Shown here piece by piece: positions 1-54,565 of a stretch of DNA of 54,565 nucleotides; positions within the stretch are counted from its first letter, which is position 1; every line of letters starts with the position of its first letter. Under the pieces are notes generated by a model. The model did not search any database and was not told the origin of the DNA. It saw nothing but the letters and a program-made list of their open reading frames with translations. Origin of the DNA: Komagataeibacter xylinus NBRC 15237 (lineage in GTDB: Bacteria; Pseudomonadota; Alphaproteobacteria; Acetobacterales; Acetobacteraceae); contig NZ_BCTP01000021.1 in NCBI RefSeq assembly GCF_001571345.1, positions 1-54,565 on the forward strand, given 5' to 3'. Made by a program: the position numbers and the translations under genes.

Positions 1-397
1 GTATAAGATGTGAAGGCATGGCCAACTGGACAATGCGGCTCAATGCACCAGAAAAGAAAGATATAACAGTTCCAGTTATAATTTCTTTCCTATTATTGTC
101 TTTTTTGTCATTAAACCATACATAAAATATGGCAGCCATCAATACCCCGACGGTCATACTATCATATGTCAGGGATGAAAGGAGTGCATTCACAAACTTG
201 CTTTTTCTTGCGAATGAATTTAAGAAAATTTCTATATTGTAATCGATAGATCTTATTTGAAATAAGGTAAGAATGGTGCATGAAAAAAATGCCATCATAC
301 AAACTATAAATATTGTATAATCATTTATTTTATGAACATATTCGGAATTATTTTGTGGAGGTCGTTTCATAATGAATTTTTGTAATATTTGCTTCAT
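1..397 (-). CDS. Partial membrane protein, probable PAP2-family phosphatase N-terminus
   Basis: A reading frame runs open for 132 codons from an ATG at 397 to the left edge, so the C-terminal part is outside the window. A GGGAG ribosome site at 404-408 lies six bases before this ATG; the ATG at 403 is too close to it. The protein begins with a basic stretch, then a hydrophobic segment around residues 27-45 (TIFIVCMMAFFSCTILTL), then FLNSFARKSKF, a second hydrophobic segment and a third ending QLAMPSHL. This order resembles the N-terminal half of PAP2 lipid phosphatases, but the catalytic motifs would lie beyond the edge. The gene is strikingly AT-rich with AT-ending codons, unlike everything downstream, which suggests transfer. 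The frame is convincing; the family call is tentative. Confidence 0.6.
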   Translation of the reverse strand, partial: MKQILQKFIMKRPPQNNSEYVHKINDYTIFIVCMMAFFSCTILTLFQIRSIDYNIEIFLNSFARKSKFVNALLSSLTYDSMTVGVLMAAIFYVWFNDKKDNNRKEIITGTVISFFSGALSRIVQLAMPSHLI

Positions 398-403
398 TTT
401 CAT

Positions 404-739
404 CTCCCAATAGTTGGGGCTTCTATGTTAGCGGCTGAGTTGTGTCAACGCGATATTTGAAGCAAATTGTATCAATTCATGTTCCATGAATTTAAATTAC
501 ATTTCTATATACCATGATGATAAATAAATTATGATATATTATATTATCTAATCAATATTTCTGGTTTCAACTTGCCAGCAAGCTGCGGGTAATCGAAAGG
601 TACGGATCAGTGCCGCACGGCTGTGCCAGGCGTGTTAATCGCAACGTGCCTGTCTGTCGGCGGTGTCGCGGCAGGTATCGTGCGAACGGATGCCTGCCGG
701 AAGACCATGCCTTGCCCGTTATCGTGCATGATCGCGACA
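404..739. other. Gene-free stretch with a sharp composition change
   Basis: No convincing gene. Bases 404-560 are AT-rich and hold the upstream region of the leftmost gene; from about 565 the sequence becomes GC-rich like the rest of the window. The short frames in the GC-rich part lack ribosome sites and recognisable products. The change of composition near 560 may mark a junction of acquired DNA. Confidence 0.5.
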
Positions 740-2584
740 TCATGCCGGGACATAAAGGGGCATGGAATCCTCCCACAGGCTGTCCGTCAGGATCCGATTG
801 TGACTGCCGTCGGCATTCATGATGAATATCTGCCCGTAAGGCTGGAACGTATTGTCATACAGGGCCGCTTCGTCACGGAAGCCATATACGCCGCTTGACC
901 ACATGATGCGGCCATCGGCGGTCCATACGGCATGGCCGTCATTGGCGCCGCTGGTGGTCAGCCGCTTCAGCCCGGTTCCGTCGGGACGGATGGTGAAAAT
1001 ATCATAATTTTCGTCATCGACCCGGCGCGTGAACACGATCCGGCTGCCATCGGGCGACCAGCCGGGCAGATTGTCATATGCCGTGGTCAGCACGCGTGTC
1101 TGCCGGGTCCGCAGGTCCAGTATGCGCAGGCCCATGTTGTTTTCCCCCCACACCCGGTACACGATCTGCTGGCCATCAGCGGAATAGCTGGGGAAACCGG
1201 AATGTATGGTGCCATCGGTCAGGGCTTCGACCGCGCTGCCGTCGCGGCGCATGCGCATGACCGTTGCCTTGCCCGTGCGGCGCGCCTGGAACCACTGGCC
1301 CAGCCCGAAGGCGATCCACTGCCCGTCGGGTGACCATGCGGGGGCGAACGCGCCGGCCATGCCGTGGCCTACCTGTGCCGGGTTGAGGTTTGTGCTGGAG
1401 ACATCAAAGATCCGCTTCCGGTCCGATCCATCCGGGTTCATGGTGGCGATGGAGGAATTGAGCGCCTTTTCCGTCAGCACCAGCGTGCCGTCGCGTGACA
1501 GGCCGGGAAACACATCCGTATACCGGTAATCCCGCTGCGGATCCCAGCTATACAGGGGCTGGTTCTGGGCAAACGGGCGGAAACTGACCTTTTCATAAAT
1601 GACCGTCCGGCCATCGGGGGACCAGGCGGGGGAACGCAGCGTCCGGTGCACGCTGGCAATGCCAGCGGTATAGGCCAGCCCCTCATCTGGTCCCCCTTTG
1701 CGGTGATATCCGATGATTTCCGCCGTAACGAACTGGGGAAAGACCTTCAGCCCCAAGCCGGACGTATGCTGGACCCGTTCCCCGCTGGCAATATCGACGG
1801 ACACAATCTGGGAGACGACAGATGCGACCCCTTCGGGTCGTCTGGCGCCCCATGTGCTTTCGGCCAGCATCTCATAAAACACCACCCGTCGGCCATCCGG
1901 CGACCATTTGGGGGAGCCAAGGCAGTAGTCGGGGCGGGTCGCGATACGGCGGAAACCCTGTCCATCCGCACCGATGATGTAAATGCTGAGTGCCTGCGTA
2001 TGTTCCCAGCCCCGGCCATTGTCATGCCCGCGCCACGGGGTGTTGCGGTCGGAGGAAAATGCCAGCCACCGGCCATCGGGCGACCATGCGGGGCGGAAGA
2101 AACAGTCTGGTCCCGCCTTGTCGCCCTGCACGCGGGCCGACCCGGTCAGGTTGCGCAGCCTGCCCATGCGCAGGTCCATGACCCAGATATTCGCACGGTA
2201 TCCGTCGCGCGTGGAAACGAAGGCCAGGCGCGTGCCATCGGGCGACAGGGCGGCCGCATCGTCCACGGATGGATGGCTGACCAGGGGGGCGACACCGGTG
2301 CCGTCCAGACGGGCGCGGAATATGTCCGCCTGCCCCAGCCCGTTACGTTCGGATGTAAAGAGGATGGACTGCCCGTCCGGGGCAAAAGACGCATGATAAT
2401 CAAGGCCATTTCCCGGCATGAAGGGCCGTTCGTCACTCCCGTCCGCGTTGGCAAGGTAAAGCTGTGACACTGATGGTCCGATACGGTTCATCAGCATCAC
2501 GCCCTTTCTGCGGGGGGCCGCCACGGCACCGGCGGGCAGGAGGAGGGCCGCCCCCAGCATCTTCAACATATTTCGACGATTCAT
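740..2584 (-). CDS. Exported TolB-like (PD40) beta-propeller protein
   Basis: 614 residues. The start has a good AGGGGAA ribosome site five bases upstream. The N-terminus NRRNMLKMLGAALLLPAGAVAA has a twin-arginine-like motif, a hydrophobic core and an Ala-rich cleavage region, so export to the periplasm by Tat is likely. The remainder is about ten repeats of the PD40/TolB beta-propeller type, each with a signature like PAWSPDGRWLAF, ASFAPDGQSILF or PGWSPDGSRIVF. Such propellers bind proteins or ligands; no catalytic domain follows the propeller, unlike in prolyl oligopeptidases. It lacks the N-terminal domain of true TolB and is not beside pal or tolQRA, so it is not the Tol-system TolB. Family is certain, function unknown. 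Confidence 0.85.
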   Translation of the reverse strand: MNRRNMLKMLGAALLLPAGAVAAPRRKGVMLMNRIGPSVSQLYLANADGSDERPFMPGNGLDYHASFAPDGQSILFTSERNGLGQADIFRARLDGTGVAPLVSHPSVDDAAALSPDGTRLAFVSTRDGYRANIWVMDLRMGRLRNLTGSARVQGDKAGPDCFFRPAWSPDGRWLAFSSDRNTPWRGHDNGRGWEHTQALSIYIIGADGQGFRRIATRPDYCLGSPKWSPDGRRVVFYEMLAESTWGARRPEGVASVVSQIVSVDIASGERVQHTSGLGLKVFPQFVTAEIIGYHRKGGPDEGLAYTAGIASVHRTLRSPAWSPDGRTVIYEKVSFRPFAQNQPLYSWDPQRDYRYTDVFPGLSRDGTLVLTEKALNSSIATMNPDGSDRKRIFDVSSTNLNPAQVGHGMAGAFAPAWSPDGQWIAFGLGQWFQARRTGKATVMRMRRDGSAVEALTDGTIHSGFPSYSADGQQIVYRVWGENNMGLRILDLRTRQTRVLTTAYDNLPGWSPDGSRIVFTRRVDDENYDIFTIRPDGTGLKRLTTSGANDGHAVWTADGRIMWSSGVYGFRDEAALYDNTFQPYGQIFIMNADGSHNRILTDSLWEDSMPLYVPA

Positions 2585-2678
2585 GAAGTTTCCCCTGTTT
2601 TGGGACGTTACGGCTCAGATACAGTCTTCGGGCACGGTCGTGCGGCATGACGCGCCGCATACGTATGATGGCCCGGTG

Positions 2679-2861
2679 CTACAATATCCTCGTATCGTCG
2701 TTGTGCAGCGCCCCTGTCCCTGCGTGATCGGACAGCTTCGCGAGGCAGCCATCCCCACGACCGTTCTGGCCGCCAGAATAATTCTGATCAAAAGACGGCG
2801 CCTGTGCTGCCAGTGGCAGCGCGGTAATCGGCGCAAGGGCCAGCAAGATTGAACGTTTCAT
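2679..2861 (-). CDS. Possible small secreted peptide or 5' remnant of a lost gene
   Basis: 60 residues. It begins MKRSILLALAPITALPLAAQA, a textbook Sec signal peptide, preceded by GAGGG four bases before the ATG. The short mature part contains a Gly/Asn-rich stretch (NYSGGQNGRGDG) and one Cys. It lies upstream of and in the same direction as the propeller gene. A ribosome site plus signal peptide in the right order is unlikely by chance. The low-complexity tail and early stop fit either a genuine small exported peptide or the leftover start of a larger gene. I do not recognise the family. Confidence 0.4.
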   Translation of the reverse strand: MKRSILLALAPITALPLAAQAPSFDQNYSGGQNGRGDGCLAKLSDHAGTGALHNDDTRIL

Positions 2862-3147
2862 GATCCCTCATCTGATCGCCCGACACATATTGGGACAGAT
2901 CGGGATGGATGAAAGGTAATATTGTGTAACAAACAGGATCGCTTCTTATGTTTTCCTAATGCAAGAATAAATAAACATATTTTGTATCTATAATTACATA
3001 ATTTTTACAATTAGAGCTCTATTTATACATAGTATTCATATCTGGTTCTACGTAATTCTACCCGCGCGCGCAAATCACCGGACGCACAACATTTTTCGCG
3101 CCGGAGATGAGCATGATCCGAACACAGGCCATGATCATACGGGAGCT
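2862..3147. other. AT-rich intergenic region
   Basis: About 290 bases, very AT-rich between 2920 and 3060. It separates two minus-strand genes and may carry the promoter for the small signal-peptide frame and the propeller gene. No individual promoter, hairpin or gene could be supported. Confidence 0.4.
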
Positions 3148-3693
3148 TCAAGATGGCGTGGTTGGCGGAGCGGCCGGCTGGCCCAGATTCTGCCGCGCCT
3201 GTTCCCGGATATCATTGCATTTCTTGGTAAAGACACTGGATTGCGAAGCCGTCATGAAATTGATGATGAACGCCACCACCAGCGAACAGAACGACAGTGC
3301 GATCACCGCCTGCCCCAACCCACCAATAACAGCGTCATAACACTCCGCCGAATACCACAGCAGCACGAGGCTGAGCACGGCGCCCAGAAAGCCAAGAACG
3401 CCGGTATAATGGACCAGCGTGTCTTCCTCTTTACTGTAATCGGCGCTTTCCTGCCAGAGTAGATAGAGCTTCTCGTTCACCTCCTCTATCTGGCAGTCAC
3501 GTTCCAGTTGCTGCGCACTGACCAGCTTCGCTGGAGCGGTACGGTACATACCCAGTTCCTGCTGGGCCTTGGCAAAGACCCGTCGCCGCTCCTTGATCGC
3601 GGGCAGGCTGATATCGACAAAACTGAGAATTGCCACGTTAAGGGCCGCTGACAACTGCACGACGGCCTGAAAATCACCCCACGTCTGGCTCAC
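3148..3693 (-). CDS. Hypothetical two-TM membrane protein
   Basis: 181 residues. A mildly hydrophobic N-terminal segment (VVQLSAALNVAILSFVDISL) is followed by a charged, probably helical region of about 70 residues. Two clear membrane spans come next, GVLGFLGAVLSLVLLWY and VIALSFCSLVVAFIINF, and then a polar tail ending in Pro/Thr. The layout, two adjacent C-terminal spans after an amphipathic helix, is seen in many small uncharacterised inner-membrane proteins. I do not recognise a named family. Flanking genes give no functional clue. Confidence 0.6.
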   Translation of the reverse strand: MSQTWGDFQAVVQLSAALNVAILSFVDISLPAIKERRRVFAKAQQELGMYRTAPAKLVSAQQLERDCQIEEVNEKLYLLWQESADYSKEEDTLVHYTGVLGFLGAVLSLVLLWYSAECYDAVIGGLGQAVIALSFCSLVVAFIINFMTASQSSVFTKKCNDIREQARQNLGQPAAPPTTPS

Positions 3694-3940
3694 GTCTTTC
3701 CTCCGGTCTCAATTACCCGTGAACACAATACGCCATGTCACAACGAAGCGGCAGCGCGTAAAAAAGGCTGACTGGATTGCATTCACTCTGCCTCTGCGCG
3801 GCACGCACATGCAATCGGGACGCATGGGGTTCGTTCACCCTGCCTGTCCCGGGGAATATGATGGTTTTAGCGCCATGACTGGACCTGACCGCATTATTTA
3901 TAGTATTTTATATACAGGAAACCCTCTCAGAAAAGGCCCC

Positions 3941-4177
3941 ATGATGATCCCTGCCAATGAATGTGAGCGCAAAGGCGATGCCTGGATGGCTAAGGCCTTG
4001 AATCCTGAAAAAAATGCACATGAACGCCAGAAAGCGGCAAAGGCGGCAATGTTCGCCTATGAAGATGCCCGCAGGCTGTTTCCCGCAGGTAGCGCGGACA
4101 GCGATCGGGCCCGCAAAAAAGGCTACAAGGCCCATGACATGGCCAACCGGCCAGTTGAGGAATGGGTCTCGGAATAA
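3941..4177 (+). CDS. Small soluble hypothetical protein
   Basis: 78 residues from the ATG at 3941, chosen because an AAGG element sits just upstream and because the frame further upstream has no protein-like composition. The sequence is highly charged and Ala-rich, with predicted helical blocks (NAHERQKAAKAAMFAYEDARRLF, part of which may be a coiled coil), and ends PVEEWVSE. No signal peptide or membrane span. Composition looks protein-like, but I recognise no family. Confidence 0.45.
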   Translation: MMIPANECERKGDAWMAKALNPEKNAHERQKAAKAAMFAYEDARRLFPAGSADSDRARKKGYKAHDMANRPVEEWVSE

Positions 4178-4534
4178 ACCCTGAAAATCAGACAACGGGT
4201 CAATCGCGGGACGCTACCACTATTGCGGGGAAGAAGGTGGAGCACCAGCGTGTAACGCTACCGATACATCCGCGGAACGTTCCGGAAGTTCATGGCCTCA
4301 GGAACAGCGTTGAGGGATCTTGCGGCGAATTCGCGCGTCCGGACGCAGGAGAAGGGTCAGCCAAATCGCAGCGCGGCAAGGTCGGCAGCGAGGAAGCGCG
4401 CATATGGCACGAAGTGACAGGTTCCATGCAGGCCGAAGATTTCCATGCCCCGGAACTTCACCGGAGCAAGACAGGCCGTGTGGTGATAAGGGTCCGCATC
4501 CGGGTGACGTCCTGAGCCGCGTCGATGCGCGCTG
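4178..4534. other. Gene-free stretch downstream of the aldehyde dehydrogenase
   Basis: Both strands were read in all frames. Frames of 115 residues exist, but their composition is repetitive Arg/Ser/Gly/Pro of the kind seen in shadow frames, with no ribosome site or motif. It may be eroded coding sequence. No gene is supported. Confidence 0.4.
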
Positions 4535-5941
4535 TCATCGCAGGATCAGGTTTGTAATGGCGTCGGTGAATTTGCTGAATGGCGGCCGCAGCAGTGTTGC
4601 CGCATTGAAACGCCCCTGCCGGTACACGCCACGGGCATGCGTGAGCGCAATGAAGCCCTCCTTGCCATGATACGCCCCGATGCCACTCTCCCCTACGCCA
4701 CCAAACGGCAGGTCATCCTGTGCGATATGCAGCAGGGTGCCATTGAGGGTAACGTTTCCTGAAACCGTGCGCTTCAGCAGCCTGTCACGTTCAACGCGGT
4801 TATCGCCAAAATAATACAGCGCCAGAGGCCGGGGTCGCGCGTTGATGAAGGCAATCGCGTCATCCAGTGTGCGATAGGTCAGGACGGGCAGGACGGGGCC
4901 GAAAATCTCCTCCTGCATGACCGCCATCTGGGGCGTGACGCTCAGCAGCAGCACGGGAGCCAGAACATGATCCGTAGCTGAATCACTGCCTAGCCGGGTC
5001 ACCTGCGCCCCCTGTGCTGCAGCATTGTCGATCAGACCGCTCAGCCGCGCGTAATGGTGCGTGTTGAGAATGGCCGTATAATCAGGCGACCCCACATAAC
5101 CGCCCGGATGCTGCTTTTTCACGGCGTCCTGATAGGCTGCGGCAAAAGCGTCCCTGTCGTCTTCATGCACCAGCACGTAATCCGGCGCGATGCAGGTCTG
5201 CCCGGCATTGGTCAGCTTGCCAAACGCCACGCGGTCCGCCACCCGCCGCATGGAAAAACCGGGTTCGATCACCACAGGCGACTTGCCCCCCAGCTCAAGC
5301 GTGACGGGCGTCAGGTTGCGCGCCGCCGCCTCAGCCACCTTCTTTCCCACCGCCGAGCTGCCGGTAAACAGGATATGATCGAACGGCAGGGCCGAGAACG
5401 CAGCCCCCACTTCGCCATCACCGGTCACAACGGAAGCCTGGTCCGCCGGGAAAACGGCCCGGACGATCTCGCCAATCACCGTCGATGTGGCCGGTGTGAA
5501 TTCAGAGGGTTTGAGCATCGCCCGGTTGCCAGCCGCAATCGCTGTGGCCAGCGGCACGAGGGCCAGGGAGACCGGATAGTTCCATGGCGCGATAATGCCC
5601 ACGACACCCACCGGCTGCCGGATCACCCAGGCACGACCGCACTGGAAGTAGGCCGATACGTGACGGCGCTGCGGTTTCATCCAGTGCCCCAGATGCGCGA
5701 TCATGTAATTGATCGACTGCACCAGCGGGATCAGTTCCACAATGGCGCTTTCACGTTCCGAGCGCTGGCCGAAATCCGTTTTCAGGGCGCGCACGATATC
5801 AGTCCGTCGCTTGAGAATTTCAGCCTTCAGGCGACGCAGGCCGGTCCGCCGCTGTTTCAGGTCGGGTGGTCCGGCATTCAGGAACGCGGCGCGCTGACGG
5901 TCGAGAATACGGTGCAGGTCAGCGGGGGTAACGTCGGACAT
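4535..5941 (-). CDS. Aldehyde dehydrogenase, coniferyl-aldehyde-dehydrogenase-like
   Basis: NAD(P)-dependent oxidation of an aldehyde to its acid. From the chosen start (MSDVTP) the protein has 468 residues. A GGAGG ribosome site lies five bases before that ATG, so the ATG at 5953 is probably not used. ALDH signatures are complete: APWNYP, the cofactor-binding LKPSE and FTGSSAVGK, the catalytic Glu in LELGGKSP (about 216) and the nucleophile Cys in NAGQTCIAP (about 250). The short length and the C-terminal region ending in a hydrophobic amphipathic helix resemble the coniferyl/fatty-aldehyde branch. The divergent TetR gene and the paired operator-like boxes suggest aldehyde- or solvent-responsive repression. 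Substrate cannot be read from sequence. Confidence 0.9.
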   Translation of the reverse strand: MSDVTPADLHRILDRQRAAFLNAGPPDLKQRRTGLRRLKAEILKRRTDIVRALKTDFGQRSERESAIVELIPLVQSINYMIAHLGHWMKPQRRHVSAYFQCGRAWVIRQPVGVVGIIAPWNYPVSLALVPLATAIAAGNRAMLKPSEFTPATSTVIGEIVRAVFPADQASVVTGDGEVGAAFSALPFDHILFTGSSAVGKKVAEAAARNLTPVTLELGGKSPVVIEPGFSMRRVADRVAFGKLTNAGQTCIAPDYVLVHEDDRDAFAAAYQDAVKKQHPGGYVGSPDYTAILNTHHYARLSGLIDNAAAQGAQVTRLGSDSATDHVLAPVLLLSVTPQMAVMQEEIFGPVLPVLTYRTLDDAIAFINARPRPLALYYFGDNRVERDRLLKRTVSGNVTLNGTLLHIAQDDLPFGGVGESGIGAYHGKEGFIALTHARGVYRQGRFNAATLLRPPFSKFTDAITNLILR

Positions 5942-5951
5942 CACGTCCTCC

Positions 5952-5970
5952 ATGTTTACAGGAGAAACTT
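5952..5970. promoter_or_regulatory. Operator-like box A (TetR candidate)
   Basis: ATGTTTACAGGAGAAACTT. Its reverse complement matches box B at 6012-6030 at all but two adjacent positions. Within the box GTTT and AAAC form outer arms of an imperfect dyad. It lies immediately upstream of the aldehyde dehydrogenase ribosome site, so a bound repressor would block that gene. Confidence 0.55.
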
Positions 5971-6011
5971 ATGCAGGCAGGATATGGAGCATGACGATCG
6001 GGTGTCAATGA

Positions 6012-6030
6012 AAGTTTCTTGTGTAAACAT
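6012..6030. promoter_or_regulatory. Operator-like box B (TetR candidate)
   Basis: AAGTTTCTTGTGTAAACAT, an inverted near-copy of box A, ending 11 bases before the TetR gene start. Two matching sites in one divergent intergenic region are the usual arrangement for a TetR regulator that represses both itself and its neighbour. Confidence 0.55.
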
Positions 6031-6041
6031 GGACCTCGCGA

Positions 6042-6650
6042 ATGAGTGAAACCAAGGACCGCCCCTACCATCACGGTGACCTGCGCCGCGCCCTGATCTG
6101 CACGGCGCTGGACATGCTGGCAGCGGACCAGAACTGGACCTTCACCCTGCGGGAAGTGGCGCGGCGCACGGGTGTCAGCCACGCGGCGCCGTACAAGCAT
6201 TTTCAGGATCGCGAGATGCTGCTGCGCGAACTGGCCCGCATCGGCTTTGTCCGGCTTGGGGAGGCCATGACAGGGGCAATGTCTTCCGATGCGCCTTCCA
6301 CGCGCGCGCAATTCACGGCGGCGGCGCAGGCATGTATCGGGTTTGCGTGTCACAATCCCGGTCTTTATCGCCTGATGTTCAGTTCCGATGCCGACAAGAC
6401 GATAGACCCGCCGCTGCATGACGCGGCCATGGCTACATTCGGAATCCTTCTGCGCCTGCTGGAAAACGGGCAACGTGATGGTAGTTTCCGGCCAGTAGCC
6501 ATCAGCGCACAGGCGGCGGCAAGCTGGGCGCAGGTGCATGGCCTGGCCATGCTGGCGATCAGTCATCAACTGCTTGAAGAGAAGGTCGGGCCAGCGCCGA
6601 TCCCGGCTGCGCTGGATGTGCTGCTGGACGGCATGTGCCGCAACGCGTGA
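6042..6650 (+). CDS. TetR/AcrR-family transcriptional regulator
   Basis: 202 residues. The N-terminal helix-turn-helix is clear: HHGDLRRALICTALDMLA, then FTLREVARRTGVSHAAPYKHFQDREMLLREL, the standard TetR recognition helix. The C-terminal ligand domain contains the WHG-like TetR signature (CIGFACHNPGLYRLMF and WAQVHGLAMLAI). It is divergent from the aldehyde dehydrogenase with an intergenic gap of about 100 bases holding two matching boxes, so it very probably represses that gene and itself. The inducer is unknown; an aldehyde or related lipophile is plausible from context. Confidence 0.92.
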   Translation: MSETKDRPYHHGDLRRALICTALDMLAADQNWTFTLREVARRTGVSHAAPYKHFQDREMLLRELARIGFVRLGEAMTGAMSSDAPSTRAQFTAAAQACIGFACHNPGLYRLMFSSDADKTIDPPLHDAAMATFGILLRLLENGQRDGSFRPVAISAQAAASWAQVHGLAMLAISHQLLEEKVGPAPIPAALDVLLDGMCRNA

Positions 6651-6714
6651 GCAGGCTACGAATTGAGGGGTAGGCAGCACCTCTGTCTGCAACTTACGAT
6701 ACAGGGCTTTCCGG

Positions 6715-7089
6715 ATGAAGCTGAACCATATCAATCTCTGCACCAGCGATGTACCCGCACTTTCTTCCCTGCTGGAAAAACATTTTGGGTTTAACCTGGA
6801 AGAAACACGCGGATAGCATGCTTTTGCCCAGCTTACGGGCACGGGTGGCATGACGCTGATCCTGACCGGCATGGGAAAGACGCCCCAGCCCTATCCACGC
6901 AACTTCCATATCGGATTCATTCTCGATAATCCGCAGGATGTCCACACCAGACATGAAAGCCTGCGCGCCGATGGCTACCAGCCGGGACCGGTGGAGGTCA
7001 CGACGCGCGGGCGTGAGCGCTGGACCCTGTTCTATCACCCGGCGGGTGACAACCTGCTCATCGAGGTCAGTGCACCGGAACCGGTGTGA
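6715..7089 (+). pseudogene. VOC/glyoxalase-family protein interrupted by an in-frame stop
   Basis: From ATG 6715 the frame reads MKLNHINLCTSDVPALSSLL, a typical start of a vicinal-oxygen-chelate domain with its metal-ligand His. It hits TAG at 6814-6816, after ETRG, and continues in the same frame with HAFAQLTGTGGMTLILTG through the second half to SAPEPV and a stop. The remainder is colinear with a complete ~124-residue VOC domain, including the closing Glu region (NLLIEVSAPE). One base change therefore separates it from an intact gene. It follows the TetR gene in the same direction. It could be a true pseudogene or a sequencing error. Confidence 0.8.
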
Positions 7090-7151
7090 CTGTCGCGTCC
7101 GCTACCTGTCTCACTCGGTCCGACATCTGATGCCGGGCGGCACGGTTTCCG

Positions 7152-7360
7152 TTACTTCGCGCCTTCCACGACAAGCCTGCCATCCTGGACGCCATACGGC
7201 TTCTGGTTATCCGGACCGATCAGCGGCAGGGCGTGACTTGCAAATGCCATCGGCAGGGACACGGGCGATTTTACGGGTCGGTAATTCCGCGCGTCATTCA
7301 CCTCCCCTGCCCCGGCATACCGGGCAATATACGGATAGGGATAGACCCGGACGGCTGGCT
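7152..7360 (-). pseudogene. C-terminal remnant of a tannase/feruloyl-esterase-like gene
   Basis: On the minus strand the segment PYPYIARYAGAGEVNDARNY is followed by about 45 more residues and a stop at 7152. It resembles the C-terminal tail of tannase/feruloyl esterase family enzymes, where a Pro-Tyr-Pro, Ala-Arg-Tyr, Gly-x-Gly and Asp-Ala-x-Asn/Ser-Phe/Tyr pattern occurs. Upstream in frame there is no catalytic domain; the frame runs into the region before the next plus-strand gene. I read it as what is left after deletion. The family call is from memory of the tail pattern only. Confidence 0.35.
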
Positions 7361-7494
7361 GTCGCCGTGGCGTCTGGCCGCGCATAAGGCTGGCTGGGCA
7401 TGGGAGCCACGTGGATCTGCCCGCCTGCCGGAGAAATGGATTGCCTTGACCTCTGACACGTCTTCCCCCTTCTTTTTTAAGACAGAATCCGGAT

Positions 7495-8535
7495 ATGGAC
7501 AAAAAGATGAAGACGTTTCGATCGGGCCGTCATGCCGCACTCTGCCTGTCGCTGCTCGCCGCGACGCTGCCCTTTACCCCGCAGGCCCGGGCGGCACCCC
7601 GGAAGGGGCCTGTTTATGGTGCCGAACTGCAGGGGTTTGCATATCCGTGGCCTGTTTCGGAATTTTCCTTTCAGTCCCAGCAGCAGACGCTCCACATGGC
7701 CTATATGGACATCCGCCCCGAGCAGCCTAACGGACAGGTGGCGGTGCTCCTGCACGGCAAAAACTTCTGTGCGGCAACGTGGGAAAATACGATCCAAGTC
7801 CTGATCAGCCGGGGTTACCGGGTTATTGCCCCGGACCAGATCGGCTTTTGCAAGTCCAGCAAGCCGCGGGCCTATCAGTTCAGTTTCGGGCAGCTTGCCA
7901 GCAATACCCATGCCCTGCTGCAGCATCTGAACATTTTGCAGGCCGCCATGGTGGGGCACTCCACAGGGGGAATGCTGGCCATTCGCTATGCTCTCATGTT
8001 CCCCCAGGAGACTTCACGACTGGTGCTGGTTGACCCGATAGGGCTGGAGGACTGGCAGGCCAAGGGTGTGCCATACCGGACAGTTGACGCCTGGTACGCC
8101 CTTGAGCGGGGCCGGACAGCCGACCAGATCCGGGCTTACGAGCAGAAGGTCTATTATGCGGGTGAATGGAGGCCGGAATACGAGCCGTGGGTCCAGATGC
8201 TTGCGGGTATGTACCGGGGGCCGGATGCGGACAGTGTGGCGTGGAATTCCGCCCTGCTTTACGACATGATCACAACGCAGCCTGTCATTTACGACCTGCC
8301 ACGCCTCAAACCTCCGACAACATTGATGATCGGGGACAGGGACGTGACCGCGATAGGGAGTGACGGCGCTCCGCCCGAGGTGCGTGCAAAGCTGGGGCAT
8401 TACCCTGAACTGGGCCGGGCGGCAGCGGCGGTCATTCCCGGCGCAAAACTGGTTGAATTTCCCAATGTCGGGCACACGCCCCAGCTACAGGCGCCCAGGG
8501 CCTTTCATCAGGCACTGCTCCAGGCATTGAAGTAA
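7495..8535 (+). CDS. Exported alpha/beta hydrolase
   Basis: 346 residues. A Sec-type signal peptide (CLSLLAATLPFTPQARAA) indicates periplasmic location. The hydrolase fold follows: oxyanion-hole motif LLHGKNFC around 86-92, nucleophile elbow GHSTGG with Ser about 156, acid region LMIGDRDV about 273-280 and catalytic His in NVGHTPQ near the C-terminus. A lid region with many aromatic residues lies between. It belongs to the broad esterase/epoxide-hydrolase/haloperoxidase group, and the substrate cannot be told. The start could also be the second Met (7507). Downstream is a convergent reductase gene. Confidence 0.88.
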   Translation: MDKKMKTFRSGRHAALCLSLLAATLPFTPQARAAPRKGPVYGAELQGFAYPWPVSEFSFQSQQQTLHMAYMDIRPEQPNGQVAVLLHGKNFCAATWENTIQVLISRGYRVIAPDQIGFCKSSKPRAYQFSFGQLASNTHALLQHLNILQAAMVGHSTGGMLAIRYALMFPQETSRLVLVDPIGLEDWQAKGVPYRTVDAWYALERGRTADQIRAYEQKVYYAGEWRPEYEPWVQMLAGMYRGPDADSVAWNSALLYDMITTQPVIYDLPRLKPPTTLMIGDRDVTAIGSDGAPPEVRAKLGHYPELGRAAAAVIPGAKLVEFPNVGHTPQLQAPRAFHQALLQALK

Positions 8536-8608
8536 ATGACAGGTGCGGGCGCGACTGTCCGTCCTCTCCGGGTGCAGCAGGGAGTTAATGAAAATAATTC
8601 ATTGACGG

Positions 8609-9493
8609 TTATTTCAAGCCGCTATCCTGTCGTGCCCGCTCCATGAGCACGACAAAATCCCGGTTGGCATCGCCAGCGCTGATGGCGCTCAGCAGGCGGT
8701 CGCGCACAACCGAGGCGTAAGGGAGCGGAACGTCATACTCCCCTCCGGCATCGAGGAACATTTTCATGTCCTTGAGGCCGAGCGTTACGGGTGGTGCGCC
8801 GGGATGGTCGTATTCATGCGCGACCATCAGCTTTCCGTAATTCCTGTGAACGGGGGCCGTATAAAAAGTGTTGGTCATGATTGCAAAAATCGTGTGCGGA
8901 TCTATCCCGGCCTTTTCGTTAAGGGCGAAGACTTCCGCCATCTGTTCGATTGTGGAGTAGATCATGAAATTGAGCGACAGTTTTACAAGAGTGGCCTGCA
9001 CCGGGTCCCGTCCGGCATCAAAGATACGGGCGCCAAAACATTCAAGCAGCGGATGGACCCTTTTCAGAGCCTCATCCTCGCCCGCCGTGATGACAAACAG
9101 TTCCCCCGCCGCGGCTGCGGGGGGCCGGCCCAGTACGGTGGCGCCAACGTAAATCTGTTCCCGCCCGGCGTGCCCATCGCGCAGGCGCCGTGCCTGTGCA
9201 AGGGACAGCGTAGCGCAGCAGACATGGATCGCGCCCCGGGCAAGGGAGAGCGCAATCCCCTCCGCGCCAAAGACCGCCTGTTCCGTACTGGCATCATCGA
9301 ACATCATGGAGAAGACGATCCGCACCTGGCGGGCAACGTCTGCTGGCGTATCCGCAAGGATGGCGCCCCGGGCCACCAGGTCGTCGGCCCTGCTGCGCGT
9401 CCTGTTCCAGATGACAAGGTCATGACCGCCATCAAGCAGTCGCTGCGCCATGGCATGACCCATGGCGCCGATTCCGACAAATCCGACTTTCAT
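8609..9493 (-). CDS. 3-hydroxyisobutyrate-dehydrogenase-family NAD(P) oxidoreductase
   Basis: 294 residues. The N-terminal Rossmann fold starts at once with KVGFVGIGAMGHAMAQRLL (GxGxxG), followed by IWNRTRSRADDL. The central and C-terminal helical domain is as in 6-phosphogluconate/3-hydroxyisobutyrate/glyoxylate reductases. The catalytic Lys expected in the LVKLSLNF segment is present. AGGGAG five bases upstream supports the start. Its ATG overlaps the stop codon of the Old Yellow Enzyme fragment upstream (ATGA), so the two were once, and may still be, translationally coupled. It could reduce small 2- or 3-oxo acids or semialdehydes. Confidence 0.88.
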   Translation of the reverse strand: MKVGFVGIGAMGHAMAQRLLDGGHDLVIWNRTRSRADDLVARGAILADTPADVARQVRIVFSMMFDDASTEQAVFGAEGIALSLARGAIHVCCATLSLAQARRLRDGHAGREQIYVGATVLGRPPAAAAGELFVITAGEDEALKRVHPLLECFGARIFDAGRDPVQATLVKLSLNFMIYSTIEQMAEVFALNEKAGIDPHTIFAIMTNTFYTAPVHRNYGKLMVAHEYDHPGAPPVTLGLKDMKMFLDAGGEYDVPLPYASVVRDRLLSAISAGDANRDFVVLMERARQDSGLK

Positions 9494-9780
9494 GCATCTC
9501 TCCCTTCATGTGTCGGGGTGAATGGGTAGTCTGTCAGGCCGATGCCCGTTCCACCGTAATAATATTCCTCCCACACGGGATTGAGGGCGGCCCCATGTTC
9601 CAGCCGCCATGGCAGGTCGGGATTGGCAATAAACGGACACCCGAAGCCTACGAGATCCGTCCACCCTGCCCGCAGCGCCTCTTCAGCGCGCGCCTGCGTG
9701 TAACGACCGGCATAAATCATTGTTCCGCCGTAGACGATGCGCAGGGCTTTCCTGAACGCTACGGGTATGTCGGGCGCATC
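9490..9780 (-). pseudogene. C-terminal fragment of an Old Yellow Enzyme (NADH:flavin oxidoreductase)
   Basis: About 90 residues match the end of NemA/OYE-type FMN reductases: IVYGGTMIYAGRYTQARAE, LVGFGCPFIANPDLPWRL, YYGGTGIGLTDYP. These cover the phosphate-binding end of the barrel and the C-terminal tail. The whole N-terminal barrel with the catalytic His/Asn and FMN-binding residues is missing; upstream of about 9780 the frame loses similarity and reaches the start of the next divergent gene within 160 bases. The fragment overlaps the downstream reductase start by four bases, showing that the original operon was OYE then reductase. A 5' deletion is the simplest reading. Confidence 0.8.
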
Positions 9781-9942
9781 CGAACCTGATCGGCAATGTC
9801 GAGGAAAATCCGAATGTGCGGGAGAACATCCATCGTGCATATAAGATGAAGAATGCCTTCACTCCAAAGTCAATTCTTCCTTGAGGATGGATAAGCCATA
9901 CTCCCCATACCGCGTGACCGCAGATATTTTTATGGAGACATC

Positions 9943-10986
9943 ATGAACGCTGGACATGTTCTGATTGCCGGAGGCCAGGGCGTTGTTGGCCTCGCAGCGC
10001 TTGATGCCTTCCAGAATGCGGGCTGGGCGGTCACCACCCTCAGTCGCGCGCCGCGTGGTCCGGGCAGGGGCAAACATATCAGCGCCGATCTGCTCGATCC
10101 GGAAAGCCTCACTTCTGAAGGGAGTGCGCTCAAGGGGATTACGCATCTTTTTTATGCGGCTCTCAAGCCAGACCCTGACCCGGGCGTTGAAGCGGATGAA
10201 AACGCGGCGATGCTCGAGAACCTTGTCGCAGCACTCCGCAAGGCCGGAGCCCCCCTCGAACGGCTCATTTTCATTCAGGGTGGCAAGGTATACGGGGCGC
10301 ATCTGGGCGTTTACAAAACGCCTGCGCGTGAGGACGACAGCCGCCATTTTCCGCCCAATCTGTATTTCCGGCACGAGGACTTCGCCCGCGCCCAGGAAAG
10401 CGAGGGCCTGAAATGGACCGCCCTGCGGCCCGATATCGTCATTGGTCATTCGCTTGGTTCATCAATGAATCTGGGCAACCTGATCGGGCTGTACGGTACC
10501 CTATGTCGCGAGACAAAAACGGCCATGCAGTTCCCCGGGCCGGAGGCGGCCTACCGTCATGCGCTGGTCAACATCGTCAGCACCGAAGTGCTGGGCGAGG
10601 CAGCATTGTGGGCTGCGGAAAAAGACATGGATGGCGCGTTCAACATCACGAACGGGGACGTGTTCCGCTGGTGCCATGTCTGGCCCAGACTTGCGGAATG
10701 GTTCGGACTGGATGTGGGAGAGCCGCAACCAATCTCCCTCGCCCAGCGCGTGCATGCGCTCAAACCCGTCTGGGCGCGACTTGCCGCGCGCGAAGGTCTG
10801 GCCGAGACCAACCCGGACCGGCTTGCGCTGGGCGGGTTCGGAGATTTCATCTTTCATGTCGAGAAAGACGCGATCTTCGATGTGACCAAAGCGCGGCAGG
10901 CAGGGTTTACCGGCATGACACGTCGTTCCGATGACGTGCTGCTCACCCATCTGGACAGGATGCGCGAACGCAGGCTGGTCCCGTAA
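9943..10986 (+). CDS. SDR-family oxidoreductase, PRISE-like (progesterone 5-beta-reductase/iridoid synthase group)
   Basis: 347 residues. The N-terminal NAD(P) fold is HVLIAGGQGVVGLAALDAF, followed by a strand ending TLSRAPRG. Residues around 100 (FIQGGKVYGAHLG) correspond to the unusual catalytic region of the extended SDR group. The stretch ALRPDIVIGHSLGSSMNLGN and the C-terminal WPRLAEWFGL pattern are typical of PRISE enone reductases. GGAG five bases before the ATG supports the start. It is divergent from the OYE fragment, another ene-reductase, so the two may once have handled related enone substrates. A plain epimerase/dehydratase function is the alternative. Confidence 0.82.
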   Translation: MNAGHVLIAGGQGVVGLAALDAFQNAGWAVTTLSRAPRGPGRGKHISADLLDPESLTSEGSALKGITHLFYAALKPDPDPGVEADENAAMLENLVAALRKAGAPLERLIFIQGGKVYGAHLGVYKTPAREDDSRHFPPNLYFRHEDFARAQESEGLKWTALRPDIVIGHSLGSSMNLGNLIGLYGTLCRETKTAMQFPGPEAAYRHALVNIVSTEVLGEAALWAAEKDMDGAFNITNGDVFRWCHVWPRLAEWFGLDVGEPQPISLAQRVHALKPVWARLAAREGLAETNPDRLALGGFGDFIFHVEKDAIFDVTKARQAGFTGMTRRSDDVLLTHLDRMRERRLVP

Positions 10987-11032
10987 ATCGCGATCAGGCG
11001 CCGGTCCTGTCCATATTGTTGATGCGCATTGA

Positions 11033-11197
11033 GAGACTGTGTGGAAAGTCGGCCCGGAAAAACTCCAGCAATCATAAAGACGTTTTTGGTGAAGCTTTTT
11101 TCAAGAGGCTTCGAAGAACGCCACCTTTTTGAAAAAAAGGCGGCGCCCCAAAACTTTTATTTTTCATCAATGAATTGTTTTCAAATAGTCTCTTGTA
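11033..11197 (+). repeat. Dispersed hairpin-rich repeat, copy 1 (longest)
   Basis: Begins GAGACTG, contains AATCATAAAGACGTTTTTGG, then two hairpin-forming blocks (GAAGCTTTTTTCAAGAGGCTTC and GCCACCTTTTTGAAAAAAAGG followed by CGGC). It ends with TCATCAATGAATTG and TCAAATAGTCTCTTGTAA. Copy 2 (17967-18054, opposite strand) shares its first ~90 bases; copy 3 (42337-42400) shares both ends but lacks the middle. All copies are intergenic, downstream of or beside genes. No open frame of its own. A non-autonomous, MITE- or REP-like element is the best description. Confidence 0.7.
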
Positions 11198-11501
11198 ATT
11201 CGACTTATTGTTTCCACTCTGCCTCACTGCAATCCAGCATGAAGCATGCACGCAATCATGAATGCTCCCTCGCTCGGCGCATGGCGGGTCAGGAATTGTC
11301 CTGTCGCATCGGAAAGCCATCCAACCCGTGATTTCATGTTTCAGGTAAGGCGAAAATGGCCATCGGTTTTATCCTCCTGGTCGACAATCCCGCGTGCAGC
11401 ATTCCCGATAGCGCAATGACCTGCTCAAATGCGCCTGGATATCCACAATGGATCAGCCGGGCTGGCTTGCGAATCAAAACGCGGACCATTAAGGTCTGTG
11501 T
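11198..11501. other. Region between repeat copy 1 and the Rrf2 gene
   Basis: About 300 bases without a supported gene. A minus-strand frame carries an AGGAGG-like sequence followed by ATG and only nine codons, probably the relic of a gene start. The promoter of the Rrf2 gene should lie in the last 60 bases; an AAGG element precedes its ATG. No hairpin or operator was clear. Confidence 0.35.
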
Positions 11502-12059
11502 ATGACTTCTCTTTATGGCGCAAGCACCGAATACGTCCTGCACAGCCTGCTTTGGCTGGTCGATAATCCCGCGCCTGTCAGCAGCCTCGATTTGGCAGAA
11601 CTGCAGGATATTCCCGCGGCATTTGTTGCCAAGCAACTGCCCAAGCTTGAAAAGGCGGGCCTGCTTACTGCCGCCGAAGGATTGAGGGGCGGATACAGGC
11701 TGGCCAGACCGCCGGAGGAGATCAGCATCCTTGCTGTTGTGGATGCGGTTGAAGGCGGAAAGAGCCTTTTCAACTGTCAGGAAATCCGCGGTCGCTGCGC
11801 TCTTTTCGCTCAACGGCCACCTGAATGGGCGGTACAGGGTGTCTGCGGCATTCATGCTGTCATGCTGCGGGCCGAACAGGCCATGCGCCAGGAACTGGCC
11901 CGGAGCTCGTTAGCCGATCTGGCGGCAGCCGTTCGCAACAAGGCCCCCTCGCCCTTCTTTGGTGAAGCACAGGCGTGGTTTGAAGGGCGTATCCAGACCC
12001 GTCGAACAGGCAGGGCCAGGCAACGCAGGCGCTCACGCTCCGGATCACCCGCCGCCTGA
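11502..12059 (+). CDS. Rrf2-family transcriptional regulator with three possible cluster-binding cysteines
   Basis: 185 residues. The N-terminal winged helix is characteristic: YGASTEYVLHSLLWLVDNP, IPAAFVAKQLPKLEKAGLL, GLRGGYRLARPPEEISILAVVDAVEG. Three cysteines follow at 92, 99 and 115 (FNCQEIRGRC, QGVCGIHAV), the region where IscR, NsrR and RsrR carry Fe-S ligands, although spacing differs from IscR. A redox- or NO-responsive cluster is therefore possible. A basic Arg-rich tail ends the protein. Immediately downstream in the same direction are a broken cupin gene and an SDR gene, the likely original targets. Confidence 0.87.
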   Translation: MTSLYGASTEYVLHSLLWLVDNPAPVSSLDLAELQDIPAAFVAKQLPKLEKAGLLTAAEGLRGGYRLARPPEEISILAVVDAVEGGKSLFNCQEIRGRCALFAQRPPEWAVQGVCGIHAVMLRAEQAMRQELARSSLADLAAAVRNKAPSPFFGEAQAWFEGRIQTRRTGRARQRRRSRSGSPAA

Positions 12060-12075
12060 AACAGGAAAAGCAGAA

Positions 12076-12365
12076 ATGCGCAAATTCATTGCCGCAGCGG
12101 TCATGGCCGCGAGCCTCTGGGGACCGTCCCTTCATGCCGCGACCAGCGCTACACCCCTGATAACTCACGACCTGCAAGGCACCCCCACAGGGAAGGCACC
12201 ATTGATTATGCACCAGGCGCGGCGGAACCGCTCCACAGGCATGAAGCCTCGGTGTCTGTGTCTATAATACAGGTCGAGGGTGGCGCTCGGGTGCCCTTGC
12301 AGGAAGGACAGACTTTTTTCGCAGGACCGGATGATGTCCATTTCATCGGGCGCAATGCCAGCTAG
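12076..12365 (+). pseudogene. Exported cupin-domain protein, frameshifted and shortened
   Basis: The first frame from ATG 12076 gives a signal peptide (MRKFIAAAVMAASLWGPSLHAA) and ITHDLQGTPTGK, then leaves the cupin frame. The next frame continues GTIDYAPGAAEPLHRHEASV, with the metal-binding His-x-His-x(3) pattern (HRHEASV). It then reads VEGGARVPLQEGQTFFAGPDDVHFIGRNAS, the second cupin motif with GQTF and the His, and stops at 12363. So the product is split by a frameshift near 12195 and ends right after the second motif. It sits between an Rrf2 regulator and an SDR enzyme. Confidence 0.75.
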
Positions 12366-12419
12366 ACGGAACCCGCCCGTTTTCTTGCCATTTCTGTTTG
12401 AGCCAGGAGATATCGAAGC

Positions 12420-13328
12420 ATGAAGGTTCTTGTTGTCGGTGCCAGCGGCGCATTGGGGCGTCCGCTTATTACACGCCTGCTTGCCGCGGGGCACGAGGTC
12501 TGGGGACTGGCCCATCGTTCCGGTAGCCTGGAGGTTATCGAACGGCTCGGCGCGCACCCTGCAAAGGGTAATGCGCTTGAGCGGAGCAGTATTTTCGAAC
12601 TTGTCGAGCGGGTCCGGCCGGAGGTGGTGATCGACCAGCTCACCTCTCTTCCCCCCAGTCCTGCTGACCTGCCCGATTATCTGCCTGCGGACCGCAGGCT
12701 CCGCCTTGAGGGCGGCGGGCATCTGTTTGATGCCGCGGTGAAATTCCAGGTCCGGCGCCATATCCAGCAGTTGTCGGGGTTTTATCTGGATGGGGGAACG
12801 GGTCTGGCAACCGAGGCCGCCCCCCTGCGGGTAAACGCGCCGGGCACGATTGGTGAAAGTGCGCGCATGTACGCGCAACTGGAAGCGCGGATTTCGAGTG
12901 CGCCGCCGATGGAAACGGTGGGGTTGCGCTACGGGTTCTTTTACGGCCCCGGTACATGGTACTGGCCGGATGGTGCGTTCAGCAATCATCTTGCAGCCGG
13001 TGAAGTCGCCCTGATCGGCGGAGGAAACAGCATATTTTCCTTTATTCATGTGGATGATGCCGCGCAGGCGACAGTGGCGGCCTTAACGGCGCCGTCCGGC
13101 CTTTATAACGTTGTCGACAGTCAGCCAGCGCGACTGGCGGAATGGCTGCCCGCTTATGCGGACTGGATCGGATGTTCCGTGCCGCCCGGCCTCGACGAGG
13201 AAAAAGCCCGTGGCCTGCTGGGCGTGGAAAGCGTGTATTACCAGAACAGCCTGACGGGTGCGGATAACCGGAAAGCCCGGGAAATACTGGGTCTTGATCC
13301 ACGGCGGCTTCCCTGGCTGAAGGGGTAA
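12420..13328 (+). CDS. NAD(P)-dependent epimerase/dehydratase-like extended SDR
   Basis: 302 residues. Rossmann start MKVLVVGASGALGRPLITRLLAAGHEV (GxxGxxG), then AHRSGS. The active-site region around QLSGFYLDGG differs from the canonical YxxxK, and the substrate half contains GLRYGFFYGPGTWYWPDG and FIHVDDAAQATVAAL, typical of UDP-sugar-epimerase-like atypical SDRs. AGGAG ten bases upstream supports the start. Rrf2-cupin-SDR in one direction suggests a redox-stress operon whose cupin has since broken. It could be a quinone or enone reductase or an epimerase; sequence alone does not decide. Confidence 0.85.
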   Translation: MKVLVVGASGALGRPLITRLLAAGHEVWGLAHRSGSLEVIERLGAHPAKGNALERSSIFELVERVRPEVVIDQLTSLPPSPADLPDYLPADRRLRLEGGGHLFDAAVKFQVRRHIQQLSGFYLDGGTGLATEAAPLRVNAPGTIGESARMYAQLEARISSAPPMETVGLRYGFFYGPGTWYWPDGAFSNHLAAGEVALIGGGNSIFSFIHVDDAAQATVAALTAPSGLYNVVDSQPARLAEWLPAYADWIGCSVPPGLDEEKARGLLGVESVYYQNSLTGADNRKAREILGLDPRRLPWLKG

Positions 13329-13353
13329 ATCAGGGCATCGGGCCGTCGGCCGT

Positions 13354-14880
13354 CTATTGATGCCAAAAAAGCGGTGCGCGGCGTAACCGCTTCCAGGCTG
13401 GAGAAAGGGAGCGTAATGCCTGACGATGCTGCCTTTCGTTCCAGGAAATAAAGGCACTGATAATCGGTGCAAGATCCGGGTGTGTTTCTCTTAAATCGAG
13501 AACAAGTGTTGACGCGACAACGGTATCATTATTTTTGCCAAGCTGCTGCAGTAGTTCCTTGCAGTGTTTCATATATGCCCTGACTGCGCGGGCAGGATAA
13601 AGAGCTTCAAGATAGCTGGCCACATAGCGTAATTTTTTGAGGGATTTACGCAGTGCATGCCGTTTCTTTGGCGAAAGATGGCTGATCCGTCGTCCGCGCC
13701 GCATCACCCTGCGTTGGAGTTTATCAAGCACCGTGGGCGCCACATGGCCTAAAGAAATTTCCTCACCCCCCTTCCCTCCCGTAAAAGATGCATCCTCGAT
13801 CCAGAGACTGAGTGAAAGGACCAGTGCGCTCAGGGCTGGCGCCTGCAGTTCGTGCCTGATCTGCTGGTACGCGGCTGTTCTTTTTAGCTCGGCGGCATCA
13901 GCCAGCATGCGGACCTGATCGTCATGTTCATGCGTGGGAAAGGCTACGGGCAATGTTTCCAGACATAATACATCCCAGTCACGTGCTTCCCCCAGTTCAC
14001 GGCCAATGCGCTGCAATTCAGCCTGGAACAGCCTGAGGGCGGAACGATCCACATGCCTGCTTTCGACGATCTGAAGCACGGTGCGCAACTGCCGTATGGC
14101 CACGCGCATCTGGTGTACCCCTTCAGGGTGCCCTGCCTCGGCTGCCGGCTGGTTGTCGATCAATGCGTTCAGGCTAGAGCGGATCAGGGTGCGGAAACTC
14201 TCAGCCAGGGTCATTTTTCCGGTCAGTGGGGGCTTGCGGCCCTGCACCGGGAGAGCCTGCGCACCTGTCAGGAGACGGTACCCGCGCCCAGCCTTTGTCA
14301 GGACGCCGAGGCGGAGGGGAACAACAGCCTGCAATGCCAGAGCCAGGGCATAAATCGCCCGTACCGGGCCATCCTTGAGCTCAAGCTCGAGTTCCCTTAC
14401 CGGATCGCGCGCATTGCCTGACTGGACATGACCTTCGTCAAGGGCAGCCTCCACCATCGCGCCGTTGTATGGGAGCGTATGCGTGGTACGGTCTATGTGT
14501 GAAACCCAGACCGGCGTCAGTCTGGTAGCCAGCGCCGTTATCAGTGCTCCGTACGGTGTATCCGACAGCACGTCCATATCGGGGTGATCGTGACGGATGC
14601 GCCATTCCCATTCCCCACGATGTATGGCCAGTTGGCCGTCTTCCCTATCGGTTTTCAGGGTCTGGATACGCAGGCTGCCCGAACGCCTGACACGCAGGGA
14701 CAGCCCCGCCTGTTTGAGTTGCAGGTCCGGGGTATCGTAATAAGTCGTGATCAGGCGCTTTTTCTGGCTGCGCCCCAGGGCCATGGCGGCCAGGTGGTGG
14801 CTGATGACTGTTTGTGCTTCAGGCTCGAAAAGCAGCTTCAGTTCGATTTCCTGTGGCGGGAGGGGATGGTTTTCAGACAT
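13354..14880 (-). CDS. CYTH and CHAD domain protein (inorganic triphosphatase-like)
   Basis: 508 residues from MSENHPLPPQ; the longer frame up to 14967 adds a low-quality tail, so I prefer this start. The CYTH domain begins with the ExExK signature EIELK and continues with charged tunnel strands (ITTYYDTPDLQLKQAGLSLRVRRSG, KTDREDG). The second half is CHAD, with EGVHQMRVAIRQLRTVLQIV and KKRHALRKSLKKLRYVASYLEALYP, the histidine- and lysine-rich helices that bind polyphosphate. CYTH enzymes such as YgiF hydrolyse triphosphate, and CHAD directs proteins to polyphosphate. No partner gene is adjacent. Convergent with the SDR gene. Confidence 0.9.
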   Translation of the reverse strand: MSENHPLPPQEIELKLLFEPEAQTVISHHLAAMALGRSQKKRLITTYYDTPDLQLKQAGLSLRVRRSGSLRIQTLKTDREDGQLAIHRGEWEWRIRHDHPDMDVLSDTPYGALITALATRLTPVWVSHIDRTTHTLPYNGAMVEAALDEGHVQSGNARDPVRELELELKDGPVRAIYALALALQAVVPLRLGVLTKAGRGYRLLTGAQALPVQGRKPPLTGKMTLAESFRTLIRSSLNALIDNQPAAEAGHPEGVHQMRVAIRQLRTVLQIVESRHVDRSALRLFQAELQRIGRELGEARDWDVLCLETLPVAFPTHEHDDQVRMLADAAELKRTAAYQQIRHELQAPALSALVLSLSLWIEDASFTGGKGGEEISLGHVAPTVLDKLQRRVMRRGRRISHLSPKKRHALRKSLKKLRYVASYLEALYPARAVRAYMKHCKELLQQLGKNNDTVVASTLVLDLRETHPDLAPIISAFISWNERQHRQALRSLSPAWKRLRRAPLFWHQ

Positions 14881-15283
14881 TTCTCTTTCATACGATCCGT
14901 CAAGAGACCGTTCCTCCCTGTTCTGGTGTATCGTGGGCAGTTGCGCGGAATGCCCTGCCAGGACCAATGCATGGGCATGGCCGTGCGGGATGAAGTATTT
15001 TGAGGAAAATAAAGTTCAAAATGTTTCAAATAATTACTTACATTTTTGTATCGACAAAGGCATGCCGATGACCGCCATGAACATTCAGCCAGTCCCTCAG
15101 CAGGGTCCGTGCAGGGAGCAGGTTCGACGATCTGCCGTTTGATCCGGTGCGCATGTTTGGCGCTCCGGGGGGCCGGACGCTGAACAGGGCGGGCAAGGTA
15201 TGTTACCCATGGCGTATCAAGTCATATCATGACGCCGAGAGTATTTTTACACTCATATCTGGCCCTGACGGGAGAACAAGCCC
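14881..15283. other. Divergent intergenic region
   Basis: About 400 bases between the CYTH-CHAD gene (minus) and the Tat esterase gene (plus). A short AT-rich core near 15000-15060 probably carries promoters. No gene, hairpin or operator could be supported. GGGAG at about 15270 is the ribosome site of the esterase. Confidence 0.45.
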
Positions 15284-16762
15284 ATGACCGATGTATCAAG
15301 ACGTGATTTCGTAACAGCAGGGGCCGTGTTTGCCGGTGTCACCGCCGCCATGGGGGCCGGCGCACGGCAGGCCCACGCCGCAGGGGGCGGGCACGGCTTC
15401 ATGGCGGCATCGTCTGGCGGTCCGGATGGCCCTGGTCCTCACAAGCCTGCAAGTCCTGGCCTTCAGGGTATCTGCGCGTTGTGCGAGGTAACCGGCGGGG
15501 GCGAGAAGGTTTACGGCATTGCGGTGGAATATGACGCCACGATCGATCCGGCCAGCCTGGCGCTTGATACCTACAGCACGGCCGTTTTTCCCGCAGCCGG
15601 GGGCTTTTTTGCAGGCATGCCGCAGGAGCCGGACAAGAATGAGACAACCGCGGCAGCGAAGCCACGCCCCATAGTGGCCATCTACACCAATACTGATCCG
15701 GCCCTGCGCCCCGACCGGAAAAGCGTTCCCGGCCGGTACGTCATTACCGAGTTCGGTCATGATCCTGACCTCAGCCTGCCCACGACGGATAGTGACAGGG
15801 TGACGCTGACACAGGACAGAAATGTGAGGACGGCAGGCGGCGCAGTCTATGCCGCCAGCCACACGGCCTGGAGCAATGCGGACCACCATGGCAACAGGGT
15901 CGTGATCCGTGGTGTCGATGCATGGGAGCAGAACCACTGGTGGTGGGATGATACGCGTTCCGCATGGCTTGAATACAGCATTTACTTGCCGAAATCCTTT
16001 CTGGCGGAAGGCGGCGAGAACCGGGCCTATCCCCTCGTTCTGGCCGTTACCCATTCCGGCACCAGCCCCGACGGTACCTGCGCCCAGACGCTGACCGAAC
16101 AGTGTATTGCCAGTATCTGGAGCCTGCCCGAAGAACAGGACCGGCATGAATGCGTAATCATTACGCCACGTTATGAACGCACGACCATGAACGATTACTG
16201 GGAGCATACATCGGACGTTGAGAACACCTACCGCCTGGTTGAATCCCTGCTCGGCAATACGTGGAATTATGGCAACCCCAATCGGCCGGACCGGTGCGAC
16301 AAGGTGCTGAAGATCGACCCCAAACGGGTTTACTGCACCGGCTGGTCCATGGGGGCCATGACATCGCTCTGGCTGATGGCCAGACACCCGGAAACCTTTG
16401 CCGCCGGGCTGATCATCGCGGGCCAGCAGCGGCCGGCCGATGTCGTGCCCCTTGCCAGACAGAAACTCCTCATCATCACCGGATCGGAAGACAACAAGGC
16501 CACGCCATGGAACGAGAAATGCGTGCCGGTATGGGAAAAGGCCGGTGGCACCGTGGTGCGCCCGAAGGAGCTGCTTGACCCTGCTCTCATCTTTCCTGTC
16601 GATCGCCAGCAGAAGCTGACGGATCAGGTCAACTCCTGTCTGTCAAAGGATGCCAATGTCACTTTCCTGACGTTTGACGGGGTTGATCACATGGGGTCGG
16701 CACGCAAGTTCTTCTACATCCGGGCCGCACGCGACTGGCTGTTCAGGCAGTCAAGGGCATGA
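15284..16762 (+). CDS. Tat-exported alpha/beta hydrolase (PHB-depolymerase/esterase-like)
   Basis: 492 residues. The N-terminus SRRDFVTAGAVFAGVTAAMGAGARQAHAA is a clear twin-arginine signal, so it is folded before export. A beta-rich region of about 180 residues with many Asp/Trp follows. The hydrolase domain begins near YSIYLPKSFLAEGGENRAYPLVLAVTHSG, with nucleophile elbow GWSMGAM (around residue 350), acid candidate ITGSEDNKATP and His in FDGVDHMGSARKFF. This resembles secreted esterase D / PHB depolymerase / COG4099 peptidase-like enzymes. The N-terminal beta domain is typical of two-domain members. A GGGAG ribosome site supports the start. Downstream is an iron-transport relic. Confidence 0.85.
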   Translation: MTDVSRRDFVTAGAVFAGVTAAMGAGARQAHAAGGGHGFMAASSGGPDGPGPHKPASPGLQGICALCEVTGGGEKVYGIAVEYDATIDPASLALDTYSTAVFPAAGGFFAGMPQEPDKNETTAAAKPRPIVAIYTNTDPALRPDRKSVPGRYVITEFGHDPDLSLPTTDSDRVTLTQDRNVRTAGGAVYAASHTAWSNADHHGNRVVIRGVDAWEQNHWWWDDTRSAWLEYSIYLPKSFLAEGGENRAYPLVLAVTHSGTSPDGTCAQTLTEQCIASIWSLPEEQDRHECVIITPRYERTTMNDYWEHTSDVENTYRLVESLLGNTWNYGNPNRPDRCDKVLKIDPKRVYCTGWSMGAMTSLWLMARHPETFAAGLIIAGQQRPADVVPLARQKLLIITGSEDNKATPWNEKCVPVWEKAGGTVVRPKELLDPALIFPVDRQQKLTDQVNSCLSKDANVTFLTFDGVDHMGSARKFFYIRAARDWLFRQSRA

Positions 16763-16805
16763 AGCTGGCCCGTGCAGCCGCCTGCGGGCCAATGGCGGTA
16801 TAATT

Positions 16806-17290
16806 CGCCACTGGTCCCCGGTCGCATCCGGATGGCGGTCATGGATGTTACGCCACCGCGCGTGGCGAAAAGATAGAGCAGCCCCATGCCTGCAAAGCTG
16901 CCGGCAATGCCCGCGCAGGGAATGGCCCACCTGCCCAGCCATGACACCCATGGCCCCGCACCACCCAGCACCATGACGCAGGCGGTGGCGAGCGCCGCAC
17001 CGGACGAAATCCCCGCCAGCCCCGGATCAGCCAGCGGGTTGCGAAACAGCCCCTGCATGATCGTGTCCGCAACCGCAACCGCAACCGCAACCGCCAGCGC
17101 CGCCCCGGTCAGGCAGGCCATGACAATGCGGGAGCCCCGGATGTTCCCAAGCACCAGTCGTGCCATCTGCCCCCTGCCTCGTTGGGGTGCCACAGTTCTC
17201 GCAGGTGCACGTGGCCCCTGTATCAAGGGCCAGCAGCATGGTCAGCAGCAGCAGGACGGCCAGCAGCGTCAGGAGCCATAGCGCGCGACG
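16806..17290 (-). pseudogene. Degraded FecCD/HmuU-type iron or haem ABC permease
   Basis: Pieces of one permease lie in three frames. LLTLLAVLLLLTMLLALDTGA (first membrane span) is near 17230-17280, VHLRELWHPNEAGG in a second frame, and MARLVLGNIRGSRIVMACLTG, QGLFRNPLADPGLAGISSG and YLFATRGGVTS in a third. These are in the correct family order, and QGLFRNPLADPG is the family hallmark. The rest of the permease, more than half, is absent, and the frame runs into the end of the neighbouring esterase gene. At least two frameshifts plus a 3' deletion make it non-functional. A four-copy hexanucleotide run lies inside it. Confidence 0.85.
17067..17090. repeat. Tandem hexanucleotide repeat (CCGCAA x4)
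   Basis: Four perfect copies of CCGCAA, followed by one imperfect copy. On the minus strand it encodes alternating Val-Ala (AVAVAVAV) where intact FecCD permeases have a Gly/Ala-rich helix before the QGLFRNP motif. It is a probable slippage product inside the pseudogene. Confidence 0.8.
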
Positions 17291-17299
17291 TGTTCCGTG

Positions 17300-17845
17300 T
17301 CATGCGGGCGTGTCCAGATGGCGGGCCAGTTCCAGTGCCGCGTCAGGGGTACGGGACCCAAAGCCCAGCAGGCGTTCGCCCTCCATGGCGATGATGGTCT
17401 GGGTGCGGCCTGCCGGTGTTAGCCTGAAACCCGCATTGCCCAGCAGTGCCGCGCGAACCTGCGGGGCATCCTGTTCCATGGTCAGGACCGCATCTGGCCG
17501 CAGGCCGATCAGGGCTTCCTGATCCAGTATTCTGTAGCCGCCGAATGCAGCAGGATTGACGCCACCGGCAAGGTGGATCACGGCATCCGCCGCCTTGCCC
17601 GCAACCATCGGGCGATTATTGCTCATGCGCATGACGAACAGCACCCGCTTTGTGGCCGGGTGTACGGCGCGCCATCGTGCCAGCATGTCGAAATGCTGCG
17701 ATATGTCCGCGCATAACTGCGCACCTGCCGTTTTCGCACCCACAAAACCGGCCAGAAAGCGCGTGCGTGCGACAATGGCGTCCTCCGATGGCGTGGCATC
17801 AACAAACACAACCGGCACGGCGTTTCGTACGGTGACGCAGGACAC
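17300..17845 (-). pseudogene. HmuT-like haem/iron ABC substrate-binding protein, N-terminus missing
   Basis: 181 residues in frame. The sequence NAVPVVFVDATPSEDAIVARTRFLAGFVGA, VLFVMRMSNNRPMVAGKAADAVIHLAGG and YRILDQEALIGLRPDAVLTMEQD matches the middle and C-terminal lobes of class III periplasmic haem/siderophore-binding proteins. There is no signal peptide, and the N-terminal lobe is not found in the frames upstream before repeat copy 2 (17967-18054). Gene order (binding protein then permease) fits a former hmuTUV operon. Without export signal and first lobe it should be inactive. Confidence 0.78.
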
Positions 17846-17966
17846 GGCACAGGCTGGTCATTCTGGCGCGGGCTTTGTGGCTGCGGACTTCCAGCCGCCG
17901 GACGGCATTGGGGTTCGCACCCATGCCGGGCGAATTCCATCGACATCAGGGCGAGCGCGACGACGG

Positions 17967-18054
17967 TTCAAAAGACGGCGTTCTTCGAAGCTTTTTGAAA
18001 AAAGCTTTGCCAAAAATGTCCTTATGATTCCGGGCTGACTTTTCAACCAGTCTC
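17967..18054 (-). repeat. Dispersed hairpin-rich repeat, copy 2
   Basis: Reading the minus strand: GAGACTGG, TTGAAAAGTC, GCCCGGAATCATAAGGACAT, TTTTTGGCAAAGC, then GCTTTTTTCAAAAAGC and TTCGAAGAACGCC. It aligns with the first ~90 bases of copy 1 (11033-11197), apart from a short deletion and scattered changes. It lies between the tonB stop and the broken binding-protein gene and may have taken part in the deletion of that gene's 5' end. Confidence 0.7.
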
Positions 18055-18071
18055 CTATTATCCGTTAATGG

Positions 18072-18929
18072 TCAGGTGTGGTGGAGATAGAATTCCACCG
18101 GAACGGTGAGCGTAATAACCTCTCCCGCAACACTGTCAGGCGGGATGGGTAGCGGCTGGGCGCGTTTGGGCAGCGCTATGGCCTCCTGATCCAGCAGCGT
18201 ATGACCCGAACTGCTGGCGAGTGTTACCGAAAGCACATGGCCCTTGCGGTCCATGGAAAACGTCACGGTCGGCACGCCTTCCTGGCGGTCGGCCACCGCG
18301 TCTGACGGGTAGCGCTTGAACTTTTCAAGCTGCGCCAGCAGTGCACCCTGCCAGGTTACCGGGTCGTGCGACGCATGGGCCGATGACGAACCGGGCGCGG
18401 GGGCGGCCTGCATCGGTGCTGGTGGTGCCTCTGACGAGGGTGGCGCGGTTGTGGCCTCGGCTGGCGGGGTCTTGTCCGGGATAGGCTTTTTTAATTGCAA
18501 GACCGGCTTGCTTTTCTTGACGATCTTGCGCGGCTTTTCGGGCTTTGGCACCGGAACTGGCGGATTGGGTGCGGGCGATGGAGGTGCCGTGATCTTGGGC
18601 GGCTCGATCGGGGCCGGATCGGGAATGGACTGGGTCTGCTTCGGCCCGATGGGCGCATCCGTCGGTGGCGTCGGCGTCGAGACGGGTTCGGGGGCCATGT
18701 CGATGGCGATTGCCGCAGGCGGCGGTTCCGGCACGGCCATGACGGGCGGTGGCAGGCGCATGACACACCAGACCGCCCCGCCACTGACCGCGAGCACGGC
18801 AAGGAAGGACAGCCCCCAGCGGATGGCGTCGCGACGGCGGGTCAGACGGACCTGCTCCCGCCGCCATTCGGCGAAGGACGGCAGGGCCGTGCCGGATTCT
18901 GCCTGCGTCATGTCGGCAGCATGGCTCAT
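18072..18929 (-). CDS. tonB: TonB energy-transducing protein
   Basis: 285 residues. A cytoplasmic N-terminus is followed by one membrane span (WGLSFLAVLAVSGGAVWCVM, about 38-57). A long Pro/Lys/Glu-rich periplasmic spacer follows (PPPAAIAIDM through KPEKPRKIVKKSKPVLQLKKP). The folded C-terminal TonB domain has LAQLEKFKRYPSDAVADRQEG, VTFSMDRKGHVLSV and TLLDQEAIALPKRAQPLPIPP, all family signatures. It transmits proton-motive force to outer-membrane receptors. The start overlaps the exbD stop by four bases (ATGA), so the genes are translationally coupled. The two receptors of this island are the obvious clients. Confidence 0.95.
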   Translation of the reverse strand: MSHAADMTQAESGTALPSFAEWRREQVRLTRRRDAIRWGLSFLAVLAVSGGAVWCVMRLPPPVMAVPEPPPAAIAIDMAPEPVSTPTPPTDAPIGPKQTQSIPDPAPIEPPKITAPPSPAPNPPVPVPKPEKPRKIVKKSKPVLQLKKPIPDKTPPAEATTAPPSSEAPPAPMQAAPAPGSSSAHASHDPVTWQGALLAQLEKFKRYPSDAVADRQEGVPTVTFSMDRKGHVLSVTLASSSGHTLLDQEAIALPKRAQPLPIPPDSVAGEVITLTVPVEFYLHHT

Positions 18930-19453
18930 GGGGTCGCGCCTGATGCCGGGGTGGCAGGCGTGGAAGCCGGTGTTGCGCCACTCACTGCCGGAGCAGCAGT
19001 GCCAGACGGCACAGGCGTTGAACCGGCCTCGCTGCCTTGCTCCTGCCCCTGCAGGTTGACCAGCGCGACCTTGAGGTAGCCAGCGGACCGCAGCTTATCC
19101 ATCACCCCCATCAGCGTGCCATAATCCACGGTCTTGTCGGCGCGCAGGAAGATCCGTTCGTCCCTGTTGCCCTTGGTGGCACTCTCCAGCGCGCCCGCCA
19201 GAGCATCCATGGTGATGTCGTCTTCCCCCAGCGCCAGATTATGGTCGGCCTTCACTGTCAGGAACACCGGATCATCGGGGCGCGGCGTGGGTTTCTCGGT
19301 CGAGGATGGCAGGTCCACCGGCACGTTCACCGTGGTCAGCGGGGCCGTGACCATGAAGATCACCAGCAGCACCAGCATCACGTCGATGAACGGCGTGACA
19401 TTGATCTCGCTGGCTTCGTGCGGGCTTTCATCGGTATGGCGCATACGGATCAT
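18926..19453 (-). CDS. exbD: ExbD/TolR-family biopolymer transport protein
   Basis: 175 residues. Signature [25 protein letters not shown] includes the single membrane span with the essential Asp (FIDVMLV) that carries protons. The periplasmic domain with [26 protein letters not shown] and [22 protein letters not shown] follows. An unusual low-complexity tail rich in Ala/Thr/Pro/Gly (about 40 residues after NLQGQEQG) extends beyond the usual ~140-residue length. It works with ExbB and TonB in the inner membrane. Six bases separate it from exbB. Confidence 0.95.
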
Positions 19454-19459
19454 GGCGGA

Positions 19460-20199
<740 letters not shown>

Positions 20200-20203
<4 letters not shown>

Positions 20204-20436
20204 GACTGACCTCCTTTGACAGATGGTGTGCGGCACCATGCCCGCAGGAGGCAGGCAACCGTCACGATGAGGGGAATGGAGAGGGCGGTCCACGACAGGG
20301 CCAGCCAGATGCCGTGCTGGCCCAGCAGGGCGGACAGCAGGCCAAAAACAGTGAGCAGGCCCAGCACGATCGGCCATAGCCAGATGGCGACGGATGGGCG
20401 CGGGGTCACAACTGGCGAGGGCGAGACGGCGTTCAT
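20200..20436 (-). CDS. Small membrane protein in the PepSY-ExbB operon
   Basis: 78 residues with two hydrophobic spans (IWLWPIVLGLLTVFGLLSALLG and ALSWTALSIPLIVTVACLL) and a positively charged end. Its start overlaps the stop of the PepSY gene (20433-20436), and its stop overlaps the exbB start (20200-20203), so it is coupled at both ends and is almost certainly translated. I do not know the family. Its position suggests a helper subunit of the PepSY protein or of the TonB motor. Confidence 0.75.
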
Positions 20437-21671
20437 CGCGCACTCTCCGCAAGAGCGGGGAGCGCATCCACCTCATTCAGATCGTAACCCAGTGCCCGCA
20501 ACCGGGCATCGGTCGCGATCCTGCGCTTGCCCGCCCACAGCACCAGGCCGCTGACCAGCACGAAAATCACCACCATATCCAGCAGCGCCCAGAGGATGCG
20601 CAGCGGTATGCCGCCGTAATCGCCGAAATGCAGGGGGCGGGAGATTTCGAGGAAGCGCAGGTACCACGGCATGGGATACGCCCCGGTCAGTTCGCCCGTG
20701 CGGGCATCGACCAGAACCGGCGTGAACAGACGTGCCCTCAAAGGTGTCGCCCCCCGTGTCCAGAGCACGTAATGCACCGGACTGCCGAAGGAGGCACCGG
20801 GGAAGGACAGGCCGGTCACCTCATTGCCGGGCGCTGCCTTTGCCGCCGTATCGAACGCCCCCTGCACCGAGGACAGATGGCCCTGCGACGGCACCGGCAG
20901 GTTGGCGTAGGGTTTGAGGATTTGCCGCACATCGGTCACGCGCCACAGGCCGAACAGCGGGGTCTGGAGTTCATTGACCAGCCCGGTAAAGCCCACGACG
21001 GTTGCCCAGACCAGTGTGGTCGCACCCAGCAGATTGTGCAGGTCCAGCCATGTCAGCCGCGAGGCCCGATCCGTTCGGACAGAACCGAACGGCAGCCGCT
21101 TCATGAACCGGCCATACAGCACCGTGCCGGACACCAGCGAGGCCACGAACACCGCCCCCATCGCGCCCATGAACAGCGCACCGGGAAGGCCCGCGAACAG
21201 GTTCATGTGCAGGCGCGTGCAGGTGCCAAGAATGACGCCGGTCCAGGAGCGTGGCTCTTTCGGCGCATCGGCGGGACGGGACTGTTTCAGCACTTTGGCC
21301 GTGCGGGCATCAAACTTGATCCAGTGCCCGGAATGGCGGTCCGGGTAGGTCTCGTCATCCTTGAGCGCCTGCCAGCTTGGCGCCATGGAAATGAGCACTG
21401 CCGGCTCGTCGTCTTCTGGATTGACACTGGTGATGATCTGGCCCGGGTAGAGCGCCATCGCTTTGTGCACGATGACGTCAAGGCTGGCATTTGGCGTGTC
21501 CGCAGGCAAACTTTCGTAAGGCGGGTCGTCATCACCGACGAAAGTGTCGAATATCTGTTCGGAAAATAGCATCGGCAATCCGGTCACGCACACGATCAGG
21601 AGGAAGATGCTGCAGACAAGGCTGGTCCATTTATGAATGCCGAACCAGCGGCGAAGGGCGCGGGGCGTCAT
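20433..21671 (-). CDS. PepSY-associated membrane protein (putative siderophore-iron reductase type), first copy
   Basis: 412 residues. Begins ALRRWFGIHKWTSLVCSIFLLIVCVTGLPMLF, the usual first span with its His, followed by a periplasmic PepSY-like region (LPADTPNASLDVIVHKAMALYPGQIIT). A second pair of spans around LFMGAMGAVFVASLVSGTVLYGRFM comes next, then LTWLDLHNLLGATTLVWATVVGFTGLVNEL with a conserved His. The last span is ILWALLDMVVIFVLVSGLVLWAG. Conserved histidines in the spans could bind haem for ferric-siderophore reduction, as proposed for this family. It heads the exbB-exbD-tonB operon, and a Fur-box-like site lies just upstream. Confidence 0.85.
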   Translation of the reverse strand: MTPRALRRWFGIHKWTSLVCSIFLLIVCVTGLPMLFSEQIFDTFVGDDDPPYESLPADTPNASLDVIVHKAMALYPGQIITSVNPEDDEPAVLISMAPSWQALKDDETYPDRHSGHWIKFDARTAKVLKQSRPADAPKEPRSWTGVILGTCTRLHMNLFAGLPGALFMGAMGAVFVASLVSGTVLYGRFMKRLPFGSVRTDRASRLTWLDLHNLLGATTLVWATVVGFTGLVNELQTPLFGLWRVTDVRQILKPYANLPVPSQGHLSSVQGAFDTAAKAAPGNEVTGLSFPGASFGSPVHYVLWTRGATPLRARLFTPVLVDARTGELTGAYPMPWYLRFLEISRPLHFGDYGGIPLRILWALLDMVVIFVLVSGLVLWAGKRRIATDARLRALGYDLNEVDALPALAESAR

Positions 21672-21689
21672 GGCAATAGATTAGTTAAT

Positions 21690-21712
21690 AATGATTTCGA
21701 GAATGAGTTGCA
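21690..21712. promoter_or_regulatory. Fur-box-like site upstream of the PepSY-ExbBD-TonB operon
   Basis: AATGATTTCGAGAATGAGTTGCA, directly upstream of the PepSY start at 21671. The hexamers AATGAT and AATGAG resemble Fur repeat units (GATAAT/AATGAT). It is judged by eye against the Fur consensus and by the parallel sites near the neighbouring iron genes. Confidence 0.4.
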
Positions 21713-21881
21713 AACAAATTTTGCACTGGATCCAGCCTGTTCCATTGCGTCGCGTTCCTGCCTGTCCTGAAAGAAAACCAGCAGGCATGCTGCCCTGCCG
21801 ACAAGCGGACAGACCGGCAGAAATGCCTCCCCTGTCATAAAGACGATCCAGCCGCGTCTTTTTTCACAGAAAACCCGGTTT

Positions 21882-23630
21882 TTATATAACCGGTGGCCCT
21901 GCTGCGCTTTCCTCCGATGGATTGCGTATTGCCGCCTGCATGGCAAAGGCATCCTGCGGCATGGCGCGCCTCCCCTGCCCCGTTTCGCTCGGGTGGTGGT
22001 CGGTCACGATGCGCCCATCATGCAGATGGATGATATGGTCGGCCGTAGCAAAATAATGGTCATCATGTGAAATGACGATCAGCGTGCGCCCCGCGGCTTT
22101 CAGTTCGGGCAGGATTTCGGTGTAGAAAACCCGGCGGAAAACCGGGTCCTGATCGGCCGCCCATTCATCCAGCATCATGACCGGCCGGTCTTCAGTCAGG
22201 GCCTGCACCAGCGCCAGACGCCTGCGCTGCCCGGTGGAAAGGTCGGTGGTGCTGAAACGGCCCTGCTCCAGCCTGACCTTATGGGCAAGGCCCAGCCGTT
22301 CCAGCCAGCGTGTTGCAAGGGCCACGCTCCGTGCATCCGGGTGCGGCAGGTCGTCAAACAGGAAATAATCCGTAAAAACCGTTGCAAAAAGCTGGCGGTA
22401 TGCGGCGGCGTTTTCCGCCGTGACCGGAACCCCGTCACACAGCACGGTGCCCGTCACGGGCGCATACAGGCCCAGCAGCAGCTTGACCAGCGTGGTCTTG
22501 CCCGCGCCATTGCCCCCCGTGATGAACATGATCTCGCCATGGCGGACGCTCAGGTCCACCGGCCCCAGCGTAAAGCCGGGCACAGCCATGCCATCCGGGT
22601 GGCAGCTCACACCATGGAGGGTAATGGCATGTTGGAAGGTGAGCGCGTCTTCCGCGCGCAGGTCAGGCAGCCTGCCATCGGGCAGGTCGGCGGTCAGTTC
22701 GGCAATGCGTTGCAGGGCGATTTCGGTCTCGGTCATGGCTGGCAGCGCCTGCAGGAGCCGTTCCAGTGGCCCGCGCGCATAAAGCAGCACAAGCACCGCC
22801 CCACTGGCGGCAGGGGTGGAAAGCCCCGTGAGAAAACGTGTGCCCAGCAGGATGGCGACTGTCAGGAAAAAGAGCGCTTCATGAACGGAATCAAATAGCC
22901 AGAACCGCCGCATGGCCGTGGTTTTCAGTACCGCGATACGCGATGCGGCCCCACCCAGCAGGGTATCGCGCACATGGTCGCGCCGCCTGTGGTTGAGCTG
23001 CAGCTCCCGCGCGCCCTCGGTAATGGTGCGGTACTGGTTTTGCAGCCGGTCCTCCATGTTGCGGATTTCACGGTAATCAGACCGCCACCTGCGCCGACGC
23101 CAGACCGTCAGCGCCACTCCGCAGGCAAAGGACATGACCACGATCAGGCAGGCCGGTACCGACAGGACAGCCAGATAGAGCACGCAGGCCAGCACCACGG
23201 CAAAGGAGACGACATAGCCCGAGAAATTGAAGGTAAACGCACTGACGGTACTGATGTCGCCATTCAGGATGGCCAGCATCCGGTGCGGTTTATGCCGCTC
23301 CAGCGTGGCCAGCGGGGTGGCCAGCACGCGGGCGGCGACCTCATGGCGCAGACGGGAGATGATCTTCTGCCCCGCGGCGCTGTTGCCGATCCCGGCAAGG
23401 GCAGATCCCGCAATGGACAGCACGCACAGCCCCGCAAGGTTCAGCGCCAGGGCTGCATTCAGCCTGTCGGGCGCATGCAGGGCGTCATTGATGCCAGACA
23501 GCAGCCACGCGCTTGCAAGCCCGCCTGCCGTGCCGACAACAGTGGCCCCGAGTATGACTGGCCATAACGGGCGTTGCAGATGCCACAGGGCACGCAGCAC
23601 GTTGGCGTGTGAAGATTGCATGCGGTTCAT
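21882..23630 (-). CDS. Cyclic-peptide-type ABC exporter (fused permease and ATPase)
   Basis: 582 residues from MNRMQSS, chosen because AGGAGG lies eight bases before that ATG rather than before the upstream GTG. The N-terminal six-span permease (LWPVILGATVVGTAGGLASAWLLSG and so on) is followed by an ATPase. The ATPase has Walker A GGNGAGKTT, a signature LSTGQRRRLALVQAL, Walker B PVMMLDEWAADQDP and switch His region VISHDDHYF. LDEWAADQDP is typical of the cyclic peptide/siderophore exporter group that includes PvdE and SyrD. It lies 47 bases after a receptor gene in the same direction. It could export a siderophore or precursor, but no biosynthesis genes are in the window. Confidence 0.87.
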   Translation of the reverse strand: MNRMQSSHANVLRALWHLQRPLWPVILGATVVGTAGGLASAWLLSGINDALHAPDRLNAALALNLAGLCVLSIAGSALAGIGNSAAGQKIISRLRHEVAARVLATPLATLERHKPHRMLAILNGDISTVSAFTFNFSGYVVSFAVVLACVLYLAVLSVPACLIVVMSFACGVALTVWRRRRWRSDYREIRNMEDRLQNQYRTITEGARELQLNHRRRDHVRDTLLGGAASRIAVLKTTAMRRFWLFDSVHEALFFLTVAILLGTRFLTGLSTPAASGAVLVLLYARGPLERLLQALPAMTETEIALQRIAELTADLPDGRLPDLRAEDALTFQHAITLHGVSCHPDGMAVPGFTLGPVDLSVRHGEIMFITGGNGAGKTTLVKLLLGLYAPVTGTVLCDGVPVTAENAAAYRQLFATVFTDYFLFDDLPHPDARSVALATRWLERLGLAHKVRLEQGRFSTTDLSTGQRRRLALVQALTEDRPVMMLDEWAADQDPVFRRVFYTEILPELKAAGRTLIVISHDDHYFATADHIIHLHDGRIVTDHHPSETGQGRRAMPQDAFAMQAAIRNPSEESAAGPPVI

Positions 23631-23686
23631 TGCGCGCACCTCCTGCCCGAAAAGACGATGGGGAGAACCGTTTTTTCAGCCTGCTC

Positions 23687-26272
23687 TTACCAGCTATAGC
23701 TCAGGTTGCCATAAACACGCCGACCCTGCCCGATATAGCATGAGTAAGTACCACCACATGAAGTGATGTAATATTTGTTGGTCAGGTTGGAGACGGAAAG
23801 CTGCCCTCGCAAACCCTTCAGGATGGGCGTGGCCTGCCCGAAATCGTAATGCGCGCCGATATCGAACAGGGTGTACGCGGGAACCTTGAAGCTGTTCACG
23901 TCATCGGAATAGGTAAAGCCGTTATAGCGCACGCCGCCATTGATGCCGAAGCCCTTGAGGTAACGCGTGGGCAGCGTGTAATCCAGAAAGGCAGAGGCCA
24001 TGTTGCGGGGAATTCCCTCGCCTATGTATTTGCCTTTTTCCGATATCGTGCCGCCCGTGGTGCCGTTGGCATATTCCTGCACGTCGCTGAGGTTTGTGCT
24101 CAGATAGGTCGCGGCATCGTAAGTATAGGAGGCCATGAAACGCAGGTTACGGGTCAGGTTGGCATTGGCCGAAAGCTCGAAGCCCTGTGAGCGCACGCGC
24201 CCTGCATCGGCGGAAAAATTCGGATGGTCGGGGTCGGTAATCAGGTAATGGTCTTCCTCGATCCGGAAGGCTGCGGCCTGCAGAAAGATTTTCTGGTCAG
24301 GTGACTGATATTTCAGTCCTGCTTCAAGCTGCTTGCCGGTCAGCGGCGGAAACAGGTTACCCTGCCAGTTGCGCGAACTCTGCGGCACGAAGGATGTGGA
24401 ATAGCTGAAATACGGCGCCAGGCCGAATTTGAACTGATAGACCAGCCCCGCGCGCCATGTGAAGGCCGCCTGCGGCCGTGGCAGGGCACTGGTGCGGGTA
24501 TAGGTGTAGGTATGGGTGGCGTTCTCGTTGCTCGTCTGCGCGGTATAGCCATGATAGTTCACCCAGTCCTGCCGGCCGCCAAGGATAACGGACAGCCCCT
24601 TGTATTTAAGCTGGTCCTGAAAATAGATGCCTTCCTGAAAATAGTTCTGGTGGCTCTGATATCCGCTGACAAGACATTTGGCGGAATGGATGTCCATGCA
24701 GGGCACATAATTGCTCTGCGGATTATAGACATTGACCAGCGTGTACCCATCAAGACCAGGATAGCCGTTATTGCCCGGTGTATCATCGCTGAGCGAACTG
24801 TCCCTGCTGTTATACTGCCGAAAGTCCGTTCCAACGACCCATGTATTCTGTACCGGGCCAATCGGCAGCTTGCCCCCCACGCGCGTATCCAGTCCGATGG
24901 TGGTGCTGGGCCAGTTGGTCTCGACCGGCCCGCGGGAGTATAGCTGGTCGGTCACCATGCCTTCGCCGCGCATGAGCGTCTTGTTACGAAACTCCGAGCT
25001 TTCAAAACGCATGGTCTGGCTGAAATCGATCCAGCGGTTGAAGGTATGCTTGAACTGGTATTCAAACATGGCATCCGTCTGGCCTGACTCGTTCCAGTTC
25101 TTGTCACCCAGGAAACGGCTGCGGGGAATGCGGCCATAACCGTTGGTATCAAGCAGCACGCTGGGCGGAAGCTGCGTCATGTTGATGCCATCGCCGGGTG
25201 TGTACATATAGCTGCCCAGCAGGGTCAGTGATGTTTTGTGGTCAATATCCCATGTAATGGAGGGCAGCACGCCCACGCGATGATAGTCGATATAGTTGGT
25301 CTGCGTGCCCTGGGTTACGCCAATACCGGCAATGCGGTAGCGCACGTTCCCTGATTTTGTGACCCTGTCGCTGACATCGAACGTGGCCTCGTACCGCCCC
25401 CAGTTGCCAAAGCCAAGGGTGACGTTGCGCAGCGGCGTGTCGGTCGGCTTTTTCAGGGACATGCCGATCAGGCCGCCCGGCGTGGTCTGGCCATACAGCA
25501 CCGAGGCCGGGCCGTTCATGACCTCGATGCGTTCGAGGAACGCGGTCTCCCCCGCGCTGTTGGAATATGAGCGGATGCCATCGACAAACTGCGCGGTGGC
25601 AAAGCCGCGCTGCACGATGCTGCCGTTATTGTAGCCACTGCCCACGCCATTGGCGAAGCCGCCCAGCCCTTCCACATGCACGCCGGGGGTGTAGCGCAGC
25701 GCCTCCATCACGTTCTGGGGCTGCTGGTCGATCATCTGCTGTTTGGTGATGACGTGGATCGAGTTCGGTATCTCGATAATGGGCGTGTCGGTCTTTGACC
25801 CGGTCAGGGTATTGGTGGCCACGTAGCCCACGCCGGGGCCGGTGGCACTTTCATGCGCCACCGTGCCGCCTACGCGCACCGGCCCCAGCGTGATGCTGGC
25901 GCTGGCTGCTTTGTGGATATAGAACGCGCCGTCCTGGCTGGAGAATGTCAGTCCTGTCCCGCCCAGCAGCCGCCCGATTGCATCAGGCACCGAAAACGTG
26001 CCGTTCAGGGGGCCAACCAGGATATCCGGTATGCTGTCGGCGGCAAAGATCAGGCGTACGCGTGCCTGCGTGCCGAGATCCACCAGCGCGTCGCGCAGGG
26101 GTTTCTGCGCGATCTGGAAGGACAGGATGGTGCCACCATTGACCCCGGCGGCGGGTGCGGCCAGAGCCCCCGCGCATGCCAGGCCCCCATATGTGGAAAG
26201 GGCCACCGCTGTCAGCAGGATATGACGGAACCGGTTGCCTGTGGCTGTGGGAGTATCGACGCTTGCTGCCAT
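23687..26272 (-). CDS. TonB-dependent siderophore receptor with STN signalling domain, second cassette
   Basis: 861 residues from MAASVDTP; the upstream ATG would overlap the Fur-box-like site. A long signal region (HILLTAVALSTYGGLACAGALAA) is followed by an STN domain (ILSFQIAQKPLRDALVDLGTQARVRLIFAAD to GAFYIHK) that contacts FecR. Then come the plug domain (TDTPIIEIPNSIHVITKQQMIDQQPQNVMEALRYTPG) with a Gly-rich loop, and a 22-strand barrel. It ends in GRRVYGNLSYSW with C-terminal aromatic residue. SPLAY-type siderophore motifs (VLYGQTTPGGLIGMSLKKPT) support a ferric siderophore ligand. Preceded by its own FecI and FecR genes. Confidence 0.93.
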   Translation of the reverse strand: MAASVDTPTATGNRFRHILLTAVALSTYGGLACAGALAAPAAGVNGGTILSFQIAQKPLRDALVDLGTQARVRLIFAADSIPDILVGPLNGTFSVPDAIGRLLGGTGLTFSSQDGAFYIHKAASASITLGPVRVGGTVAHESATGPGVGYVATNTLTGSKTDTPIIEIPNSIHVITKQQMIDQQPQNVMEALRYTPGVHVEGLGGFANGVGSGYNNGSIVQRGFATAQFVDGIRSYSNSAGETAFLERIEVMNGPASVLYGQTTPGGLIGMSLKKPTDTPLRNVTLGFGNWGRYEATFDVSDRVTKSGNVRYRIAGIGVTQGTQTNYIDYHRVGVLPSITWDIDHKTSLTLLGSYMYTPGDGINMTQLPPSVLLDTNGYGRIPRSRFLGDKNWNESGQTDAMFEYQFKHTFNRWIDFSQTMRFESSEFRNKTLMRGEGMVTDQLYSRGPVETNWPSTTIGLDTRVGGKLPIGPVQNTWVVGTDFRQYNSRDSSLSDDTPGNNGYPGLDGYTLVNVYNPQSNYVPCMDIHSAKCLVSGYQSHQNYFQEGIYFQDQLKYKGLSVILGGRQDWVNYHGYTAQTSNENATHTYTYTRTSALPRPQAAFTWRAGLVYQFKFGLAPYFSYSTSFVPQSSRNWQGNLFPPLTGKQLEAGLKYQSPDQKIFLQAAAFRIEEDHYLITDPDHPNFSADAGRVRSQGFELSANANLTRNLRFMASYTYDAATYLSTNLSDVQEYANGTTGGTISEKGKYIGEGIPRNMASAFLDYTLPTRYLKGFGINGGVRYNGFTYSDDVNSFKVPAYTLFDIGAHYDFGQATPILKGLRGQLSVSNLTNKYYITSCGGTYSCYIGQGRRVYGNLSYSW

Positions 26273-26290
26273 GAAAATGTTGCCTGCTGA

Positions 26291-26309
26291 ATTGCAAATG
26301 CGAATTAAG
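26291..26309. promoter_or_regulatory. Fur-box-like site before the second receptor gene
   Basis: AATTGCAAATGCGAATTAA, an AT-rich imperfect palindrome upstream of the receptor ATG at 26272. It shares the GCAAATGCGAAT-type core with the site at 30920-30940 before the other receptor. Identified by comparison within the island. Confidence 0.4.
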
Positions 26310-26420
26310 ATCAATTCGTCTCACAAAACATGACGGGCGGCGCCAACGGAACTTAATAGCGATTGCACGTTTATGGATTTTTTTGTGGAGGCGGCATGCA
26401 CATCGCCCGCCCGTGCCGGG

Positions 26421-27392
26421 TCAGCCGGGAAAGCTGACAATCAGGATACGCCCCGCCACTTCGCGCATGGACCCGCCAGAGGATGTGACCAGCATGCGCA
26501 GGCTGTCGGCAGGGTGCCGCAGGTCATACACGCCGCCCACCAGCCTGCTCGCGGGCACCGTTCCGCGGATGAAGACATAACCGGAATAATGGCGGCGCAA
26601 TATACCCAGCATATCCCCCACGCTGACCGCACTGGCACCAAACAGGCCAGTATTCCACGACCCGACACTATCAGTTGAAATGGCGGCGTGGCGTACGGCC
26701 CCGGTCTGTTCCGTAATGTCGATCTGTTCACCGGCATTGACGGCCTGCTCGGCCGCCATTCCCGCCCGTGGCGCACGCAGCCCGACCGTGCCCTCAGCAA
26801 CACCCAGCACGACGTGCCCACCCCCGCTGCGCACGTCAAACACCGTGCCAATATCGCGTGAGACAATGCCGTCGGCCTCGACAACGAACGCCCGCCGGGG
26901 ATCATGCCTTACCTGGAACAGTGCCTCGCCTTTCAGCAGCATGACGCGGCGGGTATCACCATGCATGTGCACGGCTATGGCGGATGCGCTGCCCAGGGTC
27001 AGGCTGCTGCCATCATCAAGGGCAATCTGGCGCGTCTGGCCGGTGGCCGTGGTGTAATCCGCCTGCAGCCACAGGCGCAGCGAAGGCGCGCAGGCAAGGA
27101 CAATGGCCGCCGCCGCCGCAGTTGCCAGCGCCCCCGCCCGCCATCTGCGGACCGGCAGGCGATGCAGGTTGTCGGGTGTGGGGGCTGGTGGGGACTGCGT
27201 CGCGCCCTGGAGGGCCAGGCGGCCAAGCAGGCGGACCCGCAATGCCTGCTGCCATGCCCGTTCATGCGCCGGATCAGCCTGCCGCCATTGCTGGAGTTCG
27301 GCCTTCAGCCGGGCATCTTCGGGATCATCCTGCACGCGGAGAAGGAATGAAAGGGCCGTATCGTCAGCGTCAGGCGGGGTAATATCTGTCAT
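26421..27392 (-). CDS. FecR-family anti-sigma regulator, second cassette
   Basis: 323 residues. The N-terminal cytoplasmic part is FecR-like: LSFLLRVQDDPEDARLKAELQQWRQADPAHERAWQQAL. One membrane span follows (AGALATAAAAAIVLACAPSLRLWL). The periplasmic FecR domain has TATGQTRQIALDDGSSLTLGSASAIAV, RRVMLLKGEALFQVRHDPRRAFVVEADG and IGTVFDVRSGGGHVVLGVAEGTVGL. The C-terminal STN-contact half ends LRMLVTSSGGSMREVAGRILIVSFPG. It holds its sigma factor inactive until the ferric-siderophore-loaded receptor signals. Located between its sigma and receptor genes with about 100-base gaps. Confidence 0.93.
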   Translation of the reverse strand: MTDITPPDADDTALSFLLRVQDDPEDARLKAELQQWRQADPAHERAWQQALRVRLLGRLALQGATQSPPAPTPDNLHRLPVRRWRAGALATAAAAAIVLACAPSLRLWLQADYTTATGQTRQIALDDGSSLTLGSASAIAVHMHGDTRRVMLLKGEALFQVRHDPRRAFVVEADGIVSRDIGTVFDVRSGGGHVVLGVAEGTVGLRAPRAGMAAEQAVNAGEQIDITEQTGAVRHAAISTDSVGSWNTGLFGASAVSVGDMLGILRRHYSGYVFIRGTVPASRLVGGVYDLRHPADSLRMLVTSSGGSMREVAGRILIVSFPG

Positions 27393-27488
27393 GGACCCAT
27401 ATGCTTTGCAGGCAGGACATGCGCCTTCACATCTCCCTTTCTGTCTGACGATTGAACGGCATGGAAATTAATACCGGCGGGTAAAGCT

Positions 27489-28115
27489 TCATTCTTCACC
27501 AAGCTGCTCGGTAATCCGCTGGAAAGCCTGCCGGAGCATGGCATGCACGCGCGGGGAACTGACGCCCAGGATCTCGGCCACTTCACGCTGTTTATGGCCA
27601 TAGAACTGGCTCAGTTCAAACGCGCGGCGGGTGCGCGGGGGCAGGCCGTCAAGGCAGGCCAGCACGCGGCGGAGTTCATCCTGGCTGGTCAACTGGCGTT
27701 CGGGTGTCAGGATTTCGATGGCATCGGGGCGCAGCATATCCGCATCCCCTGCCCCGTCGGTGGATGTGCTCCGCCTGTCGGGGAAACTGATGGCCTGTGC
27801 GTAGGCGCGTTCAACGGCTTTGGCCCGGCGGGCATCAATGGCAAGGCGGAAAATGACCCGTTTCAGGTAACCGAGCGGGTGCCGGATATCCTGTGGCGTG
27901 GCCGAGGCGCGGATGATGCGGACATAGGCATCCTGCACGATTTCCTCGCCCCGCCATGCGCAGCCCACAACCCGTGCCGCCAGCGCGACAAGATGACGTC
28001 TGTTGCTTTCAAGGACTTCCAGAAAAATCTTGTCCGCGTAGGACACAGGCATGGCCTCCAAGAAGATCGACGCAGGGAATGTCCTGTCATGCGTCGTGTC
28101 TCCTGCTGTTTCCAT
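27489..28115 (-). CDS. FecI-type ECF sigma factor, second cassette
   Basis: 208 residues; the first ~21 may not be translated, since MPVSYADKI at 28052 would be the usual start for the family. Region 2 reads RRHLVALAARVVGCAWRGEEIVQDAYVRIIRA and IRHPLGYLKRVIFRLAIDARR. Region 4 reads LPPRTRRAFELSQFYGHKQREVAEILGVSSPRVHAMLRQAF. FecI-group sigma factors direct RNA polymerase to the receptor operon. The upstream Fur-box-like site (28123-28141) is directly before the first possible start, so iron availability should control its synthesis. Confidence 0.92.
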   Translation of the reverse strand: METAGDTTHDRTFPASIFLEAMPVSYADKIFLEVLESNRRHLVALAARVVGCAWRGEEIVQDAYVRIIRASATPQDIRHPLGYLKRVIFRLAIDARRAKAVERAYAQAISFPDRRSTSTDGAGDADMLRPDAIEILTPERQLTSQDELRRVLACLDGLPPRTRRAFELSQFYGHKQREVAEILGVSSPRVHAMLRQAFQRITEQLGEE

Positions 28116-28122
28116 GTCCTGT

Positions 28123-28141
28123 AATAATAATCATTCGCATA
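28123..28141. promoter_or_regulatory. Fur-box-like site before the second FecI gene
   Basis: AATAATAATCATTCGCATA. On the minus strand it reads TATGCGAATGATTATTATT, close to the GATAATGATAATCATTATC consensus and immediately upstream of the sigma gene. Confidence 0.55.
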
Positions 28142-28376
28142 TTCAAGTTACATATCATGTGGCCGATGTTCCGCATGCCGCCGTCGGGATGCCTGCGGCA
28201 TGCTCGCTGAGCCCATATAAAAGATAGGTAAAACAGTATGTTACATGAATCTGTCCAAAAATATTGGGCGGCGGTTGCCGCGCGCTGTTATTTCCTGCCG
28301 GGATGGATCGTCTGTATGGGATCCATTTACTGAGTTATGCGATAAATGCATAACTGAAAATTAATATTTGCAGACA

Positions 28377-30887
28377 TTACCAGCTATAGGTCACTTTCCC
28401 GATCACATTACGGTTCGCGCCGATATAGCAGCCGGTATCGGCGCCCGCGCAGCTGGGATAGTACCGCTGGTTGAGCAGGTTCTGGGCCGTGACCTGAAAC
28501 AGCATGCCCTTCAGCCGTGGGGCGACAGTATCAAGTGAATACTGTGCCTGCGCATCCACCAGCACATAGCTGGGAGTTACATATTCCAGCGTGTTGTCAA
28601 CCAGCGTATTGCCATTGTAGCGCACGCCCGCGCCAAACCCCAGACCGCTCAACGGACCGTTATGCAGGTCATAATGCCCCCAGACCGAGAATGTCTGCTT
28701 GGGCACCGCAATCGGGCGCTCGCCGGTCAGGTCGCCACTGCCACGCGTATAGGCCACGTCCTGATAGGTATAGGCGGCGATGATGTTCAGGTTGCGCGTC
28801 AGGTCCACATGGGCTTCGAGTTCGATCCCGCGCGAGCGGATGCCGCCGGTCTGGGTATAGAAATCAATATGGACCGGATCGGTTACCAGCACGTTGGTCT
28901 GCTTGAGGTCATACAGCGCGGCCGTGAAAAACCCGTTGAAGCCATGCGGCTGGTATTTCAGCCCCACTTCAAACTGCCGCCCCCGGGTGGGCTTGAACGG
29001 CGTGCCGTTGAACGACAGGTTGTTGGCGGGCTGGAAGGATTCCGCGTAATGGAAATAGGGTGACAGCCCGATGGGGAACGCATACAGGATGCCGCCACGC
29101 CACGTCGTGGCCTGATCGGACTGGTTGAAGCTGCCGCCGCTATCGGTCTGGTCGCGGGTGTCGATGGTGGACCAGTCATGGCGCACGCCGCCCTGCACGT
29201 GCAGGTGGCCCCATGTCATCTGGTCCTCGCCATAGATGCCTTCCTGGTTGGTCGTTATGCTCTGGGCTTCATACAGGTCCAGCTTGCCGATGCTCTGCCC
29301 ATAGGTGGGCGCGAAGACGTCGAGCGAGGGGGCATCGCCGTAATACAGGTTGGCGGAATCACGGATATTCTGCCAGTTGCCGCCAACAATCACGTTGTGC
29401 TTGACCGGCCCGGTACGGAAATGGCCAAGGATCTGCTCTTCCACCGTGATCGTGTCGAAATGCTCCTCCGACCCGTATGCCGCGCGCTCCAGCGTGCGGT
29501 TGTCATCATCGAGCATCCCGCCCGAGGATACCTGCTGGAAAAACGCCCCCACATTCGCGTAACGGGCAAATGACTTGAAGGTCCAGTTGGGCGCGATGCG
29601 GTAGCTTAGCCGGTAGTTCACTGCCGTCTGGGTGCGCTTGTAGGTCTCGAAATTCGGGTCGCCGGGGTAGAAATGGTCCGAAACCTGGCCATTCGGGTTG
29701 GGCAGGATGGTGCCCTGCAGGGGGGCGGTGTCAAAATTGCCGCCACGCGGGTCGCGCTGCCAGAAGGCGGACAGCGTCATGGTCAGCCGGTCATTGGGGG
29801 TCCATGTCAGCGATGGCAGGACACCGAAGCGCTCGTTGCGGGTATGCTCGTCCTGCGTGCCCGATGTGGTGGCGGTTGCGGCCACGCGGTACAGCCACTT
29901 GCCATCACGGTCGATCCGCCCGCCAAAATCGGCGGTGCCACGCACGTAGCCATACGTGCCCCCTTCAACCGAGACGGAATGAACGGGGGTAGCCGTTGGC
30001 TGTTTCGTGGTCAGCACGATGGCCCCTCCGGGATTGGACTGCCCGTACAGGACCGAAGGCGGCCCCTTGAGGATGTCGATCCGGTCGAGCAGGTAGGGGT
30101 CGATCTGCTGGGTGGCGTAATAGGCGCCGTTGAACAGGCGCAGGTTGTCAACAAATTCATCCGCGCCCGCAGCCCCCTGAAAGCCACGGATTTCAACCAT
30201 GTCGAACCGCGTGGTGTAGCCCGATGCCACATCGCCCGACACACCGGCATTATACCGCAGGGCCTCGGCTATGGTGCGGGCGTTCTGCTGGTCGAGCTGC
30301 GCGCGGGTCACGACGGATACGGATTCCGGGGTTTCGATCAGGGGCGTGTCGGTTTTGGTGGCGGCACTCGAATTCTTGGGCACGAGCCCTGCCCGCCCCG
30401 ATGTGGCGTAAACGGCGATCTGCTCTTCTTTCCACCCTTTTCTGCCGCCCTCGTTCCCCTGCCCTTCCACCCGCACCGGATCAAGGGTGATGGCGGACGG
30501 CGCGCGGATGAGCGAGACGGAATGCGCCCCGGTTTTGCTGTAACTGATGCCCGTGCCCGCCAGCAGACCGGACAGCGCCTGTTCCGTCGTCATCTGCCCG
30601 GTCACCGCCCCTGACCGCGCGCCTGCTATCGTGGCGCTGTCGAATGCGATCTGCATGCCTGTCTGCGCGCCAAAGGCGGCAAGGGCGCGGGCGAGCGGCT
30701 GGGCGGGAATGCTGAAGGATTGTGCCGGAGATGGCGGAACGGCCACGCTGCCCTCAACCGCTGCCGCCGCGGCATGATGGCCCGCGGCGGCCCACATGAC
30801 GAACAGCAGGGCGGACGTGCCCGTAAGCAGGCTGGAGCGGGATGGCCGGATGCGATTGGGGCGGCACGGCGGAAGAACATACGGCAT
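28377..30887 (-). CDS. TonB-dependent siderophore receptor with STN signalling domain, first cassette
   Basis: 836 residues. Signal region SLLTGTSALLFVMWAAAGHHAAAAA; STN domain FSIPAQPLARALAAFGAQTGMQIAFDSA through TGISYSKTGAHSVSLI. The plug starts TKTDTPLIETPESVSVVTRAQLDQQNARTIAEALRYNAG, with ILKGPPSVLYGQSNPGGAIVLTTK, the FhuA/FpvA-type siderophore-receptor signature. The barrel ends with IGANRNVIGKVTYSW. It is about 30% diverged by eye from the second receptor, so the two probably take different ferric siderophores. FecR and FecI genes precede it in the same direction. Confidence 0.93.
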   Translation of the reverse strand: MPYVLPPCRPNRIRPSRSSLLTGTSALLFVMWAAAGHHAAAAAVEGSVAVPPSPAQSFSIPAQPLARALAAFGAQTGMQIAFDSATIAGARSGAVTGQMTTEQALSGLLAGTGISYSKTGAHSVSLIRAPSAITLDPVRVEGQGNEGGRKGWKEEQIAVYATSGRAGLVPKNSSAATKTDTPLIETPESVSVVTRAQLDQQNARTIAEALRYNAGVSGDVASGYTTRFDMVEIRGFQGAAGADEFVDNLRLFNGAYYATQQIDPYLLDRIDILKGPPSVLYGQSNPGGAIVLTTKQPTATPVHSVSVEGGTYGYVRGTADFGGRIDRDGKWLYRVAATATTSGTQDEHTRNERFGVLPSLTWTPNDRLTMTLSAFWQRDPRGGNFDTAPLQGTILPNPNGQVSDHFYPGDPNFETYKRTQTAVNYRLSYRIAPNWTFKSFARYANVGAFFQQVSSGGMLDDDNRTLERAAYGSEEHFDTITVEEQILGHFRTGPVKHNVIVGGNWQNIRDSANLYYGDAPSLDVFAPTYGQSIGKLDLYEAQSITTNQEGIYGEDQMTWGHLHVQGGVRHDWSTIDTRDQTDSGGSFNQSDQATTWRGGILYAFPIGLSPYFHYAESFQPANNLSFNGTPFKPTRGRQFEVGLKYQPHGFNGFFTAALYDLKQTNVLVTDPVHIDFYTQTGGIRSRGIELEAHVDLTRNLNIIAAYTYQDVAYTRGSGDLTGERPIAVPKQTFSVWGHYDLHNGPLSGLGFGAGVRYNGNTLVDNTLEYVTPSYVLVDAQAQYSLDTVAPRLKGMLFQVTAQNLLNQRYYPSCAGADTGCYIGANRNVIGKVTYSW

Positions 30888-30919
30888 GGTCAGGTCTCAC
30901 GGGCGGACGGTTGGCAGAA

Positions 30920-30940
30920 AATGCAAACGAATTGCATTCG
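30920..30940. promoter_or_regulatory. Fur-box-like site before the first receptor gene
   Basis: AATGCAAACGAATTGCATTCG, an AT-rich palindrome (ATGCAA ... TTGCAT) about 30 bases upstream of the receptor start at 30887. It resembles the site before the other receptor. Confidence 0.45.
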
Positions 30941-31036
30941 CGTATATTCATGTCCGTTGAGATGATTTTTTTTTAACGGGCTGGCGGAACTTTTTTATGG
31001 TCCGACGCGCGAAAACTGACGGGCCGCCCGGACCCG

Positions 31037-32029
31037 TCAGGGGGTTTTGTGCTCAGCCAGCACCAGGGTGAAGCCCGCGGGGAGTGCCACAAGCCTGCCC
31101 CCATGCAACGCGCACAGGGCCTCAAGCGCCTCCCTGGGGTGGTGCAGGTCATACACGCCGCCAACTGGGGTGGTGTCGTGTTCAAGGCCATGCGTAACGA
31201 TGGTGCCGGGATAATAGCGCCCCAGGGTTTCAACCGCGTCGGACAGCCCTACATCGTTGAGCACCAGTTGCCCCGAACGCCACGAACCGACATCCTCCGG
31301 GTCGATCGTGCCGCGCCAGGCCTGCCCCGTGTGCCGGTCGACCGTGCCCTGCTGGCCTGCGCCCAGGCGCAGGGCGGGGTCGGACTGGCGGGCTACGCTC
31401 ACCATCCCTTCGCGCACCGCAACACGCACATGCGGCCCGGCCATCTGCACATCAAAGCTCGTGCCGATATCGCGCGTCGTCACATTGCCTGCCCTGACGG
31501 CAAAGCCGCGCCTTGCGTCATGCACGACATTGAAAAACGCCTCCCCGGCCAGCAGCGTAACCCTCCGTTCCTGATCCGCGTAATGCACGGCTATGGCGGA
31601 ATGACCCGCCAGGGTCACGGCTGTTCCGTCCGGCAGGCCGAGCGTGCGGGTCTCGCCCGTTTTTGTGTAATGATCAGCCTGCAGGCGCATCATGAGGTCT
31701 GGCGTGGCGAAGGCCAGCAGGCTGGCTGCCACCGGCAGCATGCAGGCCACCGCAATCCGCAACGGGCGCGCCCGGGCCGTTCTGCCAGCCGCAGGCTGCC
31801 GACGTGTTGCGGGCCGGTCAGGCGGGGGCGTTACGGGCACCCGCTGGGCTGTCAGGGTCCAGGCGCGTTCCATCCGGCGCCATGCCCGTTCGTGCTCGGG
31901 GTCGAGCGCGCGCCATGCGGCGCATTGCGCCCGTGCCGTTTCATCATGCGGTGCCGCATTCAGGCGGATTTTCCAGGTGGCAGCTTCCAGCATGGCACGT
32001 TCGGCACCCTGTTTTGGCTGTGTGCTCAT
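31037..32029 (-). CDS. FecR-family anti-sigma regulator, first cassette
   Basis: 330 residues from MSTQPKQG; GGAG nine bases upstream supports this start over the longer frame. Cytoplasmic FecR N-terminus: EAATWKIRLNAAPHDETARAQCAAWRALDPEHERAWRRM. Span: PLRIAVACMLPVAASLLAFA. Periplasmic core: TKTGETRTLGLPDGTAVTLAGHSAIAVHY, RRVTLLAGEAFFNVVHDARRGFAV and IGTSFDVQMAGPHVRVAVREGMVSV, then the C-terminal half YDLHHPREALEALCALHGGRLVALPAGFTLVLAE. It controls the adjacent FecI-type sigma factor and receives the signal from the STN domain of the downstream receptor. Confidence 0.93.
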   Translation of the reverse strand: MSTQPKQGAERAMLEAATWKIRLNAAPHDETARAQCAAWRALDPEHERAWRRMERAWTLTAQRVPVTPPPDRPATRRQPAAGRTARARPLRIAVACMLPVAASLLAFATPDLMMRLQADHYTKTGETRTLGLPDGTAVTLAGHSAIAVHYADQERRVTLLAGEAFFNVVHDARRGFAVRAGNVTTRDIGTSFDVQMAGPHVRVAVREGMVSVARQSDPALRLGAGQQGTVDRHTGQAWRGTIDPEDVGSWRSGQLVLNDVGLSDAVETLGRYYPGTIVTHGLEHDTTPVGGVYDLHHPREALEALCALHGGRLVALPAGFTLVLAEHKTP

Positions 32030-32129
32030 CCGTGTTCGCTCCCCTTCGTTCCGCGCCGGTGGCGTTGAACGTGCTTCCAGCAACAGGGACGGCGCACAGG
32101 TCTGTTTTTCAACGGTAGAGGAAAAATCT

Positions 32130-32639
32130 TTACGGCTCCATGTCTGGCAGGGCCGCAGCACAGGCCACCAGCGCGATCTGGATCATCTTGTGCACGCGCG
32201 TGGTGGAAACGCCCAGAACGGTTGCAATTTCGTGCAAGGTGTACCCGCCGATGCGGTACATCTCGAACGCGCGGCGGGTGCGTGGCGGCAGGCTGTTCAG
32301 GGCATGGGCCACGCTATGCAGTTCCTGCCGGTGCCCGCAATGGATTTCGGGCGATATGGACCCCGCGCCTGTATCGGCCAGCAGGCTGTGATCGATTTCG
32401 GTCGGGATATGCCTGCGCGCGGCACGGAGATGATCAAGCGCCAGATTGCGTATGATTGCGCCAAGATAGGCGACCGGGTTGAAAATGACCCTCTGCCGCC
32501 TGACGGATGCAAGCTGAACAAAGGCATCCTGCACGATATCTTCTGCCTGTGCCGTGCAGCCGACCATGGAGGTCGCGAGAGACACGAAACGGGGCCGGTT
32601 TGCCAGGTAGGTTTCCAGAAGATGATCGGTCGAGGCCAC
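32130..32639 (-). CDS. FecI-type ECF sigma factor, first cassette
   Basis: 169 residues, GTG start with AAGGA upstream. Region 2: LETYLANRPRFVSLATSMVGCTAQAEDIVQDAFVQLA and NPVAYLGAIIRNLALDHLRAARR. Region 4: LPPRTRRAFEMYRIGGYTLHEIATVLGVSTTRVHKMIQIAL. Short linker and length are typical of FecI. A Fur-box-like site at 32704-32722 lies upstream. Divergent from the second PepSY gene, sharing the intergenic region. Confidence 0.92.
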   Translation of the reverse strand: MASTDHLLETYLANRPRFVSLATSMVGCTAQAEDIVQDAFVQLASVRRQRVIFNPVAYLGAIIRNLALDHLRAARRHIPTEIDHSLLADTGAGSISPEIHCGHRQELHSVAHALNSLPPRTRRAFEMYRIGGYTLHEIATVLGVSTTRVHKMIQIALVACAAALPDMEP

Positions 32640-32703
32640 GGCCTGAAGGTTCCTTGACAGCTTGCGTCAGTGCCCGTACGGGATATGGGCCTTCCTTATA
32701 TGA

Positions 32704-32722
32704 ATATAAGAATCATTATCAA
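32704..32722. promoter_or_regulatory. Fur-box-like site between the first FecI gene and the PepSY gene
   Basis: ATATAAGAATCATTATCAA; minus strand TTGATAATGATTCTTATAT contains GATAATGATTCTTAT, the best Fur-consensus match in the window. In a divergent intergenic region, it could repress both the sigma gene and the PepSY gene. Confidence 0.6.
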
Positions 32723-32878
32723 TGCTAGAACTGCGCTGTGATGTTTCGATACAATCCGGGGCTTTCATGCAGGCCCTGCCCCGGCAGGGCGTATGGGGAA
32801 ACCGGGAATTAAATATGCAAATGCGTCTTATTTTCTTCTATTGCTCCGCCCCGACCGGCGTGCCAGATCCTGCCAGAT

Positions 32879-34082
32879 GGCTGCCCTGACCCTTAAAACC
32901 GTTCGTCCGGCCCTTGTGCGCCTGCACCGATATACGGGGCTGCTGCTGTCGGGTGTGCTGTTTATCGCGGGGCTTACGGGAAGCATCAGCGTGTTCCGCA
33001 CGGAAATCGATGCGGCCCTCAACCCGGACCTGTATCACGCCCCCGCCCCGGCGCAGCCCCTGCCGCTTTCAACCATACTGGCGCGGCTGGAGGCACAGCG
33101 CCCGGAAACCCGGGTGACCGCCCTGCTCTATCGCCCCCCGGCAGGCCGTGCGATCGAAGCCTATTCTGCCGAACAGGTCGCGGGCGGCACCGGGCCGGTT
33201 GAGCATGAAATCTTTCTCGACCCCGCCACGGGGCGCATTCAGGGCATGCGACCGACCGAAGGGTGCTGCCTGAGCCGTCGCGCGCTGATGTCCTTTGTGT
33301 ACCGGCTTCATTATTCCCTCGATCTGGGCCAGGCGGGGCTATGGATCATGGGTCTTTCGGCCATTCTGTGGTCAATCGACTGTGTTGTCGGTCTTGTCCT
33401 GACCTCTCCGTTGCACCAGCCCGCATGGCGGCGCGCGTTCTGGCAGAGATGGGGCAAGACATGGACCCTTTCCTTCAGGCGCTCGGCCATACGGATCACG
33501 TTCGACCTGCATCGGGCCGTCTCGCTGTGGCTATGGGTTGTGTTGCTGGGCATTGCCATAAGCGGGGTGGCGCTGGCGCTTGAAGATGAAGTGTTCAATC
33601 CCGTCGTGCGCACCATCCTGCCAACAGACCCACCCATGACGGACACGCAGGCACAACCCCATCCGGTTACGGTTGATCAGGCCGAAAGCATTGCCGCAGG
33701 CTTCGCACGCGTCCACGGCCATGCGGAAAGACCCGCCGCCGTGCTGCTCGACCCTGATGGCGCGACGGCCCTGTTCTATCTTTTCAGCAATGATGGCACT
33801 GACCCTGCCGGGCTGGGCAGCCCCATGGTGACCATCGACCTCAAGACCGGCCAGGTGACGGATGGCGCCATGCCCGGACAGGGGGCCGCGGGAAATCTGG
33901 TGATGCAGATGCAACTGCCGTGGCATGGCGGCAGGCTGGCGGGGCTGGCCGGTCGCATTGTCATCTGCCTGTCGGGGCTTGTCGTGTGCATGCTGACGGT
34001 AACAGGAGTCATGATCTGGCACCGTAAACGGCAGGCATTGCGGATGCTCCCCCCTGCCGCGCGCGATGCGACCCGGCCGTAA
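32879..34082 (+). CDS. PepSY-associated membrane protein (putative siderophore-iron reductase type), second copy
   Basis: About 400 residues from MAALTLKTV, preferred over the ATG at 32793 because family members begin just before the first span. First span: VRLHRYTGLLLSGVLFIAGLTGSISVF. Periplasmic PepSY-like region: LPLSTILARLEAQRPETRVTALLYRPP. Central spans: LGQAGLWIMGLSAILWSIDCVVGLVL and ITFDLHRAVSLWLWVVLLGIAISGVALAL with conserved His. Last span: LAGRIVICLSGLVVCMLTVTGVMIW. It is divergent from the FecI gene beside a Fur-box-like site, so ferric-siderophore reduction in the inner membrane is plausible. Confidence 0.87.
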
Positions 34083-34090
34083 AGCGTGGC

Positions 34091-34381
34091 GTGCTCCACA
34101 GAACCGCCGGGGCCGCCATCGTCAAACCCCTGGCCAGCGAAGGCGCATTGGTGCGCTTTACATGGGCCGGTTCGCGCGCGAAGCCTGAAGACCTTGCCCG
34201 CGGGAGCGGGGCGGACGCCATTCAGGCTGATGCAACCGACCGTGGTGCAATCCTTGCCGCCACGCGCGACGGCAGGCCAGTCGATATTTTCGTCTTCAAC
34301 GCCGGGATCTGCATTGCCAGAGATCCGCTGACATATGCCCCTGACCGGGACCTTGACGGGCTGTTTCGTACATGCTGTTAA
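34091..34381 (+). pseudogene. Short-chain dehydrogenase fragment
   Basis: About 96 residues: GAAIVKPLASEGALVRFTWAGS, IQADATDRGAILAATRDG and VDIFVFNAGICIARDPL match the classical SDR core up to the NAG motif. The N-terminal GxxxGxG loop is missing, and the frame stops shortly after LDGLFR, before the catalytic Ser-Tyr-Lys. Only the middle third of a ~240-residue enzyme remains, directly after the PepSY gene. Confidence 0.75.
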
Positions 34382-34474
34382 GGAACGGTACCGTATCGTT
34401 TATATAGACGGCAACAGGCTGCCTGACCACGTGCCGGGTGGCTTCGGTTTTTATGGGAATGAAGGAAGCAGTTT

Positions 34475-34795
34475 ATGTGTGCCAGAATGAAAAAACGCGG
34501 AAACGCGAAGGCGTTCATAAACATGATGGCAGGCGCTGCTTTTGTGCTGTCGGGCATGAACATATGCCATGCAGCCGAAACCACCCGCGCGCGTGAAGCG
34601 CATGCCTGCGAAAAGGATGCTTTCAAATTCTGTGGAAACGACATCCCGAACAAGAAGAAAATTGCCGCCTGCCTGCAGGCCAATCGTGAGCAACTTCGCC
34701 CGGCCTGTCGCGCCATGTTCCCTGCGTCCGACGCGCCTGTTGAAAACATGGCACTGGGCGCCCCCCGTGCCCCTGATTGGCAGGCTGGTCAATAA
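34475..34795 (+). CDS. Small exported cysteine-rich protein
   Basis: 106 residues. AAGGAAG upstream of the ATG at 34475; the second Met (34487) begins a clean signal peptide (MKKRGNAKAFINMMAGAAFVLSG, cleaved near CHA). The mature part has the Cys-rich repeat pattern HACEKDAFKFCGNDIPNKKKIAACLQANREQLRPACRAMF: four cysteines with Phe/Leu spacing as in the GLG1-like Cys-rich repeat of small periplasmic proteins. Two disulfides are expected. Function unknown. It ends only two bases before the stop of the convergent hypothetical gene. Confidence 0.75.
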   Translation: MCARMKKRGNAKAFINMMAGAAFVLSGMNICHAAETTRAREAHACEKDAFKFCGNDIPNKKKIAACLQANREQLRPACRAMFPASDAPVENMALGAPRAPDWQAGQ

Positions 34796-34797
34796 TT

Positions 34798-35070
34798 TTA
34801 CTGGCCCCGCCCGGCCGCCTGCGCGGCCCTGAGGAACCATGCCGCCCGTTCCGTGCGATCCCCGTCCTTCAGGCTTTTCTGCACCCCCAGCGTGAGCATG
34901 GCCTCGCAATCGCCCTTCCCGGCGGCCTGCTCGAGCAGGGGAAGCAGGTCATCAGCCATGACTTCGGGCGCATCGTTCCGCTTGTCCGCCTTATCAAGGG
35001 CAAGGGCCAGCCCCGCAGCGATGCGGCTTCTGAAAGGATGGGAGGAACCAGAAGTGCAATCATCCTGCAT
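34798..35070 (-). CDS. Hypothetical Sel1/TPR-like helical protein
   Basis: 90 residues. The end (LLPLLEQAAGKGDCEAMLTLGVQKSLKDGDRTERAAWFLRAAQAAGRG) has the helix-turn-helix rhythm of Sel1-like repeats (small-residue pattern A..LG......D...A..W...AA). No signal peptide or span is visible. Start uncertain, no strong ribosome site. Composition is protein-like. Confidence 0.45.
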   Translation of the reverse strand: MQDDCTSGSSHPFRSRIAAGLALALDKADKRNDAPEVMADDLLPLLEQAAGKGDCEAMLTLGVQKSLKDGDRTERAAWFLRAAQAAGRGQ

Positions 35071-35292
35071 GTGATGAGATCGATATTACATGCGAACAGT
35101 ATGACCGGCGTGCATTTCAGGCCATCTTCCAAAGCATGGGGATTGTGGCGCTTGGGCGCGGGCAAAAACCATCATCAGCCATGCCGCGCTGCGTTGACGT
35201 GGCACGGTGCCCCCCGTAATAGTCCGGCCTCCCGCACCCGCGAAGCCCGAACAGGCGTAGCCTTTACAGAGCGCCGGAGGCGCTGCTTGACC

Positions 35293-36588
35293 ATGTCCAT
35301 GACTTTTGCCGATCTTGCCCTGGCGCCCGAACTCCTGAGCGCACTGGCCGAGGAGGGCTACGCCACCCCCACCCCGATCCAGGCCGGTTCCATCCCCATG
35401 CTGCTCGCAGGCCGTGACCTGCTGGGCATGGCCCAGACCGGCACGGGCAAGACGGCCTCGTTTGCGCTGCCGCTGCTCCATCGCCTTGCCATGAATCCCC
35501 GCCCCGCCCCCAAGGGTGGCGCGCGCGTGCTGGTGCTGGCCCCCACGCGTGAACTGGTCTCCCAGATCGCTGATGGCTTCACGGGCTTCGGGCGCTACCT
35601 CAAGCCCAGCATTACGACGATTTTTGGCGGCGTCAGCCCCTTCCACCAGATCAATGCGCTCAAGGAGGGGGTGGACATCATCGTGGCAACCCCCGGGCGG
35701 CTGCTGGACCTGATTACCCAGGGCGAATGCGACCTGTCGCAGCTTGAGGCGCTGGTGCTTGATGAGGCGGACCAGATGCTCGACATGGGCTTTGCCAAGC
35801 CCATCGAGCGTATTGTCGCAACCGTGCCCGCAGCCCGGCAGACCGTGCTGTTTTCAGCCACCATGCCCAAATCCATCACTGTGCTGGCCGAGAGCCTGCT
35901 GCGCGATCCGGCCCGGGTCGAGATTACGCCGCCTTCCACCACGGTGGAGCGGATCGAGCAGTCGGTCATGTTTGTCGATGCGGCTGACAAGAAGGCCGCC
36001 CTGCTTGAACTGCTGCGCACGCCGGGCATGGGGCAGGCCGTGGTCTTTACCCTGCAGAAGAACATCGCCAACGAGGTCTGCGCCTTCATTACCGAGGCGG
36101 GCATTACGGCCGAGGCCCTCCACGGCAACAAGTCGCAGGGGCAGCGTGAGCGCGCGCTTGAGGCGTTTCGGTGTGGCGCGGCACAGGTGCTGGTGGCAAC
36201 CGACATCGCGGCGCGTGGCATTGATGTCGATACGGTGACGCATGTGTTCAACCATGACCTGCCCAGCCTGCCCGAAAGCTATGTGCACCGCATTGGCCGC
36301 ACCGGGCGCGCGGGCCGCACGGGCTTTGCCATAACGCTGTGCGATGCCGAGCAGCGCGCCTGGCTGCATGACGTGGAACGTGAAATCGGCCGCCCGCTCG
36401 ACGTGCAGGCAGATCACCCCTGGCATTCGGAGGCCGCGCGCAACTCCACCATGCGCGCACCCGTGCTGGGTGGCGGCCCGGTCAAGCAGGTCAAGCCGCC
36501 GAAAATACGCGAGCGCAAGGTCTGGACCGAGGAAGAGAAGAACGCGGCCCGCGCAGCGGCTTTGGCGGCCAAGGCCGCCAAAGCCTGA
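35293..36588 (+). CDS. DEAD-box ATP-dependent RNA helicase (RhlE-like)
   Basis: 431 residues from MSMTFADL; CGGAGG upstream supports this over the longer frame. All helicase motifs are visible: Q motif (GYATPTPIQ, about 22-30), Walker A AQTGTGKT (47-54), PTREL, TPGR, DEAD (LVLDEADQML), SAT, then the second RecA domain with ARGID and HRIGRTGRAGR. The C-terminal extension is short and ends in a Lys/Ala-rich tail (EERNAARAAALAAKAAKA-like). Such helicases remodel structured RNA in ribosome assembly, mRNA decay or cold. Convergent with the radical SAM gene; a hairpin lies between. Confidence 0.95.
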   Translation: MSMTFADLALAPELLSALAEEGYATPTPIQAGSIPMLLAGRDLLGMAQTGTGKTASFALPLLHRLAMNPRPAPKGGARVLVLAPTRELVSQIADGFTGFGRYLKPSITTIFGGVSPFHQINALKEGVDIIVATPGRLLDLITQGECDLSQLEALVLDEADQMLDMGFAKPIERIVATVPAARQTVLFSATMPKSITVLAESLLRDPARVEITPPSTTVERIEQSVMFVDAADKKAALLELLRTPGMGQAVVFTLQKNIANEVCAFITEAGITAEALHGNKSQGQRERALEAFRCGAAQVLVATDIAARGIDVDTVTHVFNHDLPSLPESYVHRIGRTGRAGRTGFAITLCDAEQRAWLHDVEREIGRPLDVQADHPWHSEAARNSTMRAPVLGGGPVKQVKPPKIRERKVWTEEEKNAARAAALAAKAAKA

Positions 36589-36596
36589 TGATGCGC

Positions 36597-36627
36597 TGGC
36601 GCGGCGGCTGGCACAACCGCCGCGCCA
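36597..36627. terminator. Hairpin between convergent helicase and radical SAM genes
   Basis: Perfect 11-base arms TGGCGCGGCGG (36597-36607) and CCGCCGCGCCA (36617-36627) with a 9-base loop. A run of six T follows at 36639-36644, 12 bases beyond the stem on the plus strand. It probably ends helicase transcription and may also act on the opposite strand. Confidence 0.6.
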
Positions 36628-36658
36628 ATCCCTGGAAGTTTTTTACCCCATGCCCTGC

Positions 36659-38260
36659 TCAGGCAGGCACAAGCGCTGCCGGAACGGGCTTGAGCATTGG
36701 CGGCGCCTGCCAGTGGCCCGTGTCAACATTCTCGATTTCCCCATCAATCTCGCTGACAACCTGCCGTGCAAACGGCCCGAGATGCAGGTAGAGCGCGCTG
36801 GTCATGACCACGTAGGGCAATGCTTTGGGGTTATGCAGCGCGCAGTCGAGCATCATCCGCCAGAATGCCCCGGTCGTGCCCGGCCCCGCGCGGTGAATGC
36901 GCAGGACAAGCCGCATGAAGCTGCGCAGGTCGCCCTTGATCATCCGGTGGCTGCGCTTGCGCCCGAGCATGCGGCCAAGCCTGCGCACGCGGCCAAAATA
37001 GGCGACCGGATCATAAATCGTTTTGAGCACCGTCCTGTAATCGTTCAGCACGTCGCGGCGTGGCCGTTTGGTCTCGAAATTGAGGCCGGCGGTGCACTGA
37101 TCGCCCGACTGGGTCTGTTCACTCCCCGAAAACAGCCGCCCTTCGGCCAGCAGGCGGCGCGTCAACTGGGTTGTGGGCAGCGCGTAAAGCAGGCCGACCA
37201 TGCAGACCGGGATCGAGGTATCCTCGATACATTCGATCATGCCCGCGGCGACACTGCCCTTCTCGCTGTCAAACCCCACGATGAAGCCTGCATTGACGAA
37301 AATCCCGGCCTTATGGATCGTTTCAATGCTCTGTTGCAGGCTGCGCCTTGTGTTCTGCTTTTTCTGCATCAGCACCAGCGAGTCCGTATCGGGGCTTTCG
37401 ATGCCCACGAACACGGCGAAGAAATTCGTATCGGCCAGGCTGCGCAGCAGATCGGCGTCATCAGCGAGGTTGATGGAGGCCTCGGTTGAAAATTCGAAGG
37501 GAAATTTCTTTTCCTCCTGCCAGTGCTTCAGGTCGGGCAGGAATTTCTTGAGCGCCTTTTTGTTGCCAATCAGGTTGTCATCAACAAAATCGACATGGCC
37601 CCGGTAGCCAAGCGCGTACAGGGCATCGAGTTCAGCCATGACCTGTTCGTTGGTCTTGGTGCGCGGCACCCGGCCATAGAGTTCGATGATGTCGCAGAAC
37701 TCGCAACTGAACGGACACCCGCGTGAAAACTGGACGCCCACATGCAGGTACTGGTCAAGCTTGAGCAGATCAAAGCGCGGCAATGGGCTTTTTGTAACAT
37801 CCGTCTTGCCCATCGGCGCTTCAAACACGCCCTGCCGCGCACCGCTGCGCCAGGCCGCGACGAAATCATCCATGATCTCCTCGGCCTCGCCCAGCACCTG
37901 AAAATTGGCGGCGCTGTAAAGCGGCGGGCTTGAGGTCACATCGGGGCCGCCCACCACCACCGGCTTGCCGCGCGCATGGCATTGCGCGATGATGTGCAGC
38001 GCGTCATTGCGCTGCGGCAGCATGCCGCCGGTCATGACCATGTCGGCCCAGTCAAGATCGGCGTCGGTCAGGTCTTCGGTATTGCGGTTGACCAGCCGTA
38101 TCTGCCAGTGCTGGGGCAGCATGGCCGCGACCGTGACCAGACCAAGGGGCGCTGCCGGGTAGCGCGCGCCCGCCAGATCGCAGGCTTCCTTGTAGTTCCA
38201 GAATGAATTGGCATTGAAAAGCGGGAAGATCATCAGGACCTTGCAGGCATCGGTCATCAT
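36659..38260 (-). CDS. B12-binding radical SAM protein (DUF4070 family)
   Basis: 533 residues. N-terminal cobalamin-binding-like Rossmann domain (KVLMIFPLFNANSFWNYKEAC, PAAPLGLVTVAAMLPQHWQIRLVNRN, VVVGGPDVTSSP). Radical SAM barrel with the 4Fe-4S motif CPFSCEFCDI (CxxxCxxC, about 190-200) after QFSRG. Next come the strands FVDDNLIGNKKALKKF, FSTEASINLADD and FVGIESPD, and a C-terminal helical DUF4070-like part. Members include cobalamin-dependent methylases such as hopanoid methylases HpnP/HpnR and many unassigned ones. Acetic acid bacteria make methylated hopanoids, so a lipid methylase is possible. I cannot separate HpnR from unassigned paralogues by eye. Confidence 0.85.
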   Translation of the reverse strand: MMTDACKVLMIFPLFNANSFWNYKEACDLAGARYPAAPLGLVTVAAMLPQHWQIRLVNRNTEDLTDADLDWADMVMTGGMLPQRNDALHIIAQCHARGKPVVVGGPDVTSSPPLYSAANFQVLGEAEEIMDDFVAAWRSGARQGVFEAPMGKTDVTKSPLPRFDLLKLDQYLHVGVQFSRGCPFSCEFCDIIELYGRVPRTKTNEQVMAELDALYALGYRGHVDFVDDNLIGNKKALKKFLPDLKHWQEEKKFPFEFSTEASINLADDADLLRSLADTNFFAVFVGIESPDTDSLVLMQKKQNTRRSLQQSIETIHKAGIFVNAGFIVGFDSEKGSVAAGMIECIEDTSIPVCMVGLLYALPTTQLTRRLLAEGRLFSGSEQTQSGDQCTAGLNFETKRPRRDVLNDYRTVLKTIYDPVAYFGRVRRLGRMLGRKRSHRMIKGDLRSFMRLVLRIHRAGPGTTGAFWRMMLDCALHNPKALPYVVMTSALYLHLGPFARQVVSEIDGEIENVDTGHWQAPPMLKPVPAALVPA

Positions 38261-38605
38261 GATGAAATCCTTTGGCGTGCCTCCTTCGCATGATCACAAC
38301 GGCCTCCCCGGTTGGGGCTGGGGCACATGGGAATGAGAGAATCCTGTTGTGGTGAAATGGCGATAGTCCGGCACACGGTCGTCATAGAGATCTTCCATCG
38401 GGATGAAGGTCTGCTTCTACACCCCCTGTCTCGCAATAGCGAGAAAAGAGCATTTACAACATCCGATATGCCGCTCTCAAAGTGTAACAGCCCGGCAGGC
38501 GGCCCTGAAAAAACTTTTGCCCCGACCCCGCATTATCACGCAGGTGGGGCTTGCATGTGCGACCGCACCAAAGCCCTGGCAAACGCATGAACGGGAGCAT
38601 GGATC
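38261..38605. other. Intergenic region upstream of the 59-residue protein
   Basis: About 345 bases. It contains the promoter side of the radical SAM gene. Short overlapping frames exist but are shadow-like. GGGAG at about 38593-38597 is the ribosome site of the following small gene. Nothing else is supported. Confidence 0.35.
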
Positions 38606-38785
38606 ATGCCGCGTGGTGACAAATCCGCCTATACAGGCAAGCAGAAGCGACAGGCCGCCCATATTGAGGAAAGCTACGAGCAGCGCGGGGTCAGCGAGGA
38701 TGAAGCCAAACGCCGCGCCTGGGCTACGGTCAATAAGGAAACCGGCGGCGGGCAGAAAAAGGATTCGGGCAAAAACGGCACCTGA
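38606..38785 (+). CDS. Small basic stress/plasmid-stabilisation-like protein
   Basis: 59 residues beginning MPRGDKSAYTGKQKRQAAHI, then EESYEQRGVSEDEAKRRAWATVNKETGGG and a Lys/Gly-rich tail. This matches a small, widely distributed alphaproteobacterial family usually labelled plasmid stabilisation protein, although that function is not demonstrated. It is highly charged and soluble. GGGAG is about eight bases upstream of the ATG. Confidence 0.75.
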   Translation: MPRGDKSAYTGKQKRQAAHIEESYEQRGVSEDEAKRRAWATVNKETGGGQKKDSGKNGT

Positions 38786-38810
38786 AAACGCCCTCCGTGC
38801 TAGAGCAGAT

Positions 38811-38860
38811 CCCATTTGAATGGACACATTCGAACGGGTGAAGATGCTATATAAACAATG
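38811..38860. repeat. Short palindrome-containing sequence next to the hairpin
   Basis: Starts TAGAGCAGATCCCATTTGAA and contains CCATTTGAATGG and CATTCGAACGGGTG. TAGAGCA recurs at the left arm of the following hairpin (38863). It resembles the short intergenic repeat families of alphaproteobacteria. Only one copy is seen here, so the repeat status is inferred. Confidence 0.35.
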
Positions 38861-38908
38861 AGCTAGAGCAATTCCACTGAGCCAGAGTGCAGTGGAATTG
38901 CTCTAGCT
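38861..38908. repeat. Perfect 19-bp inverted repeat (long hairpin)
   Basis: Arms AGCTAGAGCAATTCCACTG (38861-38879) and CAGTGGAATTGCTCTAGCT (38890-38908) are perfectly complementary around a 10-base loop. No T run follows on either strand. The length and perfection suggest a mobile intergenic repeat (REP-like) or an RNA structure rather than an ordinary terminator. It sits 33 bases before the ATG of the frameshifted gene. Confidence 0.85.
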
Positions 38909-38940
38909 TGCGCATATGCACGGAACAAAGATGAAATGTG

Positions 38941-39398
38941 ATGAAGATTGTCGATCCGCTGAATGGCGACTGGTCCGAGCCCGATGATGGCGCAAAGCCT
39001 GCAACCCGCCCTTAAGCCAGCCCTGGCTGTCCCATATCGCTTTTAACAGCACCGGCGTTGACATGCTGGCCACAGCCAGACTGCTTTTGCCGGAATTCGT
39101 GGACCATGAGGGCGGTGTGTTTCTGGGCATCCAGTTTACAAAAGACAGTTTTGCCCAATGGATGAGCGTGCCGGGCAACATGAAGGACGTGGAGAGCATG
39201 ATCAATCATGTGCACGTCTATGATATTCTTGGTAATGACAATAAAATATCCGAGCATGATGCCCGCCTTGTTGTCCATTTATTGAAAAGATGCTGGATGG
39301 TCGCCCTGCATGCGGGGTTTCCGGGCAAGGAATTCGATGTTGTCGTGTCTGGATCGGAAGAAGATTACGGGCCGGTTCTCACCTTTTCAGGCAAATGA
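38941..39398 (+). pseudogene. Hypothetical gene apparently split by a frameshift
   Basis: ATG 38941 reads MKIVDPLNGDWSEPDDGAKPATRP and stops at 39013-39015. The -1 frame then carries SQPWLSHIAFNSTGVDMLAT, a long helical region, and WMSVPGNMKDVESMINHVHVYDILGN through to a stop at 39396. No start exists in the second frame before 39063, yet protein-like sequence begins well upstream of it. Joined, it would be about 150 residues. Either a frameshift has inactivated it, a sequencing slip occurred in the CCCGCCC run, or the gene starts at 39063. I do not recognise the family. Confidence 0.5.
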
Positions 39399-39746
39399 AG
39401 CATGGCGTTGCGAGATGGTGGCGTCTCCCCGCTTTTTTGTTGCTACCATAAGCATATATCCCGATATGAATCTTTTATGAACATTGAATGAATTTAAAAT
39501 GAAATAGAATAGAGAAGTATATAAACCAGATAAGGAATTTGTTAGGGGAACTCCGTTAGGATTTATGCTGGAACGCCCCAGGGCAATGAAAAAGGGCATT
39601 ACTTCAGAGCGGAATGACGGCCCTTCACGCCATGCCCGGGACTGTCAGCACGCTTACGCATGACCATATTGACATGCAATCGCTTGCTTTCACGACTGAA
39701 GCCTTGGTCAAGGCATGGTCAAAGGGCAACGAAACAAGATTCCTTC
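39399..39746. other. Intergenic region before the phospholipase gene
   Basis: About 350 bases. AT-rich between 39470 and 39540, where a promoter could lie. A TTGACA hexamer at 39670 might be a -35 element, but no good -10 is at the right distance. No gene is supported. Confidence 0.35.
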
Positions 39747-42257
39747 ATGCGCGAGCCAATCATGACGACACGTAGAGATTTCCTGAAATATGCCCTCCTC
39801 ACGGGTGCCGCGGGAGCGTCTTCCCGCCTGCCCGCTTCCATCGGGCGGGCCTTCGCGATTGCGCCCGAGGTAGGGTCCACCTGGCAGGATGCCGAGCATG
39901 TCGTGATCCTGATGCAGGAAAACCGTTCTTTTGATCATGTATTTGGCACCCTGCAGGGCGTGCGCGGGTTCAATGACCCGCGTGCCATGCGCCTGCCCAA
40001 CGGTAACCCGGCTTTTGTACAGTCCAGCCAGTCAGGCGAGACCTATCTGCCGTGGCGGCTCAACATTCGTGATACGCGTGTGACATGGATGGGTTCCATC
40101 CCCCACTCCCGCGACAGCCAGGTTGATGCGTGGAACAATGGCGGCCATGACCGATGGATCGACGCCAAGAAGTCGCACCACAAGGACTATGCCCACTATC
40201 CATTGACCATGGGGCATTATACCCGCGAGGACCTGCCCTTTTACTATGCCCTGGCCGACGCCTTTACCGTATGTGACCAGAATTACTGTGGCGCCATGAC
40301 CAGTACCACCCCAAACCGGCTGCTGTTCTGGACCGGCACGGTGCGCGACCGGCAGGTTCCAACGTCGAATGTGTACATGCGTAATGGTGAGATCCTTGAA
40401 GGCGGCATGACGTGGCGCACCTTCCCCGAGCGGCTGGAACAGGCAGGCGTTTCATGGAAATTCTACCAGAACGAACTCTCGCAGGCTGGCGGCATGAGCG
40501 CGCCCGAGCGGGCATGGCTGTCCAATTTCGGGTGCAATGTGCTGGAATGTTTCGATCAGTACCATGTCACGGCCAATCCCGGTTTTGGCGCGTGGCTTGA
40601 GGAGCGCATCAATGAATGCCAGTCACATATCGATCGGCTGAACACACATGAAATGCTTGTGTCAGGCACGCATGGCGAACAGTTGGCCGAAGCGCGAAAC
40701 CTGCTGGCCGTGCTCACGCGCCGCCGTGCTGCTGCGGGCGAAACGCCTGAAAAACTGACACCGGCGGAACGCGCCCTGTTTGGCAACGCATTCGTGACCA
40801 ACACGGGCGACAGGAACTACCGCAAGCTGGAAAAACTGAAATTCCATGATGGCAGAAAAGCCATCCACATGCAGGCGCCCAAGGGCGATGTGCTGCATCA
40901 GTTCCGCCAGGATGTCAGAACAGGCAGGCTGCCCACCGTTTCATGGCTGGCAGCACCCGAGCATTTCTCCGATCATCCGACCTCGCCGTGGTATGGGGCG
41001 TGGTACGTATCGGAAATCATGGATATCCTGACCGAAAACCCCGATGTATGGAAAAAGACCATCTTCATCATGACCTATGATGAAAATGACGGCTATTTCG
41101 ATCATTGCTGCTCCTATGCCGCACCCGACCCCAACCGGCCCGAAACCGGCACGTCATCGCGCAGCATTGGCCAGAAGGGGCTGGAATATACGAGCGCGCA
41201 GGATGAAATCAATCGTGGCGTGCCGGAGCGCCTGGCGCGCAGTGGGCCGATCGGGCTGGGCTTTCGCGTGCCGATGGTCATCGCCTCGCCCTGGAGCCGG
41301 GGCGGATGGGTCAATTCGCAACTGTTCGAGCATACCTCCACGCTGCGTTTTCTTGAGACCTTCGTGCGGGGCAAATTCGGCAAGGACGTGACTGAGACCA
41401 ATATCTCGCCCTGGCGGCGGGCCATCAGTGGCGACCTGACATCATGCTTCCGCCCCTATGATGGCAGCATGCCGCACCTGCCCTTCCTTGAGCGCAATGC
41501 GTATCTGCACACCATCGAGAGCGCGCGCAACCGGCCCCTGCCCGGTGGCTATCAGGCCCTCGATGCGGCTACGATTGCCGCCCTGCGCAACGATCCGGCC
41601 AAAATGCGCGAAAGCGTGGCGCAGGAATCCGGCACGCGGGTCGCCTCCCCCCTGCCCTATGAGCCGTATTGCGATGGTGGGGTCTCGGCTGATGGCAGGC
41701 AGGTGAGCGTACACCTGCGCGCGGGCCGGGCCCGCTTTGGCGCCCGTGCTGCTGGCGTGCCGTTCAATATCCATCGCCACGGCATCGCGTCGGAAAGCAG
41801 CATGCAGGCGGGCACTTACGCCGTGGCGGCAGGCGATGCGCTTGATGTGACGTTTGCCCAGTCCACCTTCCACAACCGGGTCTATGATGTGGACGTGCAT
41901 GCCCCCAACGGCTTTTACCGCCGCTATAGCGGCAGGAAGGGCGGCCTGCGGCTACAGGCGGCCTGCACCTACCTGCGTGGGCCGGGGAAGGATCTGGTCG
42001 TGACCATAAGCAATCATGGCGCGAAACACGCGAACCTGACCTGCTCCATGGCGCCCTCCGGCATCACGCGCGCGGTGCATGTGGCCGCTGGCGGCAGCGT
42101 GAGCATGGCGTTTGACCTGACGCAGGGCATGCTGTGGTATGATCTCACCGTGTCGAGTGCGGATGAGCCGGAACTGCTGTATCAGTTCGCAGGGCGCATC
42201 GAGACCGGGCGGCCGGGGCGCACCGACCCCGCCATGGCGGCGGTCCACCCGGCCTGA
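39747..42257 (+). CDS. Tat-exported phosphocholine-type phospholipase C
   Basis: 836 residues from MREPIMTTRRDFLKYALLTGAAG; ATG 39762 is an equally good start. TTRRDFLKYALLTG is a textbook twin-arginine motif. The phosphoesterase domain has MQENRSFDHVFGTLQGVRGFNDPRA, FYYALADAFTVCDQNYCG, TYDENDGYFDH and FRVPMVIASPWSRGG, the metal-site segments of the acid phosphatase/PLC superfamily. Two C-terminal DUF756-type domains follow (around 680-835). It would cleave phosphatidylcholine or sphingomyelin, which acetic acid bacteria contain or meet. The first 29 codons of the longer frame are not protein-like. Confidence 0.92.
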   Translation: MREPIMTTRRDFLKYALLTGAAGASSRLPASIGRAFAIAPEVGSTWQDAEHVVILMQENRSFDHVFGTLQGVRGFNDPRAMRLPNGNPAFVQSSQSGETYLPWRLNIRDTRVTWMGSIPHSRDSQVDAWNNGGHDRWIDAKKSHHKDYAHYPLTMGHYTREDLPFYYALADAFTVCDQNYCGAMTSTTPNRLLFWTGTVRDRQVPTSNVYMRNGEILEGGMTWRTFPERLEQAGVSWKFYQNELSQAGGMSAPERAWLSNFGCNVLECFDQYHVTANPGFGAWLEERINECQSHIDRLNTHEMLVSGTHGEQLAEARNLLAVLTRRRAAAGETPEKLTPAERALFGNAFVTNTGDRNYRKLEKLKFHDGRKAIHMQAPKGDVLHQFRQDVRTGRLPTVSWLAAPEHFSDHPTSPWYGAWYVSEIMDILTENPDVWKKTIFIMTYDENDGYFDHCCSYAAPDPNRPETGTSSRSIGQKGLEYTSAQDEINRGVPERLARSGPIGLGFRVPMVIASPWSRGGWVNSQLFEHTSTLRFLETFVRGKFGKDVTETNISPWRRAISGDLTSCFRPYDGSMPHLPFLERNAYLHTIESARNRPLPGGYQALDAATIAALRNDPAKMRESVAQESGTRVASPLPYEPYCDGGVSADGRQVSVHLRAGRARFGARAAGVPFNIHRHGIASESSMQAGTYAVAAGDALDVTFAQSTFHNRVYDVDVHAPNGFYRRYSGRKGGLRLQAACTYLRGPGKDLVVTISNHGAKHANLTCSMAPSGITRAVHVAAGGSVSMAFDLTQGMLWYDLTVSSADEPELLYQFAGRIETGRPGRTDPAMAAVHPA

Positions 42258-42336
42258 TCGGCCTGTCCTGCCTGCAACTCCATGCGAATACGCAGGGTAA
42301 CCGGATGGATTGCGGCATACGGCGCACCATCCTCAG

Positions 42337-42400
42337 GACGTTTTTGGTGAAGCTTTTATCATTTTTTATCAATGAGTTGTTTTTAAATAGTGTCCTGTAA
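42337..42400 (+). repeat. Dispersed hairpin-rich repeat, copy 3 (internally deleted)
   Basis: GACGTTTTTGGTGAAGCTTT is identical to copy 1, but the next sequence jumps straight to ATTTTTTATCAATGAGTTG and TTTAAATAGTGTCCTGTAA, which are the end of copy 1. About 60 central bases (both hairpins) are missing. It sits between the convergent phospholipase and SGNH genes. Confidence 0.7.
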
Positions 42401-42402
42401 AA

Positions 42403-42430
42403 ATGCTGCCCTTTTTGCAAAAGGCAGCAT
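42403..42430. terminator. Hairpin between convergent phospholipase and SGNH genes
   Basis: ATGCTGCC-C-TTTT (42403-42415) pairs with AAAAGGCAGCAT (42419-42430), one bulge, three-base loop. Lying in the gap between two gene ends, it may serve as a bidirectional terminator or be part of the repeat's border. Confidence 0.5.
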
Positions 42431-42464
42431 CTGGAAAACTGTTCCCTACAGGCGTATGGCGTTT

Positions 42465-44144
42465 TTACTGGCCAAGAAAATTGGCGATATTCTGCCACAC
42501 GTTGCGGGCGATGATGTCATGCCCGGCCTGGTTGGGGTGGGTTGTATCGGCAAGCCATTTTGTCTGGTCAAGCACATCGGAAAGAGGCTCGCCGGTGGAG
42601 AAAAGATCGAGTTCGAGATCGGCAGGAATCTTGCCATCCTCGACCGCATTGTCCAGCGCCTTGCGCGGCGCGCCCTGCGTCATGGTCTCGTCAAGGAATG
42701 CCACGTGATAGCCGGCTTTTTTCAGGCGGCTGGTGATCTGCCCGAGGTTATGGACCGTCTCGCCGGTGCCGATCTGGTGCAGGTGGTCATTGAAGCCGCC
42801 AAACACGACCGCGACCTTGCGGCCGGGATGGCGGGCCAGTGCTTCCGCTGCGGGCACCATGTCCAGCATCTGCTTGGTCGTGGCCCCTGACACGGCAAAA
42901 TTGTAGCTTTTGTAGCGGGCGTAACGCTGCATGAGATAGGGCCAGTTCGTGCCATCGCTCAGGCCGAAGCCTTCCGTCCGGCTATCGCCAATGGCAACGA
43001 CAGTATCACGTAGCTGCGGCATGTGGTTGCCTGCCACGGCGGCAGCGGCTTCAAAGTCCTGCTCCTGCCCGGCCGTGGCGGCCTGATCGGCGATGACGAT
43101 ACCGGTCCACTGCCCGGTGTTGCGGCCCTGTTCAAACCAGTTGCCGCCATCGGCATTATACCCGATATATCCGCCGGAAAACGCCCCCCCCGACAGCGCC
43201 CCGCCAAGCACGACGTGGTTATTGCCGTTTTCAAGCCGGTAGCCCGCCGGTGTTGCGCTCAGGCCAAAGGCGGCGGGATCGTTGCTGATGATCAGGTCCG
43301 TGCGCTGGTCCGGGCTGCGCATGTCAGCCACATGCACGAAGCCATCGAGCGTGTAGCTGCCCATGAACACCTTGAATTCCTGCCCTTGCTGCCCCAGCAT
43401 GAGCGGCACGGGGAAGGCAGAATAGCCGGAATTGGATGAGGCATAGGTGCCCGTGGTGCCAAAAAAGAAGCTGTTGGTGGGTACCTTGAGTGTCTGCGGC
43501 AGTACAAATCCACCCGGCCCGTTAATTTCACCCCAGGAGAGGGTCTCCTGCCCTGAAACCTGCACCGCGCCGATATGCACCACATGGTGCCCCGGCGTCG
43601 CTACAATGTGGTTGCCGTGCCCGGTCTGGTCATACACGCGGGTTACGGTGGCGAAGGTGCCCGCATCCCGCGCGGCGAGAACGCGCTTGAGGGTGGCCGT
43701 ATCAAGCATGCCATCAGGACGTATGTTCAGCGTGGTGGCAACCGTCTGGCCGCCTGCTGTCGTCTCGATATCCACGGCGGGGCCGGAATAGGTGCTGACC
43801 ATTCGCGTAGGCCCACCGGCAAAAACGGCATGCGGGCCAAAGGTATCGGCGGGGGCATGCGGTGTGGGCACGGCCGTCCACTGCGCGGCCCCGGGCGTAA
43901 GCGCGGTTGCGCGCCACACCTGCCCGCCTGCCTGCCACAGGTCGCCTGGCGCGTAACCGCTGCTCACGTCGTCATGCGCACCGGGCGGGCGGTTCAGCCC
44001 TGTATTCGCGGCGCTATTGGCCGGAATGCAGGTTTCTGTGCCTTTATGGTCATCAGCCGGGCATTGGGCCGCTACCCCAAGGGCAGGCAGGCCAAGGGTT
44101 GCCATGGCGGTGATGCAGGCCAGAACTCTTCCGCGCGTTTCCAT
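42465..44144 (-). CDS. Secreted two-domain protein: arabinofuranosidase-B-like fold plus SGNH hydrolase
   Basis: 559 residues. Sec signal LACITAMATLGLPALGVAAQ, then a Cys-containing linker. Residues ~95-340 resemble the GH54/AbfB catalytic beta-sandwich: AARDAGTFATVTRVYDQTGHGNHI (RVYDQTGHGN is characteristic), MLGQQGQEFKVFMGS and DQRTDLIISNDPAAF. Residues ~370-555 are an SGNH hydrolase with all four blocks: GDSRTEG (Ser), SGATT (Gly), GGFNDH (Asn) and DTTHPNQAGHD (Asp-His). It follows bcsC by 57 bases in the same direction, so it is probably the last gene of the bcs operon. Deacylation of the exported polymer is inferred. Confidence 0.8.
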   Translation of the reverse strand: METRGRVLACITAMATLGLPALGVAAQCPADDHKGTETCIPANSAANTGLNRPPGAHDDVSSGYAPGDLWQAGGQVWRATALTPGAAQWTAVPTPHAPADTFGPHAVFAGGPTRMVSTYSGPAVDIETTAGGQTVATTLNIRPDGMLDTATLKRVLAARDAGTFATVTRVYDQTGHGNHIVATPGHHVVHIGAVQVSGQETLSWGEINGPGGFVLPQTLKVPTNSFFFGTTGTYASSNSGYSAFPVPLMLGQQGQEFKVFMGSYTLDGFVHVADMRSPDQRTDLIISNDPAAFGLSATPAGYRLENGNNHVVLGGALSGGAFSGGYIGYNADGGNWFEQGRNTGQWTGIVIADQAATAGQEQDFEAAAAVAGNHMPQLRDTVVAIGDSRTEGFGLSDGTNWPYLMQRYARYKSYNFAVSGATTKQMLDMVPAAEALARHPGRKVAVVFGGFNDHLHQIGTGETVHNLGQITSRLKKAGYHVAFLDETMTQGAPRKALDNAVEDGKIPADLELDLFSTGEPLSDVLDQTKWLADTTHPNQAGHDIIARNVWQNIANFLGQ

Positions 44145-44201
44145 GTAATGCTGTTCCCGGATATGAGGTGTAGGGCATGAACCTGCCCCCGATTGATTGT
44201 A

Positions 44202-47200
44202 TTACTGACCGTCAAATGCGTAATGCGCCATCCACATGCCACTGGTTTCAGACCAGTTGCCTGCCCGGCTGTAGCCGCCTTCCATGCCCACCCGCAACCG
44301 ATGGGTAAACTGATAGACAATGCGCCCGCGTACGTTGCCCGCAAGACCGCTTGCCCCGCTGCCTGAATATTCATCAGGCGGGTTCGAGGCCGCAAGCTGC
44401 TGCAGGCTTGCACTTGTGGGGTAATAGGGCGCTCCATTGCTGTGATAATGCTGGAACCCTGCCTCACCGCGCAGGAACCACGTCCATCGCCTGTTATGCC
44501 CCGACCATTCAACCGGCACCATCGCGCCGTAATACTGCTGTGGCGAGAAGTAACCGCCCTGCCCCCATGTAAAGAAGTAACTGTCACGCTTGTAACCAAA
44601 ATACATGAGGTCCAGCCCCACGCGCAACCACTGCCGGTTGTGGGTCTGCCATACCGTGGCGGTGCCGCCAGCACCTGCTTCCACCTCGGTATTGCTCTGC
44701 ACATGCGTGCCATCCAGATAGGCAAAGCCGCCACCGGCATAGATGTTCCACCCTGGCGCGGACCATTCCAGCGCCCCATGGCCAAACATGCGTGTCACCC
44801 CGCCCCACACCCGGTTCGTGCCAGGATCGTGCATGCCCGCGTAGGACAGCTCGCTATCCGTGACCATGCGGCGGCCCCCGCTTATGCGCAGGCCAAGGTT
44901 ACGGGTCAGGCGCGGCGCGAATTCCACACCCCCCACCACGTTGGTAATGGGGAAGCCCAGCGGCGAAGACCCCACATCGGCCGAGAACCAGTGATTGACG
45001 TAGTTCAGGCTCAGCCCCACGCCCTGCGTATAGTAATGATGATACGCCCCCGGCAGGGCGCCATTGATGGAATAGGTGCCGAACTGGTGGGCTGAGTAAG
45101 AATTGTTCAGCGCATCGCCGGTAAACAGCAGCGTGGGCGTGATCGAGAAGGACAGCCGGTGCTCCCATGATTCAAACGGCAGCGTGCCGGTGATGGGAAT
45201 GGCGAATTCCGTCAGTTGCCCCAGCCCTGCAACGCCGGTGCGGCTACGCACGAAGCTGTTGGCGTCGAGTTGTGGCGAGATGGAATCACGCAGGTAGACG
45301 ATCTGCCGGTCCATCGCCTCGGCGCCGTCATCCTCGGGGATGTAATGATAGGTTGCAGGCAGTGTCGCGCCCTGCAGGTCGATGTAATTGCTGTCAATGA
45401 ACGGCCAGCGATAATCCGGCAGGAAGCTTTCATGGCCTGCATACGTGCTTTCGCCATCAAGCGTGCGCTGGGCGCGGCGGGCGTGTTCCACATCGGCTAG
45501 CTGCGCGCGCGTATTGCCCGCCACGCGATCGACATCGGAGCGCACTTCCCAGCTCATAGGGCCATCGGGGTCTTCATGCGCCAGCCGCTCGGCATAGCCG
45601 CGTGCGAGCGCTACCTGGTTCGTACCGCCCGCATCACGCGCGGCGGCGGCAAGGCCGTAGATATTGTGCGGCTTGAGGCGAAGCGCAATCTGGTCTTCCT
45701 CCAGCGCGCGGGCGGGCATGTTGCGTGTCTGGTATATCCGGCCCATGGCCAGATGGGCCTCGGCTGATTCCGGGTGGGCGCGCAGCACGGGAGCCAGTAC
45801 CTGATAGGCCTTCGTGGTCTGGCCATAACGGTCAAATTCATCGGCGGTCATGATGGCGAGGCCGATGGCAATGTCGTTTCTTATGTGTAATTGTTCCGGT
45901 GTGACCGATCCGGGGTAGTCACGTGCCATCGCATCAAAGGTGCTGAGGCAGCGCGTGGTGTCGAACGTGGCATGCAGGCGCAGGTACAGCCCGGCATAGG
46001 CCAGCATCTGCGCAGCCTTTGGTGGCTGGGTCAGGCGCTCTTCGCCGGCCAGCACCTGCTGGGCCTCCCGCGTGGCATGGCGGTCCAGCAGGGCGCCAGC
46101 AATCTGCACGCCCCGGTCACCCGTGGGGTCGGGCTGGTCGGCCAGCGCCACGAGGGCGGCATTATCCGCGCGCGGCGCGCGGTTGAGCGCCTGTATGCGG
46201 CGGGCAAGCTCGATCTGGCTGGCAATGCTGGCCATGCCAGCGCTCTGCCCGCCTGCAGGCAGACGCGCCATCAGGCGCTCGGCGGTGGCGAGGTCATGCT
46301 GGCCCATGGCGTAGATGATCCCGGCCTGCAGGTCATCGGGCGTGACGGATCTGGCATTTGTCAGGTCATCCATCAGGCTCTGCGCCTGAAAATGGCCGCC
46401 TGCATCATCAAGCGCATGGGCTAGCTTGAGGCGGATCCACGGGTCCGTGGGCTCAAGGGCCGCGGCCTCGCGCAGCAGGGCTACGCGTTCATCGGGGTCA
46501 CGCGTGCTGTCGGCGCGGGCGGAAAGATCGGCGGCCTGCAGGTAGGTTGCCAGCGCCGGGCGCAGGGGTTTGAGGCGGGCAATGATATCCTGTGCTTCCG
46601 CCCCGCGCCCGGTCTGGATCAGGATGCCGCCCAGATTGAACAGCGCATCGGCATTGCCTGGCGCCTGGGCCAGAATTTCACGATAGATGCGCTCGGCCTC
46701 CACATCATGCCCCTGCTTACGCTCGAGCATGCCTTCCAGTGACAGGAAAGTCAGCCTGCTGCCAGGGCGGCGGCCCAGCGCCGCGAGGTCCGTGCGCGCC
46801 GTATCATAGTGGCCATCATTGATGGCCTGTAATATCCGCACCACCAGCGGGTCCACGCCCCCGGGGCCAGATTGCAGTGCCTTGATGGCCGCCCGCCAGT
46901 GGGGGGCCGAGTCCGGGTCAGCCTGTATCGCCTGTAGGAAATACTGCATGGCCTGCGCGGGCTGCTGCCGGGCCTGCGCCACCAGCCCCAGCCCGCCCAG
47001 CGCATCGGCATCATGGGCATTGAGCGCAAGGGCGTGGTGAAAGCGTTGCGATGCGCCTTCCAGGTTATGGCGGGCCAGCAGCGCGTAGCCCTCCTGGTGG
47101 GCGGTGGCGGCATCGATGGCGTTCTGTGTTTCCTGTGCCTTGTGCAGCAGTTCGCTCACTTCCGCATCATCGGGGTGCAGACCGAGCCATTCATTATAGA

Positions 47201-48155
47201 GCGGAATGGTGGGGCCTGTGATCGGCTCCCACAACAGCGCCTCGCGCCATGCTGCAACCGCCCCTTGCCGGATTGGTGCCGGAGCGTTGGAGCGGGCGAG
47301 TTCGCGCAGGCCGTCCATCCCTTCGGGGCGCGACGTGACACGGTAGGTCAGGATCCGGTCCAGCAGCAGCCGGGCATCGAGATCGCGCAGGTTGCGCTGC
47401 ACCCAGGCGGTCAGCTTGGTCTGGGCTTCCTGGCGGCCCAGAATGGTTGCCCCCAGCACGCGGTAATATTCCAGTGCCAGATCGGGTGGCGGGTCGCCGT
47501 TCTTGAAAAGCGCCTTGTACTTGAACATGGCAGGCATCATCTTGCCTGCCGCTGCAAGGGCGCGGGCCTCGGCCAAGCCCTTGGGGTCTACGGGGCCAGC
47601 CTGTATCTGCGCCTTGAGGTCGGCAACCAGCCCCGGCGCCGCGCCGTTGCGCTCCAGCCGGGCCAGCGTGGCCGAAGCCTGGGCCGGGTTGCCCTGCGCC
47701 ATGAGCAGGCGCCCCTGCAGGTAAAGCGCTTCAGGGTTATTGGGCTCGAGCGAAATCGAGCGTTCTATCGTTTCATGCGCTTTATTCAGGTTATGCTGGC
47801 CCAGCCAGTAATAACCCTGGTTGAGCAGCAGTTCCAGCACGGCTGCCGCATGCGCCATGTGCGCGCGTTCCGCATCCTGGTCCTGCGTGGGCGTGACCGT
47901 GATGGCTGTGCCGCCGGTTGTGATTGGAGTGTTTGGCGTGGCCTGGGCGGGGTCCGCCGCCCGCGCCATCTCGCCCGACAGGATGACTCCTGCCATCATG
48001 CCGCAAAGGAGTTTCAGCGTGCTCCATGCCGGGCGCATGGGCTGGGGCACCATGACCCAGGCTGCGGGCGCACGACGCCATCCGCGCCCCGCAGGCAGCG
48101 TGCTGGCGGCATGGTATCGTCCTTTTATGTCGTGTCTAATGAACACGGGACACAT
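44202..48155 (-). CDS. bcsC: Cellulose synthase outer-membrane subunit BcsC (type II operon)
   Basis: 1317 residues. A hydrophobic export region is at MRPAWSTLKLLCGMMAGVILSG; the true start may be 48053 or 48038, since the first ~35 residues look untranslated and overlap the bcsY end by 20 bases. A long TPR solenoid follows (NQGYYWLGQHNLNKAHETIERSISLEPNNPEALYLQGRLL and many similar repeats, roughly 70-900). A C-terminal beta-barrel (about 960-1317) ends in MWMAHYAFDGQ. BcsC carries the glucan across periplasm and outer membrane. Length and TPR-barrel order are as in BcsC of Komagataeibacter. Confidence 0.93.
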   Translation of the reverse strand: MCPVFIRHDIKGRYHAASTLPAGRGWRRAPAAWVMVPQPMRPAWSTLKLLCGMMAGVILSGEMARAADPAQATPNTPITTGGTAITVTPTQDQDAERAHMAHAAAVLELLLNQGYYWLGQHNLNKAHETIERSISLEPNNPEALYLQGRLLMAQGNPAQASATLARLERNGAAPGLVADLKAQIQAGPVDPKGLAEARALAAAGKMMPAMFKYKALFKNGDPPPDLALEYYRVLGATILGRQEAQTKLTAWVQRNLRDLDARLLLDRILTYRVTSRPEGMDGLRELARSNAPAPIRQGAVAAWREALLWEPITGPTIPLYNEWLGLHPDDAEVSELLHKAQETQNAIDAATAHQEGYALLARHNLEGASQRFHHALALNAHDADALGGLGLVAQARQQPAQAMQYFLQAIQADPDSAPHWRAAIKALQSGPGGVDPLVVRILQAINDGHYDTARTDLAALGRRPGSRLTFLSLEGMLERKQGHDVEAERIYREILAQAPGNADALFNLGGILIQTGRGAEAQDIIARLKPLRPALATYLQAADLSARADSTRDPDERVALLREAAALEPTDPWIRLKLAHALDDAGGHFQAQSLMDDLTNARSVTPDDLQAGIIYAMGQHDLATAERLMARLPAGGQSAGMASIASQIELARRIQALNRAPRADNAALVALADQPDPTGDRGVQIAGALLDRHATREAQQVLAGEERLTQPPKAAQMLAYAGLYLRLHATFDTTRCLSTFDAMARDYPGSVTPEQLHIRNDIAIGLAIMTADEFDRYGQTTKAYQVLAPVLRAHPESAEAHLAMGRIYQTRNMPARALEEDQIALRLKPHNIYGLAAAARDAGGTNQVALARGYAERLAHEDPDGPMSWEVRSDVDRVAGNTRAQLADVEHARRAQRTLDGESTYAGHESFLPDYRWPFIDSNYIDLQGATLPATYHYIPEDDGAEAMDRQIVYLRDSISPQLDANSFVRSRTGVAGLGQLTEFAIPITGTLPFESWEHRLSFSITPTLLFTGDALNNSYSAHQFGTYSINGALPGAYHHYYTQGVGLSLNYVNHWFSADVGSSPLGFPITNVVGGVEFAPRLTRNLGLRISGGRRMVTDSELSYAGMHDPGTNRVWGGVTRMFGHGALEWSAPGWNIYAGGGFAYLDGTHVQSNTEVEAGAGGTATVWQTHNRQWLRVGLDLMYFGYKRDSYFFTWGQGGYFSPQQYYGAMVPVEWSGHNRRWTWFLRGEAGFQHYHSNGAPYYPTSASLQQLAASNPPDEYSGSGASGLAGNVRGRIVYQFTHRLRVGMEGGYSRAGNWSETSGMWMAHYAFDGQ

Positions 48156-49296
48156 AAGAGATATAGAACAGGATCGCCGCCAGCGTCACGCACGCGCCGA
48201 CAAGCAGGGCGGCGCCACGGTTGCGCGCGGAAACCGCAACCCGGTCCTCATAATCAAGCCCGGTCCGCTCCACGAACACGTAGCTCAGCACGCTGATGAC
48301 AAGGACGATGCCCAGCACGGCCGCCATCATCCACCCATGCACCTGGAAGAAGAAGAGGTAATTCGCCACCACGATGCCCGGCCAGTGCCACAGATAGACC
48401 GAATACGAAATGACCCCGAGCGGTGAAATGGGCACAAGGCACAACCTGCCCACCTGCGTTTCGGGCAGCATGATGATGGTGGCCACGGCAACGCAGGGGA
48501 AAATGGTCATGTAGGACGGGCAGGCAAACTGAAGGGTATAGAACAGCCCTGCCCCCACAATCACCGCCAGCGCCACGGCATAGACAATATTTGCAACAAC
48601 CGGGGAAAGGCGTGGCCGGGGCAATATCCAGATCATGGTGCCAAGTGAAAACTGCCACAGCCGATCGAATATGTTGTAATAAGCCTGCGTATCGCCCTTG
48701 ACGTAGCTCCATGCGCAAAATGCCATCGAGGCGGTGAAAATGCCCGAGAGCACCAGCTTGCGGTGCCTTGTCAGCGGCAGCAGCAGCGCCATCAGGAAGA
48801 TGATGGTATAGAACTGCATTTCCAGCGAGAGCGACCATGTGTGCAGGAACGGGTAGGCAATGCTCTGCCCCTGGAAATACCCGACATGCCCCGAAGCCCA
48901 TATGTTGGACAGGTACACCAGCGCATAGGCCCCGTTGATGGCAATATCGGCCCGGTCGCTTTGCAGGACCCACCACAGCATGCCCGCCGAGACCAGGGCA
49001 ATCATGCAGACCAGCGCGGGCAGCAGGCGGTAGAGCCTGCGGCAGACAAACCGCAGGGGCTGGAACGGATGCTGCATGAGCGCCGAGCGCCCCATGAAAT
49101 AGCCCGAGATCACCACAAAAATATCGACGCCGATAAAGCCGCCCTGCAGCCAGCCTGCATGGAACAGGACCACAAGGGCAATGGCAAGGCCACGCAGCCC
49201 ATCGATATCGCGTCGACGGTTGAGGGGAAAAAAGTCTTTCTCAAGTATTTCACGCCACCTGCTCGGCGTAGCGGCAGGTTCATTCAGGTGCAGCAT
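48136..49296 (-). CDS. bcsY: BcsY, membrane acyltransferase of the type II cellulose operon
   Basis: About 386 residues from MLHLNEPAA; an alternative start lies at 49344. The acyltransferase-3 family begins RRRDIDGLRGLAIALVVLFHAGWLQGGFIGVDIFVVISGYFMGR, with the conserved Arg/Asp/Gly-Leu-Arg and the His. About ten membrane spans follow. Members O-acylate sugars (OafA, NodX), so acetylation of cellulose is the usual proposal for BcsY. It overlaps bcsC and lies directly after bcsX, consistent with one transcript. Substrate is inferred from location and literature. Confidence 0.9.
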   Translation of the reverse strand: MLHLNEPAATPSRWREILEKDFFPLNRRRDIDGLRGLAIALVVLFHAGWLQGGFIGVDIFVVISGYFMGRSALMQHPFQPLRFVCRRLYRLLPALVCMIALVSAGMLWWVLQSDRADIAINGAYALVYLSNIWASGHVGYFQGQSIAYPFLHTWSLSLEMQFYTIIFLMALLLPLTRHRKLVLSGIFTASMAFCAWSYVKGDTQAYYNIFDRLWQFSLGTMIWILPRPRLSPVVANIVYAVALAVIVGAGLFYTLQFACPSYMTIFPCVAVATIIMLPETQVGRLCLVPISPLGVISYSVYLWHWPGIVVANYLFFFQVHGWMMAAVLGIVLVISVLSYVFVERTGLDYEDRVAVSARNRGAALLVGACVTLAAILFYISYVSRVH

Positions 49297-49382
49297 CAAC
49301 AGATTTCCACGTCTTGTGCCCGTCATGGGCAGATACGGAAGCACGCCGTGCGGTGTCGCTCATGCTTCCGTAAGGGGCGACC

Positions 49383-50054
49383 TTACTGGCCGGTGGCAGG
49401 CGGGGCGTCTTTTAACTTTTCAAGTTCAGGCAGCGTCGCCTGCACAATCGCGTTGCCCCATACCTTGTAGCTTTCAGGTGTTGCATGAATGCCATCAATG
49501 GTGTTCACGCTGCCCTGCTTGAGCAGTGCCGTGCCATCGACATAGGTGCAGGGTGCGACTTCACCCTTGAGGAAGGTGGCCATTTCGGTCGCACGCTGGT
49601 CGGTCTTGCCATAGCGCGGGCTGAACTGGCCCCAGGTCGGCCCGACCCAGATGCACGCGGTCTTGCCAATGGCATAGGTCAGGGTCTTGACCTGCTCGTC
49701 CACCCAGTCTTTCGAGACCGAGGCCTGGCCATAGGCTGCCATAGTATCGCCAAGAATCACCATTACCACGTTGGGATGCCACTTGGCCACGAGGTCGCTG
49801 ATGGGCGGGGGCGATGCGGGCTTCATGTTGGGCGCGCCAATCGGGGCATCGCCAATGCGCTCGGCGGCGCCGCAGCCATTGTTGGGGTTGGGCACGACCC
49901 AGTCAGCCGCGGTGGAGGAACACACACCGTAGGTGACCACTTTCGCGCCCTGGCGGCTGAATTCATCCGGCAGCACGGACAGGAGGGAGTCCTTGAACGT
50001 GACGTGGCTATCGCCGATGATCAGCAGCGTGAGGCCAGCAAGAAGAGCACTCAT
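49383..50054 (-). CDS. bcsX: BcsX, SGNH-like hydrolase of the type II cellulose operon
   Basis: 223 residues. A hydrophobic stretch LLAGLTLLII opens the protein and is followed at once by GDSH, the block I nucleophile motif. The last block is TIDGIHAT with the catalytic Asp-x-x-His. VVMVILGDTMAAY and the Trp/Cys-rich middle fit a GDSL/SGNH fold. GGAGA lies nine bases before the ATG. It could cleave acyl groups from the polymer or serve as the transferase partner of BcsY, as SGNH domains do in OafB-type enzymes. The gap to bcsAB is 112 bases. Confidence 0.88.
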   Translation of the reverse strand: MSALLAGLTLLIIGDSHVTFKDSLLSVLPDEFSRQGAKVVTYGVCSSTAADWVVPNPNNGCGAAERIGDAPIGAPNMKPASPPPISDLVAKWHPNVVMVILGDTMAAYGQASVSKDWVDEQVKTLTYAIGKTACIWVGPTWGQFSPRYGKTDQRATEMATFLKGEVAPCTYVDGTALLKQGSVNTIDGIHATPESYKVWGNAIVQATLPELEKLKDAPPATGQ

Positions 50055-50166
50055 GAATTACTTCTCCGTATAAGAATTTATTTATGGACCGGGGCGATGC
50101 GACAGACATTGCCGCCCATGCAGGCCGCACCATGTGGGGCACGGTCAGCATGCAGGGACGTTTACC

Positions 50167-53100
50167 TTATGCCTCACCGGTCCTGTCATCATCCAGCACG
50201 CGCCTGCGAGACTTGGCGCGCAGCCAACTCCACGCCCCGAAAGCGGTCAGTCCCGCCCCTGATAGACCGGTCAGATAAAGAATGAAAGGATGATAACTCA
50301 GATACCGGTCGAGTTGCAGCCACAGGGGTAATGAGCCCACTTTGTAGGTCGGCGCGGTGCGGTAACTGGTAAACTGTTCGGCGTTCTTGAGCACCAGATC
50401 CCCCTGGATGGAGGATAGATCCCTGGTGTTGCGCAGGCTGAGCACCAGGTCATGGATGCGCTGCGGCGTATCGCCCACAAAGGCGATGACCGAGCGCTGG
50501 CTGTCATAGGGTGACTGTGCGCCGATCATCACGCCTGCCTCGGCAATCGGCGCATTGAGGTGAGCACTCACGCCGTTGAGCAGGCCGGCATGATCGTGGT
50601 CCTGAAACAGGTACCAGATCCCTTCCAGCCCCATGTGCTGGCCAACCCGCACGTGCCCGTCCTTGATCACGTAAGGCGAGCGTGACAGCAGGTCGGAGGC
50701 TGAATTCAGCCGGTCGGCGGTGGAAAGCAGGATGATATCACCCTGCGGGGTGGTATTTTTCATCTGGTCCGCCGTCATGACATGCACGCCTGCGGCGGGG
50801 TACCACGTTGTCGCGCCAAAGAAGCCCATGAGGTCAAGGAACGAGCCAGCGGTGCCCGCATCGGGGCTTTGCGGCAGGATGATCGTCGTCTCGGACAGAT
50901 CGGCCATGCGGGAGAACGGAAAGGCGGCCTCGGCGAAATAGGACAGGTTGGGCAGTTCGGCGTAATGGTAGCCCCGGCGGAAATCGAGGGTGGAATCTGA
51001 ATCCACGCTCATGCGGATATCACCCGGCGTGCGGCGGCATGCGCCCCGGTCGATGGGGCGGGCGTCAAAATTGAACTGCAACTGGTTCTGGCCAAACAGC
51101 AGCCACGGTGGCAGGGCGGTCATGTGACCCGTGGCCCCTGCATGCTGGTTGACCAGCCTTTCCGACCATTTCTGCCACACGCCGGGCGGCGAGAGCGAAT
51201 AGCTTTGCAGGTAATTGTTGTTCAGGCTGACATCGACGCGTGATGTCTCGAGGTCCACCACCGGGCCTCCGGGCGCGCGCACCCACATGTTCATGAGGTA
51301 AGGCCGCCCCCGCCAGGTATAAAGGTCAGGCGGCAGGTGGAAGGGCAGCGTCATGCCCGCAGGCGTATAGCCCCCGCCCTGCAGGTCGGCAGCACCGACG
51401 AGTTCACCAAAACGCACAGGGCGGTCGGTTGGCACGAAGGCAGGCGCATCATAAGCCTGGCGGGGGTCGAGGGTCACGTCCTCCACCACTTTCGATGCAA
51501 CGCCGCCAAGCGTATCGTGTGAGAAAGCCAGATTCCGCGCAGCCGCCTCGACTTCCTGCGCGGTGCGCCCGGTCACGATCAGCACAATGCCCCACGGGTC
51601 ATTGGGGTTGGCGACCTCGGCAAGGGTCGGGCCGGTGGGCAGCGTGCCATTGGCATCAAGGGGAATGTTCCGGCCCACTTCAACCGCGTTACCCGATGCG
51701 GGCACGGTTGTGGAAACTGGAAAGGACAGCGCGCGGAAATCGGCGATCTTGCCAAACCATGAGGCGATCACGCCCGCGGCCTTCAGGTCATCCCGGTTTT
51801 CGGGAGATGGCATGACGAACGGAACCCGGAGTGCCGCGCGCAGGTTGGGGTCGAAAAAGGGCGCGGGCAGGCGCGAGAGCTTGCGTTCGGGCGCGATCCG
51901 CACCGTGGTCAGGGTAATGCGCGAGCTGTCGGAAATGCGCGCCCACAGGATCTCGTTGAAGAGATCATTGCAATCACGCCTGTATTCACCGGCAAAACGG
52001 AAATTGAGCTTGTTATCGCCGGTAAAATACAGCGGATCGACATCGAACGTGATGGGGCCGAACTCGGGGTGGTCGGGGTTGACCTTGATCGTGCCGATAT
52101 ACTGCTCGTTCAGCGTGACCGTGACAGCGCTCGCCTCTGGCAGAAGCGAGGGCGAGAGCGCGCCAGAAAGGGTAAGTTGCGCGTGCGTGACCACCCGGTT
52201 GGCGGGCACGACCACATCAAGCCCCTGTAGCGGAGAGTAGCCGCGCAATGTCAGCGGGCCGGTCGTGGCGCCAAGGTCGCGGAATGACAGGGTGCGCGTC
52301 ACCTCCGTATCGCTGATCCGGGCTGCGGCCAGCGGGTCGACCGCAGGAGCGGCATCGGGCACGATGCCCGTATTGCTGTCACCAAACGGGGTCTGGGTGC
52401 TGATTCCGGTCTGGTCCACCGTGGTGGTGGCGGGCACGGGCGCAAGCCCCTGGGCCAGTGCCGCGGGGGCCAGGGCCGTAAAGGCCAGGAGGAAAGTGGC
52501 GGATAGGGCAGCCCCACTGCGGGCGCCGCGTTGGGCAGGTTTCAGCACGAGGCTCTGTTTCTCCAGTTTTTCTTCCACCATGGGCACGGTGATGTCCTCT
52601 GCCTGCGCAATGGGGCGGGGTTTTTCAGGCTTGCGCCATTTAAAGAGGTCGCCAATGCTTCTGAACACCATGACGATGCTGCGGAGCGGGCGGTCGGGGG
52701 GGAAATCGGCCCAGTTGGCCCAGGCATCGCTGCGCCCGAACACCATATCGACTATCTGGCGTTCATCGTTCAGGTCCTGGCGCGCCCATTGCAGGCGCAG
52801 ATTGCCCGGTTGCATGGCCATGATTTCGGCCGGCACATGGGTGTGAATGCCGTCACGCTCGTTGTCGTAGCTGACCATGACGGTCTGTGGCGCTTCGACA
52901 TTGTGCGGCCAGTCCAGGTCAACTGACAGGCCGCCGAGCGAGATGTCATGCGTATGGGCATGAAACGCCCTGCCCTGCTCATCGGTAATGGTTACGGGCA
53001 GGCGCACGGTAATGCGCGGCGCGGCGCGGGTCTGGCGCGTTTCGCGCCCCACGGCGATGGCAGCCAGCACGATAATGAGGCTGATGATCACCCACAGGGT

Positions 53101-54565
53101 ATTGAGCACGAAGGACTGGAGTGCGAGGCGGTCGTGATATTGCCAGATGATGCCAAACACACCACGCATGAGGGCTGCAAACAGGATAAGCGCCAGAATG
53201 ATATTGGGATAGACCGCGCTGAAATCGAAATAGCCGCGTTCGAGCAGGCCGCCCTTGTCGGTCACGTTGAACTTGCCCTTGTGGGGCTGGAGCAGGGTTA
53301 CGATAGTGATCCGCACCAGGAACAGCGCGAGCGAGGTTTCGTAAATCTCGCTCCAGAAGGAATAACGCCACCGCCCTTCAACACGTGAAAGGGTCATGAT
53401 GGAATGAAAGATATGGGGCAGCGCATAGGCGCTGATGGCCAGCGGCGAGGCCGCGATGATGTTTTCACCCAGGAAGAGATAGGCCAGCGGCGAGACCAGA
53501 AAGGTTACGCGCGGGATGGCGAACAGGAAGTGCGACATGGCGGAAAGATAGCAAAGCCGCTGCTCCCACCGCAGGCCGCGCCCGAGCATGGGGTTGTCGA
53601 GCCGCATGATCTGGAGCATGCCGCGCGCCCAGCGCACGCGCTGGCCGATATGCAGGATCAGGCGCTCGGTCGCCAGCCCGCCTGCCAGCGGTTCGCGCAG
53701 GTAGCCGGTGCCCCAGCCCTTGCGCTGCATCTTGAGTGCGGTATGGGCATCTTCGGTGACGGTTTCGGTCGCGAAGCCGCCGATCCCCATAACGGCGGAG
53801 CGGCGGATGATGGCGCATGAACCACAGAAGAACGTTGCATCCCAGAAATCATTACCATCCTGCACCAGACCATAGAACATGTTGCCTTCAGGCGGCACAT
53901 GCATGCCTGCGGCCAGATTGCGCTGGAACGGGTCAGGCGCATAGAAATGATGCGGGGTCTGCAGAAGGGCGAGGTTGGGGTCGGCAATCATCCAGCCGAT
54001 GGTTCTTTTAAGGAAGCCACGGGTGGGTACATGGTCGCAATCAAAAATGACCGCGAATTTCCCGTCCGTTACCTTAAGGGCATGATTGAGGTTGCCAGCC
54101 TTTGCATGGTTGTTTTCCGAGCGGATGATGTAACCCGCGCCTGACTCTATCGCAAAGTCACGGAAAGCAACCCGCCTGCCATCATCAAGAATATAGACAT
54201 TCAGCTTGTCTTCCGGCCAGTCAAGTTCCAGCGCGCCCAGAACCGTCGAGCGCACGAGAGACAGTTCTTCATTATAGGATGGCACGTAGACATCCACGCT
54301 CGGCCACTCGGCAGGATCTTCTGGCAGGGCATGCTCCCTGCGCTCCAGCGGCCACGACATCTGGAAGTAACTCAGGCACAGCGTGGCCAGGGCATAGGTC
54401 TCGGCCAGCAGGAGCAGGATGGACAGGGCACCCTGTATCAAACCGTGGAATTCCAGCGTGGTGGTCAGCCGCCATACGATATAGCGCAGGGAGACAAGCA
54501 GCGACAGCATCATCAGGAATATGGTGATGCCCCGTCCCGGCCTGCGGTTGAGCACCAGCAGGAGC
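50167..54565 (-). CDS. bcsAB: Fused cellulose synthase BcsAB (catalytic plus periplasmic domains), 5' end outside window
   Basis: At least 1465 codons, open to the right edge; about 70-90 N-terminal residues are missing by comparison with known BcsA. BcsA half (numbers from the first GTG in the window): DDG (125), DCD (172-174), TED (267-269) and QRVRW (305-309) are the catalytic D,D,D,QxxRW set of GT2. PilZ has RxxxR at 510-514 and DISLGG at 537-542 for c-di-GMP. BcsB begins after a Pro/Lys linker and a hydrophobic segment near 690 and ends in one membrane span (PFILYLTGLSGAGLTAFGAW). Fusion of A and B plus bcsXY downstream identifies the type II operon. Confidence 0.97.
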   Translation of the reverse strand, partial: LLLVLNRRPGRGITIFLMMLSLLVSLRYIVWRLTTTLEFHGLIQGALSILLLLAETYALATLCLSYFQMSWPLERREHALPEDPAEWPSVDVYVPSYNEELSLVRSTVLGALELDWPEDKLNVYILDDGRRVAFRDFAIESGAGYIIRSENNHAKAGNLNHALKVTDGKFAVIFDCDHVPTRGFLKRTIGWMIADPNLALLQTPHHFYAPDPFQRNLAAGMHVPPEGNMFYGLVQDGNDFWDATFFCGSCAIIRRSAVMGIGGFATETVTEDAHTALKMQRKGWGTGYLREPLAGGLATERLILHIGQRVRWARGMLQIMRLDNPMLGRGLRWEQRLCYLSAMSHFLFAIPRVTFLVSPLAYLFLGENIIAASPLAISAYALPHIFHSIMTLSRVEGRWRYSFWSEIYETSLALFLVRITIVTLLQPHKGKFNVTDKGGLLERGYFDFSAVYPNIILALILFAALMRGVFGIIWQYHDRLALQSFVLNTLWVIISLIIVLAAIAVGRETRQTRAAPRITVRLPVTITDEQGRAFHAHTHDISLGGLSVDLDWPHNVEAPQTVMVSYDNERDGIHTHVPAEIMAMQPGNLRLQWARQDLNDERQIVDMVFGRSDAWANWADFPPDRPLRSIVMVFRSIGDLFKWRKPEKPRPIAQAEDITVPMVEEKLEKQSLVLKPAQRGARSGAALSATFLLAFTALAPAALAQGLAPVPATTTVDQTGISTQTPFGDSNTGIVPDAAPAVDPLAAARISDTEVTRTLSFRDLGATTGPLTLRGYSPLQGLDVVVPANRVVTHAQLTLSGALSPSLLPEASAVTVTLNEQYIGTIKVNPDHPEFGPITFDVDPLYFTGDNKLNFRFAGEYRRDCNDLFNEILWARISDSSRITLTTVRIAPERKLSRLPAPFFDPNLRAALRVPFVMPSPENRDDLKAAGVIASWFGKIADFRALSFPVSTTVPASGNAVEVGRNIPLDANGTLPTGPTLAEVANPNDPWGIVLIVTGRTAQEVEAAARNLAFSHDTLGGVASKVVEDVTLDPRQAYDAPAFVPTDRPVRFGELVGAADLQGGGYTPAGMTLPFHLPPDLYTWRGRPYLMNMWVRAPGGPVVDLETSRVDVSLNNNYLQSYSLSPPGVWQKWSERLVNQHAGATGHMTALPPWLLFGQNQLQFNFDARPIDRGACRRTPGDIRMSVDSDSTLDFRRGYHYAELPNLSYFAEAAFPFSRMADLSETTIILPQSPDAGTAGSFLDLMGFFGATTWYPAAGVHVMTADQMKNTTPQGDIILLSTADRLNSASDLLSRSPYVIKDGHVRVGQHMGLEGIWYLFQDHDHAGLLNGVSAHLNAPIAEAGVMIGAQSPYDSQRSVIAFVGDTPQRIHDLVLSLRNTRDLSSIQGDLVLKNAEQFTSYRTAPTYKVGSLPLWLQLDRYLSYHPFILYLTGLSGAGLTAFGAWSWLRAKSRRRVLDDDRTGEA

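Follow-up and report, generated by a model that had tools for sequence, protein, structure and literature searches.

The gene that follows bcsC in this stretch of Komagataeibacter xylinus DNA, hereafter the fifth gene, genuinely belongs to the type II cellulose (bcsII) operon; by sequence, its product combines the fold of a sugar enzyme with all three residues of an esterase triad. This protein is most likely the only exported eraser of the operon. Our best explanation, whose chances we put just short of even, is that it docks on the glucan by its sandwich and removes the acyl groups put on by BcsY and BcsX. The gene itself is not new, being already known as bcsZ of K. xylinus E25 (Szymczak et al. 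2022, PMC9318390).

The window, a whole contig of 54565 bases, holds the five genes on the minus strand in the ORF list, with bcsAB cut at its 5' end by the contig edge:

50167..54564, minus strand: bcsAB, fused cellulose synthase, 5' end lost at the contig edge (ORF)
49383..50054, minus strand: bcsX, WssF-like SGNH protein (ORF; WssF likeness from PMC9318390)
48136..49344, minus strand: bcsY, AT3 membrane acyltransferase (PF01757, E 4.3e-25)
44202..48155, minus strand: bcsC, outer-membrane export protein with TPR repeats (PF05420, E 1.6e-77)
44145..44201, minus strand: gap between bcsC and the fifth gene, exactly 57 bases
42465..44144, minus strand: fifth gene, 559 aa (ORF, Pfam, structure model, fold matches)
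43011..43859, minus strand: GH54-like sandwich, fifth-protein residues ~96-378
42468..43010, minus strand: SGNH hydrolase domain, residues 379-559 of the fifth protein
42401..42432, minus strand: terminator-like hairpin 3' of the fifth gene (folding)

The bcsY and bcsC genes overlap by 20 bases. The spacing of the original prediction, 57 bases past bcsC on the same strand, agrees exactly with the coordinates, and the gap shows no unusual fold (44141..44205, z -0.95). The hairpin beyond the fifth gene comprises 14 pairs and a loop of 4, with a five-T run at its 3' foot that lies partly inside the stem; its region (42390..42445) folds at -22.7 kcal/mol with a z of -5.24, and the hairpin is absent from the consensus scan's listing.

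Among 397 genomes of the family, 25 carry bcsX beside bcsY, and the fifth gene is intact in 20 of these; the other five have either no match (four) or a broken copy (one), which shows that bcsII can be retained without it. All 20 intact copies, one in the window and 19 elsewhere at 48-95% identity, share contig and strand with bcsX-bcsY-bcsC; no bcsAB is seen directly upstream in three (G184, G340 and G060), and a split synthase flanks the cluster in G362. At E 1e-10, the other 372 genomes yield distant relatives only (28-33% identity, 8 genomes). The fifth gene stands directly 3' of bcsC in 22 of the 23 named orthologous loci, the remaining locus beginning at a contig edge, and lies between bcsC and bcsA in four Acetobacter loci (three species; L076 has frame breaks in several genes). 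Its retention alongside bcsII spans four genera, Komagataeibacter, Novacetimonas, Gluconacetobacter and Acetobacter, and two gene orders. Purifying selection acts on it (dN/dS 0.13-0.18, 4 pairs) and, together with the 20 intact copies in the same place, rules out a chance neighbour. Independent occurrence, set beforehand as the outcome that would speak against the link to bcsII, was not found, all 20 intact copies adjoining bcsX-bcsY.

The fifth protein is composed of a signal-peptide-like N-terminus, as anticipated for a secreted-type protein, a small N-terminal region, the GH54-like sandwich and a C-terminal SGNH hydrolase. The evidence for this make-up includes a structure model with pLDDT 85.2 and pTM 0.88. 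For the sandwich, which has the fold of a GH54 catalytic domain, GH54 structures are the best matches listed; for the SGNH part, TesA-type esterases are the nearest structures among the matches listed. The best 50 fold matches include none of the lectin or thrombospondin structures that PMC9318390 reports, which does not exclude them. The RVYDQTGHGN motif is present at residues 169-178, and the predicted likeness to GH54/AbfB holds for the catalytic domain of AbfB but not for its separate sugar-binding domain, for which no Pfam match is listed. PF09206 (GH54) matches residues 116-188 weakly, at 18.4 bits against a cut-off of 25, and is found in 18 of 24 aligned members at E up to 0.1. In a profile alignment of low local confidence, GH54 Glu221 (AkAbfB numbering) aligns with Arg276, in a variable column that holds no Glu in 26 rows; we take Asp297 (AkAbfB numbering) to be the other catalytic residue of GH54. 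An active GH54 glycosidase is unlikely given the score and the variable nucleophile column, and the sandwich has probably lost its glycosidase chemistry.

The SGNH hydrolase is complete, as predicted: Lipase_GDSL_2 matches residues 384-544 over its full profile (1-178, E 5e-16), and the fold and SGNH/GDSL blocks I, II, III and V (Ser, Gly, Asn, Asp-His) are all present, with Ser388, Gly420, Asn452, Asp533 and His536 as the key residues. Neither the triad nor the canonical oxyanion residues Gly and Asn vary across the 26 copies compared, three of them from prophages. Constancy of block-II Gly420 sets the protein apart from the PatB/OatA type, defined by Gly to Ser or Asn; this Gly is replaced in PatB and S. 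pneumoniae OatA (PMC12148441). PF16822 (ALGX) gives no match up to E 1, and membership of the WssI/AlgX-type family is rejected on that basis.

The original count of one writer and two erasers is not supported by BcsX, which most likely belongs with the writer. In BcsX the block-III Asn is missing (Thr in 22/22 bcsII copies; Thr or Ala in 14/14 wider members), the start lies only 15 codons ahead of the catalytic Ser and shortly after a stop in the same frame, and relatives are often near MBOAT/AlgX writers, features that fit the writer side. Outside bcsII, 12 of 24 matches to BcsX were fetched as loci, and tblastn places MBOAT and ALGX (AlgX-type writer) genes within ~4 kb of the BcsX relative in eight of these 12; Pfam confirmed three MBOAT and four ALGX neighbours, the latter at E 5e-64 or better. 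Neither is found in 50 further loci (46 bcsII, with many genomes represented twice, plus 4 Asaia), and ALGX has no match in the own genome, the control genomes being equally silent. Against a writer-side BcsX stand a signal peptide reported by Phobius, with none by SignalP (PMC9318390), and the presence of Gly in place of its block-II Ser in nine of the 14 wider members. BcsX also has four conserved cysteines, at odds with its lack of a clear signal peptide.

With BcsX on the writer side, the fifth protein would be exported across the inner membrane through Sec, as its N-terminus and the SignalP result in PMC9318390 suggest, and its sandwich, judging by the fold, may dock on nascent or finished bcsII glucan. 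BcsY, helped by BcsX, would put acyl groups on this glucan, and the SGNH domain would take them off as the single eraser, the part that Ape1 plays beside PatA-PatB in peptidoglycan acylation. Ethanol raises bcsY and lowers bcsZ expression in K. xylinus E25 (PMC9318390), an opposite response as expected of writer and eraser. K. hansenii pellicles show no acetyl by FTIR (PMC10106347), and that of ATCC 53582, a strain without the fifth gene (PMC9318390), counts against an eraser because eraser loss should raise acetyl, with the caveat that this pellicle is mostly bcsI cellulose. A further point against an eraser is that the slot matching the fifth gene near BcsX relatives is often filled by an AlgX-type writer. 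SGNH enzymes can also be transferases, and WssI has both activities (PMC10302187).

It is also possible, if unlikely, that the fifth protein is itself the terminal writer, BcsY moving acyl across the membrane and the SGNH domain, once exported, passing it to the glucan in the WssI/AlgX part; BcsX/WssF would be the conserved core, around which AT3 took the place of MBOAT and the two-domain SGNH that of an AlgX-type SGNH. The MBOAT and ALGX neighbours of BcsX relatives and the silence of ALGX in the own genome are consistent with such replacement, the signal peptide of the fifth protein is more clear-cut than that of BcsX (PMC9318390), and an AT3-only protein is able to pass acetyl to a separate SGNH protein (PMC9558356). 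The missing ALGX match and the canonical block-II Gly argue the other way, and stand-alone AT3 proteins are thought to function without SGNH (PMC9558356). Outside bcsII, the searches made here found the two-domain build only among distant copies from Acetobacteraceae, roughly half of which sit in phage gene sets. No AT3 (BcsY), MBOAT or ALGX relatives occur near the 12 distant copies searched, phage ones included, so the two-domain unit probably acts alone, a point in favour of the eraser. Polysaccharide-deacetylating tail fibres offer a parallel for such a stand-alone unit. By the same replacements, bcsII may tentatively be read as a third kind of cellulose acylation machine, in which the GH54-fold-SGNH protein takes the AlgX-type place as the acyl-setting enzyme, a proposal we regard as doubtful.

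An adhesin role, proposed from a lectin-like fold in PMC9318390, would have the sandwich tie cells or amorphous bcsII polymer to crystalline cellulose, with SGNH activity secondary; the fold and its slow evolution (dN/dS 0.07-0.12 against 0.13-0.22 for the SGNH part, 4 pairs) agree with this, but a bystander domain would not need the constancy of the SGNH catalytic residues, and we consider the role improbable. An esterase or arabinofuranosidase-type enzyme for another polymer (plant cell wall, or the acetan-like polysaccharides that Komagataeibacter makes, PMC11858473), sharing only the transcript, would suit the GH54 fold but is hard to credit given its retention with bcsII and a nucleophile column that never holds Glu.

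The fifth gene, last in the second cellulose gene set of vinegar and cellulose bacteria, would supply an exported enzyme that probably holds on to the polymer and clips off its acyl groups. Acylated cellulose has been suspected for years in industrial cellulose producers, with no demonstration in the cited literature, and sorting operon proteins into writers and erasers tells which deletion should raise acyl content visibly. Deletion of bcsAB2 or bcsY alters pellicle stiffness (PMC10106347), so the system bears on material properties.

E25 bcsZ (WP_025439171.1) is the same gene in the same place after bcsCII, with a signal peptide, a middle sandwich and C-terminal SGNH residues Ser403/Asp550/His553 and Gly435/Asn467 (PMC9318390); nothing essential differs in the available text, the sandwich being called lectin-like there and matching GH54 best here. 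This bcsZ shares only its name with the E. coli endoglucanase BcsZ. In E25 bcsC is interrupted, and the bcsZ product was absent from the soluble fraction in E. coli (PMC9318390). The acylation/de-acylation idea was already published in PMC9318390 and is mentioned in PMC10302187. PMC9318390 compares BcsX with WssF; its available text is silent on the gene order in Acetobacter, on relatives in phages and on the MBOAT/ALGX genes next to BcsX relatives. With GH54 alpha-L-arabinofuranosidase B (1wd3), the fifth protein shares the sandwich fold, the YDQ-G-GN signature and a profile match over the initial part of that domain; it differs in its score under the Pfam cut-off, the seemingly non-conserved nucleophile Glu221, the fused SGNH domain and the lack of a listed AbfB sugar-binding domain. 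The WssF-WssG-WssH-WssI cellulose acetylation system of P. fluorescens (PMC10302187) likewise belongs to a cellulose synthase operon that encodes a protein of the WssF/BcsX type along with another SGNH protein, whereas bcsII has AT3 in place of the MBOAT WssH, and its second SGNH protein lies outside the ALGX family. The peptidoglycan O-acetylation operon PatA-PatB-Ape1, as described in PMC12148441, has in common with bcsII a membrane acyl translocator, one SGNH protein with a non-canonical oxyanion hole and one SGNH esterase, in bcsII a candidate. There, the translocator is MBOAT rather than AT3, the polymer is not of the cellulose type, and PatB keeps the block-III Asn; BcsX lacks both this Asn and a clear signal peptide. 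Compared with Ape1, the esterase candidate of bcsII bears a GH54-like sandwich.

The contig ends in a type II cellulose operon (bcsII), with its genes ordered on the minus strand and a convergent gene beyond:

contig end, minus strand: bcsAB, truncated at the contig edge
49383..50054, minus strand: bcsX, WssF-like SGNH protein
next, minus strand: bcsY, AT3 membrane acyltransferase
next, minus strand: bcsC
42465..44144, minus strand: fifth gene, GH54-like sandwich and C-terminal SGNH hydrolase
39660..42257, plus strand: phosphocholine-specific phospholipase C

The fifth gene comprises 559 codons and lies exactly 57 bases past bcsC on the same strand, as originally noted. A hairpin of 14 base pairs with a brief T tract is located 3' of it (calculated folding energy -22.7 kcal/mol, z -5.24) and is not among the entries of a simple consensus scan; the predicted folding of the bcsC-fifth gene gap does not exceed that of shuffled sequence (z -0.95). 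Together, the hairpin and the unremarkable gap make a transcript end after the fifth gene more likely than one before it. The phospholipase C product matches TIGR03396 at 784.9 bits (cut-off 580) and has a TAT-type start, and loci of K. xylinus, K. nataicola, and K. melomenusus carry the same gene ~3-3.5 kb past their fifth gene. The genome contains four bcsB genes, indicating that bcsII is one among several cellulose operons. Two more SGNH hydrolase genes and an MBOAT acyltransferase gene cluster on its contig C76 (1125-1643, 5045-5596, and 13-594), possibly representing another acylation cluster.

The fifth gene has been published before: Szymczak et al. 2022 (PMC9318390) call it bcsZ in the type II operon of K. 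xylinus E25, a name that clashes with the endoglucanase BcsZ. That paper describes a signal peptide, an unassigned N-terminal part, a lectin-like middle, and a C-terminal SGNH domain with a full triad, notes that bcsZ is missing from some strains, and suggests that it acts in acylation and attachment. In the WssI paper (PMC10302187), the proposal of two SGNH proteins for bcsII is restated and the activity of both is given as unknown. The nearest named relative of the fifth protein, at 95% identity, is from K. xylinus.

The fifth protein, BcsX, and BcsY were searched against 397 Acetobacteraceae genomes, of which 25 have bcsII, called as BcsX of at least 75% identity adjoining BcsY of at least 62%. 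Twenty of the 25 carry an intact fifth gene and one (G391) a broken copy; three (G281, G367, and G142) have none in the sequence read past bcsC, and in G226, where it was not found, the bcsII contig stops ahead of bcsC. Three intact-gene genomes (G184, G340, and G060) show no bcsAB directly upstream. Across the 372 genomes without bcsII, the best matches are distant (28-33% identity, eight genomes, E 1e-10), consistent with the expected conservation of the gene with the operon. A scan of species genomes revealed orthology at 23 of 27 named loci (46-95% identity), with bcsC directly upstream in 22 and the remaining locus beginning at a contig edge. Acetobacter orientalis, A. syzygii, and two strains of A. 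okinawensis, one of which has several genes with frame breaks, share the order bcsB-bcsX-bcsY-bcsC-fifth-bcsA, placing the fifth gene inside the operon; we found no description of this order in the passages of the literature consulted. Insertions of ~2.5 kb interrupt bcsAB and bcsC in two operons (L102 of G135, 9269-11768; L104 of G303, 7878-10332), where the fifth gene is intact. Over four pairs, dN/dS is 0.13-0.18 for the fifth gene, a constraint similar to that on bcsC (0.12-0.17), and 0.01-0.05 for the almost unchanging bcsX.

BcsX had been proposed as a possible second eraser of acyl groups, a role that the analysis does not support: its block III (G-D-T) lacks Asn, and its relatives often lie near MBOAT and ALGX genes. 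The BcsX triad is invariant in all 22 bcsII copies. Among 14 wider members, the block-III Asn site carries Thr (12) or Ala (2) and never Asn, and block II carries Ser in five and Gly in nine, restricting the transferase-like Ser as a sign to bcsII-type BcsX. A purine-rich site precedes the start codon, and an in-frame stop lies two codons ahead of it; with the catalytic Ser at residue 16, any cleaved signal peptide would be unusually short (SignalP none, Phobius yes, PMC9318390). Despite this little space, Cys 45, 61, 134, and 169 are conserved in 14/14 aligned members, hinting at disulfides and a location outside the cytoplasm. MBOAT and ALGX-domain genes occur ~4 kb or less from BcsX relatives in 8 of 12 loci of other Acetobacteraceae, these 12 being half of the 24 non-bcsII matches (34-56% identity; 34-43% for the eight); Pfam verified three MBOATs and four ALGX proteins. 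Both are absent from 50 other loci searched (46 bcsII loci, many genomes present twice). This is the arrangement of the Wss cellulose acetylation system, making BcsX more likely part of the writing side; BcsY and the fifth protein occupy the place of MBOAT and ALGX. Second bcsX-like copies (51-56% identity) exist in bcsII-bearing G362 and G337 (L117, 541-1179; L134, 7914-8561), the L134 copy following a different bcsAB-bcsC operon.

Nine distant copies of the fifth gene reside in eight genomes without bcsII, four within phage gene sets. Asaia copies L079 and L081 adjoin genes for the portal and for further head or tail components, L080 is assigned to phage by the same gene order, and the G241 copy adjoins tape-measure and tail genes. 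The G353 copy, close kin of that in G390, opens with a stretch matching tail proteins among neighbours that are not phage-like, and the G105 and G010 copies have cellular-looking neighbours. In Asaia krungthepensis (L078, 9962-11575), the relative adjoins, and is convergent with, a different bcsAB-bcsC operon (12104-20432). Acetobacter phage phiAX1 encodes a relative with 28.8% identity over residues 51-559 (L089, 7752-9536), annotated 'DNA-binding protein, KilA-N domain'; this annotation looks doubtful, as Pfam matches at E up to 0.1 are to GDSL hydrolase only. An unrooted tree of 25 chosen rows, with long branches flagged and no direction of transfer readable, places the 16 operon copies on one side of a branch (support 100/99). 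A module active on a phage particle would need no AT3 partner, which favours hydrolysis.

We favour removal of acyl groups as the function of the fifth protein, at a little under even odds. PMC10106347 reports no acetyl by FTIR of K. hansenii and an increased Young's modulus upon deletion of bcsAB2 or bcsY; we found no demonstration of acylated cellulose in Komagataeibacter in the passages of the literature consulted. The protein could instead be the terminal writer, in view of the place that it and BcsY occupy; we consider this unlikely, as no BcsY, MBOAT, or ALGX relative was detected in the 12 distant and phage loci at E 1e-3. A role as an adhesin, or activity on another substrate, is in each case improbable. 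Returning to acyl removal, the predicted SGNH hydrolase is indeed complete: Ser388, Gly420, Asn452, Asp533, and His536 are invariant in 26/26 aligned proteins, including four distant Asaia proteins, and the nearest structures are TesA-type esterases. The block-II Gly retained here is substituted in the transferases PatB and S. pneumoniae OatA (PMC12148441), a difference that argues against terminal writing.
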